From NCBI GenBank assembly GCA_023974075.1, contig JAMFTG010000531.1:1-64000 (forward strand): DNA of 64,000 nt, written 5' to 3'. The notes beneath the pieces are model-generated. The model made no database searches. It was not told the origin of the DNA and saw only the letters and a program-made list of their open reading frames with translations. Below are positions 1 to 64,000 of the stretch, piece after piece. Positions within the stretch are counted from its first letter, which is position 1, and every line of letters starts with the position of its first letter. This DNA is from Chaenocephalus aceratus (Eukaryota > Chordata > Actinopteri > Perciformes > Channichthyidae). The position numbers and the translations under genes were made by a program.

Positions 1-480
1 GGGCGAAAGAAAATGTGATATTTGGGCCCATTTTCGCTACAATGACTTTTTATCAGAAGGGAAGCAATGTGGCCAAAACACAGCTGGTAAAAACCCCACA
101 AACCTGACCAGATACTCTCTGCAAAGCTGCATTCTTAATCATTCAACCTGTGTTTCTCATCAAATAAGGACAAGATATAATCTTATTTATTTATATATAC
201 TAAAATGACAAATTATTGGTTTTGGCTAGACTAGTTTGACTGAAATGTTCTATATAATCTGATGACTAAAAAAGATTCAACAGTTTTCATTGTAGACTAA
301 AATAATTAGTTTTCTTTGACTAAAATGCTCAGACTTTTAGTCGACTAAAATAAGACTAAAATGCTCAGACTTTTAGTCGACTAAAACTTGACTAAATAAA
401 AACAGGATGAAGGTGACTAAATATGACTAAAACTAAAAAGGAAATTTAACACAGGCCTAAAACTAAATTAAAAAATAGCT
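1..480. repeat. Dispersed repeat, copy 1
   Basis: Bases 26-300 match 21,659-21,966 in the same orientation, with small indels. This shows an interspersed repeat that appears twice in the window. The remainder contains a short local duplication built on CTCAGACTTTTAGTCGACTA near 326-386 and many GACTAAA motifs. No coding frame is seen. The family is not recognised; a nonautonomous DNA transposon is plausible. Confidence 0.6.
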
Positions 481-732
481 GACGAAATTAACACTAATTG
501 AAATCCCTCTTTTCCAGCCGCTATCACCGAGTCTTGTGCAGTTCTTGAGTCTTCCAGCTTTAGTTACTGTTGTTGTGTCTGGAGAACCTTCTTCCTCTCT
601 TCTTTTGAGTTACTCCTTCAGTTGGTTGACTTCACCAGATAGGAGTCTTACCTCATACTCCAAGTCTTTGACACGTGTAGCTGTGGGGAGACCGTCCAAC
701 TCCAATACTCCTCCTGTAAGGGAAACTTCTGC
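481..732 (-). other. Possible coiled-coil remnant, otherwise nothing
   Basis: On the minus strand one frame from about 690 down to 500 reads like a heptad-type coiled coil (RVKDLEYEV, GEVNQLKE), broken by a stop. It could be the remnant of a LINE ORF1, but there is too little for a call. The hAT-like element at 739 is inserted just upstream in this orientation. Confidence 0.2.
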
Positions 733-1008
733 AGCAATTAGACCCTCCAGAAAAACGCGATTCTGCGATCGCAGAATTTACCGCATAATCAGCAAAATGA
801 CGCAGATTTTTAAAAGGCCGCATATTTATCAAAAGGCCGCATAATCCCCGCATTTTTCCACACAAAGTTGAGAGGAAAAAAAAAGTGAACTCCTCTTGAC
901 GTGAAGTGATGATGATGTTGACGCGACGTCATCAGCTCGCGCATCACAGAAGGTAAACAACACCGTAGAGTGAACGTGTGGAGCTCACACGAGAGAGAAA
1001 ACACCAAG

Positions 1009-1318
1009 ATGAACACATCTAATCCATCTCATTTACCGACGAACATTTCTGCTAAGACCGGCAAGCAGTTCACCGATGTCTCGCACGAAAGTGGGGGGAA
1101 ACTATTCTGCACCCCGTGCAACTGTGTTGGAGCATAAGAGAAAATCCACGGTGACGACCCACTTTGATTCATTCAAACATTCGAAAATGCTTTCTGCTGC
1201 TGCTGGACAAGAAAGCCAAACAGCTCACGTTCACCGAGGCATCGACCTCCAAAACCCTTTCGAGGGCTACAAGAAACGAGGTGAGACGCCTACAAGATTG
1301 AAGCTGGTCAGATAACGA
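1009..1318 (+). pseudogene. CGGBP1-like zinc-finger protein fragment, frameshifted
   Basis: From the ATG at 1009 the frame gives a short leader and then GGKLFCTPCN, the first Cys pair of a CGGBP1/hAT-type BED-like finger. It meets a stop 42 codons in. The rest of the finger (LEHKRKSTVTTHFDSFKH, with the His pair) continues in the next frame (1076-1315), so about one base is lost near 1125-1135. The family binds DNA and CGGBP1 itself derives from a hAT element. After the finger the homology stops, so this is only the N-terminus of a former transposon protein. Confidence 0.6.
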
Positions 1319-1349
1319 ACGAGTAAATGAAAACAGAATGAGGCGGAGA

Positions 1350-1350
<1 letters not shown>

Positions 1351-1403
<53 letters not shown>
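1351..1403. repeat. Microsatellite (GT)n(GA)n
   Basis: About twelve GT units run directly into about fourteen GA units, inside the hAT-like element. Confidence 0.95.
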
Positions 1404-1405
<2 letters not shown>

Positions 1406-1656
1406 TGATTAAAATAGCCCAATTGCTTTTACAATAAATAAACATTGAATGTGTTTAATTGAATAGTAAAGGGGTTTAACGTTAGTGGCAGGTTGTGTGT
1501 GAGAGAGAATAAATAAATAAGACAGCCCAATATTTATTTGTTCCGCATATTTCGCAACTCCCCGCAATTTCACCGCATAAAATCACATAAAACCCCGCAT
1601 GTTTGATCGCATAGTCAAGGATTTTTGCCCGCGTTTTTCTGGAGGGTCTAAGCAAT

Positions 1657-2480
1657 GGAGAGTCAGGACTCAGAGAGACACGAGGAGAGTTGGAGCTTTG
1701 ATGTCAAACAAGGATCTTTAATACAAGCATCGGCCGGAGAAATTCACATCACAAGTCACACAGTCAAAGGTTCTGACTGCACGGGTGGGTTGCCATGTCA
1801 AATCTGCCGCGCCTCTCTATTGATAGCCCTTTTAACCAGTTCAGAGAGAGTAAACAACATATTTGGAGAGATAGACTAAACAGCTGGGCACCCTGAATCA
1901 CTTGCGTCTGACACTTAATGGCCTCGAAGCCAGTGTTCCCACAGTCGTAAACCATTTTGTGACCGAGAGTTGAACTGGTTTATCAAGATAGCTGTATATA
2001 TATATATATATATATAAATATAAGAAATACTTAAGTTGTTGGTCAAGACACTTTCCATCTGATGAAGGCAAATGCCTTCCCAGATGTAAAAAAGTAGAAA
2101 ACATTACATTCAGGTCGAACGAATGCCTCCTCATCCGGATGCTGACCGAGCAGCAGTCAAGAGGAGCCGAGCGCTTCCGCGAAGCACACACAATGGCGAC
2201 GTCAGAGTTCCCGTTAGCCGGCAAATCTAAATCTCTTTGGTCAAAATGTCCGGTCAAAATAATTTCCCTTTAGCGCAATACCGCTTCAGTTGCGCCACTT
2301 TATGTGACAGACAAGAAGAGTCAATTCTAATGTCTAACACGTAATGTGGAGAAAGAGATGTCCTGTATGGGTTGATTGTGCGTTGATCTGTTGGTAATGC
2401 CTCAGGGTTCCGGTGGGCATGTAAACAAATGCATAATGCTGCGCTATACTTTGCGGCCTCACCCGGTTGCATAGTGACAC
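1657..2480. other. No gene seen; TA microsatellite at 1993-2017
   Basis: Short unrelated open frames occur on both strands with no family signal. A (TA)n run lies at 1993-2017. No transposon end other than the Harbinger boundary at 2481 was recognised. Confidence 0.5.
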
Positions 2481-2779
2481 TTACGCCCCGTCTACACTAC
2501 AGGCATCGAAAAATGCTTTCAACGCTTCGCCCATTCATTTGAATGGGGTGACGTAGAAGATTTTGAATCTTCGCCGAACTGCATTGTGGGGAGCATGGCA
2601 TAGCTTTGCAAGCATCACGAGCATCTATCGGCAACAATATTGTTCAACTTTTGAGGCTCGATGCTTGGCATCAGCCAATCAAATCCCGTTTATGCAATTC
2701 CCGCCAGTACAAGCGCTAGCCAATCAATACGCGTGTATGCTGATACCGCAGGTCTTGACTATTTTCCATATGTCATAGA

Positions 2780-3386
2780 ATGAAGGATAAATTAATCATT
2801 GCCGTGGCACATGTCCCAGTCCTGTATGACTGTACTCTGTTCACCTACCGGGACCTAAACCGGAGGAACCAGGCATGGCGGGAGGTGGCAGAGACAGTTG
2901 GTGAAACTGGTAGGTTTTCAACTGTTTGGGGAGTTTATATCCAGTTTACTTAGTTTTAACATTGAATGGACAGCTAGTAATGTAGCATAACATATAAAAA
3001 AAATAAATAATATATATATAATAAGTATAAGCATAATATATAACATAACATATAATACATGCACAGCTATCAAGCATAGACAGTATATGTATGTCCCCCG
3101 GCAGACCCTGTCTCCATCCACCCTGGTGGCCAGCCAGCCAGGAGGAGAATGCTGAGGTCCGGGGCAAAACACGGGGGAGGGAGATGTCCCCGTTCGAACG
3201 AAGTCTGCTGTCAGCAATTGCCCAGCAATTGCCCAGCCAACCCCACCAGTGGTGGAGGAGGACGAGGACTTGCAGTTTTTTAAGAGCCTCTTGCCCACCA
3301 TGAGGCTGATGACAAGGGGACAGAGGGCAAGAGTCCGCCTCGGGATACACCAGTTAATTTTTGACGTGGACCAGGACAATTTATAA
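2780..3386 (+). pseudogene. Harbinger MADF-BESS protein, internally deleted
   Basis: Exon 1 (2780-2909) encodes the start of a MADF domain (LIIAV..VPVLYDCTLF, then RNQAWREVAETVG) and ends at a GTAGGT donor. This is identical in layout to copy B at 14,881. The second half of MADF is missing: the intron runs into sequence matching the linker of copy C (37,713 on). The C-terminal BESS motif is clear at 3249-3386 (FFKSLLPTMRLMTRGQRARV) and ends in TAA. Between them the frame shifts. In active Harbingers this protein binds DNA and helps import the transposase into the nucleus. This copy cannot make it. Confidence 0.75.
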
Positions 3387-3757
3387 TTTAATAATTGTTC
3401 ACACATACTGATCCACATTACATTTTTTTACACTCATCACTCATCACACACACTTCACTCACAACATTACCAAATAAAACATTATTTAAAGTATGTTATG
3501 GCTATACTGTGTCTTCACTTGTTCATGTGGTTTGTCAGTTGCAACATACCAGAAGCTTCATGTATGTCGCTATATATAATGTGCTTTCTTCTGTAATTGT
3601 TCAGTGAAAACCTATTGAAATGATGAGTGGTTTATCAGTAAAAACAGGGCTGAAAGAAAAGGTTGTTAGTCATATCATAATATAATAATATCAATTCAAG
3701 AAACATGTTTATTAGGAATGTTTGATTTTAAAATGGCTCATTTGGAATATTTGCTCT
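3387..3757. repeat. Harbinger 3' flank shared with copy C
   Basis: This stretch matches 39,000-39,343 closely (TCACACACTTCACTCA, GTATGTTATGGCTATACTGT, CCAGAAGCTTCATGTATGTC). It is therefore Harbinger non-coding sequence between the BESS gene and the transposase. The match breaks where the TTAA element begins. Confidence 0.65.
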
Positions 3758-4149
3758 TTAAAGGTGACATGTCATGCTTTTCCGGTTATCACCCGTCCCC
3801 TTGTTGTTATGAAGGTTTTTATGCATGTAAACGGTCTGCAGAGTCAAAACCCTCAAAGTGCACCCTGTAGCGAGTAAAACTCTGACACAGAGAAGACCTC
3901 CCCAAAACGCCTCGTTGGTGAAACGTCATCATCCATTTGATTCTTCCGGGTACATCAGGACGTCATGTTGTAACCGGAACGAAATGGACCAATCCGTGGA
4001 GCCGTTACGTTAAGGTCCGCGGAGCCGTTACGTTAAGCCCCCGCTGATTGGTCCAAATTGACCAATCCACGGACTTCCTCACACACACACGCAGCTCAGC
4101 TGATGTCTCCTCCGGGCTGCTGCCAACAGACAGTTGGGATCGCGGCGAA

Positions 4150-5561
4150 ATTCTCTCTCAGACCCATCCTCTCTCAGACCCATCCTCTCTGCAGACCCAT
4201 CCTCTCTCAGACCCATCCTCTCTCAGACCCATCCTCTCTGCAGACCCATCCTCTCTCAGACCCATCCTCTCTCAGACCCATCCTCTCTGCAGACCCATCC
4301 TCTCTCAGACCCATCCTCTTCAGACCCATCCTCTCTCAGACCCATCCTCTCTGCAGACCCATCCTCTCTCAGACCCATCCTCTCTCAGACCCATCCTCTC
4401 TCAGACCCATCCTCTCTGCAGACCCTCCTCTCTCAGACCCATCCTCTCTCAGACCCATCCTCTGCAGACCATCTCAGACTCATCCTCTCTGCAGACCCAT
4501 CCTCTCTCAGACCCATCTCTCTGCAGACCCATCCTCTCTGCAGACCCATCCTCTCTCAGACCCATCCTCTCTCAGACCCATCCTCTCTGCAGACCCATCC
4601 TCTCTCAGACCCATCCTCCTCTCAGACCCATCCTCTCTGCAGACCATCCCTCTCAGACCCATCCTCTCTCAGACCCATCCTCTCTGCAGACCCATCCTCT
4701 CTCAGACCCATCCTCTGCAGACCCATCCTCTCTTAGACCATCCTCTCAGGACCCATCCTCTCTGCAGACCCATCCTCTCTCTCAGAACCCATCCTCTCTC
4801 AGGACCCATCCTCTCTGCAGGACCATCCTCTCTCAGACCCATCCTCTCAGACCCATCCTCTCTCAGACCCATCCTCTCTCAGACCCATCCTCTCTCAGAC
4901 CCATCCTCTCTCAGACCATCCTCTCTCAGACCCATCCTCTCTGCAGACCCATCCTCCTCTGCAGACCCATCCTCTCTCAGACCCATCCTCTCTGCAGACC
5001 CATCCTCTCTCAGACCCATCCTCTCTCAGACCCATCCTCTCTCAGACCCATCCTCTCTGCAGACCCATCCTCTCTCAGACCCATCCTCTCAGACCCATCC
5101 TCTCTCAGACCCATCCTCTCTCAGACCCATCCTCTCTGCAGACCCATCCTCTCTCAGACCCATCCTCTCTCAGACCCATCCTCTCTCAGACCCATCCTCT
5201 CAGACCCATCCTCTCTCAGACCCATCCTCTCTCAGACCATCCTCTCTGCAGACCCATCCTCTCTCAGACCCATCCTCTCTCAGACCCATCCTCTCTCAGA
5301 CCCATCCTCTCTGTAGACCCATCCTCTCTGCAGACCCATCCTCTCTCAGACCCATCCTCTCTGCAGACCCATCCTGTCTCAGACCCATCCTCTCTGCAGA
5401 CCCATCCTCTCTCAGACCCATCCTCTCTCAGACCCATCCTCTCTCAGACCCATCCTCTCTCAGACCCATCCTCTCTGCAGACCCATCCTCTCTCAGACCC
5501 ATCCTCTCTACAGACCCATCCTCTCTCAGACCCATCCTCTCTCAGACCCATCCTCTCTGCG
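4150..5561. repeat. 17-bp satellite inside the foldback element
   Basis: About 80 units of CTCTCTCAGACCCATCC and a CTCTCTGCAGACCCATCC variant. The unit length is not a multiple of three and contains no stop codon, so all three + frames stay open for hundreds of codons. Those frames are an artefact of the repeat, not genes. The array has no counterpart in the opposite arm of the hairpin. Confidence 0.95.
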
Positions 5562-5566
5562 TTCAT

Positions 5567-5815
5567 CAACCTGTTTCTTCTCAGTATCAAGCCACACTTA
5601 TTGTTTTTACTTCGGCTGAGACTGTGTGTGTGCTCAGGGTGAGTTTGGCTGTGTTTCGCTGTGTATCGTTTAACAAGGAAACCACACCTCCACGGAGCTC
5701 AGCGCGATTCACAACGTGAAACAATCGGACGTTGTGAATCACCCTGAGCACACACAAAGTCTCAGCCGAAGTCAAAACAATAAGTGTGGCTTGATAATGA
5801 GAAGAAAAAGGTTGA
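5567..5815. repeat. Inner inverted repeat (hairpin loop region)
   Basis: About 80 bp (CAACCTGTTTCTTCTCAGTA and on) recur inverted at 5735-5815, spaced by about 85 bp containing CACAACGT direct and inverted copies. It is the closed end of the foldback element. Confidence 0.75.
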
Positions 5816-6121
5816 TACACGCTGTGAGAATGGGTCTGCAGAGAGTCTGTTATCAGCAGCAGCCTGGAGGAGACATCGGCTGAGCTGCGTGTGTGTGTGA
5901 GGAAGTCTGTGGATTGGTCAATCGGAGCACACTGGGCTCACAGGGAGGGGGGCGAGAGCTCCAACGAGCCGTTTAGTGGAGAGAGTGAATACACATAGTT
6001 TACAGAGATGCTGTCTGCCAAACAATGTGAGTTTGGAAAATTGCACAGTATTTTTCTATTGTAATATCCCTCAACAATGGTATTATGATCAGTAGAAAGG
6101 ACCATGACATGTGACCTTTAA

Positions 6122-6511
6122 AGAAAATGGGTAGCTCTTAAAAGAGCTTTTGGTTTGGAGGAGCCATGGTAATACTAATAAAGGGCTGGCTTATCTAAAG
6201 CCAGTTGAGTAGCACTTGGTAGTAGCATGACATCAGTTTGTTTTTGAGTTGACAAGGTGTGATTTGATCTATAATTTTCCTACTGAACTGTAGATATCCT
6301 ATTGTAATGTTGTTTATACTTGCGTTTTATAAGGCTATTTGTGAAACACTTCGCTATTCTGAATATATACATGAAATATTATTTAGAGCTCTATGAAGCC
6401 TGATGTACTTATATGATTCTGTTTTCTTCAACTTTGTATTTTGTTGGTCGAACGCACTTATTTTAAGTCGCTTTGGATAAAAGCGTCAGCTAAATGCAAT
6501 GTAATGGTGAC
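6122..6511. other. Harbinger interior, no gene
   Basis: Ordinary non-coding sequence between the TTAA insertion and the 52-bp array. It includes a motif common at fish LINE/SINE tails (GTCGCTTTGGATAAAAGCGTC, then AAATGCAATGTAATG) at 6467-6506. This suggests an old retroposon tail. Confidence 0.4.
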
Positions 6512-8331
6512 CCTACACCACGTTCTGCTGCCATGACACTACACCCTCCTCATTCAGATAGGACCTACACCACGTTCTGCTGCCATGACACTGCACCCTC
6601 CTCATTCAGATAGGACCTACACCACGTTCTGCTGCCATGACACTGAACCCTCCTCATTCAGATAGGACCTACACCACGTTCTGCTGCCATGACACTGCAC
6701 CCTCCTCATTCAGATAGGACCTACACCACGTTCTGCTGCCATGACACTGCACCCTCCTCATTCAGATAGGACCTACACCACGTTCTGCTGCCATGACACT
6801 GCACCCTCCTCATTCAGATAGGACCTACACCACGTTCTGCTGCCATGACACTACACCCTCCTCATTCAGATAGGAGCTACACCACGTTCTGCTGCCATGA
6901 CACTGCACCCTCCTCATTCAGATAGGACCTACACCACGTTCTGCTGCCATGACACTACACCCTCCTCATTCAGATAGGACCTACACCACGTTCTGCTGCC
7001 ATGACACTGCACCCTCCTCATTCAGATAGGAGCTACACCACGTTCTGCTGCCATGACACTACACCCTCCTCATTCAGATAGGACCTACACCACGTTCTGC
7101 TGCCATGACACTACACCCTCCTCATTCAGATAGGACCTACACCACGTTCTGCTGCCATGACACTGCACCCTCCTCATTCAGATAGGACCTACACCACGTT
7201 CTGCTGCCATGACACTACACCCTCCTCATTCAGATAGGACCTACACCACGTTCTGCTGCCATGACACTGCACCCTCCTCATTCAGATAGGACCTACACCA
7301 CGTTCTGCTGCCATGACACTACACCCTCCTCATTCAGATAGGAGCTACACCACGTTCTGCTGCCATGACACTGCACCCTCCTCATTCAGATAGGACCTAC
7401 ACCACGTTCTGCTGCCATGACACTGCACCCTCCTCATTCAGATAGGACCTACACCACGTTCTGCTGCCATGACACTACACCCTCCTCATTCAGATAGGAC
7501 CTACACCACGTTCTGCTGCCATGACACTACACCCTCCTCATTCAGATAGGAGCTACACCACGTTATGCTGCCATGACACTGCACCCTCCTCATTCAGATA
7601 GGAGCTACACCACGTTCTGCTGCCATGGCACTGCACCCTCCTCATTCAGATAGGAGCTACACCACGTTCTGCTGCCATGACACTGCACCCTCCTCATTCA
7701 GATAGGACCTACACCACGTTCTGCTGCCATGACACTACACCCTCCTCATTCAGATAGGAGCTACACCACGTTCTGCTGCCATGACACTGCACCCTCCTCA
7801 TTCAAATAGGACCTACACCACGTTCTGCTGCCATGACACTACACCCTCCTCATTCAGATAGGACCTACACCACGTTCTGCTGCCATGGCACTGCACCCTC
7901 CTCATTCAGATAGGAGCTACACCACGTTCTGCTGCCATGACACTACACCCTCCTCATTCAGATAGGAGCTACACCACGTTCTGCTGCCATGACACTACAC
8001 CCTCCTCATTCAGATAGGAGCTACACCACGTTCTGCTGCCATGACACTGCACCCTCCTCATTCAAATAGGACCTACACCACGTTCTGCTGCCATGACACT
8101 GCACCCTCCTCATTCAAATAGGAGCTACACCACGTTCTGCTGCCATGACACTGCACCCTCCTCATTCAGATAGGACCTACACCACGTTCTGCTGCCATGA
8201 CACTGCACCCTCCTCATTCAGATAGGAGCTACACCACGTTCTGCTGCCATGACACTACACCCTCCTCATTCAGATAGGACCTACACCACGTTCTGCTGCC
8301 ATGACACTACACCCTCCTCATTCAAATAGGA
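6512..8331. repeat. 52-bp minisatellite, 35 copies
   Basis: The unit begins CCTACACCACGTTCTGCTGC and is 52 bp long; 1,820 bp make exactly 35 units. Variants differ at a few fixed positions (ACTACACC/ACTGCACC, AGGACC/AGGAGC). The reverse complement of a unit reads as the last residues of the adjacent transposase (SYLNEEG..SWQQNVV and stop). The unit nearest 8331 is the real coding end. The array is therefore an amplification of the transposase 3' end. Confidence 0.95.
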
Positions 8332-9770
8332 GCAGAAGGTCTCCCGCAGTTGGATGGATCGGCGTGTGGCGTTGTTTGATCCCATCATAGGTGCATCGCG
8401 CAGGGTTGGAGCTTCATCACTCGACTCTGCAACGACAGGTGTGCGTGATGGCCTTCCTATTGTCTTCCTGCGGAGGAAGTTGTGCAACACACAGGTGGCC
8501 TTCACACACAACTCTGTTACCTCCGGGCTGGTGGTGATGACACGCCGGAACATTCTCCACCGAGATGAGAGGATGCCAAACGCACATTCAACCACCAACC
8601 TGGACCGGCTGAGGCGGTAGTTGAACAGCCTCCTGTGAGGTGACGTCCAGGGAACGGACGCAGCAGGTTGTCCATCAGCAGAAAAGCCTCATCTCCAACC
8701 AACACATGGGGAAGAAGGCCCAGCCGCTCTGCTCCTGGGATGAGGGTGTCAGGTGGGAGCTGCAGACTGCCATCTCGGAGGCTCTCTCCAAAAGCGGAAT
8801 TCCGCAGGCTCCCACCGTCGCTGCTCCTTCCAAAACCTCCGACATCCACTACCCTGAAGAAGTACTGGGCATCCACTACCCTGAAGAAGTACTGGGCATC
8901 CACGACAGCCAGCAGTACCAAGGAGTAGGTGGACTTGTAGTTGAAGTAGAGGGACCCAGAATTTGCCGGAGCCTGGATCACCACGTGCTTCCCATCAATG
9001 GCACCAACGCAATTCGGAAACTTCCAGCGCTCCTGGAACCCAGCAGCGATGGCTCTCCAGTCCTCCATCTGTGGTACCGGCATGGTCTCCTCGACCAGCG
9101 CGGTCCAGATGGCACCCCCAACCTCCTTCACGATGACAGCCACTGTTGCATGCCCGACCCGATAGCTGAATGCTATGGTCCTGTACGAGTAACGGGTTGC
9201 CAGGTACCTGAGAAAAAAGTAATATACATGATTTAAAAAAAAAAAAGTCATACGCCACGCAGATACAGATCCCTCCCCCCCTCACACACCCACACACATA
9301 CCAGACACACACACAGACCACATACACACACAGGGGAGCATACTGTGTTTACCTAGCTATCTTAATTAATGTCATTCATCTGAACTAAATCACAGACTTC
9401 ATTCATCCATTGCATGCATTCTCTCTCTTTATATACAGAGTCATATTAAAGAAGTAGAAATACACAAAACGTACCGTAGGCAGATGGCGAGTCGCTCGGC
9501 GGGTCCGATAGACAAACGCATATGGGTGTCTGCCTTTGAAATCAGTGGACCCACTTTTCCGAGCAACTCGTCGAACACGTCTTTGCTCATCCTGAAGTAC
9601 TGCTGAAACAGTACATCATCCAGGCGGAGCTCTTGGACAAGAACGTGGTATTCCCCCCGTTGCAGACGTTTTCTGAGTATCAGCTGTACCCAACAGCGAC
9701 GCACAATACGTGGCCTCCTGCGAGACATTACATAAACCAACGCTACCCTTGCTACAAAACCGGCATCCAT
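8281..9770 (-). pseudogene. HARBI1-type Harbinger transposase, broken
   Basis: Exon 1 runs from the ATG at 9770 to 9476 and ends in a GT donor. Exon 2 starts at 9207 after TTTTTTCTCAG. The junction rebuilds the conserved CLRYLATRYSYR segment. Exon 2 shows the DDE_4 nuclease: GAIDGKH (first Asp), VVDVGGFGRSSDGG (second Asp region), GDEAF and, in another frame, VVECAFGILSSRWRMF (Glu). A frameshift near 8620 separates the last two blocks, and a 27-bp tandem duplication repeats DAQYFFRVV before the second Asp. The protein ends at 8283 in the first unit of the 52-bp array. It cut and joined DNA at TWA sites; this copy is inactive. Confidence 0.85.
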
Positions 9771-9922
9771 TTTGACAATAGTGAAGAAGAAGCGGGCTTT
9801 TTTTTGCTTTGTATGCCGGGGGCTGGCGGGAGATTCCTGATTGGTTGTTGGTCGCAAGAAATCGCCAAGTCTCAGACACGCCCAGCTTCAAGATTTTTTG
9901 ATGCCTGTCGTGTTATTGTTTA

Positions 9923-10320
9923 GGTGTCTTTTAATAAGCAGGTAGTCATATCATTAGCTAGAACTAGCTGGATCTGATCGATATGGACAAACGCGAGTGA
10001 AGTCTAATCTGATGAGAGAGAGAGATCAGCTGCTGCTGACGAGTCGACACGCAGCTCTGCATGATCACATGCAGCGGTGAGCGGACAAAACACACACTTC
10101 ATGTTAGAATATCACACGTAGCTATTTTAATTACCTCTCAAACTACCTAAACTAGTTATAGAAATGTTTAGTTTTACTGTCGTGTCACTCATTACTGGAT
10201 CCGCGAGCTGCATGATACTGACATAATAGATTGCCCGATCGGGCAACCAGCAGGTGAGGCTTCATTGCCCGAGCTAAATACTAGATGGCCCGGGCCATCG
10301 GGCAGTCGTTAATGTCGAGC
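9923..10320. other. No feature recognised
   Basis: Non-coding sequence outside Harbinger copy A. It holds a self-complementary TTGCCCGATCGGGCAA at 10,231 and related GCCCGG motifs to 10,300. These suggest the end of a degraded hairpin-type element, but no boundaries or target duplication could be set. Confidence 0.3.
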
Positions 10321-10323
10321 CCT

Positions 10324-10407
<84 letters not shown>

Positions 10408-10421
10408 TGTGAGTGTGAGTG
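10324..10421. repeat. Microsatellite (GT)n with GTGA tail
   Basis: About 40 GT units followed by GTGAGT variants. The apparent + strand protein is only Cys-Val repeats. Confidence 0.95.
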
Positions 10422-11799
10422 CAGGGTTTCCCACACATAGACTATACTTGGGCGGGCCGCCCAGGTATATTAACGGCCACCCAAGTATATTTCGCGACCT
10501 ATTTAGGTTTTGTTTTTTTTTATAAGTTTTTTATAATTTTTTTTGTATTCGTCCGTGACCACGACGCCATCTGCGATCGATTAACTTGTGGACAATGATC
10601 CCTCGCTCCCTTGCACTGATCTCGCCTCCTTTTGGCCTGTTAAGTGGCCTGCCTCACACAGGGTGACTGGCTGTCCACATGATGTGGCCTGCCGACATGG
10701 CCACTGTCATACAGATCATAAATCAAAGCCCTTGATTGGTCTCTGTGTGTCATTCAAGCTCGGGATAAGCTCAGCTCAGGTGAGGTAAAGGACTCTCTGA
10801 GTGTTTAGATAGTTAACTTAGTTCTCAGTGGGTCTCAAACGGTGTGGTCACCAGTTATGTAAACACATATTAAGGTGAAAAAAGGTAAGATACACTTTTA
10901 AAACTTGTTGAGAGAAAACTAGTCTTTGCTGCTGCCTCAAAGAGGAGCAGGGGGAGAGGAGGGAGACCGGAGAGGCTGATTCAGGAGCACAGACACACTC
11001 ACAACTATAAATGAACCAAAAATAAATTAATAAACAAGTTTCAGTGTTTTTTTCATATTGGAAATGGTATGTTATTGGTTATGGCCATGATTTTATGATT
11101 ATTGAAATGTATACAGTTCTGTTTAATATAGGTGTTTCCATAGATCAAGTCTCTATATTTTCCCCTCAAAATGCACCAGATTGATGCATTTAACTCCAAA
11201 ATAAAAAATAAAATCTTACCGGGGGGGGGGGGGGGGCATGCCCCTGGACCCTCATAGAGGATTTGAGGTCGACCCCCACTAAAAATCACATGGATAGGTT
11301 CCTAAATACATTTTTTTTTTTTAATAGTAAACCATTTCCATATGTTCATGTGTGGGTAGTAGATTTAAACTATAGGGCTATCATTATGGGCCCTGCCTGT
11401 ACCTGTTCGCTCTGCCATCGCGTGAAGGGTCTGCTAACAAGCGACCAACAGAGAGGTTAATGTTGTTGCACGTCACCTCACCCCCCCCCCCCCCGCTACC
11501 ACCACTACCGCTATTTCAGATATGTGGGAAACAGATCTGTGGGAAACACTGGCAGTTAATGGACCAGCACCAGAGGTGTTCCCATACACACAGGCGTTGG
11601 AGCTGTTCTTCATGAAATCCCAGAAGGATGAAGTGCTCTGACAAACAGTGCCATCTTTGCGCAAAATGATTAAACAGGAATGAAAAGTCAATAAATAAAC
11701 ATGTTGTTAAAAAATGTTGTTTTTTTTTTCGGGCACCCCCCCCCCCCCGCCCGCTGCCACCACCCGCCCAAGTATATTTCCGATCTGTGGGAAACACTG
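10422..11799. mobile_element. hAT-like element or composite, CAGGGTTTCCCACA ends
   Basis: The left end CAGGGTTTCCCACACA is matched inverted by TGTGGGAAACACTG at 11,799. CCCAAGTATATTTC occurs near both ends. No 8-bp duplication is visible, because the left flank is a microsatellite. Another inverted tip (GTGGGAAACACTGG) lies at about 11,541, so two related elements may be nested. Homopolymers G(18) at 11,221 and C(14) at 11,481 and 11,737 lie inside. No transposase motif was found. Confidence 0.45.
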
Positions 11800-12440
11800 A
11801 GTCTATGGTTGATTCCTGGCTTAATTGAACAACAACAAACTTTTTCGAACTATCCATTCACTATGTCACACGCCACCGGTTCCCGTGGGTCTGGACGTCC
11901 TAGGAGGTACAATTTCCGTCCATAGAACCAGCGACCGAGCCTGTTAAGTGTAGTTGTGTGTCGTCTTTTCTAGCTTTCGCGCCAGTTTGGTTATACGGAA
12001 TCTGTGGAATCTCAGCTTTCATATGATAACTAGTTTGTACAGGTTGCATGAAGTATACAATATTTCTACGGCGAGTGCATTAGCACCCTGCCAACGGGTA
12101 TATGGGGCTTATAAACATGCATGTGTGCCAAGTCAGTTTGAAATGTAGTTGCCCCCAGAGATCAATCGGAAGTCCGCCATTCAGTATCCCCGTTGGATCA
12201 GTAATGCTGCATGCTTGACGCAGGTCTATTCAAATTCTATTCGGAGGCATTTCGATTTTTAAACACGGCGTCAGTAACGTGCACTTGTTACAGCAGGAAA
12301 ATAATTTTGACCAAATGAGTTGCCAACTAATTCAGTCGTCGATTCGTTGGTGACGTCATCACGTGTGTTTCACAGGCAGTTAAGCTCCAACGTATCGGTC
12401 TTCTTATCGGTACAAGAGACATTTAAAACATATATATGTA
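11800..12440. other. No gene; 12,316-12,400 is a dispersed hAT fragment
   Basis: Bases 12,316-12,400 (CCAACTAATTCAGTCGTC, then TGACGTCATCAC) recur at 19,740-19,805, marking a shared repeat. The rest shows no family signal. Confidence 0.4.
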
Positions 12441-13187
12441 TTGCTCATCAAGGAATATTTAAATCAGTTTCAACAAACATTTAGCATCATTGCCATATCT
12501 GAAACTTGGATCACGGAGGACAAAGGCATAGACTTTGAGCTGGAGGGCTATGAACTCAGATACATCAATAGACAAAACAAGGGTGGTGGAGGAGGAGTAG
12601 CCTTGTATGTGGACAATACTTTACAATTTAAGGTGATGAATTATATGTCAACAGTGATTGATAATGTATTGGAATGTATCACGATTGAAATCTGCAAAGA
12701 AAAAAATGTAATCATCAGTTGTATATATAGAGCACCCGGCTCTAGTATTGAGATTTTCAAGGACTGGATGGAGGAAATATTCTCAAAAGTGATTCATAAA
12801 ACAGTTTTCATTTGTGGTGACTTCAATATTGACCTTCTAAATCCAAATAATCACAGCATGACAGAAGAATTTATCAACACAATGTACAGTATGAGTTTAT
12901 ATCCAAAAATTACTAGACCGAGCAGAATCTCATCGCATTGTGCTACTCTCATAGACAATATATTCACAAATGACATAGAAAACAATACAGTAAGTGGACT
13001 CTTAATAAATGATATAAGTGACCACCTACCAGTATTTGCAGTTTATGACAAAAACTACAGTAACAACATGCCGGACAATGCTACTCAATACAGACGAGTT
13101 AGATCAGAGGAAGCAATGAACGCTTTAAAAAATGCTTTACTGGCACAAAGATGGGATGATTTATACAAAGAAAACAATATAACTTAA
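12441..13187 (+). pseudogene. L2/CR1-type LINE, AP-endonuclease domain only
   Basis: A 248-codon open frame shows the exonuclease-endonuclease-phosphatase fold of non-LTR retrotransposons in order: SETWI near residue 20, GGGGVALYVD near 50, IYRAPGSS near 95, GDFNIDLL near 125, TLIDNIFT near 170 and SDHLPVFA near 190. In a full LINE this domain nicks target DNA and is followed by reverse transcriptase. Here the sequence stops about 50 residues after the domain with no RT motif downstream. The domain itself has no internal stop, so the loss is probably recent. The start lies inside the domain, so the 5' end is missing too. Confidence 0.8.
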
Positions 13188-13433
13188 TTTAAACATGCTT
13201 AAAAGCTGTTTTATTCTGGAAAAAAACGGAAGTTCTCGCACAATCTTAATGCCAAGCTTTTATTCTGAAAATCCTTCATGACGACATCCGGGGCTACCGT
13301 AAAGTACTTCCAGTATTATTAAAGTAACTATTAAAGCCGTTATAATGCATTAAATAAAAAGTGATGAAAAAGATAAGGAGGAGAACAGGCGTGTGGAAGT
13401 AAGCAATGAATGTAAAATGTCGAAATCCTATGT
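13188..13433. other. No feature recognised
   Basis: Short non-coding stretch between the LINE fragment and the hAT-like element. Confidence 0.5.
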
Positions 13434-13438
13434 TTAAC

Positions 13439-14545
13439 CAGGGTGTCCGCGGGGTCTTAAAAAGTATTAAAAGTTGATAAATCAATTTAGCGAAAATTAA
13501 GGCTATTAAAAAGTATTAAACGGCATTTTCCAAGGTATTAAGAAGGTCCACAGCAACGACAACATGAAACACCCTTTAATTGACTGAAACAACATGTCGG
13601 GAAACCCCCTCAAGGTGGCCCCATAAAATGCTGCTTCTTATTTTAAATTTAGTTGCCTTGCTCCGCTCTGTGGGGGGGGGGGGAGAACACGCCGTCCACC
13701 AAATAAACAGAAGGGCAACCATGCTCCGGGGTCTTCTTCGCTGCTTGTGGTGTATGTTGTGGCGGCAGCAGCGCCACTTACAGGCCTGGCATATGTACTA
13801 CAGCGTTTCCAGCATTTCCAGCGGTCTAGTGTGAACGGACATGTTAATGAATCGAATGTGTGTGAACGGAAGACTATTTTGCGTTTGCATTTTATTGTAT
13901 GCGTCCTCGTGGGGCCGGGGTCTAAGCCAAACGATATCCGGTCACAGAGATCTGCTATTTTAAAGTAAGGTCAACACATATCGACCCAAAATATAGTCTA
14001 TATTAAGAACGAGAAAAGACTTAACATATATATCGTTTTTTGTAAACATATGACAAATGTGTGAGGGTGATGACGTCAGAGCATCGTCCTATGTGCCGGG
14101 CTTAGCCCCGGACAGCCCCAGCCCAATTTAACCCCTGGGTATTTGTGAGGGAGCTCTATATGGCATTACCCCGCTGAAGCTCACCAAAGTTTAATATATT
14201 GCATAGTTCAATGTTTTGTTTATTGGTCAAATACTGGTTTCTAATGGTTTCTGAGGAGTTTCACTGGAATGAAAGAGCACAGAGTACAGAAGCAGCATAC
14301 TGCATTAAACCTGACCTTCACAGAGAGGTTGAAGTTCATGTGGAGAGGAGGCTTCAGTAGTCTGTCTGCACTCTGTTTAGTTGTGCTATCTTACAACCAA
14401 TATAGTACATGTGAGGTAAAGTGTGTCGCCAATGTAACCGGTTAGAACTCGAAGTTGCAATGAGGTCTTAAAATGTATGGAAAGGGTCTTAAAAAAGGTC
14501 TTAAAAGGTATTAAATGTGACTTCAGGATTCCTGCATATACCCTG
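13439..14545. mobile_element. hAT-like nonautonomous element, 5-bp TSD TTAAC
   Basis: It starts CAGGGTGTCCGCGGGGTCTT and ends TGCATATACCCTG. Both sub-ends are rich in GTCTTAAAAAGTATTAAA-like motifs in inverted arrangement. TTAAC flanks both sides (13,434-13,438 and 14,546-14,550). There is no open frame longer than 85 codons and no transposase motif. Confidence 0.65.
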
Positions 14546-14880
14546 TTAACGCGATGTCGGATATTGAAGACTAACGCCACGTACACACTACAGGCGTAAA
14601 AAAAAAGGCTTTCAACGCTTCGCCCATTCATTTGAATGGGGTGACGTAGGATATTTTCAAAATTCGCCGAACTGCATTGTGGGTAGCATGGCAAGGTGTT
14701 GCAAGCCTCGCGAGCGTCTATCGGCGTCAAAAGTTCAACAATGTTCAACTTTTGAGGCTCGATGCTTGCTCGAAGCTGGCGTCAGCCAATCAAATCCCGT
14801 TTTTTAATTCCCGCCAGTACAAGCGCTAGCCAATCAAACCGCGTGTATGTAGGTCTTGACTATTTTCCATATGTCAGAAA

Positions 14881-15010
14881 ATGGAGGGAAAATTAATCAT
14901 TGCCGTGGCAAATGTCCCAGTCTTGTATGACTGTACTCTGTTCACCTACCGGGACCTAAACCGGAGGAACCAGGCATGGCGGGAGGTGGCAGAGACAGTT
15001 GGTGAAACTG
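14881..15010 (+). pseudogene. Harbinger MADF protein, exon 1
   Basis: ATG at 14,881. The exon encodes MEGKLIIAVANVPVLYDCTL and then TYRDLNRRNQAWREVAETVG, the first half of a MADF (Myb-related) DNA-binding domain. It ends in phase 1 at a GTAGGT donor. It is intact as an exon and differs from copy A by three residues near the start. No following exon is present within the copy, so no complete protein can be made. Confidence 0.75.
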
Positions 15011-15064
15011 GTAGGTTTTCAACTGTTTGAAGAGTTTATATCCAGTTTACTTCGTTTTAGCATT

Positions 15065-15640
15065 GAACGGACAGCTAGTAATGTAGCATAATAACATATT
15101 GTGGTGACCACCTTCGATGCATCGCCTCCGACTCCGACTCCCATATCTCTCGGCACTACAATATCATATATATTAATATAATAATAAACAAATATTATAA
15201 TAAGTATAAGCATAATATATAACATAACATATAATACATGCACAGCTATCAAGCATAGACAGTATATTTAGCCAGCTAGTAATGTAGCATAACATATAAT
15301 ATATATTAATATAATAATAAAGAAATATTATATATAATATAAGTATAAGCATAATATATAACATATAATACATGCAGATGGTGTCGTTTTTCTCATACTG
15401 ATATTCTGAACAATCTGTGTTGTTGTATTTGCTGTAAAGTGTCTCGACTGTAGGCTATTTTTATTATATGTACAGCACTTTGGCTCGACCAAAAATCGTT
15501 TATAAATGTGCTATATAAATAAAACTTGATTTGATTCACAGCTATCAAGCATAGACAGTATATTTAGCCAGCATGGAATGTAGCATAAAAATAGCATTCA
15601 TTAATGGAGGAATAATTTAGTAAATTAAAGAAATTCACTT
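15065..15640. repeat. AT-rich tandem duplications with a LINE tail inserted
   Basis: The block CACAGCTATCAAGCATAGAC occurs at about 15,239 and 15,537 (and at 3061 in copy A), each with GTAATGTAGCATAA and (ATATAAT)n. Bases 15,430-15,535 match the L2-type tail seen at 43,955-44,030 (TACAGCACTT, GGCTCGACCAAAAATCG, then AATAAAAC). Confidence 0.7.
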
Positions 15641-15650
15641 CATTATTCAT

Positions 15651-17245
15651 TAGGGCCGAGCACGAGAGTGCTAGGACCCAACGACGTCCTAGCACGAAGT
15701 GCAAGGATACCTATTGTTATTCGTGGAATTCTTATTATTATTTTCAGTCGCCATCTTTCCTGTTTTTGAGGCCTTTAGGACGCTGAAAAAGTTGTATAAT
15801 TTTGCACAGATTCCAGAATCGGTGAAAATTACAATATTCTGGACTCAATTTGTTAAAATATTCCAACATGCTCGCTAGCGCCACCTATTTAAATTCCATT
15901 TCGGAAAAATTCACAAAGTCGCACCGTAACTCCGAATGACCTGAAATGTTGCAAACATATCCGGGTGGACCTGCTCTACAAATAATCCAATTGGAACCCT
16001 AAGCTCCGCCTACTTTATTTTTTTTAATTAGCATAATTTTAAAAACAGTTAAATATTCACTTAAATTTCAAATTTTGGTTTTTCAACACCAAACTCAGTA
16101 TACAGTATCGCCGGAGGGTCAGGCACATTACCCTAGGAGATGAGCATGTTCAAACGATAAATATTTCCGACATGAATTAAAACGTACTCGCTAAAAAGGC
16201 GGGGCTTAGAAAGAAATGCTCATAATTCATCAACAATGTATCCAAACATCACAGATTTTGGTGGAAACGTTCAGTCTGTCTTGGGGAATAGGCACACAAA
16301 GCATTTTCATTTTGGACTATAGGGGGTGCCAAAAACCCCACCAATTTATAACTCCAGAGCGGATGGACCAATCTTTTATTTTATTTTTACACATACTCGT
16401 AACTACGAACTTAGATTCAAAGTGTCGCAACAAATGCATAATGTGGGCGTGGCCTATACATTTTTTTTTTATTGCGATAGCATAATATGAGCTTCGGACA
16501 CAAAACTTGGGACACACGTCAGAGCCCAGGACCTTTTCGAGAATTCAAAAAAACTGCTCACTAGCACTATTGTGTGGTAGTCACATAGTTTCTCAGAACT
16601 TCACGAATTTTGGCACAGACATTCCTCATGGAATTGCGGATATATTTGTACATACATTCCATTAGCCCCGCCCCCTAAAAAGTCGGCCATTTTGAAATAT
16701 GTGCGTTTTTCAGGCATTTTACGCACGTTCTTGCGAACTCCTCCTAGGGGAATGATCAGAACAATTCCAATGCAGGACAGGTTTAGCCCCTACCCCATAT
16801 AATACTTAATTGAGGAGCACATTTTTGAAAAATTACTCGTGGAGGTCGTAAGCTAACAGCGAATACACCATTTTTGACGATTTACATGTCGCAAATTACT
16901 CCAAACTACTCGGATATAGTTATTACGATATTCATGAAACGCTGTATACATATTGCTATTATGATTGCACACCTATTTCAAATTGGCTTTTATTAGCCCC
17001 GCCCCCCAGAAAGTCAGCCATTTTGAAAAATGTGCGTTTCTCATGCATTTTAAGCACATTTTTGCAAAGTCCTCCTAGGGAAATGTTCCAAAAAATTCCA
17101 ATCCAGCACAAATTCTGCCCATATCCAATGTGATGCTAAATTGTGAAGAAAATAGTTGCTAGCTGAAAGGAGGACCTCGTAAGCTAACGGAGAATATACC
17201 TTTTTGGAGCATTTATATGTCAGATAAGCTACTGAATCCTGCCTG
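15651..17245. repeat. Dispersed repeat starting GGGCCGAGCACGAGAGTGCT
   Basis: The opening hairpin (AGCACGAGAGTGCTAGGACC with CGTCCTAGCACGAAGTGC) resembles a family I know as abundant in fish. Inside, a block of about 110 bp at 16,660 (AGCCCCGCCCCCTAAAAAGT) recurs at 16,995, a period of about 335 bp. No open frame or target duplication was found. The family is left unassigned. Confidence 0.5.
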
Positions 17246-18330
17246 TCTCTCTGGCACATCAACGCTCACAAACACACACACAGACAGACACACACACACA
17301 CAGCTCCTAAAGCATATAATAAATATTACGCTACAGCCCTTGTATTTATTATGTGAAGCACCATATGGTTTCATGAAAAATATCTACTGATCATTACAGC
17401 CGGAGACTCGCAACGACGGTGGACTTTCACAGCACCGCTGCACCGGAGCCACCAGAGCCTCGCAACGGCAGGTGTTTGCCACGGCGGATGCGATACCGGC
17501 GCTGTCAAAGTCCGCGGGAGCGGCCCAACGGGAAAAGTCCTGAATCTCCTGATGGCCAATCCGAGCCTGCTCAGACTCACACAACTGAAACCAAAGTCAT
17601 TTGCAGACATATGTAAAAATCTCTCATAGGCCTACACACATGTAAAACGCTCTCACACACACACACACAACAGCGCTGCATTCAGGAAGAAAAGCAATGT
17701 GGAGTGGCACCTCACCACTTCATAAGGAGTTTAACCGTGACACTTTTCGAAATCCCGTTTGTGTCCCCCCATTTTACAAATAGGCCTATGTTTATTATTA
17801 TCTTTTAACGCAAGCCATCATCGCCACGGAGGAGCACACAGCCTCTGTGAGCGAGCGAGAGACAGAGACAGACACAGAGAGAGAGAGAGAAAACACACCT
17901 TTATCTATTTAATATAGCCTAGTTGTAAATAAAGTAAGAAATCATTCCAATGTGTACTATAGGACAGTAAACACTTTAAAAGGGGAGTGATTAGTAATGC
18001 ATAAATAAAAAGAAAGAATGCTAACTAGTTAACATAAGATAAGAATACACAAGTTTAAATCATTTGTTATTGGTTGTGATCATATTCTAAAGATGTTTGG
18101 ATTATTGAAAAGTATACAACTCCCTTTCATAGAGTGTTGAGAGATGTATCCATAAATTCATTTTGTGCTCAAAGTGCACCAGATTGATTTAATTTCAACA
18201 TTTTAAAAAAATCATACATTTTCTTTTCACTGAAAATGGATCCCACAGACCCAAACAGCACACAAAGGTTAAAGGTAAACATATAATAATGTTAAAATGT
18301 GCAAAAACACTGAAAAAGAGGAGTAAAAGT
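17246..18330. other. No gene seen; short CA and GA microsatellites
   Basis: CA/ACAG runs lie at 17,268-17,302 and 17,650-17,668, and a GA run at 17,861-17,890. A GC-richer patch at 17,390-17,600 is open in three frames on opposite strands but shows no domain. Confidence 0.45.
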
Positions 18331-18815
18331 AGCCCCCGACTTGTTTTATTTTTTGAAAGTAGCCCTCATCCTAAAAAAAGTTGGACACCCCTGTTATAGA
18401 ACGATACATTTGACCATTTTAAGCTTGGCCTACTATTTTATTGGAGCGGCAGGTGGGGCTTGAAAAGGCTGAAAGGGTTCAGAGTCTTTTATTTTTTTCC
18501 TGTGTCATATGTGGCAGCACTGTTCGATTATGTGACGTGTAAATAAACTCAAACTCTGTCTCAACAACACTGTTGTGTAACTTCAGTTAAATACTTGTAT
18601 GTGTGTAGATTAGAAAGAGGTAAGATAAAGGATCTGCAGTATTTTATGAAGTATAAATCGTACAAAGGTCAGTTTTATACAAGTAGAAGTGTGTATTTAC
18701 CAGGTAGTAGGCTGTCAGTAGGCTACGCCTCTCTATTTGGACTGGTAGATCTCGGCAGACTGGCAACTTTAAAAGTAGCTCTCGGTTCAAAAAAGGTTGG
18801 CCACCCCTGCTCTAT
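18331..18815. mobile_element. hAT terminal fragments (GTTGGACACCCCTG type)
   Basis: Two related ends, AAAAAGTTGGACACCCCTG at 18,375-18,394 and AAAAAGGTTGGCCACCCCTG at 18,792-18,811, resemble the inverted counterpart of the hAT tip at 62,683 (CAGGGGTGGCCAACC). Adjacent AAAAGTAGC(C/T)CTC is shared by both copies. These are tails of two hAT insertions without coding sequence. Confidence 0.55.
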
Positions 18816-19059
18816 GGTGTAGACGTGTATAGCTCATCAATGCTGTCACTTCATATAGTACTTGTCATTTTGCATATACTGTATATACTTATTACATTGT
18901 CTTTATTTGAAATACTGTCTACACTTAATCTACAACTTCTCTCATATTATTGAATCTACATTGTGGTTGTTATATATTTATCTGTTATCTTGCACTTCTT
19001 TGCGTCTTAGGTTTACATTTTAATTTGTGCTGTCCTTTCTTTTCAGAGACATTTAATTA

Positions 19060-19627
19060 TTATTGCTTGCTTATGTCTGATTCCCCAACATTCTTATCAC
19101 CAAACACCTGCTTGTAGTTGTTGCTGCACATAATCATCATTATTCTCATAATACAAGACATGAAGCTGCAGGGAGATGTCCTCAAAAATGTCCTCCTCCT
19201 TCTCCGTCTGGGTGCCTGTGTCACTCCGGTCTGCACACATGAAGACAAAAAAACACATTAGTAGTCACAAATGACTATTCTGTCATTGTATGATGATGCA
19301 ATCAGTCCAACCAAAATAAAAAAACACTCAATGTAACACTACAGTAGTATAGCACAAATGCACAATCACAGTCATACATTTAAAAGTTTAAGGACCAACA
19401 CTTACCATCCTCGGCAAACAAGGCGGTTGCCTGCAGCACCTCCAGGCGCTGCAGGGCCTCTCCTGCCTTCTGTTTGCAAAGCTCCCCTTTTAAGGTGGCC
19501 ACCTTCTGTTCCGCCGCATGGCGGAGCCTGAGCTGCCGCGCCAGCAGCTGAAAACAGTGCCAGAGGACCTGTAGCCCTCGGGCGTACAGAGGTGGGCGGG
19601 CCACAGCCACATCCAAGATTGAGTACT
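19060..19627 (-). pseudogene. Two-exon fragment of an unrecognised coiled-coil protein
   Basis: Exon at about 19,627-19,406 encodes a Leu/Arg/Gln-rich helix (VLWHCFQLLARQLRLRHAAE, then KVATLKGELCKQKAGEALQR) and ends near a GTAAGT donor (reverse complement of ACTTAC at 19,401). Exon at about 19,229-19,090 follows an AG acceptor and reads acidic sequence (GTQTEKEEDIFEDISLQLH). The style resembles C-terminal segments of Harbinger-associated Myb/SANT proteins, but I do not recognise the family. No start exon was found. Confidence 0.4.
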
Positions 19628-19685
19628 GCAAATAACAAAACACATTTACACATAAATCAGAGAACTATTAACAACCATTTAGACT

Positions 19686-19830
19686 AGGGGTGCAACAACT
19701 AATCGACTTAATCGATTAAAATTGATTACCAAATTAGTTACCAACTAATTCAGTCGTCCATTCGTTGCTGACGTCATCACATGTGTTTTACACGCCGTTA
19801 AGCTCTAAATAAAAACTAGGCCAAAATCTC
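19686..19830. repeat. hAT-type end with dispersed repeat
   Basis: CTAGGGGTGCAACAACTAAT starts a block rich in TAATCGATTAA. Its 19,740-19,805 part is also present at 12,316-12,400. It looks like a 5' hAT tip with about 100 bp of subterminal sequence. Confidence 0.5.
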
Positions 19831-20341
19831 TCTTTACTTTCGTTGACGAAAAATGAGGAGGCGAAATATTATCAAAGACAACGTTACATTTCTGATAGTC
19901 AGTAGGCTTGTTTGAGACAAGCGAGACCTGCGCAGTTGCGATCAACGTCTTGCTAGTGCGTTGCATGATGGTTAGTCATTTTGTCCCACTTGCTCTGGAG
20001 GCTCGCCCACATGAGACGTTGAAATCTCGCGGCACAAAGACGCCCGCAGCCTTGAGAGCAAGGCGGCGCAGTTGTTCTCCACGGGCTGCGAAAGCGAAAT
20101 GCTTGATGGGAAACGGCTCGCTAGTATCTCGAGCTGAGCGCTCATTGGTGGTTTTTACCACGTGCTGGGGATGAAACTCTCCAATTGGCTCGTCAAAAGT
20201 TTGTTGTTGTTTTGTGTCAGTTTTACGTCGCCACATCCATTCCCATTTTTCATCATTCTTCCACAATGTTTATCATCATGACATTAATATCCATATATTT
20301 TATACTATACTTGTACTGCTTACCATTTTCATACTTTATAT

Positions 20342-20786
20342 TAGGGCTGTGCAATTAATCGTATTTGAATCGCAATTACCATTTTGCAATTACCATAATC
20401 GGAACAAAACAATTATTTTGCTTTGCTAGGTTGTGACAGTGCACTGCAACATATTTGATCTAATTAATTTTGGTCTAATTTATTTGTATTTATATATGTT
20501 TAGTAGCTTGTGGAAGTGCGCTCCAAAATATTTGTTGATCTTGTTTATTGGTATTTATTATTTGTATATTATTTATTTAAATATAAATGTATCATTTATT
20601 TAATTTATTTTTGTATTGGTTTTTCAGTTGAATTATACGTTCAGGGTAATCAGCAGTTAAAAAGATACTGTTCCAATTATTATTTGTTTTAAAGGATTCA
20701 ATGAATAATCGTATTTAATAATCGTGATATCAATTATTGACCCAAATAATCGTGATTATGATTTTTCCCATAATCGCAAAGCCCTA
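20342..20786. mobile_element. hAT MITE with 8-bp TSD CTTTATAT
   Basis: It starts TAGGGCTGTGCAATTAATCG and ends CATAATCGCAAAGCCCTA. CTTTATAT stands at 20,334-20,341 and 20,787-20,794. At 445 bp it has no coding capacity. Internal TTGTGGAAGTGC and ATTTGTTGATCTT motifs recur near 31,170-31,220, so a related fragment lies there. Confidence 0.85.
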
Positions 20787-20794
20787 CTTTATAT

Positions 20795-21012
20795 ATCTAG
20801 TGTTTTAATACACACTGTGTATACTGCTCACAGGCTGATAGTGTATTCATTCACTGTTTATTCATCATTCAATTCATTCTATATTTTATTCTGTAGATTG
20901 TGTACATTACTTTTCACTTCACTGCTTGTTGCACCTGGTTAGAAGCTTAACTGCATTTCGTTGTCTCAGTACACCTGTAATATGGGCAATAACAATAAAG
21001 TTGAATCTATTC
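20795..21012 (+). repeat. Retroposon 3' tail (AATAAAGTTGAATCTATTCT)
   Basis: TGCATTTCGTTGTCTCAGTA followed by ACCTGTAATATGGGCAATAA and AATAAAGTTGAATC is a tail common to fish LINE/SINE insertions. No protein is encoded. Upstream of the hAT MITE (20,270-20,333) it probably continues, which would mean the MITE split it. Confidence 0.5.
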
Positions 21013-21309
21013 TTGAGCAGGAACAAATGTATTTACTTAGTACATATCTGACATTAACGATTAAACACATGTGTGCATTCTTTATAAATGCAAACCGAGT
21101 CAAGGTGGCGGTATGCACCTTTAAGTTGTTGCAATCCGCCAAATAACAGAGAGAAGAAGAAGAAGAATAAGGCGAACAATAAGGCGAAGAAGAAGAAGCC
21201 GACTCCGAGCTGTCCGACTTCAGGCGATCTTTTTGAGACCTCCCCCGGCTGCGATCGGCTACTCTCGTCTACTTTCGAGGCGAGCCGCAACGCGTCTCAA
21301 ACAAGCCTA

Positions 21310-21639
21310 GTTTCTCTCCCAGCAGTTCCATTTCCGGTGCTGCGACAGTGCATTAATCAGTGGTGCGCGTGGCGGTACATTTGAATTACACCGGGGAATG
21401 TCAACTGTCAGGAAGACTCGGGTCTAACTCGTGATCTAACTAACCTTATTTAACAGAAAATAAAATGGCAACAACAGGGCTTGGGAGCAGAGGTCGCTTT
21501 CCCGTTAACCAAATATCCCCCCGTCAGCGCGAGTGAGTGATAAATGGTGCACTCTACGGGTAATAATGGATTATGACGGAAATGTTACAATCCTGTCCGT
21601 GAAAATGACTGACAACAACAAAGTCTAAAGCCACCACTG
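21310..21639. other. No feature recognised
   Basis: Non-coding; no repeats shared elsewhere in the window were seen. Confidence 0.4.
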
Positions 21640-21966
21640 CTTGGGAGAAAGAAATAAAGCCCATTTTCGCTACAATGAGGCGGAGAAAAAAAGCTAATGC
21701 ATTGTTTCATCAGAAGGGAAGCAATGTGGCCATAACAGCTGATAAAAACACCACAAACCTGACCAGATACTCTCTGCAAAGCTGCATTCTTAATCATTCA
21801 ACCTGTGTTTTTAATCAAATAAGGACAAGATATAATCTTTATTTATATATAGCCTACTAAAATGACAAATTATTCGTTTTGGCTAGACTCGTTTCACTGA
21901 AATGTTCTATATAATCTGCTGACTAAAAAACAGTTTTCATTGACAAAAAGTAGACTAAAATAAGAA
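21640..21966. repeat. Dispersed repeat, copy 2
   Basis: Matches 1-300 in the same orientation (CCCATTTTCGCTACAATGA, GGGAAGCAATGTGGCC, CTGACCAGATACTCTCTGCA). It differs by indels such as the extra AGGCGGAGAAAA segment. Confidence 0.75.
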
Positions 21967-22117
21967 GAATACTGACCAATTACATGCATAAAGATGGCCT
22001 CCACTTAAATGTTGAGGAAAAAAAAATCTTATTTCATTATTTAAAGAAATTTCTTTGGCATTTCTGTAAGCATTCATAGAATGTTTACATAAATGCCAAA
22101 TAAATGTCTTTCTCACA

Positions 22118-22126
22118 GACGGACGG

Positions 22127-22169
<43 letters not shown>

Positions 22170-22171
22170 GG

Positions 22172-22204
<33 letters not shown>

Positions 22205-22288
22205 GGAGAGAGAGAGACAGACAGACAGGGAGACAGACAGGGAGAGAGAGAGAGACAGACAGGGAGACAGGGAGAGGGAGAGAGAGAC
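22118..22288. repeat. Microsatellite (GACA)n / (GGGA)(GA)n
   Basis: Compound array of GACA units broken by GGGAGAGAGA blocks. Open frames on both strands (Asp-Arg-Gln-Thr or Leu-Ser-Val-Cys repeats) are artefacts of the unit. Confidence 0.95.
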
Positions 22289-23085
22289 ACACTGTTACTG
22301 TTAATTATTTTTGTTTTGTTCATAATTTTATAAATGTTAATAAAAATGTGTTTCTATACTAGTATCATATTGTGCTTTCTAATGTATTAACTGGGTCAAT
22401 TTGGAAGACTTTTAGACATTAATTTGTTAGACACACACCTACACACATTGTACAACACATGTTACATCAGTATAACTTTCGACATCGTAACACCATTTTA
22501 AACGACATTGTATTTGAGATTCTACATTTTACTGATACCAACTATATAATATTTACATTGTTCATTACAACAACAAAAAAATATAAAAATATTTTTAAAT
22601 TTATTTTTAAATTTATTTTTAACTTTTAATGACAATCAAACTTGTGGGAAGAGGGGGGCCGGCCGCCACTGTACATAATAATAATAATCATTATAAATAA
22701 TAATAAGATAGAGATAGAAAATTACTGACAGGGAATCCTCTGCATCACATAAATCTGAATCACACATCTAGAATGTTCCATTCAGTAACGGAACTCTGTC
22801 ACCCGTTACGTCACAAACAAAGATGGTGGATGAGATCAGATCTATAACACACCATGTAACAGATAGTCAATGGGCATGCGCCTTACCTCTCTGCTCTCTC
22901 ACCAAGCCAACTTTCAGGCGACAATACTACGTAGCTCATTCTCTTGCATGCATTCGTTGCACTGAGAACTCATTTGAAAGCTTACATATTTTATTCCACA
23001 AAAAACCACAACGACGACCACCAGGGACCACCGGATTCGTACTCTGGACTGAATTTGCTGTGAAAAAACGTGAGTCACTCTCTAT
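22289..23085. other. No gene seen
   Basis: AT-rich non-coding DNA with small ATA/AAT runs (22,580-22,630 and 22,678-22,705). A 95-codon frame at 22,823-23,110 crosses into the ISL2EU end and has no domain, so it is not called. Confidence 0.45.
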
Positions 23086-23660
23086 AGAGAACCGCAGTGA
23101 CGCGTCCTAAAACCCGGAAGTAAGTTAGCATTTTTAGCACTTCCGGTTCCTTCGTCAAAAAAGCAATGTATTTTCTCCATAGGGTTTTGGAAAATAGCTC
23201 GAAATAAGGTCTGTGGTTGACACAAATTTAAGAGATAAATCACGTTTTGTTCTACGACAGTAGATACATCAGCAGTGACCCCACTGGTGATTTGTGAAGA
23301 GTTTACGTGTCTGAAAAACGATGGTTGTTACCGAGTGGCTGAATAGGACTACAGAAATGGTCGAGTCCGTTGTACGTCATTACGCCTACACACGTAAACA
23401 CTCCCGCTAAGTTTGTTTTCCCCCTGTGTTCTGCTTGAAAGCAAGTACCTGCCTATCTTTAGTAGCCTATCTGTAGTCTCTTTAGTATCTGTATATCTAT
23501 ATCTTACCATTAGAATCTCTATTTTTGAAATGGTCATTTTTAACACCATAGTTTTATAAATTATAGAACAATTAATTACCAGTGTTTTCCAATTTTACTC
23601 GGCAGTTCGTTTCGTTGGCTAAAGCTAGCGCTACTAGTTAGCTACGCAATGGTTTGTTGC

Positions 23661-24032
23661 TGTCACGGTAGAGTGAAGGAAGCAGGACCCAAATGCAGAT
23701 AACTTTCGAGAAACCCTTTATTACAAGGATAATGTCAAGACACGGAACACTCACCGGTGAACTCAGTCACCAACAAACAATGACCCAACACTGAACACAG
23801 AAAGAGACAAGACTAAATACCGGGAGGGGTAATCATGACAACGAGAAACAGCCGGGGCAGGGGAGGAGAAACACAAGGACAACATGTGGACACAATCGGG
23901 TAATCAGGGAGGGAAACAGACAGGCAGGAAACGGGGGTGAACACTTAACACAATAAGACAGGAAACCCAAAGACAAGAAAAACACCAACACAGACAAAAC
24001 TACAAACGTGACATAACATGTGAATCGTGACA
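23661..24032 (-). repeat. LTR (3' LTR in element orientation)
   Basis: 372 bp, TG...CA ends. It differs from the partner LTR mainly by lacking an 11-bp GACAGAAAGCA duplication and by one G, so the insertion is fairly young. Confidence 0.9.
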
Positions 24033-24429
24033 GAACCCCCCCCTCAAGGGACGGATTCTAGACGTCCCTAAAAAAAACAAAACACAAAAGTCCAAAACCT
24101 CAAGCAGGGTGGGCGGAGGGGGTCCGGAGGAGGGACGCAAAACTAGGGCCACCAGGGTGGGTGGAGGGGGTCCGGAGGACGGGTCTTGGGCTGACAGCCC
24201 AGGAACACAGCGGAGGACCAGGAAGGGGTCTCGGACGGACGGCCCGGGGGGCAAGGTACAGTCCAAAAAGGGGGATTCGGGCGGACTGCCCGGGGACAAG
24301 GCAGAGAACCAGGAAGGGGTCTCGGGCGGACGGCCCGGGGTCAAAACAGAGTCCAAGGTGGGGACCATGGAGGGCCGAAGGCAGCGGCAGGAAGAGTCAG
24401 GGGGCCGGGCCCGAGAGCAGACTGGAGAG

Positions 24430-25110
24430 GGGACTCCAGAGGGGAGAGGAGAGACTAGAGGAGAGACTGGAGGAGGGGCTAGAGGAGGGACTAGAGGGGG
24501 GACTAGAGAAGGGAACACGAGAGGGGACTTGAGAGGGGACTCGAGGAGGGACTAGAGGAGGGAACTCGAGAGGGAACTCGAGAGGGGACTCGAGGGAGAA
24601 CTGGAGAGGGGACTTGAGATGGAAACAGAGAGGGAACTCGAGAAGGGACTACCGAGGGGACTAGAGGAGAGACTAGAGGAGGGACTAGAGGAGGGGACTC
24701 GAGGAGGGACTAGAGGAGGGCCTAAAGGAGGGACTAAAGGAGGGAACTCGAGAGGGGACTCAAGGGGGAACTGGAGAGGGAACTTGAGATGGAAACAGAG
24801 AGGGGACTCGAACAGAGACTAAAGAGGGGACTAGAGGAGGGACCAGATGAGTAACTAGAGAAGGGAACTCGAGAGGGAACTCGAGAGGGAAACTAGAGAG
24901 GGGACTCGAGGAGGGTCCAGAGGAGGGACCAAAGGAGGGAACTCGAGAGGGAACTGGAGATGGAAACAGAGAGGGGACTCGAGAAGGGACTACAGAGGGG
25001 ACTAGAGGAGAGACTGGAGGAGCAACCAGAGAAGGGAACTCGAGAGGGGACCCGAGAGGGAAACCAAAGAGGGGACCCGAGGAGGAACCAGAAGAGGGAA
25101 CCCGAGATGG
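24430..25110. repeat. Degenerate purine-rich minisatellite
   Basis: Imperfect units of GGGACTCGAGAGG / GACTAGAGGAGG of roughly 12-18 bp. On the minus strand they read Pro-Ser-Leu-Val/Phe-Pro repeats and form the C-terminal half of the element ORF. + strand frames (Glu/Gly/Arg repeats) are not genes. Confidence 0.85.
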
Positions 25111-25965
25111 GACTGCGGCAGCTGGGACCAGATCTGGGTCTGGAACCAAGACAGCTGGGGTCGGGACCATGGCTGCTGGGGCCAGAACTGGGGCCGAAAC
25201 CCTGGCTGCAGGGACCGGAATTGAAGCCAGAATCATGGCTGCTGAAGCCAGAATCCTGTCTGTAAGATCCAGCTCTGAAGCCGGAAACATGGTTGTATAG
25301 AGCGCTCTTGGAGCCGGGACCATGGCCGCTGGGGCCGGCCCTGGAGCTGGAAACATGGCTGTATGATCCAGTTCTGGAGCCTGGATCATGACTGTGTGGG
25401 GCGGTCTTGGAGCCGGAAACATGGCTGCGGGAGCCTGTACTGGGGCAGGAACCATGGCTGCTGGGGCCTGTACTGGGACTGGAACCATGGCTGCTGGGGC
25501 CTGTACTGGGACTGGAACCATGGCTGCTGGGGCCTGTACTGGGACTGGAACCATGGCTGCTGGGGCCCGGGCGCCTTGTCTGGCCTTGCGACGACTCCTC
25601 TTAGCAGCCGCCTGAATACTCCGTGGGCCTCCATAAGCCTGACGAGTTCCAGCATATGACTCCAGAACAGGAGCAGGAACTGGGACAGAAGCATGGGTTG
25701 ACCCCAGACGGACCACTCCGAAACGTCTGCAATCAGCAGGCTGGAAATCACACCTCCAGAGGAAGTCCAACATCCAGTCAGGCAAGTATTTCACCAAGTC
25801 GGGCTTCTCCATCGCCAACCGGTGCGCCTCTACCAGAGCGGCCTCCCTCAGCCGAACACTGGACGCCTCCTTCCACCAATCGTGGCAACATCCCAAAGGA
25901 AAAGAAAAATGCCGCAGCTCCACCTCAAAAGGATCGTCTGCTGGGTCCATTTCGGGTTGGGTCAT
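24760..25965 (-). CDS. Unrecognised Pro-rich protein of the LTR element
   Basis: ATG at 25,965 lies three bases inside the 5' LTR edge; the frame stays open for 401 codons. Residues 1-90 are a compact, mixed-charge segment (MDPADDPFEVELRHFSFPLG, WWKEASSVRLREAALVEAHR, YLPDWMLDFLWRCDF) that could be a gag-like or novel domain. A tandem 11-residue repeat of the type VPVQAPAAMVP follows near residues 130-185, then Pro/Ser/Val repeats to the stop. No zinc knuckle or protease motif is seen. In position it replaces gag. I do not recognise the family; function is unknown. Its open frame across repeats suggests either selection or youth. Confidence 0.55.
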   Translation of the reverse strand: MTQPEMDPADDPFEVELRHFSFPLGCCHDWWKEASSVRLREAALVEAHRLAMEKPDLVKYLPDWMLDFLWRCDFQPADCRRFGVVRLGSTHASVPVPAPVLESYAGTRQAYGGPRSIQAAAKRSRRKARQGARAPAAMVPVPVQAPAAMVPVPVQAPAAMVPVPVQAPAAMVPAPVQAPAAMFPAPRPPHTVMIQAPELDHTAMFPAPGPAPAAMVPAPRALYTTMFPASELDLTDRILASAAMILASIPVPAARVSAPVLAPAAMVPTPAVLVPDPDLVPAAAVPSRVPSSGSSSGPLFGFPLGSPLEFPSLVAPPVSPLVPSVVPSRVPSLFPSPVPSRVPSFGPSSGPSSSPLSSFPLEFPLEFPSLVTHLVPPLVPSLVSVRVPSLFPSQVPSPVPP

Positions 25966-25967
25966 TC

Positions 25968-26349
25968 TGTCACGGTCGAGTGAAGGAAGCAGGACCCAAA
26001 TGCAGATAACTTTCGAGAAACCCTTTATTACAAGGATAATGTCAAGACACGGAACACTCACCGGTGAACTCAGTCACCAACAAACAATGACCCAACACTG
26101 AACACAGAAAGAGACAAGACTAAATACCGGGAGGGGTAATCATGACAACGAGAAACAGCCGGGCAGGGGAGGAGAAACACAAGGACAACATGTGGACACA
26201 ATCGGGTAATCAGGGAGGGAAACAGACAGAAAGCAGACAGGCAGGAAACGGGGGTGAACACTTAACACAATAAGACAGGAAACCCAAAGACAAGAAAAAC
26301 ACCAACACAGACAAAACTACAAACGTGACATAACATGTGAATCGTGACA
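25968..26349 (-). repeat. LTR (5' LTR in element orientation)
   Basis: 382 bp, TG...CA ends, nearly identical to 23,661-24,032. Confidence 0.9.
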
Positions 26350-26455
26350 GTTGCTTTGCTCCGGGTTGCAGCCACAGGTCTTCGCATGAAACGTGCTCGT
26401 TCTATCGTTTCCCGGCCAATGTTTTCCAAAGGAGAGTCTGGATTCGTGCCATGAG

Positions 26456-27149
26456 GTAAGCTGACGTTACATTGTTGTCCATGTCACGGTGAAATGTAAA
26501 TGATGGGTAGTGTATCGCCGTTTTAGAGATGGCACTGCTGAAAAGACCGCAACATAAGTAAAGATAATGAATACATCCTATTAAAACCTGTGTGGCTTAT
26601 ATGATAAGTCTAATTAGTACAAGCAGCATAACGTTTCACCATGTAACTAAAGATTGTAGTCAGGGAAATCAGTTTGACATATTGAACTAATAACAAATCA
26701 CCTCTGGCCGGCAGAGAACTCTCTGCTCCATAGCTTCTCTTGGACGTAACATCACATGTACATTTTACATTTATATTCAATTTAATATTCCATCCCTAAC
26801 ATACTTTTGTATATATAATAACTTATATTTTGTTTTTCTTGTTATGCTGCTGCAACACAAACATTTCCCCAATTGGGATCAATACAGTAATATCTTAATT
26901 AATTAAGAAATATAACTATTATAATTAGTGTAGCAGCTGACACCTATTTTCAATATGGATTAATCTACCTTTATTTCTTTAGTTCAATTTTGATCTATAA
27001 AAATGTCAAAATAGTGAAAATGTTCACGAGACAAAGTGCAAGGTTATATCTTTAGATGTTTTGTTTTAGCCTATGTACTGTATGTCTTAATGCTCTTATT
27101 TGTGACGATGTGACTTCCATGAAACTAATATTTTATATCTTCCCAACAG
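26456..27149. other. ISL2EU intron, no gene
   Basis: AT-rich intron between the THAP exon donor and the acceptor at 27,150. No repeats were recognised. Confidence 0.5.
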
Positions 27150-27170
27150 ACGAGCTGACAGGAAGCCTAA

Positions 27171-27796
27171 CCCCCTAAACGCACCAGGAGCGTCTGCGCC
27201 GCGTTACGGCCGCGCCGCGGCGGTCGTAAGGATCGCGGCCACTCTAGTCAATGGGTGCTATTCCACCACACGTGCCGCGTTACGGCTCAGACGCGTCCCG
27301 GCGCAGCGCTTCTCTAAAATTAGGATGAATCCTATTTTTGCCGCGGCGCAGCCGTAAGGTAAGGTTGGACAGGCAGCCCCCCCCTCGCAGGAAGTGGAAA
27401 GGTGAGCATCCGGGCCAGGCCCATCCCGCATATATACTAATTTAGCAGACCCCCCTCCTTCATCACAACACCTCCACTACGATACGCACAATGGACGACG
27501 AGGTGTTCATAATGGAAGTGGAGAAACACACCATTGTATACGATGTAACCAATGCTTTTTACAAGGACAACATCAGAAAGGACAAGGCCTGGTTTTTAGT
27601 CACTGCCGTATGTGGAGTGGAAGGTAACTACATATTAATGTTTTAAAGTTAATTAAGAACTGCGAGGCTGCACACACGACGCTCCGCTTCCGCAACGTTT
27701 TGAAACGCGCCTGGTGTGTTAGGTCGCAGGAGGAGGTCGCAGCGTGGCGCAGCCGCAATGTAACGCGGCGCAGACGCTCCTGGTGCATTTAGGGGG
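27171..27796. mobile_element. Small Harbinger element, TSD TAA
   Basis: It starts CCCCCTAAACGCACCAGGAG and ends with the inverted counterpart TGGTGCATTTAGGGGG. TAA flanks both ends (27,168-27,170 and 27,797-27,799). The 626-bp body is very GC-rich at both ends (GCGCCGCGTTACGGC) and keeps one MADF exon, so it is an internal-deletion derivative of a Harbinger family different from copies A-C. Confidence 0.85.
27491..27623 (+). pseudogene. MADF exon 1 in the small Harbinger
   Basis: ATG at 27,491. The exon encodes MDDEVFIMEVEKHTIVYDVT and NIRKDKAWFLVTAVCGVEG and ends in phase 1 at GTAACT, the same exon design as the MADF exons at 2780 and 14,881. No second exon is present. Confidence 0.7.
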
Positions 27797-27809
27797 TAAC
27801 ACTCTAACA

Positions 27810-30190
27810 ACCACAACATTGCAAAGGCGAGTAAATGTAAATTAAAAACGATTCACAATTTCTTAATTTCTTCTTCTTTCTTGCAGTGAGGTGAAGCTGA
27901 CCTTGCACTTGGTGCCAGTAAGGATGCTCCTCACGTAGGCTGAATGTTACTCCCTCCTTACTGACACAGAAGCCCTTGACTTGCAATGCTTCACTAATTG
28001 TCATTTCCCTGGCTCCGTAGGGACACTTTACCTCCAGCACAGCGGGAGACCTTTCCAGACCATCTGGAGATGCCCCCAACACTCCTGATTGGGAGAGCCA
28101 CAAACCTGACTCATGGACCTGCATCTGGGTTGCAGTGGTGAATGCCCTGACGCCCTCACATTCATTCATAGTCCCCCACTGTACAGACAAAACACCATCA
28201 AGGGCCTGTTGTTGCCCTAGCACCCTGGCAATAAGGGAAGCAGTCACACGCTTTGACCTCAGGACAGCTCCAACGTTGCTGGCAGTCAACCTTCCTTTCC
28301 TGAACAAATGCCAGTTTGGGTTGGTTCGCTGACCAGTGTAGCCACCTGAATTGCCCTCTGTTGCTCCTCAGACAATGCCATGCTTGCCACAGTTGCCTCA
28401 GGTCCCTGATGCCCAACAGATTTGAGAATTTCAGGAACAGTAAGTGTTTCCAAGCTGTAGTGTTCCTCTTCTGGCTCGGGGGAGAGAAGCCAAGACATTC
28501 CTGAGAACCTGCCCCGAGTCTGTCCCTCAGCCAGTCACGATCTTCGGAGGCGGGCTCTCTTGTCAGCGGGTTGAATGAGTTATTGGTTGGAGGAAATAGC
28601 TCCTCCACTGAATGCGTACGTTTAGCTGCCTTTGGCTTCTTCCAGTGATAGGGGGTGTCACGTCAGTGCAGCTGAAAGTGTGGATGGCAAAGATGGCTAA
28701 TGCAGCCGCATGACTGCATTTCCATTCTCCACATGGGCATTCACATTTTGTGGAGAGAATTCCCTCTTCTCCTGTAGATACCTGTGGTGGTGGGATTGTT
28801 TTATTATTTAAAATATATTTACATTTGTAATGCCTTTCCAATTATCCCTTTAATTGTTTATAGCCTACTGTATGTTTATTTCATGGATATTTCTGTGTTT
28901 TCTGGTGTGTAATATTTGTAATCTTGGGGTCTCTTCTCTTTAACGTCTACATGCTACCACTGGCTCAGATAATGAAGAACAACAAAATAAATTACCATAG
29001 CTATGCAGATGACACACAAATCTACGTAACCATTTTACCAGGAGACTATGCTCCAATTAAAACACTGAGTAAATCAATGACTGGATGTGTCAGAACTTTC
29101 TCCAATTAAACAAAGATAAAACTGAGGTCATGGTTTTTGGAGCCAAGTCAGAACGTATAAAAGTTAGCGCTGAGCTTCAGTCTGCAATGTTCAAACCAAC
29201 AGATAGAGCCAGAAATCTAGGTGTAGTCATGGACTCTGACCTGAGTTTCAACAGTCACATTAAAACAGTTACTAAATCAGCCTACTATCACCTAAAGAAC
29301 ATAAGGATTAAAAGACTAATGTCACAGCAGGATTTGGAAAAACTTGTCCCGTTATCTTCAGTAGACTGGAGTACTGCAATGGTGTCTTCACAGGTCTCAC
29401 TAAAACATCTATTAGGAAGCTGCAGTCCTCACTAACACTAAGAAAGTGGATCACATCACTCCTGTTCTGAAGTCTTCACACTGGCTTCCTGTGTGTCAAA
29501 GAATATATTTCAAAATACTGCTGCTGGTTTATAAAGCACTGAATGGTTTAGGCCCAAAATACATTTCTGACCTCCTGCTAAATGATGAACCATCCAGATC
29601 TCTCAGGTCTTCAGGGACTGGTCAGCTTTCTGTCCCCAGAGTCAGAACTAAACATGGAGAAGCAGCGTTCAGTTATTATGCTCCAAACATCTGGAACAAA
29701 CTCCCAGAAACCTGCAGGTCCGCTGCAACTCTGACTACTTTTAAATCCAGGCTGAAGACTTTTCTTTTTGTCGCTGCTTTTAATTGAACTATTCACATCT
29801 TAAACTGCACTGTAACTTTTATCCATGTATTTTTTCTTTTAATGTTTATTTTATTAGCTTTTATTTTTAATGACATTTTAAATGCCATTTCTTAATGTCT
29901 TTCATTTTTTGTAAAGCACTTTGAATTGCCATGTGTTGAAAAGTGCTATATAAATAAACTTGCCTTGCCTAATAAAGATTTCATGTGACACATAAAATGG
30001 ATTTGTTGATGGGAATTAATGTGAATAAATTAACTCTAGGTTAACGGTACTCTTGCTATAACTACTCACCGACACTCTATAATCCTTGTCCCTCATGCTA
30101 GCCCTGACAACACCGGTAAGCACACCTTCATCTAGGCTGCCCGTGTCCTGACTTGTAGTGGTTCTCTCCTCTATCTCCATTCTTCTTGTC
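27810..30190 (-). pseudogene. SWIM zinc-finger / YqaJ exonuclease protein of ISL2EU
   Basis: The first exon (about 30,186-30,069) starts MTRRMEIEERTTT and ends RDKDYRVS at a donor. A SWIM finger (CECPCGEW.CSHAAALAI) lies at about 28,790-28,690. A linker (EELFPPTNNSFNPLTREPAS, SWLLSPEPEEEHYS) follows, then a YqaJ-type nuclease at about 28,300-27,905: GRLTASNVGAVLRSKRV, SVQWGTMNE, GASPDGL (Asp), VLEVKCPYG (Glu-x-Lys) and HQVQGQLH. This is the ISL2EU accessory nuclease, related to phage recombination exonucleases. A frameshift near 28,500 and a truncated end after HLTARKK make it inactive. An L2 LINE sits in the first intron. Confidence 0.75.
28918..29970 (+). mobile_element. L2-type LINE, 3' half (RT C-terminus)
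   Basis: Frames at 28,924-29,109, 29,085-29,435 and 29,446-29,787 together give the RT thumb and C-terminal domain of an L2-clade LINE: YADDTQIY (the catalytic Asp pair), WMCQNFLQLNKDKTEV, ARNLGVVMDSDL, then DHITPVLKSSHWLPV and KILLLVYKALNGLGPKYISD. Two frameshifts and a 40-50 codon loss around LDYCN separate them. The 3' UTR ends with TATAAATAAACTTGCCTTGC. The 5' truncation is typical of target-primed insertion. Confidence 0.85.
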
Positions 30191-30660
30191 ATCTTTGTAA
30201 AACGATATCAGACTGGTAATTGACACAGCCATGACTTGTAGTTAAATTCAGTGTGGCTAAAATGAAAAGCTTTGTTAAAATATGCAAGCACGCGGAAGTC
30301 AAAGTCAGCTTTATTGTAAACAAATTCTACATGTGTTATACATCCAGAAATATCGTTTCCCACAGTGTGACATGTAGCCTATACATAAAACAAAAAGGGC
30401 CTAGATAAACGGGGTATACAGTTTAAAATGTTAATATATTTAAAGTGTTCAAAGTGCAGTTTCAGTGCAAGTCAGTTGAAACGATCTTAAGTTGGCGTGA
30501 CGTTGAAGTCGTGCGACCCTGCTGCTGTACTGGCTTGTAGTTCGTTTATAGCATAACGTTAGCATTTCGCTTTTGGCGACTAGATTTATGATTCAAAAAT
30601 TATAAAAGTAGGAGAGACATGTGGAGATTATCCGGCTGAACAAAACGTGATCCTTCTCTT
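30191..30660. other. ISL2EU 5' region of the YqaJ gene; retroposon-like tail
   Basis: Non-coding. AAAGTCAGCTTTATTGTAAA at 30,301 resembles reversed tails of fish retroposons. Confidence 0.35.
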
Positions 30661-30845
30661 AAATGTGTGTCAACCACAGACCTTATTTCGAGCTATTTTC
30701 CAAAATCCTATGGAGAAATTGCATTGCGTTTTTGACGAAGGAACCGGAAGCAGTTTACATCCGGGTTTTAGGACGCGTCACTGCGGTTCTCTATAAGCAT
30801 TGTATTGTCGTGTGTGCATTTGCTAGCTCCCCTTTGCTAACAGAG

Positions 30846-31488
30846 TCCCGAGCATGCTAACGGTGCATGTTAACACTATCGTCAACATGAGGTTATACAG
30901 TGTTACATTAAGTAATGTCGACATAATTCGGTATATATGGTTGAATATGGTTGTTTGTACCGTTCAAAACACAATATACACACGTTTATTCAAGTGTCGT
31001 TTATGTATTGCAACACGTGTGTTCTGTGCATACATGCTAACTATGCTATGTGCGTGTGAGCAGGGGCTGTCTGGGCGCAGGCCGTGGAGAAGTTAAACAA
31101 TATGTGGCTTCAGCTTCACACTTTGCGAATAATGTCATTTCATTTGAGCATATTTATATCTGTTTAATAGGTTGTGGAAGTGCACCCCAACATATTTATT
31201 GATCTTCTTTATGGTATTTATTACTTTGAGTCCCTAGCATGCTAACGGAGCACACTCGTAGCTAACACTATCGTCAATATAGACACGGCGTTATACAGTG
31301 TTACATTAACTAATGTCGACAGAATTCGGTCTATATGGTTGTTTGCACCATTCAAAACACAATATACACACGTTTATTCAAGTTTCGTTTATGTATTGAA
31401 ACACGTGTGTTCTGTGCGTACTATGCTATGTGCGTGTGTGTGTGTGAGCCGGGGCTGTCTGGGCTCAGGCCGTGGGGAAGTTAAACAG
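30846..31488. repeat. Diverged 250-bp direct duplication around a hAT fragment
   Basis: 30,846-31,096 (GAGCATGCTAACGG, TTATACAGTGTTACATTAA, ACACAATATACACACGTTTA) recurs at 31,231-31,488 with about a dozen differences. Between the copies, 31,140-31,225 resembles part of the hAT MITE at 20,342. Confidence 0.75.
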
Positions 31489-31746
31489 TATGTGTCAAAT
31501 ATAAATTGCTCTTTAATATTGTAAAGCTTCAGTATTGTTTTGTATTACTATTTAGTATTATTTGACGTCACCTTCATCATTTACTGAATTATTTTAAACA
31601 CATGTAATGCCATATTAGTTAATAACCAGTGTTTTATATACAAGGTAAAGCTAAATTGTTTATATCATAATGGATTATAAATATTTTCTATGACAACTGT
31701 GCATTATTTTTAACTGCATTTTTCTTTTGGTTTTATATAAAGGTTA

Positions 31747-33401
31747 GGATGCCACGGAAGAGGTGCTCCAAAATGAGGCGGTTCCCTCCGAAGGCAGTTC
31801 TCCCTGACGCCAAAGGTATGCTGCATGAATCTGTTGAATGCACATGCGCTACTTCCGCTACTTCCACTACTGTCCAGCCAAAGATAGTTGGTAGCAAGCA
31901 TTTCAGGTTGGCTAGAAAGGGAGATTAGAGTGCCAAGTTGTGTACTGTTGCAGCTTTGATAAGGCACAAGCTTTCCTGTGTGTGCACATGGAAGGCTTCT
32001 GTACTGGACTCCATTCAGGAGGAAGGAAGGAAGCTGAATATTGAAAAACTGGGCAAAGGCGTTGACAGTCAGTGTCAGATGTTTGATTCAGCGAACATGG
32101 TAAACGACACTGATTCTCTGAAAAGACTTCTTCAATCGAATGAAGGATACCGATTTCTGAAGCCAATTCGTGGCACACCGGCTTTTTGGGCTGGTGCCCA
32201 AAAGGATTTGTTTGCAATGGTCAGGCAGATTGGGTTGCCCACTTTCTTCTGTTCCTTTTCAGCTGCTGACATGAGGTGGAAGAATGTATTGACCAGCATG
32301 ATGCTTCAAGGGGGTAGGTGTGACAATGTGGACGATTTGGACTGGAATGACAAATGTGGTCTTTTGCGTCGCAATCCTGTAACGGCTGCACGCATGTTTC
32401 AACACAGATGGGAAACCTTTTTTAAAGATGTCATACGATCACCAAGTCAGCCAATTGGGAAAGTGGTAGATTACTTCTATCGTGTTGAGTTTCAACAGAG
32501 AGGGAGTCCTCATATACATGCCATTTTCTGGATTGAAGACAGCCCACAAATTGATCGAGACACTGATGAGGAGGTGGTGCAGTTTGTAGACAAGTACATT
32601 TCTTGTGAACTTCCAGAAGATGATGAGCTACTTGAGGAAATGGTGTCAACTGTGCAAACGCATATTAAAATACATTGAAAATCGTGTAGAAAGAAAAACA
32701 CCGTGTGTCGTTTCAACTTCCCACGACCACCGAGTGAACGGTCCTTTGTTTCCAGAGTAGGGAAAACGGATAAGTCGTGTTCACAACAGGAAGGCGTCGG
32801 CAACCAAATGACGGAAGAACAGGCACGTAAGATCATGTCCACGGTCAAAGAGGCAGTCACTGATGAGACGGCTACTTTCAAAACAGTCTCAGAGCTGTTT
32901 GGAAGTCTGGGTATTAACCAGGAGCAGTTTGAATCTGCATTTTAATGCATTGGTAAGAAAACCCAGGTTGTACTGAAGCGCAAACCTACAGACGTATGGG
33001 TGAATCCATACAATAAACGTTTACTTAGCGCTTGGAATGCTAACATGGACATTCAGTTTGTAGCAAATGCATATGCCTGCATTGTGTACATTATTTCATA
33101 CATCGCAAAAGCTGAACGTGAAATGGGATTACTGCTCAGCAACGCTCAACGAGAAGCGACAAAGGAGGGAAACACGGATGCCAAAAAGTCCTTGCGAAAG
33201 TTAGGCAGCGTTTATCGTGATGTTTCCGCACAGGAGGCCGTTTACAGATTGACCCAGATGCATTTAAAACATAATTCCCGATCGGTTCACTACATTCCCA
33301 CAGGAGATAACGCAACGCGTATGAGTCTGCCCCTAAAGGAACTAAAACGTAGGGCAGATTCAAACACTCTCACAGACAACAACATGTGGTTCCGTGGATA
33401 G
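31747..33401 (+). pseudogene. Helentron Rep (HUH) domain, frameshifted
   Basis: Main frames are 31,938-32,678, 32,703-32,945 and 33,000-33,401. The first holds the Helitron N-terminal domain: GTPAFWAGAQKDLFAM, FSAADMRWKNV, NPVTAARMFQHRWETFF and the HUH motif SPHIHAIFW. The third holds the Tyr-rich segment [15 protein letters not shown], where the nucleophilic tyrosines are expected. Single-base losses or stops at 32,678 and 32,945 break it. Rep nicks and rejoins single-stranded DNA in rolling-circle transposition. MPRKRCSKMRR at 31,747 could be a separate first exon. Confidence 0.8.
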
Positions 33402-35420
33402 GTATTTGGCTAGACCAAATGAAGACATATTTCATCGGATGTGTTTAGCTACATTTGTGTCGGAATACAGAGTTCTGTCGAAAAACCAGACTTCTGTTAA
33501 TAGAGTGAAACTAGGCAAGGACCTAGGATTCGTCCTGAAAAGGACTAAGGGAAAACCTGCAGTGGTGCGCTATGTGCAGTTTTCACATGACACGGATCCC
33601 GAGAAGTACTTCAGGAACATCTTGCAGCTTTTCCTGCCTTACCGTGTGACTGAAGACTTAAAACCTGAAGGGTTTCAGACTTTCGAACAGTTCTACCATA
33701 ACGGTCAATGGTTGCTAGACACTGTGGTTCACAGTGTTAAAACTACTGTTGATGTAAACAGGCGAACATTTGAGACAGAATCTGAAGTGATGGAACATTC
33801 TGACAATGTTTCAGGACACACAGGTGCTCTTGAAGATGCCTGGTGTGAAATGTGTCCAGGGCAACAGTTGGAACGCTTGGAATGTGAACAGGAAGTGGGG
33901 GAACGAGTGCCAGCTCCAGACGAACACACAGATACCATTCCAGACTTGGCCTACGCTGGTGCAGGGGGAAATCGTTTTGATGCACATGGAAACATTATGT
34001 GTAGATCGGATGCACTTAATCTTCTCAGACTCTGAATGTCAATCAGAGAGAGATATTTTATCAAGTTAGACAATGGTGCATTGAAAAGGTAAATGGCACG
34101 AACCCAAAACCCTTCAATGTGTTTGTTACAGGTGGTGCTGGGACTGGGAAATCGCACCTCATTAAAGCAATCCACTATGAAGCATCTCGGTCAAGTTGCA
34201 AGTTCACCTGATAAAGTGTCTGTGTTGTTAACTGCCCCTACTGGCATTGCTGCTTATAGTTTAGGAGCCAGCACAATACATAGCACATTTTCTATAGGGT
34301 TGGATGTCAAACCTCCCTACACGCCGTTAGGAGAGGAAAGGGTCACCTTACGTGCTGAATTGAGCGATCTGCAGATCCTGGTGATTGATGACATTTCAAT
34401 GGTGAATCATAACTTGCTAGCCTATGTTCACGGTAGACTTAGGCAGATTAGTGATCACTCACCATTTGGAAAAGTCAGCGTCATAGCTGTCGGCGACTTT
34501 TTCCAACTCAAGCCAGTTCAAGGCAAATCCTTGTATTTGGAGAACATGCTATGTGATTTCTGGACTGAAAAATTCTCCATTGCTCATTTAAACACCATTG
34601 TACGTCAACAGGACACTGTCTTTGCAGAACTGTTGAACAGGTTGCGTACACGAGCTAAGACCACGGCGCTCGTTGCCAGTGACATAGCTATCTTGAAAAA
34701 GTGTGAAAGCACTTCAGCGTTGCATATTTTTGCAACAAATGCACAAGTCAATGACCACAATATCAGACAGTTGTCAGCATCATGTCCAGAGAACCTTTGC
34801 GTGGAGGCACTGGATTATGAGAAGAATCAACAATCCGGCCGCATAGAATTGAAAAGAGGGCACTTCAGAAATGTGTACACATCCTATTTACCTGAAAGGT
34901 TACCGTTGGGAAAGGGTGCACGAGTGATGTTGATCAAACATATTGATGTGTCTGACGGCTTGGTAAACGGAGTCTGTGGGAATGTCGTAGACATTGTCAA
35001 CAATATCCACAACACATTTGTGAGCACTGTGTTTGTGAAATTCGATGACGAAAAAGTGGGTACTAACAGAAGGAAGCGTTTCCCTTCAACTAGTGGCAAC
35101 CCTTTGGCTACTCAGACAGAGATGACGAAAGGATACGCAAGGGAAAATTGCGTTAACAGTTTCCTTTGAAACTAGCATGGGCTTGCACAATCCACAAGGT
35201 GCAAGGGTTAACTGTTGACAAAGCAGTCGTTTCGCTTAAAATAATCTTTGAGTCAGGCCAGGCATATGTTGCTTTAAGCCGCGTCAAAAGCTTAAATGGG
35301 TTGACAATTCAGGACTTTAAAGACAGCGCCATATATTGCAAAGAGAATATTCAGGATTCCCTTGATGGCATGCCGCCATTTGTATCCTGTGCTACTACAC
35401 CCTCACAGGGAACACACTCA
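33394..35420 (+). pseudogene. Helentron Pif1-like helicase domain
   Basis: The 33,394-34,035 frame is the Rep-helicase linker (VRYVQFSHDTDPEKYF and LFLPYR). The P-loop GGAGTGKSH at 34,131-34,157 is in a different frame from the rest. The following 34,093-35,169 frame holds LTAPTGIAAY, Walker B LVIDDISMV and VGDFFQLKPV. Motifs [12 protein letters not shown] and [11 protein letters not shown] are at 35,175-35,300 in the next frame. Order and spacing fit a 5'-3' SF1B helicase of the Pif1/Helitron group. At least three frame breaks make it non-functional. It unwinds the transposon strand during rolling-circle transfer. Confidence 0.85.
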
Positions 35421-36089
35421 TTCTCCATATTCTCAATGAATGTACAAAGTTTAGACAGACATTTACCTGATCTAACGGCGCAAATTCAGCCATTTGATTA
35501 CAGTTGTGTGGCTGTAACGGAAACATGGTTAACTGAAACTGTTGCAAATCACACTGCAGGGATTGAGAAATATACGTTTCACAGTGTGCCACGTTGCAAG
35601 GCATACAACTCAACTGACGCTGTTTTGAAAACAATTAAAGACCAACAACAAGTCGGAGTTGGCATATATTGTCAAGACCAGTTAGAGTACACCATTTTGG
35701 ATCTTCCAAATGTCAATTTAGAATGTATTGCCTCGCATTTCACCAGGGAGAATGTGATTGTTGTGGTTCTTTACCGCCCACAAACATATCCATTGCCTCT
35801 GTTCAAACTAAACATGAAGCTGTTGACCAGTTTCTTAAATACTAGGTCAGACAACGTAGTCATTTTGGGAGACTTCAACCATGATCAGCTCAAGTCATTG
35901 TCCATGTCATCCTTCATGGAACAACTAGGTTACTTGCAGTTGGTATCCGAACCCACAACAGAAAAGGGAACATTGATCGATCATGTATATGGGAAACACA
36001 CAAGTAAGTATCTCACAGAAACGAAGGTTATCCCGATGTATTTCAGTACTCAAGAGGCAGTTCAATGTTTATTAACAAAGAACACCTGA
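35421..36089 (+). pseudogene. Helentron C-terminal AP endonuclease domain
   Basis: It continues in frame from the last helicase motifs (frame 35,166-36,089). It shows [44 protein letters not shown] and GTLIDHVYG in the usual order of a non-LTR-type endonuclease. Helentrons are distinguished from plant Helitrons by this added domain. The closing SDH motif is missing: the frame ends about 20 residues after GTLIDHVY, so the 3' end is truncated or rearranged. Confidence 0.8.
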
Positions 36090-36132
36090 GCTTCAACTGT
36101 TTCATTGTGTAACTGACAAAGGACACGAGCGG

Positions 36133-36530
36133 TAGTTTTGGTTGTGTGGAGACGGCGGAAGCGGGGAGAGGCATTCAAGTGCCTTGATCCCTGCCGAGTC
36201 GACGCACGACTGTTGTTTGGTTGGTGTCAGTGCCATAGCAACTATTTCGGAGCAATGCGCTCATGGGGAAATGTAGTTTTGGTTGTGTTTAGACGGCGGA
36301 AGCGGGGAGAGGCATTCACGTGCCTTGATCCCTGCCGAGTGGACGCACGACTGTTGTTTGGTTGGTGTCAGTGCCATAGCAACTATTTCGGAGCAATGCG
36401 CTCATGGGGAAATGTAGTTTTGGTTGTGTGTAGACGGCGGAAGCGGGGAGAGGCATTCACGTGCCTTGATCCCTGCCGAGTGGACGCACGACTGTTGTTT
36501 GGTGTCTGTGCCACAGCAACTATTTATGAG
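36133..36530. repeat. 141-bp tandem repeat, 2.8 copies
   Basis: TAGTTTTGGTTGTGT starts at 36,133, 36,274 and 36,415, a constant period of 141 bp. Each unit carries GACGGCGGAAGCGGGGAGAG and TGGACGCACGACTGTTGTTT. The third copy ends early. It lies just after the Helentron coding end and may be its 3' non-coding part. The open frame through it is a repeat artefact (141 is divisible by three). Confidence 0.9.
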
Positions 36531-37537
36531 AAATGTTCTCAACTCCATTACTGACATTATATTCATCTTTTATAAAATCACATTTAAGCTATTCTGCCCC
36601 AAAAAATATTGTGACAACTTGTCTGAGGTTATCCACACTAACCAACATAACCATATCTTCAATTAGATTAATCTGCAGTCGCATAACATTTATCAAAGGC
36701 GCAAACATTCTGTTTAATTGAAAGAATTTATTAACTCACATATCAGTTTAACATTTCTTTGTCACGTTTGTAAATAAAAGTTGTATTAATTCATGTTTTC
36801 TTCCCATAAGTTCCCTAACCCCCTTTGTCATACCAAAGAGTTGATGGACCCTTATTTCATGCTGAGGACCAAACCCACTGCCATGACAACAGGAGGTTTT
36901 TACTTTATTTGCATGCTGTTGAAGTGTATATCTGTTGTCTGTCTGTCCTGCAGTACAGTAAGATAAATATTGAAAGATTACATTTTCAGGCATATATTTC
37001 ATTTTCCAAATGTTTCCAAATGTATAACTTCATTTAGTGGCATTGACCACAAAACAAATGTATTGCAGGTTTTGCTTTTTGTTAAAGTTTAGGCAACAAC
37101 AAAAAGCAAAAAAACACTGGTATGGACTCTCATTTGAGACGGGGTTCGACTCCCTGTGGTGGTTTGATCTATTGTTGTGGTGTAGACGGTTCATTAAAGA
37201 TCCATAAAGATATAGCTGCACAGTCCAATAATCCCTAATTGTTGACATGATGTGTTTAAGTCCTCGAGGATCAACAAACGACATATCGCTACCTGGTTGA
37301 TGCAGGAAGAATGGTACCAACACAACTGGCGCACATGCCTAAGATGTCCTGGTCAGAAACAAAGGAACGCAAAGTCAGGTAAACAATTTAGAGGGATGAC
37401 AGACGGCTCATTTCGGAGGACTAGGGGGGGGACCAGCAACCCTCCCCGACAGGCGCACGGACGCGAGGGCCCGCTCATCACTGCGCGCACAAGTGCGACC
37501 GCAGTTTTAATTAACTTTATTATTTCATTTCATTAGA
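36531..37537. other. No gene seen
   Basis: Non-coding DNA. GGGGTTCGACTCCC at 37,141 resembles an internal pol III box B, but no box A or cloverleaf was found around it. The Harbinger copy C intron probably begins within the last 200 bp. Confidence 0.4.
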
Positions 37538-39000
37538 GAACGTCTGCAAGAAAAGATGGAAGAGTCTGAGGGACAGGTTCCGCAAGGAAAACTATTTGGA
37601 AAAGGAGGCCAAAAGAAGCGGGGCAGGGTCTGCAGGGGGGTACAGGCCCTGGCGTTTCATGGCAGTGATGGAGTTTTTAACCCCATTCATCGTAGACCGT
37701 GAGACGTCCAGCAATGTCCCCCGGCAGACCCTGCCTCCATCCACCCTGGTGGCAGAGGAAGAGAGCCAGTCCGCCAGCCAGTCCGCCAGCCAGTCCGCCA
37801 GTCAACCAGCAGCAGTCAGCATGGAGGAGAATGCTGAGGTCCGGGGGAAAACACGGGGGAGGGGGAGGGAGATCTCCCCGTTTGAAAGAAGTCTGCTGTC
37901 TGCTGTGACCAATTACATACCAATTGCCCAGCCAACCCCACCAGTGGTGGAGGATGAAGGAGTAGGTAGCACTTCTCCGCGCCGTTCCTATGAGCTTGCT
38001 TTAAAAGAAGGAACACTCAAAACAACCAGGACGAGGGTTAAACAAAAATATTTTTTTAATCATAAAAGGTAATAATGCAATACAATATAATACATTACCA
38101 TACCATATAAAGCCATATCATATCATATCCGTAATGCAAAAGAGTAGGCCTACTCCTGCCCTGATTCACGCGCTACAAGACCCTCCGGTCTGAGCAGCGC
38201 GTGGCGAGAGAGAGAACAACAAGCTAACCACTTCCTTCATACCAACACCAACAGGAAGGGGTGGAGTTTCATTTGGGAGATACCAAAACACTGTCTCACA
38301 GGGAATCAGCGCGGGCCAGCAGAGAACCAAACAGTTTTCAGTTTGAAGCAAAACACATTCTTATTATGTAGCTTATCACACAATAGTCCATATGTTTTCC
38401 CGCTATGAAAGCCACAGGTGTTGGGAAGGCCTGCATGATGCGCATCATTATATCTGGGGAAAATGTCCCTCCCAATTTGCAAAGCCTATCGATGGTTTAA
38501 CCAAGAAAAACACTCAAAGGGGTACTCTTTTCACTCAAAACAGAACTCACAATTAATTATGCATCTCCCTTCTTCAAAAATAGCCTAAAAACACCCTTTT
38601 GATAAACGGGTAAAAGTCAAAGAAAAAGACTATTGCGCTAATCTACTTTTAAGAAAAAGGGAACATTGTTTCAGGAATCTATAAAAAACCTCTCTATATT
38701 TGAGAGGAAAAATGTACTTTTTGTTCCTTCAACTATTAACACACAGGAATGTATAAACCCACACATATATTAGGGATAACATGATGCAATACACCTCCTA
38801 TATATGGGTGACATTAAAATGAATATACCAACAATATGCTGCCTCACTTCTTCTGTACAATACCTTACATCAATTTCCACAAGGAGGATGAGGACTTTCA
38901 ATTCTGAGGCAGATGACAAGGGCACAGAGGGCAAGAGTCCGCCTTGGGGTACACCAGCTCATTTTTGTGGTGGACCAGGAGAACAATGTATACTTTTTTC
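37538..39000 (+). pseudogene. Harbinger copy C: MADF second half and BESS, interrupted
   Basis: After TTTCATTAG at 37,537 the exon reads NVCKKRWKSLRDRFRKE and YRPWRFMAVMEFLTPFI, the second half of MADF that copies A and B lack. A Ser/Ala/Gln repeat and the linker ENAEVRGKTRGRGREISPFE follow. At 37,957 a 926-bp element interrupts it. The BESS region resumes at 38,892, but its reading frame is destroyed (GAGGACTTTCAATTCTGA). Exon 1 is not found upstream, so the left end of this copy is missing. Confidence 0.75.
37958..38883. mobile_element. Element inserted in the BESS exon; carries the Polinton empty site
   Basis: GAGGATGA is present at both edges (37,950-37,957 and 38,884-38,891), consistent with an 8-bp duplication. 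Removing the insert restores the Harbinger exon order seen in copy A. A second copy, inverted, spans 45,864-46,472 and 59,684-60,111, where the 13.2-kb palindrome has split it. No long terminal inverted repeats are evident and the interior frame (ELALKEGTLKTTRTRVKQK) is too short to assign. Confidence 0.65.
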
Positions 39001-39344
39001 ACACGTACTGATCCACATTACATTTTTGTACACTCATCACACACACTTCATTCATCACACACACTTCACTCAAATTCACCAAATAAAACATTATTTCAAG
39101 TATGTTATGGCTATACTGTGTCTTCACTTGTTCATGTGGTTTGTCAGTTGCAACATACCAGAAGCTTCATGTATGTCGCTATATATAATGTGCTTTCTTC
39201 TGTAATTGGTCATGTGAAAACCTATTGAAATTATGAGTGGTTTATCAGTAAAAACAGGGCTGAAAGAAAAAGGTTGTTAGTCATATCATAATATAATAAT
39301 ATCAATTCAAGAAACATGTTTATTAGGAATCTTTGATTTTAAAG

Positions 39345-40120
39345 CAGGGGCTGAAGGGAAAGAACCACTTCTTTCTCTGCACAGAGGGAGAAGGGCCCTG
39401 CAAAAACCTGGGAGCCTACCTGGGGATGGCCTGGAGGGATGCGGGGATGGAAGGCCCCATATGCTACACGGTGATCCGGACAGCCCTCTCAGACTATGTA
39501 AGTTTACTAAAGAATATTGTGTTTTGCAGAGACATGGTAAAATAAAAACTGACTAAATCCACTGCCATTTTCTTAATGTTTTCCAGGCCAAAAAAACACA
39601 GGATGCGGCCAGCCGTAAGAAGGTGACAGACTTCATGTGCCACGACACCTCTACGGCCTCTACGGCTGACCGCTTCTACGCAACCATGCCTGACGCCAAG
39701 GAGGCAGCGGTCATCAGGACCATCATGGCCAAGGCCTTGGAGTGTCCCCCATCACAATCTGGAGGTGGAGTTGGCAGCAGCGAGGAGGAGACCACCAGTG
39801 AGGAGGACGACACTGTTGTGCTGTACCAGGACAGCTCGTCAGGCACGTCCTCCAGCCAAGACGAGGAGTTCCGGGCGGAGTTAAAGAGGAGGAAACAAAG
39901 AAGGAGAGAGGAGGATAAGGAGGGGGAGGAGGTGGAAGCGGAGGGAGAGGAAGCAGAGGGAGAGGAAGCAGAGGGAGAGGAAGCAGAGGGAGAGGAGGAT
40001 AAGGAGTCAGAGGGAGAGGAGGATAAGGAGTCAGAGAGGGAGGAGGAAGCAGAGAGGGAGAAGGGAGTGGAGGCTGCTGGAGTCAGCCAAGTCTCACCCT
40101 GTTCTGTTCTCACCCGATAA
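39345..40120 (+). CDS. Two-exon gene, possibly a tyrosine-recombinase C-terminus
   Basis: Exon 1 (about 39,345-39,496) reads GKNHFFLCTEGEGPCKNLGA, AWRDAGMEGP and TVIRTALSDY, then a GTAAGT donor. Exon 2 starts after TTTTCCAG (39,585) with AKKTQDAASRKKVTDFMCHD and TADRFYATMPDAKEA. The His of MCHDTSTADRFYA followed nine residues later by Tyr matches the layout of the last catalytic motif of tyrosine recombinases, as in Crypton-type elements. That is inference. The C-terminus is a Glu/Gly/Ala repeat (AEGEE units) of about 70 residues, ending at TAA 40,118. The N-terminal part of any recombinase is missing. Confidence 0.4.
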
Positions 40121-40765
40121 AGAGAAGACTGAGACCCAAAAATTATTGAAGTGTTTTTATATTTGTATGGTAATGTGTTCTATGTTGTTAAATTATTAGT
40201 GTTATTTAAAAGTTAAAAGGTGTTCCCGTGTGTTTTTATATTTGGATGTTAAATTAATGTGTTCCATGTTTAATTATTAGAGTGTTATTTAAATGTTAAT
40301 ACATATGTTTTAAATGTAATACTTTGTCCTTTGTATTTTTCTAACACACATTTTATTTGGTATTGCTAACCCTAAATATATAGAAAATAGGCCAGGCTCT
40401 TGATGGGGAGTTTTGAAAGTTAAAATGCCAAGTTAATTGTAAATTATATATTTATATATATATTTTTGATTATATCGTTATGACTATAAGAATTTAGATG
40501 TTTAATGTTCAAAAATAATATTAGAAAAATTGAGCCTTTTTCTGGATATTCAAATGCACACTAAAAGTGTTTTCGTCACATAAAACATCCTCATATATAA
40601 AAAATGGCTAAAATAAATCAGTGTCCGATGCAAGATTTGAAGTCATTTTTAGCTAGTTTGTGATGCATTTACTTACAATTTCTTATTTATGTATACACGT
40701 GAGGATGTTGTATGTAATGAAAACACTTATAAATAGAGAGGAGACATTTTGGAAAGTGTCTAACC
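40121..40765. other. No gene seen
   Basis: AT-rich DNA. A diverged duplication (GTGTTTTTATATTTG / TGTTTTTATATTTGGATG, GTGTTCTATGTT / GTGTTCCATGTT) spans about 40,145-40,300. Confidence 0.45.
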
Positions 40766-40870
40766 ACTTCGAAACTGTGTTGGTTGTCCCATGCGGGACT
40801 CGAACTCACGACCTGGGAGGACACTTCGAATACAGTCTGACCACTTCAAATACACCGCCCATTCTAAATA
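40766..40870 (-). tRNA. tRNA-like sequence, probably a decayed tRNA or SINE head
   Basis: On the minus strand AAGTGGTCAGACT (box A-like) is followed about 35 bases later by GAGTTCGAGTCCCGC (good box B). Spacing is near that of a long-arm tRNA such as Ser or Leu. The acceptor stem and anticodon arm could not be paired convincingly, so it is probably not a functional tRNA. Confidence 0.3.
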
Positions 40871-40879
40871 AAGCACATT

Positions 40880-41929
40880 TCTTTTTGTTGCTGTGGTTCT
40901 AGTTCCTGACCACCCAGAGACCTCCATTTGAGTACACCCGCTCCACGTGTGGTGTGAAAAGACTACCTGCAATTTGGAAGCTCAAGAGGCCATATAAGCA
41001 GAGTTATTGCAGGACATTTTGCTGGATCGCGTATCTTTCGGCCGCGGTTTTGGTCCCCGAGCGGACAGGGTCCTCATATTCTGTGTAGAGACTCTCTCTG
41101 ACGTCCAGTTGGATCGACCGAACTTTGGTTACGCTAGGTCAAATTTTAAAAAATGTGCTCAATATCAAACTTCAGAATCCTCTTGCAGACGTCAAGTCTG
41201 ACAAGACCCTTAGATTTGAGTACGTTTATGCGACACTTTTGTTCTGGAGGGCCTGCGGTGCCGACATTTAAATATGTTAGTCGGCACTCGACGACGAGCG
41301 AACCTACACTGTTTTCGGGTCTCTGCATGCCCCGTAGGCTCTGGGGGAACATGTACACTTGGAATTGAAAATGAATGGTGGCGAAAAGGAAGGGTAATCC
41401 CATTCTTAAGTATTTGAAATGGACAACCTCCCATGTTAGCCAAACCGAAAGTCCACTCTGAATACTCACATGTTACAAATAGGTAGGGTAATTGCAGACA
41501 CCCCCCCACAAAAGATAAACACCTTGGGGGTCCACAAAACAGGGGGACGCCCAAGGGAGGGGTCCTGTACGAGGGGGATCACTTTGCAAGTCCGTTCGAG
41601 GCCAAATTTTCACAGAGACCCCCGAAATTCCCCACTAAGACCATTATGCAGCCCTTCTCCTGAAGACAGACCACCCTGTCGACTTTGGGACAGATTGGGC
41701 GACTTGGGAAATAGGAGGGTCCTTGGCACAATTTTGAACACTCACAGCCCTGGTTGCCCACTTTGGGGGTCTTCCTGCCCGCTTTGGGGGTCTTTCGTTC
41801 AAAACGGGCCTTTAATACACTATTGTGGGTGAAATGCATTTGGATGCATTCGAAGTGGACAAATGAGCTCCAAGTGGACAAGAGCGTGAGCACCAGCGCC
41901 ACCAACAGGAATTTTTAAATCAACATAGG
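40880..41929. other. No feature recognised
   Basis: Mixed sequence with overlapping open frames on both strands (for example 41,146-41,554 minus and 41,470-41,832 plus), none with a domain. A small C(9)-rich tract lies at about 41,500. Confidence 0.4.
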
Positions 41930-42243
41930 CAATCCGGCATGTATTGGCAGTGCCAAGGAACATGTCTTGGCAGCGGACGTCGTCAGCCCATCGTCGCGCT
42001 TTTTGTACGGTGCCAATACTTTCCCCATGTTAAAGGTGTACCCCAACGGTGCTATTCCCTTACTACAAAACCGGCATCCATTTTGGCAATAGTGAAGAAG
42101 AGCCAGGCTTTTTTTTGCTTTGTATGCCGGGGGCGGGCGGGAGATTCCTGATTGGTTGTTGGTCGCCTTGGGCGCGAGAAAGCGCCAAGCCTCGGACACG
42201 CCCAGCTTCAAGCTTTTCTGACGCCTGTAGTGTGTACGGGGCG
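41930..42243. mobile_element. Harbinger copy C, right end
   Basis: 42,050-42,243 matches the right end of copy A at 9746-9919 (CTACAAAACCGGCATCCATTTT, TTTGTATGCCGGGGGC, GATTCCTGATTGGTTGTTGG). It ends GTAGTGTGTACGGGGCG followed by TAA. It includes the transposase start codon region (reverse complement at about 42,078), but the rest of the transposase is deleted. Confidence 0.75.
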
Positions 42244-42400
42244 TAAGGCGGGGGCCCCCCCTTCTTCACAGCATGGAAGAAGATAAAAGCGGACGGCTGA
42301 GCACAGCTAGGCCTCTCTCCTTCGCTGCAGCCACACCAGGGACAACGCCGTCTTTTGTCTCTTGATTACCTTCTGCTTGTTCTATTACCACTTTACTTAA

Positions 42401-45400
42401 AGGGCCCATTGCATGTTTTTCCGGTTATTACCCGTCTCCTTGTGTGTTATGAAGGTGTCCATGCATGTAAACAGTCTGCAAAGTCAAAACCCCTCAAAGT
42501 ACACCCTGTAGGGAGTAAAACTCTAACACAGAAAAGACCTCCCCCAAAAGCCTCGTTGGAGATTTCTCAGTTTCCATTGTTTACTTCCTGCCCCGCATGA
42601 CGTAGCTGCACCGCGTGACAATATTAAGTGTCGTAAAACCTGCTTCTTTTCAAAGCTCTATCCAGTCATGTCGCGGAGGGTCTGTTGCCTGTCTTGTGTG
42701 GAGAAATCCACAATGTTTGCAGTACCACGACGAAGTCAGTGGTTGACATTCCTTTTTAACACTGTTCCAGCTGATTTACCAGCCGGTACTGTTGTGTGTG
42801 CGCGGCATTTCACGGACCAAAGCTTTAAAAACGTAACAATGTTTAGCTTTGGACTTGCAAAGCTGATATTGGAGGACGATGCTGTTCCTACTTTGTTTGG
42901 ACCAGCGGGAGATTCGGGTACACAACCTGTAAGTATTCATTGTGGTTTGTGTATTTATTCTGTTTAAAACAAACAATGTATCTACCACGACTGTGTAAAT
43001 GCTATGCCATGCTAATGCTATGCTACCGAGGTAAACACGAGGGCTAACGAGCATTCCCAGACCTCAACACCGATGTTAGCACATGGCCTTACATTTATCT
43101 CATAGCAGGAGAATGTCTGCAAACACACACAAAATACTCATAGACAGTATACTCCGGGTGATTTAACCGTACGGTCAGTAATTACAGTTGCCGTTCGTGT
43201 ATTCTACCGAGCTACCATTAATAAGCTAAGCTAGAAGCTCTAACCTAGAGATGTTAGGAAAAACATTGTTTTCATGTCAGCTACAATGAATGACCGAACG
43301 TAGCAGACTAACTGTATAATATTGCAATTGTAAGATGTTCTTGCTAAGCCTAGACTAGCTGTTAAACTGCATATTAGGTTAGCATATTAGCTGGCAAGCT
43401 AACTGTGTTGATTACTGATAGATAATCATAGCTGGAGAATTTCGTCTGCAAACACACACGAAATACTCAGACAGTATACTCTGGCTGATTTAACGTACGG
43501 TCAGTCGCCAAACATAATTACATTGAAGTTGGCGGTACTAGCAGCTATGCTACTGAGCTACAAAGAGTCTGAAATATTACGCTACATGGGAGAAGGTAGC
43601 ATACTATCTGTAGAACATTGTAATTGTAAAAGTGTTGCTTTTATGAAATTGACTGTTTTCCTCGGATACAAAATTAATTGTATGAATACTATGTGTATCT
43701 TTCTTAGAGTACATCACAGCAGGAACACAATACCCACCGCTCCAGTACAGTCGGATGTCAAACAGACCGTCCACAGACAGTTTGTGTGGGAACTCAGAGG
43801 GTTGAGACACGGTCTGTGGGAACACAGACAGTGGAATGTAAAGTGTCCACCATTTCTGTTGCTACACAGTTGGCCCGGGGAACACTGAAATCGGCACACG
43901 TGAGAAGAAAAGGTAGACGATAACACTGACAAATCACAGATATTACCTTAATTGTGCTTTTATTACATGTACAGCACTTGGGCTCGACCAAAAATCGTTT
44001 TTAAATGTGCTCTATAAATAAAACCTTATTTGATATTATTGTATATCACAGAAATACTGTTATGTTGACTACAAGAAATACAGTGCTGTTTGTAGTTTGT
44101 ACATTTTTCATGAATTAATCTGTCAGATGTACACAAGTTGTTGGCCTTTTACAATGTATTAGTGTCTTATCTAATGTACATAGTATTTATGCACGTTTCC
44201 CTTTTTATTAACAGGCATCCAGGCCACGGTGTCTTTCAAAAGTGTTGGCAATAAAACTTCCACCTACACAGAAATCCCCTTGTCCTCTACACCAATAAAG
44301 GGCCCAGGATTGGGACCTCGCAAGAGACCTCGACTGGAGTTGGAGGAGGAACAAGCAGAGACGTCGACAGAATTTGAGGAGACTCTGGGTTCGAGTTACC
44401 ACCCTGATTATACTGTAGAAGAATGTGACGTATCGTAAGTTTGGTACACATTACTATTACTGTTTTTCAGAGTTGAAATCTAAAACTTATTGTTAATTTT
44501 TTTTTGTTACATTAGACCACAGGCACAATCCACGCACCGTGACGTAAAGTACATTGTTTTTGAAAGCTGCCTCAGACAGCTGTTTGAAAAATGTCCGGTG
44601 TGTAAGACAGACTGTGATGTCCAAACAAGAAAAGTGGGGACCTACAAGTGGAACACTGATCAGCAGCAGAATTTCAATAATCTACAACAACAGGGGGGAA
44701 AGGTCGCAGGAGATATGAGAGCAGACTCTCCAGGTACTGTAAGCAGAAACAGACAAGACAGTCTAGTGCCAGAGTTACTGGTGTTATAGTTATAGGTTGT
44801 GTCTAGCAGCAATGCATCACAACGAGAATGCTGGGCGTGACCAAGCGACAACTGCTGCAGGAAAACTTGTCTTCAAATTGGCTTATCCAAAATCAAAGAG
44901 GGGAGAGTGTACGGTCAAGCCTGTTAAGAACGACCCTACATACAGTAAGTTGTGAAATATTTATTTTTATTTTTATTATTATTAACAGAACTTACATTTC
45001 AAATGATTAAAGATACAATGAACAATAAAAGTATTACATTAAATACAAAAAGTGAATAGCAATAACAAATTATTTATACAATGCTTTCTTTTTCAGTCTA
45101 TGTGGATGAGCTGACGAGGCTTGTGTTTCACAAAGTCTTTCTGGACCCTACACCCTTTGTGGACGAGCTGAAACAAATCCACGTCCCAGAGGACCTGTCA
45201 ACTCAACTCAATGTCAAATGATTGTCAGCCGTTTCTCCCGGTTCCCCCCAAAGGAGGTCGAAATCCTACATATTGTCCAGCCAGATCTGGAAACTCCTGG
45301 CGGATCCGGAGCACAACACACGACGGAATCACCACTCTGATGCCTCGCCCTAAATATCCCCAGCACCAGCTTACAAAGCTGCGATACGCAAGATATCGAA

Positions 45401-45500
45401 AACGCCTATCAGGAGAGGAATGGATGATGTACAGTGTATAAATATACATTCACACATTTTGTACATTTGTAAAAATAAAGTTTGATGGAAATACTTAGTA
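42401..45500 (+). mobile_element. Kolobok-like TTAA element with THAP transposase
   Basis: TTAA at 42,397-42,400 precedes AGGGCCCATTGCATGTTTTTCC, which matches the left end of the foldback element at 3762. The gene inside has a THAP start exon. The right end was not located with confidence; sequence after 45,480 is ambiguous. A retroposon tail (43,955-44,030) lies in an intron. Confidence 0.55.
42668..45221 (+). pseudogene. THAP-domain transposase, multi-exon, internally deleted
   Basis: Exon 1 (42,668-42,928) encodes a THAP-like domain: CCLSCVEKSTMFAVPRRSQW, GTVVCARHFTDQSF, DDAVPTLFGP. Exon 2 (43,708-43,912) is a VGTQ-type repeat linker (CVGTQRVETRSVGTQTVE). Exon 3 (44,215-44,434) is basic then acidic. 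Exon 4 (44,516-44,733) has [20 protein letters not shown]. Then coding jumps from GTYKW to [10 protein letters not shown], so the catalytic core appears to be missing. A later exon (to 44,944) reads HNENAGRDQATTAAGKL and the last (45,097-45,221) YVDELTRLVFHKVF. Splice phases of exons 1-4 agree. It cannot encode an active transposase. Confidence 0.65.
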
Positions 45501-45863
45501 GCCTTTCTTTCCTGAATTATTTGCTCCTATAACATATCATTCAGATATAGCAAACCATGATTTGATTTTTCATCAAACGGTAGTAGTTTATTACAGGTAA
45601 CAATAACTTACTCTTCTTCCGTTGTATTTGTCAAAGGTCCGAAACTGTATTTATAAATATTGTGGAGATTCTGCAGTTAATGGGTTCTGGAACTTGCAGC
45701 ATGCGTGTTACAACCAAGCGGCAAACTCTGGGGAACAGCCGGGAAGCCAATACGGAAGTGCCACACACTGCAGTTCATATATTGGCAGAAAGGAGCAATT
45801 TCCATAGACCCCATGTTAAAATGCCCAACTTTACAGCAGAAAAAAACATGTTTCTGTCCCTGG
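45222..45863. other. No gene seen
   Basis: Sequence after the last Kolobok exon; a short frame at 45,211-45,441 has no domain. AATAAA at 45,475 could serve as a polyadenylation signal. Confidence 0.4.
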
Positions 45864-46472
45864 CTTGTGGAAATTGATGTGAGATATTGTACCGAAGAAG
45901 GGTGTTACATTTAAAATGGCAGAAAAGTCTTGTTGCAATTTGCAGACATTAAAAGAGGTCCTTTGAGTTTCTCTGGTAATTATCAATAGTAGCAGTTAAG
46001 TGAATACTGTTCAAACAATACCTGTGTTTGTGTTTTATAGTGATTTCTCTGTTTTATCCTTTCATAAATGTGAGGACTAAAATGGCGATAGACAAAGGGC
46101 TGTTAAGAGTAAACTGGGTTTTATTGCCATGTGGGGGAATAGTATATTCTGCTGAAGATCTCGAGCATGTCAAATTGTTTCAGGGAAGTCTACATATCTT
46201 GAATAGTATGTGTGGGTTTATACATTCCTGTGTGTTAATAGTTGAAGGAACAAAAAGTACATTTTTCCTCTACCATATAGAGGTTTTTTATAGATTCCTG
46301 AAACAATGTTCCCTTTTTCTTAAAAGTAGATTAGCGCAATAGTCTTTTTGTTTGACTTTTTACCTGTTTATCAAAAGAGTGTTTTAAGCTATTTGTGAAG
46401 AAGGAAGATGCAGAATTAATGGTGATTTCTGTTTTGAGTGAAAAGATTATCCCAGAGTGTTTTTCTGGGTTA
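45864..46472. repeat. Host repeat, left half, split by the palindrome
   Basis: It starts CTTGTGGAAATTGATGTGAG, the reverse complement of the right edge of the element at 37,958-38,883. It follows that copy from about 46,200 up to GGGTTAAACCAT, where the Polinton-like element is inserted. Bases 45,905-46,195 are not in the other copy. Confidence 0.75.
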
Positions 46473-46608
46473 AACCATAGTAGTAGTACAAATGTTCCTT
46501 TCCTCAAAAAAGTGACAGGTGGTGTGACAGGTCATACCTCTCCCTACTTATGCAAATGAGCTAAGTCCTTTGATGTCAGATTGGCGTGAAAGACCCCCCG
46601 GAGTGATT

Positions 46609-47280
46609 CTTTTATTGCAGCAATTAAGATAGTTATAGGTATTTGACCCCTGACCCCAGAGTGGATTAATTGCCCCAATTAGACTAGCCCCAGGCACCCC
46701 CTTTGTGTACAGGCCTTTTATTGTAGCAATTAAGATAGTTATAGGTGTTTGACCCCTGACCCAAGAGTGGAGTAATTGCCCCAATTAGACTAGCCCCTGG
46801 CACCCCCTTTGTGTATAGGCCTTTTATTGTAGCAATTAAGATAGTTATAGGTATTTGACCCCTGACCCAAGAGTGGAGTAATTGCCCCGCAATTATATTA
46901 GCCCCAGGCACCCCCTTTGTGTACAGGCTTTTTATTGTATCAATTAAGATAGCTAAGGTATTCGACCCCTGACCCTGAGAGTGGAGTAATTGCCCCGCAA
47001 TTATATTACCTCCAGGCACCCCCCTTTTGTGTACAGGCCATTTATTGCATCAATTAAGATAGCTAAGGTATTCGACCCCTGACCCTGAGAGTGGAGTAAT
47101 TGCCCCTCAATTATATTACCCCCAGGCACCCCCCCTTTTGTGTACAGGTCATTTATTGCATCAATTAAGATAGCTAAGGTATTTGACCCCTGACCCTGAG
47201 AGTGGAGTAATTGCCAGCAATTATATTAGCCCCAGACACCCCCTCTGTTGTATAGGTTTTTTTGATGTATTGAATAGATA
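46609..47280. repeat. Subterminal tandem repeat, about 6 units of 105-111 bp (left)
   Basis: Units carry TTTATTGTAGCAATTAAGAT, GACCCCTGACCC, AGAGTGGAGTAATTGCCCC and CAGGCACCCCCTTTGTGTA. Inner units have AGCTAAGG and CGCAATTATATTA variants, so the array has two subtypes. Located about 130 bp from the tip. Confidence 0.9.
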
Positions 47281-47453
47281 GTCTCTTTGACCCCTCCCCC
47301 TCAGAGCCCTTTGTTGTCTAATCTAATTAGCTTTTGATGCCTGCCCTTGATGTGCAATTTCACACTGATGAAAGCATCTGTATAAATGACTGGGATAAGA
47401 CCATATAGAGATATACTCAAAATAAATTTAAAAAAAGACAGACAATTCAACTT

Positions 47454-47659
47454 ACCGAGTCAACCGTCTGAAGCGCCAGTCAAGAAGCGAATGCGGGCAT
47501 AGGGGTGGGTGGGTTTAGAGTACAGCCTCTTTCTGGTCACGTGTGTTGGAGGAGGGGCTCTGTAAGGAAGGTTGAAGGAACGAGCAGGATTTCTCCCCCG
47601 GTTTGACTGCAAAAGACTCTGACTTTTCTCCAAGGGGATCCGCTTGAGTGTCAGTAAGT
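47454..47659 (+). promoter_or_regulatory. Possible leader exon with GTAAGT donor
   Basis: A GC-rich stretch with GGTGGGTGGG, a CACGTG E-box (47,538) and GGAGGAGGGGCTC leads to GTGTCAGTAAGT at 47,650-47,659, a strong 5' splice site. Three downstream acceptors share CTTCATTATCTACTTTTTTCAG-like sequence (48,624, 49,085 and 52,198). 47,454-47,496 also resembles codons of the 66-residue gene at 49,350 (GCGCCAGTCAAGAAGCGAAT). A common leader spliced to several bodies is an inference. The mirror copy lies at about 58,555-58,780. Confidence 0.35.
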
Positions 47660-48118
47660 TTCCTTAAGGTGTCATAAAGAGTGAGCTTTTGATTATCTAT
47701 TCATGCGACGTTCACTGTTAGAATATAATGTAATACATGCCATAAAAAAGCCCGTACGAAGAGCCTGAATGTTTTACTTTTCCCATTGCCCCAATTCACT
47801 CCATAAGGCCGTGTACTATTAGATTTTTTGTTGTACCCATAAAGAATCTGGTTTCTGCCCCAATTCACTCCATACGGCTCCAGGCCGATCTGAACAAACG
47901 TGTTCATGGCAGACACACTACGGGGGGGCGAGAAAAGACACATAGATAGCTACATTGGTAAGGAATCATTGATAGCTTTCAGTCGAGATGGTTTCTCCAA
48001 AATGACAGGTTTTGCATACATAAAAAGTGTATCTTACAGTTCCTTTAGTTGTAGGATTGTGAACTAATGTATAATTACTTTTATTAACTATAGGTTTGCA
48101 TCCATTACAGTGTATCTT

Positions 48119-48420
48119 ACAGTTCCTTTGTGAGTGAATTACACACAAATCTGCAGAGTGTCACTAATATATATATATATATATTCTTTATTTAACCAGG
48201 TAAAAAAACTCATTGAGATTAAAATATCTTTTCCAAGAGTGACCTGGCCAAGAAGGGACAGCATGCACAAAGTTACAACATATAAAACACAGACATGAAA
48301 GGCAGACAAATACAGCTGTAAAACACAAATAAAATGGCACATTAGCCAGTCAATATGCGAAGTAAAACAAACTATTACAATCATTCAAAAACTGGCAACA
48401 TTTAAAACGATATACGAGCA
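48119..48420. repeat. Old interspersed repeat inside the left arm
   Basis: TTCTTTATTTAACCAGGTAA followed by CTCATTGAGATTAAAATATC and AAGAGTGACCTGGCCAAGA is a dispersed sequence I know from many fish genomes (LINE-like 3' part). A mirror copy lies at about 57,814-58,115, so it was acquired before the arm was duplicated. A (TA)n run precedes it. Confidence 0.55.
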
Positions 48421-48639
48421 CTCACATCGACCAAAACTAAAAAAGTTGTACGCAGTGACTGACATTCTGTATGGGAGTTCACACCCGAGCTGCTGTGGGG
48501 AGCTGAGTATATTATGGCTCTCGGGGGATGGTGGGTTAAGAGACAGATGCTTAGTTTTTGGACTGCCTCAGGGGGTTAACGACATCTACTAAAAACAAAG
48601 TACTTCATTATCTACTTTTTTCAGCTTTTATACACAAAA

Positions 48640-48852
48640 GTGCAGGAAAATTCAGAGGATGAAGAAGCAGAAAACAGCCATTATTCTTCACTCTTCTGTA
48701 AAACGGACAGTTTCAAGAAAGATGACACCGTGTTTATGCATGACATGCAAAATATATTGAAGCCCTATTTAAAAAAACAAGTTACAAGTATATTGTGTGA
48801 AAATATCTTTACACATAATCTGCCGAATGTCTGTAAAAAAGTCTTTAAATAA
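48640..48852 (+). CDS. Small acidic/Lys-rich protein exon, unrecognised (left)
   Basis: About 70 codons: QENSEDEEAENSHYSSLFCK, then FMHDMQNILKPYLKKQ and ENIFTHNLPNVCKK. The first codon available is GTG, and the frame is open upstream to a CTTTTTTCAG acceptor at 48,624 (LLYTKVQENS), so this is more likely a 3' exon than a complete gene. The mirror copy differs only near the stop (a 1-base change in an A/T run alters the last three residues). No known domain; the N-terminus is acidic and the middle amphipathic. Confidence 0.45.
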   Translation: MQENSEDEEAENSHYSSLFCKTDSFKKDDTVFMHDMQNILKPYLKKQVTSILCENIFTHNLPNVCKKVFK

Positions 48853-48879
48853 AAAAACTTGCCTTTTTAGAGTCAGAAT

Positions 48880-49100
48880 CCTAACGAAATCTCATCAAAC
48901 AGAGTACTTTATGTTAGTGGTCCTCTTGTATACACAAAAGTGTATCTTTTCAGTAACTTTACCAGAGAATTTAAGCATAAATCTGGCAAATGTTCAAAAC
49001 AGCCTTGTTTTTCACTGAAATAGCCTCAAAATCACAAACAGCCATTAAGAGTCAGGGGGTTAACTTCATTATCTACTTTTTTCAGCTTTTATACACAAAA
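48880..49100. repeat. Intergenic module shared with 52,140-52,400
   Basis: GAATTTAAGCATAAATCTG, CAAATGTTCAAAACAGCCTT and GCCATTAAGAGTCAG occur in both places of the left arm (and mirrored on the right), in different order around the acceptor. This points to segmental duplication within the element before the arms were copied. Confidence 0.7.
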
Positions 49101-49212
49101 GTGCAGGGAAGGTAGGCAGATTTAGAACACTGGGATAATACCCATAAAGAATGTGTGTTTCTGCTCCATTTCACTCCATGAAGCCTCCAGCTTGTACAGG
49201 GGCTCCGCCTCC

Positions 49213-49262
49213 ACTCAACATAACATGTCCCGCCCTCCTCACCAGAACATTTAAAAGTAAGG
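49213..49262 (+). promoter_or_regulatory. Shared promoter module 1 (left)
   Basis: CTCAACATAACATGTCCCGCCC, then CTCACCAG and the TATA-like CATTTAAAAG, followed by GTAAGGGG. About 90 bp upstream of the ATG at 49,350. It is one of four related modules on this arm. Confidence 0.65.
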
Positions 49263-49349
49263 GGATGGAAATAGACGAAAATAAATACGCTCAAACTAGA
49301 TAACAGGCCAGTCATTTCCAATCACTAAGGCACTTTTCAAAAAAGAAAA

Positions 49350-49550
49350 ATGGCAAAGAGAAGCATAGATATGGGTTTAATCAGCGAGACGCCTGTGACA
49401 ACGTACAGCCATCAGTCCGGAGCGCCAATCAAGAAACGAATGCAATATATGTGCCGGGTTCAGACGCCTCCAGCCGAAGAACTTCATGAAGAATGGAATC
49501 TAAAAAATGGAGATGTTTGGGGTTATGTATTCAACTATATGGCGAATTAA
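49350..49550 (+). CDS. 66-residue basic protein, unrecognised (left)
   Basis: ATG at 49,350 lies about 90 bp downstream of promoter module 1. The protein starts MAKRSIDMGLISETPVTTYS, has a basic patch GAPIKKRMQYMCRVQ (residues 25-39) that could serve as a nuclear signal, and ends EEWNLKNGDVWGYVFNYMAN. It is intact and identical in both arms, unlike most neighbours. The C-terminal NLKNGDVWG resembles NLRNGETYG at the start of the next gene, hinting that the two genes share an origin. No family is recognised. Two identical copies in a palindrome may reflect youth rather than selection. Confidence 0.6.
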   Translation: MAKRSIDMGLISETPVTTYSHQSGAPIKKRMQYMCRVQTPPAEELHEEWNLKNGDVWGYVFNYMAN

Positions 49551-49572
49551 CTGCATTTCTACAATCTGAAGA

Positions 49573-50056
49573 ATGGAGAAACGTACGGACCCCCGCAGTG
49601 TTAAAGCGACACTGACCTCAACAGATTGTGTTAACTCTGGTGTCTTCCAGAGATCTCCACGCAACCACGGTACCGAAAGAAGTAGTGCATCAAGAAACCA
49701 TAGTGGAACCAGCGGTGTACAAGATATTTGCAAAGAAAAGCAAAGAAACACAGACAGCATGCGAGATCAAAGAAGAGATTTCATCGCCGCCCCTCAATGT
49801 GGAGGAAGAAAGAGTTATTTCCCCGCTGCCAGAAGTGAGAAGAGTCCTGACAAGCACCGTCTGGGAAACTAAAAGCGGACCATCGGAGCGATGGTATTAC
49901 CGTGCAAGCCATTTGGAGACGCTGGGGAAGGACCCCTCTGATGATTTTGTTTTGGAGACTTTTAATTCTACATGTGGAGTATTTCAGACAGCAGTGCGGG
50001 TATCATTGACTGCTTGGCTGAAAATGATTGATGGAAAAGCTACAAAGCTTAAATAA
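49573..50056 (+). CDS. Acidic protein of about 140-165 residues, unrecognised (left)
   Basis: The main frame (49,628-50,056) has KEVVHQETIVEPAVYKIFAK, EIKEEISSPPLNVEEERVIS, TSTVWETKSGPSERWYYRAS and ends SLTAWLKMIDGKATKLK. Only a GTG begins it here. The ATG at 49,573 is in another frame because this arm has one C more (GACCCCCGC) and five bases fewer (AGATTGTG against AGATTGGGCTGTG) than the right arm. So the N-terminus is disrupted in at least one arm. The first third is Glu/Val-rich and probably disordered. The last 60 residues look folded (Trp/Tyr-rich). No known domain. Confidence 0.5.
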
Positions 50057-50135
50057 CTTTTTAAACAGAGTCAGACATCGATGGACATTATACTGGTGAA
50101 AAAGAATCTCACCTTTACAGAGGACTCTGCCTCCC

Positions 50136-50185
50136 ACTCAACATAACAAGTCACACCCTCCTCACCAGAGCATTTTAAACTAAGG
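50136..50185 (+). promoter_or_regulatory. Shared promoter module 2 (left)
   Basis: CTCAACATAACAAGTCACACCC, CTCACCAG and the TATA-like GCATTTTAAAC, then TAAGGACC. It lies 45 bp upstream of the 42-codon frame at 50,230. Confidence 0.6.
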
Positions 50186-50229
50186 ACCCCTCAAGAAAGA
50201 CATTGTGTATTCTACCTATGTAAAAAAGA

Positions 50230-50358
50230 ATGTCGGGGTTGTCTCTGTATCAAGAAGATGTGTTTAAAAATGAATTTTGTGAAAAATACCAACTGTGTGA
50301 GAGACGTCATAAAGACAGTCATTTTAACCACAGTGTTTGTACTCTACAAATGTTTTAA
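50230..50358 (+). CDS. 42-residue protein, unrecognised (left)
   Basis: ATG at 50,230 follows promoter module 2 and precedes an A-rich AAATAAAAATAAAA signal at about 50,379. The peptide begins MSGLSLYQEDVFKNEFCEKY and contains three Cys and three His, spaced like a loose metal-binding or disulfide-linked miniprotein (C17, C23 and C37; H27, H31 and H34). It is unchanged in the mirror copy (55,871-55,999). Called as a gene only because promoter, ATG and poly(A) signal are all correctly placed. Confidence 0.4.
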   Translation: MSGLSLYQEDVFKNEFCEKYQLCERRHKDSHFNHSVCTLQMF

Positions 50359-50914
50359 GATTGTTACAAAATGTAAAAAATAAAAATAAAAGGTATGGAG
50401 ACTAAATTAATTCAGGTGACTCTGGCTTTATTAGGAAAACAAACATATAATACAAAGGGGTTAGGGGTTAAATGTAACCATCGTGGACTTAATAGTCTAA
50501 CAAAATACTTTTATCTGAATACATTTGTTCTTTTTAAGCGCACTTTTTGAAATTATTTATTTATTATTTTCAGTGGAACAATCCAGTTTTTGTTAACATT
50601 AACGCTTTCTTCTCTTTTTCTTGTGTTACTAAGATACTTTTAGACATACTTTGGCGTATGCAACACTTGTTCAGATAAACAAGGTTTTTTCTTTTCTGAT
50701 AAACTTACATTTTTAGTTATTTTATGTTACCAAGATACTTTGAGATACACCCTGATGGTACGCAACTATACTTTTCTGACTTTTTTCTGTAGAATCGTGA
50801 CAAAACTATTACTTGTTCTTAAATGATGACCTATTGCTGGAGATGAGATGAAAAAGCTACAACGCTTAAAGAACTTTTTTCTAAAAACTCTCAATTCTAT
50901 AATTGACTACCCCC
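50359..50914. other. Non-coding spacer of the left arm
   Basis: Contains diverged short repeats (TTGTGTTACTAAGATACTTT, then TTATGTTACCAAGATACTTT; ACTTGTTCA; TTTTCTGA) and no open frame. CTACAACGCTTAAAGAAC at 50,857 resembles CTACAAAGCTTAAATAAC, the 3' end of the preceding gene at 50,040, so gene ends have been duplicated too. Confidence 0.6.
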
Positions 50915-50965
50915 ATTCAACGCAATAAGCCCTACCCTCCACTCAGCAAATCATCTAAAACGAAG
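50915..50965 (+). promoter_or_regulatory. Shared promoter module 3 (left)
   Basis: TTCAACGCAATAAGCCCTACCC, CACTCAGCAAATCAT and the TATA-like CTAAAACGAAGGAC. The leader GACGACCGTTGTAAACTAGC leads directly to ATGGA. The leader is almost the same as in module 4. Confidence 0.7.
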
Positions 50966-50997
50966 GACCTCGCTAAGACGACCGTTGTAAACTAGCC

Positions 50998-51493
50998 ATG
51001 GAGCAGAGAAAAGCCAAGACTCCCCCGCGAGTTGCAGCCAGGAACAGAGTCCACCAGCAACACCACCATGGGGGAAACCCGAATCTTGCAATACTACAGC
51101 TGCTGATTTTGCTCCTTGGGCCAAAACGTCTCTGTTTATGGACACAGTGAAAGCGGTGTTGGTTGATATTGTGGAGAGGGTGATACATCGGTACAGAGAA
51201 GAAATATGCAACGGGTGCCGAGTCAGTCACCCCGGCCAGAGGCAACACGATTTCTGAATGACATGTCCGATTTTTACTTCAGAAACAATTACAACGCGTT
51301 AATGAAAAGACTCTGGCTCACCGACTTCATTACTGAGATCGACCAGACTCTTAATGATAAAGACATTTTCACGGATGATTGGAGGATCCAAGGCGCTTCG
51401 GAGGCTTTTCTTCACAATCTCAAAAATTGCAGAGGCCTCAAGGAGAGACTTGAAAAGATCCATGCCGAGTTGGATGGAGAAGAAGAAGACTAA
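50998..51493 (+). pseudogene. Cys/His-motif protein, frameshifted (left)
   Basis: ATG at 50,998 sits in ACTAGCCATGGA after module 3. Relative to the right arm this copy has one C fewer in CTCCCCC (near 51,030) and one T fewer in GATTTC (near 51,252), so the frame is lost twice; the downstream frame is open at 51,206-51,493 (to a DGEEED end). Recognisable features in both arms are a helix LFMDTVKAVLVDIVERVIHR and the motif EICNGCRVSHPGQRQH. I know CxxC...HP.Q..H motifs from uncharacterised proteins of Polinton/adintovirus-type elements; that is recollection, not proof. Function unknown. Confidence 0.55.
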
Positions 51494-51564
51494 CAACCAG
51501 CAGTTGGATGGAGAAGCCAGGGACTTGTTCGATACAGTGACTTTTTTCTTTAAGTAAAATAAAA

Positions 51565-52029
51565 ATGGGAAACTACTATGCAAAACGCTCTGTATATATT
51601 GATCATAATGTAGTCATTACCCGTGTAATAAGTGTGATGATGGGGACGATTGAAAACAGAACGAGTAGTGACCCCTGTGTAAAAAGAATGGCTGAAGTTT
51701 GTAAACTAGAAGACATTTTGGATATAGTTCGTTCTGGCAGTACTATTCCGGGTCATTGGGAAACGATTGTAAACGAAACATTTAAAGTGGTCCTGGAATC
51801 TTCATTTTCCGAAACATTCTGTAACATTATCTCAGAAATGAAACAAACATCAAAAGTGTATCATGTGCTCTCATTGTATGCTCTGTTTGTAGATGTAATG
51901 CATCTGTGTGTTGAAAACAGCATACACGTGAATATTTTGACTGAAGTGAAAAAACTCCATCACGATATCTCCAGTAATATGGGGAATTCTAAGCTGGAGA
52001 CTGTCCTGGGGATGCTACAATCAGTATAA
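51565..52029 (+). CDS. Possible Bcl-2-like protein, 154 residues (left)
   Basis: ATG at 51,565. The protein is all-helical in character. Residues 85-118 (FCNIISEM, then VLSLYALFVDVMHLCVEN) recall the BH1-helix-5 region of Bcl-2 proteins, where a helix with Val-Val-x-Glu is followed by a hydrophobic hairpin helix ending in LCVES. The NWGR core of BH1 is not present, so the resemblance is weak. Known adintoviruses carry Bcl-2-like genes, which makes the idea plausible. MGNYYA could be a myristoylation site. No C-terminal membrane anchor is present. The right arm copy lost the first part to a 238-bp deletion, so this is the only complete copy. Alternative: an unrelated helical protein. Confidence 0.4.
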   Translation: MGNYYAKRSVYIDHNVVITRVISVMMGTIENRTSSDPCVKRMAEVCKLEDILDIVRSGSTIPGHWETIVNETFKVVLESSFSETFCNIISEMKQTSKVYHVLSLYALFVDVMHLCVENSIHVNILTEVKKLHHDISSNMGNSKLETVLGMLQSV

Positions 52030-52379
52030 CTATTGATTTTGTGTGTGAAAAAAATTAAAAAAGTGTACATCTACATCTAAAAAACCGTTGTCATCATTAT
52101 AGCAAGGGGAGCGTGTCTGATACATGTGTTTTTCAGTGTTTTTCAGTGTTTTCTGTGTGTCTGTACACACAAAGCACACTTCATTATCTACTTTTCAGCT
52201 TTTTAAAAAGAAAAGTGTATCTTTCGGTAACTTTCTCAGAGAATTTAAGCATAAATCTGTCAAATGTTCAAAACAGCCTTGTTTCACTGAAATACCCTCA
52301 AAATGACAAACTGCCATTAAGAGTCAGATTCTTAACCAAATCTACTGAAACAGAGTACTTTCTACAGATGAAGCCTCCC

Positions 52380-52430
52380 ACTCAACGCAATATGTCCCAC
52401 CCCACTCAGCAAATCATATAAAACTAAGGA
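52380..52430 (+). promoter_or_regulatory. Shared promoter module 4 (left)
   Basis: CTCAACGCAATATGTCCCACCC, ACTCAGCAAATCAT and a proper TATA box ATATAAAAC, then GGACGACCGTTAAAAACTAGC and ATGGA at 52,450. TATA to ATG is about 35 bp, so the transcript leader would be very short. Confidence 0.75.
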
Positions 52431-52449
52431 CGACCGTTAAAAACTAGCC

Positions 52450-53217
52450 ATGGATCTGAGAAAAACCAAGTCTGATGTAGCCTGCCCTTATTATCACCAG
52501 GATAATGGATACGGGCTTAATGACTGGATGTTACAAAGTAGGGGAGAGGATGTTCCCGAAGAAGAGCTCTCGTCTATATCATATCCATGTAAGGTCTTTA
52601 GGACAAAAGAGGACCATGATAACATGACATATGAAGAATATCTTTCTTTAAAAGATGGTATTATAGATAACCTTTATAGAAACAGTATATCTCATACCAC
52701 TCGCCAAGATCGCAAACGACAATTAGCAGAAAAGACAAAAAGAAGGAAGGTGAAAAGAAAAAGAAACAAAGTGAAGAAATTTAAACTAGAGGATGGTGTT
52801 GTAGAGCCATTACCGGATCATAATAATCTTATAGATCATCTCCCGCTAACCGACTGCTGCGAATGTGTTGAACAAATACCAAAAGCAATGGCAGAAATTT
52901 GCTTCAGTATAATGAGAGAAAAAGCGCGATACTGTGGAATTGCCCAAATTGGCGACAGTGCCAGAATATGTATTAAAAGACTGTTGGAGGATCTCTATTC
53001 TAGTGTCGGTTGTCATTACAGCGAAGGATACGCCAAAACGTGTGACGATATAGACAAAGCTTTTGAAGACAATTATATGGTACCTGTCCTTACAGCTAAA
53101 CAAATCCTACGCCAGGTATTCAACAGACCACAAGAAGTCCCAGAAAGGATTACATTCAGAGCTAATAATGGAGAAAACCGAAGAAGAAGCAAAGCAGATT
53201 ATAATCGTTGCGGGTGA
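52450..53217 (+). CDS. 255-residue basic protein, unrecognised; crosses the arm boundary
   Basis: ATG at 52,450 in ACTAGCCATGGA behind promoter module 4. Residues 1-75 are acidic and Tyr-rich (DVACPYYHQDNGYGLNDWML, YEEYLSLKDG). Residues 86-112 are a strong basic run (TKRRKVKRKRNKVKK), very likely a nuclear signal. Residues 134-141 hold DCCECVE. The C-terminal 100 residues look folded (IMREKARYCGIAQIGDSARI, YAKTCDDIDKAFEDNY, TAKQILRQVFN). The inverted repeat ends after residue 147, so only this copy is complete. It is the largest intact gene of the element, probably a nuclear regulator by composition. No homologue recognised. Confidence 0.6.
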   Translation: MDLRKTKSDVACPYYHQDNGYGLNDWMLQSRGEDVPEEELSSISYPCKVFRTKEDHDNMTYEEYLSLKDGIIDNLYRNSISHTTRQDRKRQLAEKTKRRKVKRKRNKVKKFKLEDGVVEPLPDHNNLIDHLPLTDCCECVEQIPKAMAEICFSIMREKARYCGIAQIGDSARICIKRLLEDLYSSVGCHYSEGYAKTCDDIDKAFEDNYMVPVLTAKQILRQVFNRPQEVPERITFRANNGENRRRSKADYNRCG

Positions 53218-53577
53218 AAGGATAGAGAATTTGCATGTGATGTTAATGCATTTATCTGATATAAAAAATGCTTTCGTATACTTCCAAGAGACCCCTAAAC
53301 ATCTACTTGGGCTGTGTGAATTGAACGACAAACCGATCACTGTAAATGAAACGCGGAGAGAAGTAGCAGTGCAAATCGTTAAGTCTATTACCTTGTATGC
53401 ACTACGACATTAACTTGGTCAAATGTAATATGTTTTCTATGAAAATGTGTTGAATGTTGTGTTTTTTCAATTAAACAACCATTACAAAATGAAAATGTGT
53501 TTTATTTTTTTGCTTTCATATATAGTAATAGTATTGTAAACTAAACATTTATAGTGTATCATATGCTCTGTTTTTTA
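52891..53577. other. Unpaired centre of the palindrome
   Basis: 687 bp present once. It holds the 3' part of the 255-residue gene, the overlapping 81-residue gene and a spacer with AATTAAACAACC. No complementarity of more than about 3 bp is seen between the end of the centre (TTTTTTA) and the bases following the left arm (GCAGAA), so no long priming site for fold-back is visible. 53,553-53,574 resembles two pieces of 51,855-51,888 joined (AGTGTATCAT and ATGCTCTGTTT). Confidence 0.8.
53168..53413 (+). CDS. 81-residue protein, unrecognised, overlaps upstream gene
   Basis: ATG at 53,168 lies 50 bp inside the end of the 255-residue gene in another frame. The protein begins MEKTEEEAKQIIIVAGERIE and continues HVMLMHLSDIKNAFVYFQET, ending IVKSITLYALRH. 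It is helical and highly charged, without a known domain. An in-frame upstream ATG at 53,063 would add 35 residues that overlap the other gene fully, so I chose the later start. ATTAAA at 53,471 may be its poly(A) signal. Present only once, because it lies in the unpaired centre. Confidence 0.5.
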   Translation: MEKTEEEAKQIIIVAGERIENLHVMLMHLSDIKNAFVYFQETPKHLLGLCELNDKPITVNETRREVAVQIVKSITLYALRH

Positions 53578-54018
53578 CATTGCTTTTGGTATTTGTTCAA
53601 CACATTCGCAGCAGTCGGTTAGCGGGAGATGATCTATAAGATTATTATGATCCGGTAATGGCTCTACAACACCATCCTCTAGTTTAAATTTCTTCACTTT
53701 GTTTCTTTTTCTTTTCACCTTCCTTCTTTTTGTCTTTTCTGCTAATTGTCGTTTGCGATCTTGGCGAGTGGTATGAGATATACTGTTTCTATAAAGGTTA
53801 TCTATAATACCATCTTTTAAAGAAAGATATTCTTCATATGTCATGTTATCATGGTCCTCTTTTGTCCTAAAGACCTTACATGGATATGATATAGACGAGA
53901 GCTCTTCTTCGGGAACATCCTCTCCCCTACTTTGTAACATCCAGTCATTAAGCCCGTATCCATTATCCTGGTGATAATAAGGGCAGGCTACATCAGACTT
54001 GGTTTTTCTCAGATCCAT
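53578..54018 (-). pseudogene. Truncated mirror copy of the 255-residue gene
   Basis: Starts at 54,018 with the same ATGGATC context and is identical for the 147 residues available, through the basic run. At 53,578 the arm ends and the frame runs into unrelated AT-rich sequence and a stop. The promoter module is intact, so a C-terminally truncated protein with its nuclear signal could still be made. Confidence 0.75.
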
Positions 54019-54037
54019 GGCTAGTTTTTAACGGTCG

Positions 54038-54088
54038 TCCTTAGTTTTATATGATATGCTGAGTGGGGTGGGACATATTGCGTTGAGT
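54038..54088 (-). promoter_or_regulatory. Shared promoter module 4 (right)
   Basis: Mirror of 52,380-52,430 with one base change in the TATA region (CATATCATATAAAAC). Confidence 0.75.
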
Positions 54089-54437
54089 GGGAGGCTTCAT
54101 ATGTAGAAAGTACTCTGTTTCAGTAGATTTGGTTAAGAATCTGACTCTTAATGGCAGTTTGTCATTTTGAGGGTATTTCAGTGAAACAAGGCTGTTTTGA
54201 ACATTTGACAGATTTATGCTTAAATTCTCTGAGAAAGTTACCGAAAGATACACTTTTCTTTTTAAAAGCTGAAAAGTAGATAATGAAGTGTGCTTTGTGT
54301 GTACAGACACACAGAAAACACTGAAAAACACTGAAAAACACATGTATCAGACACGCTCCCCTTGCTATAATGATGACAACGGTTTTTTAGATGTAGATGT
54401 ACACTTTTTTAATTTTTTTCACACACAAAATCAATAG

Positions 54438-54875
54438 TTATACTGATTGTAGCATCCCCAGGACAGTCTCCAGCTTAGAATTCCCCATATTACTGGAGAT
54501 ATTGTGATGGAGTTTTTTCACTTCAGTCAAAATATTCACGTGTATGCTGTTTTCAACACACAGATGCATTACATCTACAAACAGAGCATACAATGAGAGC
54601 ACATGATACACTTTTGATGTTTGTTTCATTTCTGAGATAATGTTACAGAATGTTTCGGAAAATGAAGATTCCAGGACCACTTTAAATGTTTCGTTTACAA
54701 TCGTTTCCCAATGACCCGGAATAGTACTGCCAGAACGAACTATATCCAAAATGTCTTCTAGTTTACAAACTTCAGCCATTCTTTTTACACAGGGGTCACT
54801 ACTCGTTCTGTTTTCAATCGTCCCCATCATCACACTTATTACACGGGTAATCATCCGTGAAAATGTCTTTATCAT
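54438..54875 (-). pseudogene. Mirror copy of the Bcl-2-like gene, 5' end deleted
   Basis: Residues from VITRVISVMM to the end (LGMLQSV) match the left copy with one Asp-to-Asn change. The first 17 codons and the upstream 180 bp are lost in the 238-bp deletion. The start of this frame (MIKTFSRMI) comes from the preceding gene read in another frame. The helical core that resembles Bcl-2 is retained, but it has no promoter of its own. Confidence 0.6.
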
Positions 54876-54892
54876 TAAGAGTCTGGTCGATC

Positions 54893-55231
54893 TCAGTAAT
54901 GAAGTCGGTGAGCCAGTCTTTTCATTAACGCGTTGTAATTGTTTCTGAAGTAAAAATCGGACATGTCATTCAGAAAATCGTGTTGCCTCTGGCCGGGGTG
55001 ACTGACTCGGCACCCGTTGCATATTTCTTCTCTGTACCGATGTATCACCCTCTCCACAATATCAACCAACACCGCTTTCACTGTGTCCATAAACAGAGAC
55101 GTTTTGGCCCAAGGAGCAAAATCAGCAGCTGTAGTATTGCAAGATTCGGGTTTCCCCCATGGTGGTGTTGCTGGTGGACTCTGTTCCTGGCTGCAACTCG
55201 CGGGGGGAGTCTTGGCTTTTCTCTGCTCCAT
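54893..55231 (-). CDS. Cys/His-motif protein, open but 3'-altered (right)
   Basis: ATG at 55,231 behind promoter module 3. Here the frame is open from the start: a Pro/Ser/Gln-rich N-terminus (residues 1-40), the helix LFMDTVKAVLVDIVERVIHR (46-65), then C71, C74, H78 and H84 in EICNGCRVSHPGQRQH, and FYFRNNYNALMKRL. A 2-bp loss (ACTGGCTC against ACTCTGGCTC on the left) shifts the end after residue 105 and stops at HRLHY. So each arm carries different lesions and neither copy is whole. The pattern of four Cys/His suggests a small zinc site. Confidence 0.55.
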   Translation of the reverse strand: MEQRKAKTPPASCSQEQSPPATPPWGKPESCNTTAADFAPWAKTSLFMDTVKAVLVDIVERVIHRYREEICNGCRVSHPGQRQHDFLNDMSDFYFRNNYNALMKRLAHRLHY

Positions 55232-55263
55232 GGCTAGTTTACAACGGTCGTCTTAGCGAGGTC

Positions 55264-55314
55264 CTTCGTTTTAGATGATTTGCTGAGTGGAGGGTAGGGC
55301 TTATTGCGTTGAAT
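55264..55314 (-). promoter_or_regulatory. Shared promoter module 3 (right)
   Basis: Mirror of 50,915-50,965, same TATA-like and leader sequence. Confidence 0.7.
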
Positions 55315-55870
55315 GGGGGTAGTCAATTATAGAATTGAGAGTTTTTAGAAAAAAGTTCTTTAAGCGTTGTAGCTTTTTCATCTCATCTCCAGCAATAGGT
55401 CATCATTTAAGAACAAGTAATAGTTTTGTCACGATTCTACAGAAAAAAGTCAGAAAAGTATAGTTGCGTACCATCAGGGTGTATCTCAAAGTATCTTGGT
55501 AACATAAAATAACTAAAAATGTAAGTTTATCAGAAAAGAAAAAACCTTGTTTATCTGAACAAGTGTTGCATACGCCAAAGTATGTCTAAAAGTATCTTAG
55601 TAACACAAGAAAAAGAGAAGAAAGCGTTAATGTTAACAAAAACTGGATTGTTCCACTGAAAATAATAAATAAATAATTTCAAAAAGTGCGCTTAAAAAGA
55701 ACAAATGTATTCAGATAAAAGTATTTTGTTAGACTATTAAGTCCACGATGGTTACATTTAACCCCTAACCCCTTTGTATTATATGTTTGTTTTCCTAATA
55801 AAGCCAGAGTCACCTGAATTAATTTAGTCTCCATACCTTTTATTTTTATTTTTTACATTTTGTAACAATC

Positions 55871-55999
55871 TTAAAACATTTGTAGAGTACAAACACTGTG
55901 GTTAAAATGACTGTCTTTATGACGTCTCTCACACAGTTGGTATTTTTCACAAAATTCATTTTTAAACACATCTTCTTGATACAGAGACAACCCCGACAT
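55871..55999 (-). CDS. 42-residue protein, unrecognised (right)
   Basis: Exact mirror of 50,230-50,358, including ATG, stop and the downstream AATAAA-like run. Begins MSGLSLYQEDVF. Confidence 0.4.
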   Translation of the reverse strand: MSGLSLYQEDVFKNEFCEKYQLCERRHKDSHFNHSVCTLQMF

Positions 56000-56043
56000 T
56001 CTTTTTTACATAGGTAGAATACACAATGTCTTTCTTGAGGGGT

Positions 56044-56093
56044 CCTTAGTTTAAAATGCTCTGGTGAGGAGGGTGTGACTTGTTATGTTGAGT
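56044..56093 (-). promoter_or_regulatory. Shared promoter module 2 (right)
   Basis: Mirror of 50,136-50,185. Confidence 0.6.
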
Positions 56094-56172
56094 GGAAGGC
56101 AGAGTCCTCTGTAAAGGTGAGATTCTTTTTCACCAGTATAATGTCCATCGATGTCTGACTCTGTTTAAAAAG

Positions 56173-56682
56173 TTATTTAAGCTTTGTAGCTTTTCCATCA
56201 ATCATTTTCAGCCAAGCAGTCAATGATACCCGCACTGCTGTCTGAAATACTCCACATGTAGAATTAAAAGTCTCCAAAACAAAATCATCAGAGGGGTCCT
56301 TCCCCAGCGTCTCCAAATGGCTTGCACGGTAATACCATCGCTCCGATGGTCCGCTTTTAGTTTCCCAGACGGTGCTTGTCAGGACTCTTCTCACTTCTGG
56401 CAGCGGGGAAATAACTCTTTCTTCCTCCACATTGAGGGGCGGCGATGAAATCTCTTCTTTGATCTCGCATGCTGTCTGTGTTTCTTTGCTTTTCTTTGCA
56501 AATATCTTGTACACCGCTGGTTCCACTATGGTTTCTTGATGCACTACTTCTTTCGGTACCGTGGTTGCGTGGAGATCTCTGGAAGACACCAGAGTTAACA
56601 CAGCCCAATCTGTTGAGGTCAGTGTCGCTTTAACACTGCGGGGTCCGTACGTTTCTCCATTCCTCAGATTGTAGAAATGCAA
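56173..56682 (-). CDS. Acidic protein of about 165 residues, unrecognised (right)
   Basis: In this arm the frame is continuous from HFYNLRNGETYGPRSVKATL through TSTDWAVLTLVSSRDLHATT to the same end (GKATKLK) as the left copy. There is no ATG at its beginning: the first codon is TTG, directly after the stop of the 66-residue gene. This suggests that it is a downstream exon or that translation starts further in. The N-terminal half is acidic (EIKEEISS, EEERVIS). The C-terminal half has WYYRASHLETLGKD. This arm seems closer to the original gene than the left arm. Confidence 0.5.
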   Translation of the reverse strand: MHFYNLRNGETYGPRSVKATLTSTDWAVLTLVSSRDLHATTVPKEVVHQETIVEPAVYKIFAKKSKETQTACEIKEEISSPPLNVEEERVISPLPEVRRVLTSTVWETKSGPSERWYYRASHLETLGKDPSDDFVLETFNSTCGVFQTAVRVSLTAWLKMIDGKATKLK

Positions 56683-56883
56683 TTAATTCGCCATATAGTT
56701 GAATACATAACCCCAAACATCTCCATTTTTTAGATTCCATTCTTCATGAAGTTCTTCGGCTGGAGGCGTCTGAACCCGGCACATATATTGCATTCGTTTC
56801 TTGATTGGCGCTCCGGACTGATGGCTGTACGTTGTCACAGGCGTCTCGCTGATTAAACCCATATCTATGCTTCTCTTTGCCAT
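56683..56883 (-). CDS. 66-residue basic protein, unrecognised (right)
   Basis: Identical to the left copy (MAKRSIDMGL to GYVFNYMAN), with ATG at 56,883 behind promoter module 1. Basic patch APIKKRM. Confidence 0.6.
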   Translation of the reverse strand: MAKRSIDMGLISETPVTTYSHQSGAPIKKRMQYMCRVQTPPAEELHEEWNLKNGDVWGYVFNYMAN

Positions 56884-56970
56884 TTTTCTTTTTTGAAAAG
56901 TGCTTTAGTGATTGGAAATGACTGGCCTGTTATCTAGTTTGAGCGTATTTATTTTCGTCTATTTCCATCC

Positions 56971-57020
56971 CCTTACTTTTAAATGTTCTGGTGAGGAGGG
57001 TGGGACATGTTATGTTGAGT
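56971..57020 (-). promoter_or_regulatory. Shared promoter module 1 (right)
   Basis: Mirror of 49,213-49,262. Confidence 0.65.
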
Positions 57021-57384
57021 GGAGGCGGAGCCCCTGTACAAGCTGGAGGCTTCATAGAGTGAAATGGAGCAGAAACACACATTCTTTATGGGTATTATCC
57101 CAGTGTTCTAAATCTGCCTACCTTCCCTGCACTTTTGTGTATAAAAGCTGAAAAAAGTAGATAATGAAGTTAACCCCCTGACTCTTAATGGCTGTTTGTG
57201 ATTTTGAGGCTATTTCAGTGAAAAACAAGGCTGTTTTGAACATTTGCCAGATTTATGCTTAAATTCTCTGGTAAAGTTACTGAAAAGATACACTTTTGTG
57301 TATAAAAGAGGACCACTAACATAAAGTACTCTGTTTGATGAGATTTCGTTAGGATTCTGACTCTAAAAAGGCAAGTTTTTTTAT

Positions 57385-57594
57385 TTAAAGACTTTTTTTA
57401 CAGACATTCGGCAGATTATGTGTAAAGATATTTTCACACAATATACTTGTAACTTGTTTTTTTAAATAGGGCTTCAATATATTTTGCATGTCATGCATAA
57501 ACACGGTGTCATCTTTCTTGAAACTGTCCGTTTTACAGAAGAGTGAAGAATAATGGCTGTTTTCTGCTTCTTCATCCTCTGAATTTTCCTGCAC
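57385..57594 (-). CDS. Small acidic/Lys-rich protein exon, unrecognised (right)
   Basis: Mirror of 48,640-48,852 for 66 residues; ends CKKSL rather than CKKVFK because of a one-base difference in an A/T run. As on the left, it is open upstream to a CTTTTTTCAG acceptor and lacks an ATG start. Confidence 0.45.
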   Translation of the reverse strand: MQENSEDEEAENSHYSSLFCKTDSFKKDDTVFMHDMQNILKPYLKKQVTSILCENIFTHNLPNVCKKSL

Positions 57595-57813
57595 TTTTGT
57601 GTATAAAAGCTGAAAAAAGTAGATAATGAAGTACTTTGTTTTTAGTAGATGTCGTTAACCCCCTGAGGCAGTCCAAAAACTAAGCATCTGTCTCTTAACC
57701 CACCATCCCCCGAGAGCCATAATATACTCAGCTCCCCACAGCAGCTCGGGTGTGAACTCCCATACAGAATGTCAGTCACTGCGTACAACTTTTTTAGTTT
57801 TGGTCGATGTGAG

Positions 57814-58115
57814 TGCTCGTATATCGTTTTAAATGTTGCCAGTTTTTGAATGATTGTAATAGTTTGTTTTACTTCGCATATTGACTGGCTAATGTGCCAT
57901 TTTATTTGTGTTTTACAGCTGTATTTGTCTGCCTTTCATGTCTGTGTTTTATATGTTGTAACTTTGTGCATGCTGTCCCTTCTTGGCCAGGTCACTCTTG
58001 GAAAAGATATTTTAATCTCAATGAGTTTTTTTACCTGGTTAAATAAAGAATATATATATATATATATTAGTGACACTCTGCAGATTTGTGTGTAATTCAC
58101 TCACAAAGGAACTGT
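57814..58115. repeat. Old interspersed repeat inside the right arm
   Basis: Mirror of 48,119-48,420 (CTTGGCCAGGTCACTCTTGG, TTTTTTACCTGGTTAAATAA). Same position in both arms, hence older than the palindrome. Confidence 0.55.
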
Positions 58116-58929
58116 AAGATACACTGTAATGGATGCAAACCTATAGTTAATAAAAGTAATTATACATTAGTTCACAATCCTACAACTAAAGGAACTGTAA
58201 GATACACTTTTTATGTATGCAAAACCTGTCATTTTGGAGAAACCATCTCGAGTGAAAGCTATCAATGATTCCTTACCAATGTAGCTATATATGTGTCTTT
58301 TCTCGCCCCCCCGTAGTGTGTCTGCCATGAACACTTTTGTTCAGATCGGCCTGGAGCCGTATGGAGTGAATTGGGGCAGAAACCAGATTCTTTATGGGTA
58401 CAACAAAAAATCTAATAGTACACGGCCTTATGGAGTGAATTGGGGCAATGGGAAAAGTAAAACATTCAGGCTCTTCGTACGGGCTTTTTTATGGCATGTA
58501 TTACATTATATTCTAACAGTGAACGTCGCATGAATAGATAATCAAAAGCTCACTCTTTATGACACCTTAAGGAAACTTACTGACACTCAAGCGGATCCCC
58601 TTGGAGAAAAGTCAGAGTCTTTTGCAGTCAAACCGGGGGAGAAATCCTGCTCGTTCCTTCAACCTTCCTTACAGAGCCCCTCCTCCAACACACGTGACCA
58701 GAAAGAGGCTGTACTCTAAACCCACCCACCCCTATGCCCGCATTCGCTTCTTGACTGGCGCTTCAGACGGTTGACTCGGTAAGTTGAATTGTCTGTCTTT
58801 TTTTAAATTTATTTTGAGTATATCTCTATATGGTCTTACCCCAGTCATTTATACAGATGCTTTCATCAGTGTGAAATTGCACATCAAGGGCAGGCATCAA
58901 AAGCTAATTAGATTAGACAACAAAGGGCT

Positions 58930-59550
58930 AATATAATTGCTGGCAATTACTCCACTCTCAGGGTCAGGGGTCAAATACCTTAGCTATCTTAATTGATGTA
59001 ATAAATGGCCTGTACACAAAAAGGGGGTGCCTGGGGGTAATATAATTGAGGGGCAATTACTCCACTCTCAGGGTCAGGGGTCGAATACCTTAGCTATCTT
59101 AATTGATGCAATAAATGGCCTGTACACAAAAGGGGGGTGCCTGGGGGTAATATAATTGCGGGGCAATTACTCCACTCTCAGGGTCAGGGGTCGAATACCT
59201 TAGCTATCTTAATTGATACAATAAAAAGCCTGTACACAAAGGGGGTGCCTGGGGCTAATATAATTGCGGGGCAATTACTCCACTCTTGGGTCAGGGGTCA
59301 AATACCTATAACTATCTTAATTGCTACAATAAAAGGCCTATACACAAAGGGGGTGCCAGGGGCTAGTCTAATTGGGGCAATTACTCCACTCTTGGGTCAG
59401 GGGTCAAACACCTATAACTATCTTAATTGCTACAATAAAAGGCCTGTACACAAAGGGGGTGCCTGGGGCTAGTCTAATTGGGGCAATTACTCCACTCTGG
59501 GGTCAGGGGTCAAATACCTATAACTATCTTAATTGCTGCAATAAAAGAAT
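58930..59550. repeat. Subterminal tandem repeat (right)
   Basis: Mirror array of about six 105-111-bp units. The innermost unit is joined directly to TTTGTTGTCTAATC because the 75 bp seen on the left are missing. Confidence 0.9.
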
Positions 59551-59683
59551 CACTCCGGGGGGTCTTTCACGCCAATCTGACATCAAAGGACTTAGCTCAT
59601 TTGCATAAGTAGGGAGAGGTATGACCTGTCACACCACCTGTCACTTTTTTGAGGAAAGGAACATTTGTACTACTACTAACCAT

Positions 59684-60111
59684 CGATAGGCTTTGCAAAT
59701 TGGGAGGGACATTTCCCCTGATTTTAATGAGGTGCATCCTGCAGGCCTTCCCAACACCTGTGGCTTTCAAAGCTGCCCGCGCTGATTCCCTGTGAGATAG
59801 CGTTTTGGTATCTCCCAAATGAAACTCCACCCCTTTGTTGGTTTTGGGACGTGCAACGTGTTGCTTCGTCCTCTCTTCACGCCCGGACCGGGAGGTCGGG
59901 GCAGCCTGTGAACAAGGCCAGGAGTAGGCATACTCCTGACATTACTCATATGATATGGCTTCGTATGGTAATGTATTATATGGTATTGCATTATTACCGT
60001 TTATGATTAAAACAGATTTTTGTTTAACCCTCGTCCTAGTTGTTTTGAGTGTTTCTTCTTTTAAAGCAAGCTCATTAGGAACGGCGCGGAGAAAAGTAGT
60101 CCCAAACTCCT
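59684..60111. repeat. Host repeat, right half
   Basis: Starts CGATAGGCTTTGCAAATTGG directly after the duplicated AACCAT. It follows the reverse complement of 37,958-38,491 to its edge (GGAACGGCGCGGAGAA, ACTCCT). Together with 45,864-46,472 it is one repeat copy split by the palindrome. Confidence 0.8.
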
Positions 60112-60405
60112 TCAGGCTCCATACATTTTTATTATCGATATAGTTGGATTCCACCTTCATGATTATGGATCTGTGAGTGAATTGTTTTCTAACACGACCC
60201 TTTTATTTATATTAGGTCTTAAAGTGTTTGCATTAATTAGGGCGTGGTCACGTTGATGGACACGTACATGCCTCACTGTCAGCTAACAGCAACTTGTCCA
60301 CTCTGCTAGGCTACAACCATAGAGGCTACAACGTTAGTTAGTCATAGTACTGTACTTGACCCTTTAGCTTTAGCCGTGTTCGTGGTGATATACCAGACAA
60401 TTAAG

Positions 60406-61345
60406 ATGTCGTGCTGTGCGCTTGAATGTACTAACAGAACTCCCAAGAAGTCTACTCTCAGCTTTTTTCGGTGAGTAAAATGATAATATTATACATGTTA
60501 ACCCCGTTAGCAGGTGTTTGTGTGCTTGTTAGCTTAGCTTGTTATGTAGCTTATTAGCCAGCTAAGGACGTAACCCTTTATACATGTGTATATATATATA
60601 CAGTTTAGTTTATGATTCAGCTTTGGGTAAGACGCCCATAAAGCTAAATGGGAGCAAATGTTAAAAGGGGACCCAATTATCCCAGTGGTGGCCGCCGCTG
60701 AAGCTAACCGGAGCCGTAGCAAATAATTGTTATGGAACAGCTTGCACATCAGTGATCAGTAATATTCTTTTGATTAAAGGCCAAATTAAGATGTTTCCAG
60801 TTAAGTAAAGAAACATAGAAATCGATTATATCTTATAACTTATTTATCTTAACAGCTATCACTGTAAAAAAAAAAAGATTTAATTTAACTATACAATATT
60901 TATCTTTACATTCTGTTCTTGGATATGTCTTATTATATTTACGTGTATATAGATTTCTGCCTGCACTAATTTATTATTCTTAATTTAATGTCTTATATAA
61001 CTAAGTTGCATTGTTGGAGGAGCTCGGGACAGATGATTTGCATTGCCATTCCCACACTGTAGCCTATGTGCTATGACATAAATCCTTTGAATCTGAATCT
61101 TGGAAACACGTAATTGTTGAATGGATTAACTGCATAGTTAACATGTTGGCCCTCTATTGTCTTTTATAATGCACTCTTACATTTAAAACAACATTATTCA
61201 AAAGAACGTTGAATATCTACAGACCTCAACAAGTTATTTTATGTGTTTTTGTTTATTATTTTTATTAGGGAAGGAGATGCCTGAAAAACACTGCAGTGCC
61301 CACCATTTTCTATTGCACCAATGAACACCAGCCTGGAAGGAGAAG
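60406..61345 (+). pseudogene. THAP-domain gene remnant, two exons
   Basis: Exon 1 (60,406-60,470) reads MSCCALECTNRTPKKSTLSF, the first Cys pair of a THAP finger, and ends in a GTGAGT donor. After about 800 bp, TTTTTATTAG precedes RRCLKNTAVPTIFYCTN (from 61,270), matching the end of a THAP domain (LK.TAVPTIF). The middle exon with the His and the helix was not found, so the domain is incomplete. A 116-codon acidic frame at 61,349-61,699 (NDEVSDSPSSTVNSKEEEVA) may be the following exon. It is probably a DNA-transposon remnant; a host THAP gene is not excluded. Confidence 0.45.
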
Positions 61346-61699
61346 CAGGTGAGCAGCAATGACGAGGTCAGTGACAGTCCTAGTTCGACTGTTAACAGCA
61401 AGGAGGAGGAGGTTGCAGATGGAGACCATGGTAGTGGTGAAAACAGTCTTGCTGCTGATCAGAGCAATATCATTATGATACAAGGCACGCCTGAAGAAGC
61501 CTTTGTTGTTCCACATGTGGAGCGTAATGACATTCCAACAGCCAATGCTTGTGAGGAGGATGTTGGTTTGGGTAGCAGCAGCCAACAAACAGACTCCGCC
61601 TCTGTTCACTCCCTCTGTTCACTCTTACACTTGGGCTTTAAACCAAGTACTGAAGAGTTTGTGCACACATTTCTAACATGTGATCTTTCTTTCATGTAG

Positions 61700-62682
61700 G
61701 ACGCTTGAGGGAAGTTGCAACGCCTCGGCCAATGGGATGTCTTCTCCACGTGAAAGACATGGAAGGCATCATTTATAACTTGAGACCATTTTCCAAAAGT
61801 GATGACTTGTACTGGCTTAGATAGTAATGGATTACATCTAACACGAATCAAGATCGTATAGAGAAAAAGGGAAGTGTAATCCTTAGATACATAGGAAGAG
61901 ATGTAATCGCATTAGTTTGACTTTTCTAATAATAGGGAAACTCAGGATTACAATCTTATTCAAAACCTAAAAAGAGCAGATAGTGCTTGTTGTAAAATGA
62001 TCAAATGGTATCTCTTCTCTGGAAGCCGTATGTTCTGTAGACTAATACTTTCATTGTGAATCTACACCTACGGCATTATATTATAAATTTCAGTAAACAC
62101 ATCATATTCATGTTTATTTGCATTGCATTTGATATTGAGGTAATCCAAAAGAAAAATAAAGTTATCAGGTTACATTACTTTTATATCTTGATACTCACAT
62201 GAAGTTACTGGTTGTGTTTTTGGCAAGTCGCCCTCCCAACCCTGTACATAAGTTATATCATTTTAATTACTGATACAGTTGTTGCACATCTTTAATTTAT
62301 TTTCTAGTGTACTTGAGTCATACAATGATTCGAAACCTTTACTTTTCATAAAATGCAAGATGTAACTTTCAATGTGTGTTTATCACATTTTCAATGTGAA
62401 ATAGATCTGATTAAACAAAGAGTAAAAGCACAATCTTAAATGTTGACATTTATCATTTTCCTATGCTTATTGTTAATGTACTGTAGTGGTGTTATAAACA
62501 AAATGTTGTCGTAAAGGAAATTAAGATGTTTTTTATTTGTTGACAAAAGATTTAAAGTTGATGCTCACAACATGTGGGAACATTTATGGAGAAAAATGTT
62601 TCTATTGTAAAACAAATATGTATCTGCATACTGAACGAAACGAAAAAGGTATTATCTTCTGTGACGTTACGACCCTGTAGGG
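61700..62682. other. No gene seen
   Basis: AT-rich non-coding DNA. TAATCCTTAGATAC and GATTACAATC motifs near 61,878-61,950 hint at an old element. No boundaries found. Confidence 0.4.
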
Positions 62683-63180
62683 CAGGGGTGGCCAACCCGC
62701 GGCTCTCGAGCCGCATGCGGCTCTTTGCCTAGTTTCATGCGGCTCTTCAGTTCATATTGAGTTTTATATGTGTGAGTTTGGGGGAGAGACACTGACTCCT
62801 GACTAGTGTGCCGATACTTGAAAGGTATACCGCGAAGAATGACGGCGGAAAGTACTTTTAATAAGAGCCGTGTGTGTTCAGCGCTCTGCTTCCACTCCCT
62901 GCACTGCAGCGTGCCTGCAGTCCCTCCCTCTCAAGCACGCTCAAGTGCCTCCCCGCTCTCGTGCACGCGCTAGCTGCCAGAGCATGTGAGAAAACAAGAA
63001 GCATGGCTGCAAGTGGGAGTGCAACTGCCGCTGCGCCTCGGCTTGTTGACAAAAAAGACGCCAGAAGCGACATTTTGATGTATTTTAGCTATATCTCTGA
63101 CAGTGAGGGCAAGCCTACGGACACCACGAGGCCTGTCTGTAAGAAATGTATTAATTGTATTTAATGCGAATTCTTGTCAT
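62683..63180 (+). mobile_element. hAT element, 5' end
   Basis: CAGGGGTGGCCAACCCGCGG followed by CTCTCGAGCCGCATGCGGCT is a typical hAT tip of fish. It is followed by a transposase start exon with a BED finger. The element is cut after the finger and the matching 3' end is not found here. Confidence 0.65.
63003..63164 (+). pseudogene. hAT transposase N-terminus (BED finger start)
   Basis: ATG at 63,003: MAASGSATAAAPRLVDKKDA, then SDILMYFSYISDSEGKPTDT and RPVCKKC, the start of a BED-type zinc finger (aromatic pair, then the first Cys-x2-Cys). The frame then runs to a stop after NCI. No His pair, dimerisation domain or DDE core follows, so it is a truncated copy. Confidence 0.6.
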
Positions 63181-63264
63181 TTATTTTATTTATTGTTCTC
63201 ATTGTTTAAAAGTTTGTGTTATGGTTCTGGTGTGAAATAAAGCACAATAATTACATTTAAGACT

Positions 63265-63372
63265 GTTTCCCTTTTTTTAAGAAAAATATCGAAAAAGAAT
63301 CGGAATCGCAGTTCTTGACTTGGTATCGAAACCAAAATGTTGGTACCGTGACAACACTACTCCTGACAGTTA
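63265..63372. mobile_element. hAT 3' tail of another family
   Basis: CGAAAAAGAATCGGAATCGC, then TTGGTATCGAAACCAAAATG and GGTACCGTGACAACACTA is a hAT terminal sequence of a family different from that at 62,683. Only the tail is present. Confidence 0.5.
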
Positions 63373-63398
63373 ACCCTGATATTTAGTAGGTCTGTTAA

Positions 63399-64000
63399 AG
63401 AGCCTGTGACACGGTTTTCCCCCATCATCCAAACCCATCAATTTGAGTACATATTGTCCCCTTGAAAACCGTTACTGAACTGATTTTGGATATTTGTACT
63501 TTGATAACCATTAATCTGCCTTCAATGTTGACAATTTTCTGGATCTTCTCGCGGATTCTTCAAGTCCCGCCAAATGATGGGTGACGTCATTGCGGGCACA
63601 GCGCTCCAGCTGCACCGTCCAGGATCCCAGCATCTGCATGTAAACCTTTATATATATACAGTCAGATGTAAACGCACGATGGTGCACACAGCAGCAAGCT
63701 CAGACAGCGATGACAGGTTAATGTTGAACGTGTCTGAGAGCTCATATGAGGCTGAAGGATCGGTTTATGTTGTATCTGTTAGAAGTTTAGGAATGAGGTG
63801 CGTCAATATGGGCGATCATATGGTCATGTAGCCAGTGGTGGAATGGGACTACAAATCATCCCGGGACTCTCGACCGGCCCACTTCGGTACCGCTAGTAAA
63901 ATGTCAACGGGGGGAGTGGGGGATGTCAGGGGCGGCGGGTGCTGTAGATAGTAAATGTAAATATGTAAATATTTGTGTCACTGCATCCTGGTAAAATACA
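63399..64000 (+). mobile_element. TTAA-flanked element, left end, runs off the window
   Basis: TTAA at 63,395-63,398 precedes AGAGCCTGTGACACGGTTTT. A frame at 63,574-63,831 includes an acidic segment (SDSDDRLMLNVSESSYEAEG) of the kind found at the N-terminus of TTAA-type transposases. The right end lies outside the window, so Kolobok or piggyBac cannot be decided. Confidence 0.4.

What the first reader, a model, noticed from the sequence alone, without database searches (positions are those of the whole stretch)
46479..59677. A 13.2-kb palindromic Polinton/adintovirus-like element without any core gene
Seen: two arms of 6.4 and 6.1 kb in inverted orientation around a 687-bp centre, tips AGTAGTAGTAC...GTACTACTACT, and AACCAT duplicated outside. 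Known: Polintons/Mavericks have AG...CT ends with 1-3-bp tandem repeats and make 6-bp duplications through a retroviral-type integrase. Inferred: this is a defective derivative in which one end of a Polinton-type genome was copied as a mirror image and then integrated in trans, much as protein-primed linear genomes give rise to snap-back defective molecules. I know of no description of a Polinton derivative built this way.
Basis: partly seen in the sequence, partly recalled or inferred. Interest (0 to 1): 0.95.

Follow-up and report, generated by a model that had tools for sequence, protein, structure and literature searches.

The report
Mirror-image satellite family of Polinton transposons
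A fish-type genome carries many copies of a mobile DNA that is almost entirely its own mirror image, and that most likely borrows its replication and insertion enzymes from virus-like Polinton transposons in the same genome.

Summary
The palindrome is real: arms 46479-52890 and 53578-59677, a 687-bp centre, AGTAGTAGTAC tips, AACCAT duplication. The same insertion is assembled again, inverted, on another contig.

It belongs to a family. Of 11 distinct TIR-paired sites, 8 are palindromic. So are 10 of 10 centre loci I sampled from 40 scored. One fold-back junction, within 2 bp, recurs in 14 of 19 palindromic insertions held; 4 lost it by deletion and 1 turns elsewhere. So the mirror arose once and then spread. 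An arm gene gave 150 scored matches: 45 inverted pairs, no tandem pair.

A C61 element with open PolB, ATPase, integrase and protease shares tips, 6-bp duplications and TIRs up to 99% identical. A PolB element on C10 carries the first two arm genes in the same order at its integrase-side end. The arms hold core-gene relics but no intact core gene found.

Best reading: a snap-back genome became a trans-mobilised satellite of Polintons. Snap-back and trans-mobilisation are inferred; no complete parent was found.

The parts
46479..59677 (.). whole palindromic element, 13,199 bp
46473..46478 (+). left target-site duplication AACCAT
59678..59683 (+). right target-site duplication AACCAT
46479..52890 (+). 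left arm, tip AGTAGTAGTAC
53578..59677 (-). right arm, mirror of the left arm
52891..53577 (+). single-copy centre: 3' part of g4, then g5
53577..53596 (+). fold-back junction (centre into right arm), the same within 2 bp in 14 distinct insertions
46609..47256 (+). tandem array of about 106-110-bp units in the left TIR zone
58925..59547 (-). mirror copy of the tandem array
56173..56682 (-). g1, 169 codons open; the left-arm copy is broken by a 5-bp deletion at 49627; a homolog 83% identical lies in the C10 Polinton
50206..50373 (+). relic of the protease C-terminus, left arm
55856..56023 (-). relic of the protease C-terminus, right arm
54893..55231 (-). g2, cut short in this arm by a 238-bp deletion; homolog of the Polinton accessory gene (34.5% in the open E1 copy)
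51206..51493 (+). g2, 3' part in the left arm, frame broken by single-base indels
51565..52029 (+). g3, 154 codons
54438..54875 (-). g3, mirror copy with changed N-terminus
52450..53217 (+). g4, 255 codons, runs from the left arm into the centre; the only full copy in the element
53575..54018 (-). g4, mirror copy truncated at the fold-back
53168..53413 (+). g5, 81 codons, overlaps the end of g4

Best explanation
The element is one copy of an amplified, non-autonomous, palindromic satellite of Polintons (Mavericks). Shown: many insertions share the mirror structure, and 14 distinct ones share one fold-back junction; every complete copy tested has Polinton tips and a perfect 6-bp duplication; TIRs match PolB-bearing Polintons of the same genome, and different palindromes match different Polinton lineages; arms are more alike within an insertion than to any other insertion. 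Inferred: in an ancestor, synthesis from the integrase-side end of a linear, protein-primed genome turned back on its own strand inside g4, leaving a loop of about 690 nt. The product then had a TIR, hence a replication origin and an integrase substrate, at both ends. It has since been copied by a helper's PolB and inserted by a helper's integrase, and has swapped TIRs with helper lineages. The arms stay alike partly through arm-to-arm gene conversion after insertion, and possibly also through copying of one arm from the other during replication.
For: 8 of 11 distinct TIR-paired sites are palindromic; of the other 3, E5 has arms cut to about 2.2 kb, C61 is a Polinton with core genes, and C6 holds a full-length PolB with one stop. 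10 of 10 centre loci sampled out of 40 scored (277 candidates) are palindromic. Same junction within 2 bp in 14 distinct insertions. Perfect, mutually different 6-bp duplications at 12 of 12 distinct sites tested, 10 non-autonomous elements and 2 PolB-bearing. 45 inverted and 0 other close pairs among 150 g3 matches. C61 element with PolB (PF03175), integrase (PF00665), protease (PF00770) and ATPase (PF04665); its TIR is 98.9-99.0% identical to that of palindrome E9. C6 element TIR 97-98% to the window's. C7 palindrome TIR 93-95% to the C10 Polinton. C10 integrase-side end: TIR, g1 (83%), g2 homolog (33%), integrase. Protease relic in the window and in E1, E3, E4, E5, E7-E10; PolB and putative capsid fragments in E5, E7, E9, E10. 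Arm-arm divergence 0.11-0.97% against 0.81-1.80% to the nearest other insertion, in 9 of 9 copies representing 8 insertions. Four-arm test of the two assembled copies of this insertion: 17 of 42 variable columns differ between copies but not between arms, and 0 show the reverse pattern.
Against: No element was found that carries TIR-g1-g2-g3-g4-g5 joined to core genes. g3-g5 had no significant match to the C61 element, nor g3 and g4 to the fetched ends of the C6, C10 and C4 elements. The g4 genome search did not complete. On 1.15-kb inner segments only 5 of 15 arm pairs are sisters, and in two elements the arms differ by 16-23% in the alignment, which I put down to tandem-repeat number. Post-insertion conversion means that arm likeness does not by itself prove replicative copying. 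5 of the 19 palindromic insertions held lack the common junction: E2, E4, E7 and C13:30.8M by deletion, C243 with a turn 115 bp further on. C243 could be a second fold-back. Trans mobilisation was not observed.
Confidence: 0.8

Rival explanations
1. A Polinton lost its core by deletion and its TIRs then grew inward step by step through unequal exchange or gene conversion, as proposed for fold-back-like DNA transposons. The long palindrome would be an extreme TIR, not a snap-back product.
For: Arm lengths vary: about 1.2 kb in the C61 Polinton, 2.2 kb in E5, and 5-7 kb in the palindromes. Gene conversion between the arms is indicated. C243 arms reach 115 bp further into the centre. Galileo non-autonomous copies have the longest TIRs, up to 1.26 kb (PMC3573991, passages only).
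Against: One junction within 2 bp in 14 insertions, cutting through g4 so that one arm has the whole gene and the other a truncated one. Among the pieces held, E5 is the only copy of intermediate arm length; its TSD is intact and it may be a later deletion.
Confidence: 0.15
2. Each palindrome is a local inverted duplication, or a mis-assembly, at its own site.
For: Palindromes are hard to assemble, and all loci come from one assembly.
Against: The shared junction at unrelated loci, different target duplications outside both tips, the two contigs that hold the same insertion, and arms that carry private differences.
Confidence: 0.03
3. A self-sufficient transposon of a new kind, moved by its own arm genes g1-g5, which merely resembles Polintons at the ends.
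For: The genes are short but largely open in many copies (150 of 150 scored g3 matches are full length and 149 have no stop, though these are the best 150 of 947 candidates). pN/pS is 0.28 for g1 and 0.04 for the first 106 codons of g2, on hand-picked intact copies.
Against: TIRs up to 99% identical to the C61 Polinton, homology of g1 and g2 to Polinton accessory genes, core-gene relics, and no transposase or polymerase family match among seven window ORFs.
Confidence: 0.02

Closest known systems
Polinton/Maverick elements of vertebrates (PMC8097293; abstract, section 7 and passages seen)
   Same: (AGT)n//(ACT)n tips, 6-bp target duplications, inverted termini, accessory genes beside the terminal repeats; the C61 element in this genome has PolB, ATPase, integrase and protease.
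   Different: The reported TIRs are 46-1447 bp on 12.7-24.6-kb elements; here the mirror takes 5-7 kb on each side and no intact core gene is left. The word 'palindrom' has 0 occurrences in that paper's main text.
Snap-back genomes of adeno-associated virus (PMC8235507; abstract and passages seen)
   Same: Self-complementary half genomes with one viral end duplicated, replicating with helper functions; acts like a satellite or interfering genome.
   Different: AAV uses rolling-hairpin replication, and the paper reports particles within a virus population; here it is an integrated, dispersed family with one shared junction.
Palindromic and hairpin derivatives of linear yeast killer plasmids (recalled; one search did not turn up the original papers)
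   Same: Protein-primed linear DNA that yields a mirror-image derivative kept by a helper plasmid.
   Different: Cytoplasmic, not integrated, no transposition.
Galileo / Foldback transposons of Drosophila (PMC3573991; passages seen)
   Same: Non-autonomous copies consisting mostly of long inverted arms with internal tandem repeats; chimeric copies.
   Different: P superfamily, 7-bp duplications, longest TIR 1.26 kb, no replicative polymerase.

Membership tests
Polinton/Maverick (as a non-autonomous member) | tips AGT repeats // ACT repeats | tested here: met
Polinton/Maverick (as a non-autonomous member) | 6-bp target-site duplication | tested here: met
   window AACCAT; 12 of 12 distinct sites tested
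Polinton/Maverick (as a non-autonomous member) | TIR shared with elements that carry core genes | tested here: met
Polinton/Maverick (autonomous) | intact protein-primed PolB | tested here: not met
   no PolB match in the window element; fragments only in E5, E7, E9, E10
Polinton/Maverick (autonomous) | intact retroviral-type integrase | tested here: not met
   no integrase match in the window element or the other palindrome pieces searched
Polinton/Maverick (autonomous) | capsid genes, ATPase, protease | tested here: not met
   protease C-terminal relic; in E5, E7, E9, E10 a fragment of a putative capsid protein; no ATPase match
Snap-back (fold-back) genome | one genome end duplicated in mirror orientation with an unpaired loop at the turn | tested here: met
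   arms plus 687-bp centre; integrase-side end identified through g1 and g2
Snap-back (fold-back) genome | parental sequence seen continuing across the turn | tested here: inconclusive
   no complete parent found; L090 has g3 beside core genes but is rearranged
Satellite mobilised in trans | moves only with helper enzymes | not testable with these tools
   inferred from matching TIRs and from the lack of intact core genes
Adintovirus | adintovirus-specific accessory genes and virions | not tested
   no adintovirus reference was compared

The most novel reading that the evidence does not exclude
A virus-like, protein-primed transposon has given rise to a stable lineage of mirror-image satellites: a snap-back genome that integrates, is vertically inherited, keeps some of its genes under constraint, and evolves by swapping its replication ends with several helper lineages, while its two halves evolve in concert. 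That would be a defective-interfering genome fixed as a transposon family in a vertebrate.
Probability: 0.6. Interest if true: 0.92.

Novelty: new variant of a known kind. Interest (0 to 1): 0.86.

Why it matters
It gives a dated, dispersed record of a process otherwise seen as transient by-products: a snap-back genome arising once and then spreading with helper enzymes. It bears on how Polintons replicate, since terminal protein priming and strand displacement predict such molecules. It may help with the amplified defective Mavericks of some vertebrates that PMC8097293 calls perplexing (passage). It also supplies many large palindromes in one genome in which arm-to-arm gene conversion can be measured.

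Tried and rejected
Artefact or local duplication: rejected. One-off event: rejected. IMG/VR scan with g4: 3 pattern stretches, 0 relatives. A 16-base tip pattern in IMG/VR gave 41 loci; a blastn of the left arm and centre against them, of which I printed only the first 30 lines, showed matches of at most 37 bases, so I treated them as chance. Pfam and PHROGs gave no convincing family for seven window ORFs, and PDB by sequence gave none for g4. Structure models of g3 (pLDDT 43.5) and of the accessory protein (58.2) were too poor to search, so no fold search was made. I suspected a Bcl-2-like fold for g3 by eye; nothing supports it. Arm-pair monophyly on short inner segments failed to resolve (5 of 15); full arms did (9 of 9 copies). 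My note after one search listed E4 as sharing the junction; on re-reading, E4 has lost it by a deletion and is not counted. In one search a g5 query in the wrong frame was used; those rows are ignored. pN/pS was computed on chosen intact copies only and is suggestive at most.
Full report
Observation. The finding is confirmed to the base. The arms run 46479-52890 and 53578-59677 around a 687-bp centre, with AGTAGTAGTAC...GTACTACTACT tips and AACCAT outside both tips. Over 6099 aligned positions there are 22 mismatches, 3 of them at the junction edge. The longest exact inverted stretch is 893 bp, against 12-16 bp in five shuffles.

Same insertion on a second contig. The window lies in a 1.06-Gb assembly, on contig C531. 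Contig C97 carries the same insertion in opposite orientation, with the complementary target site and matching flanks. It is a haplotig or a duplicated segment; which one was not tested. Either way the palindrome was assembled twice.

A family. A search with the outer 1 kb of the left arm gave 43 matches from 40 scored of 688 candidates. Twelve inverted pairs among them stand for 11 distinct insertions. Eight of the 11 are palindromic with arms of about 5-7 kb: the window/C97, E2 (C9), E3 and E7 (C13), E4 (C14), E8 (C16), E9 (C4) and E10 (C15). E5 (C10) is 7.6 kb with arms cut to 2.2 kb. C61 and C6 carry PolB. The centre alone finds 40 near-complete places (40 scored of 277 candidates). I fetched 10 of these, chosen by eye, and 10 of 10 have inverted arms, 9 turning at the common point and C243 115 bp further on. 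The g3 protein finds 150 scored matches of 947 candidates, all full length and 149 without a stop. They fall at 105 places; 45 are convergent pairs within 10 kb and none are other close pairs. These lists are capped and show the best matches, so totals are lower bounds and the share of intact copies is biased upward.

One origin. The turn from centre to arm, with at most 2 bp of difference just before it, is present in 14 distinct insertions (15 pieces, counting C97). Of the 19 palindromic insertions held, the other five are E2, E4, E7 and C13:30.8M, whose centres are deleted or rearranged, and C243. The turn lies inside g4, so each full copy has one whole g4 and one truncated g4. The simplest reading is a single fold-back that was inherited. 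Insertion as a palindrome follows from the target duplications: 12 distinct sites tested (10 non-autonomous elements and 2 PolB-bearing ones) show 12 perfect and different 6-bp duplications. E2 fits once its left tip is read with two AGT repeats instead of three.

Helpers. The C61 element (16.2 kb) has open PolB (PF03175), ATPase (PF04665), integrase (PF00665) and protease (PF00770) frames. Its putative major capsid gene looks split into two frames; that label is mine from sequence pattern, with no Pfam match. Eight full-length PolB frames without stops were seen among 51 scored of 297 candidates. The C61 TIR is 98.9-99.0% identical to that of palindrome E9 but only 90-93% to the window's. The C6 element's TIR is 97-98% identical to the window's over its matched parts. 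The palindrome at C7 has quite different ends, 93-95% identical to the C10 Polinton. C243 shows a third end type. Since the junction is shared, the ends must have been exchanged between palindromes and helper lineages; this is inference.

Which end was mirrored. In the C10 Polinton, reading inward from the integrase-side tip: TIR, g1 homolog (83% of 170 columns), accessory gene (33% to g2), integrase. The window arm reads TIR, g1, protease relic, g2, g3, g4 in the same orientation. The protease relic occurs in E1, E3, E4, E5, E7, E8, E9 and E10 as well. E5, E7, E9 and E10 also keep a PolB fragment (residues 541-704 at most) and a fragment of a putative capsid protein. So the arms descend from a Polinton's integrase side after internal deletion. 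g3, g4 and g5 have no match in the C61 element, and g3 and g4 none in the ends of the C6, C10 and C4 elements. One rearranged element, C5:35.43M, has g3 beside protease, ATPase and the end of PolB; it may be a donor or a recombinant.

Concerted arms. In 9 of 9 copies (8 insertions) the two arms are closer to each other (0.11-0.97% substitutions) than to the nearest arm of another insertion (0.81-1.80%). On short inner segments only 5 of 15 arm pairs are sisters, since recent copies are nearly identical and repeat numbers differ. In the two assembled copies of the window insertion, 42 of 6026 columns vary: 17 separate the copies but not the arms, 25 are private to one arm, and none separates the arms in both copies. 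The 17 need mutation followed by arm-to-arm conversion after the copies parted.

How it most likely works. Polintons replicate by protein priming from the TIRs and integrate through an integrase (recalled, and stated in PMC6431247 and PMC8097293, passages seen). A strand that turns back within g4 gives a hairpin with a TIR at its end; the next round gives a linear palindrome with two origins and two integrase substrates. It needs no genes of its own to be copied by a helper. Palindromes without a large insertion measure 11.5-14.9 kb, partly within the 12.7-24.6 kb of intact vertebrate Mavericks, which would suit packaging; that is speculation.

Known or new. Nine full-text searches listed nothing that by title or abstract describes a palindromic Polinton family; subscription journals and preprints are not held, so this is weak evidence of novelty. 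AAV snap-back genomes are the nearest mechanism in print that I saw (PMC8235507, passages). Palindromic yeast linear plasmids are recalled.

Host.

Noticed in passing
window 31938-36089 (+): Helitron remnant: Helitron_like_N, PIF1 helicase and a fused endonuclease in neighbouring frames.
   Followed up: partly
window 8517-9251 (-): DDE_Tnp_4 (Harbinger-type) transposase frame.
   Followed up: partly
window 12441-13187 (+): LINE-type endonuclease frame.
   Followed up: partly
window 27804-28307 (-): YqaJ-like exonuclease domain.
   Followed up: no
window 4153-5558 and 6512-8331: Two long minisatellites: about 87 copies of 16 bp and 35 copies of 52 bp.
   Followed up: no
L090 (C5:35426000-35434900): Rearranged Polinton with g3 beside protease, ATPase and the end of PolB, and with scattered arm pieces.
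   Followed up: partly
L052 6736 to L053 2016 (C9): About 4.6-kb insertion in the centre of palindrome E2 with frames unrelated to the core genes; 19 bp of arm sequence is present on both sides.
   Followed up: no
L074 (C243:162354-165431): Palindrome that turns 115 bp further into the centre than the others; possibly a second fold-back.
   Followed up: partly
L060 2212-2988 (C61): The putative major capsid gene of the C61 Polinton appears split by about 0.8 kb of other sequence.
   Followed up: no
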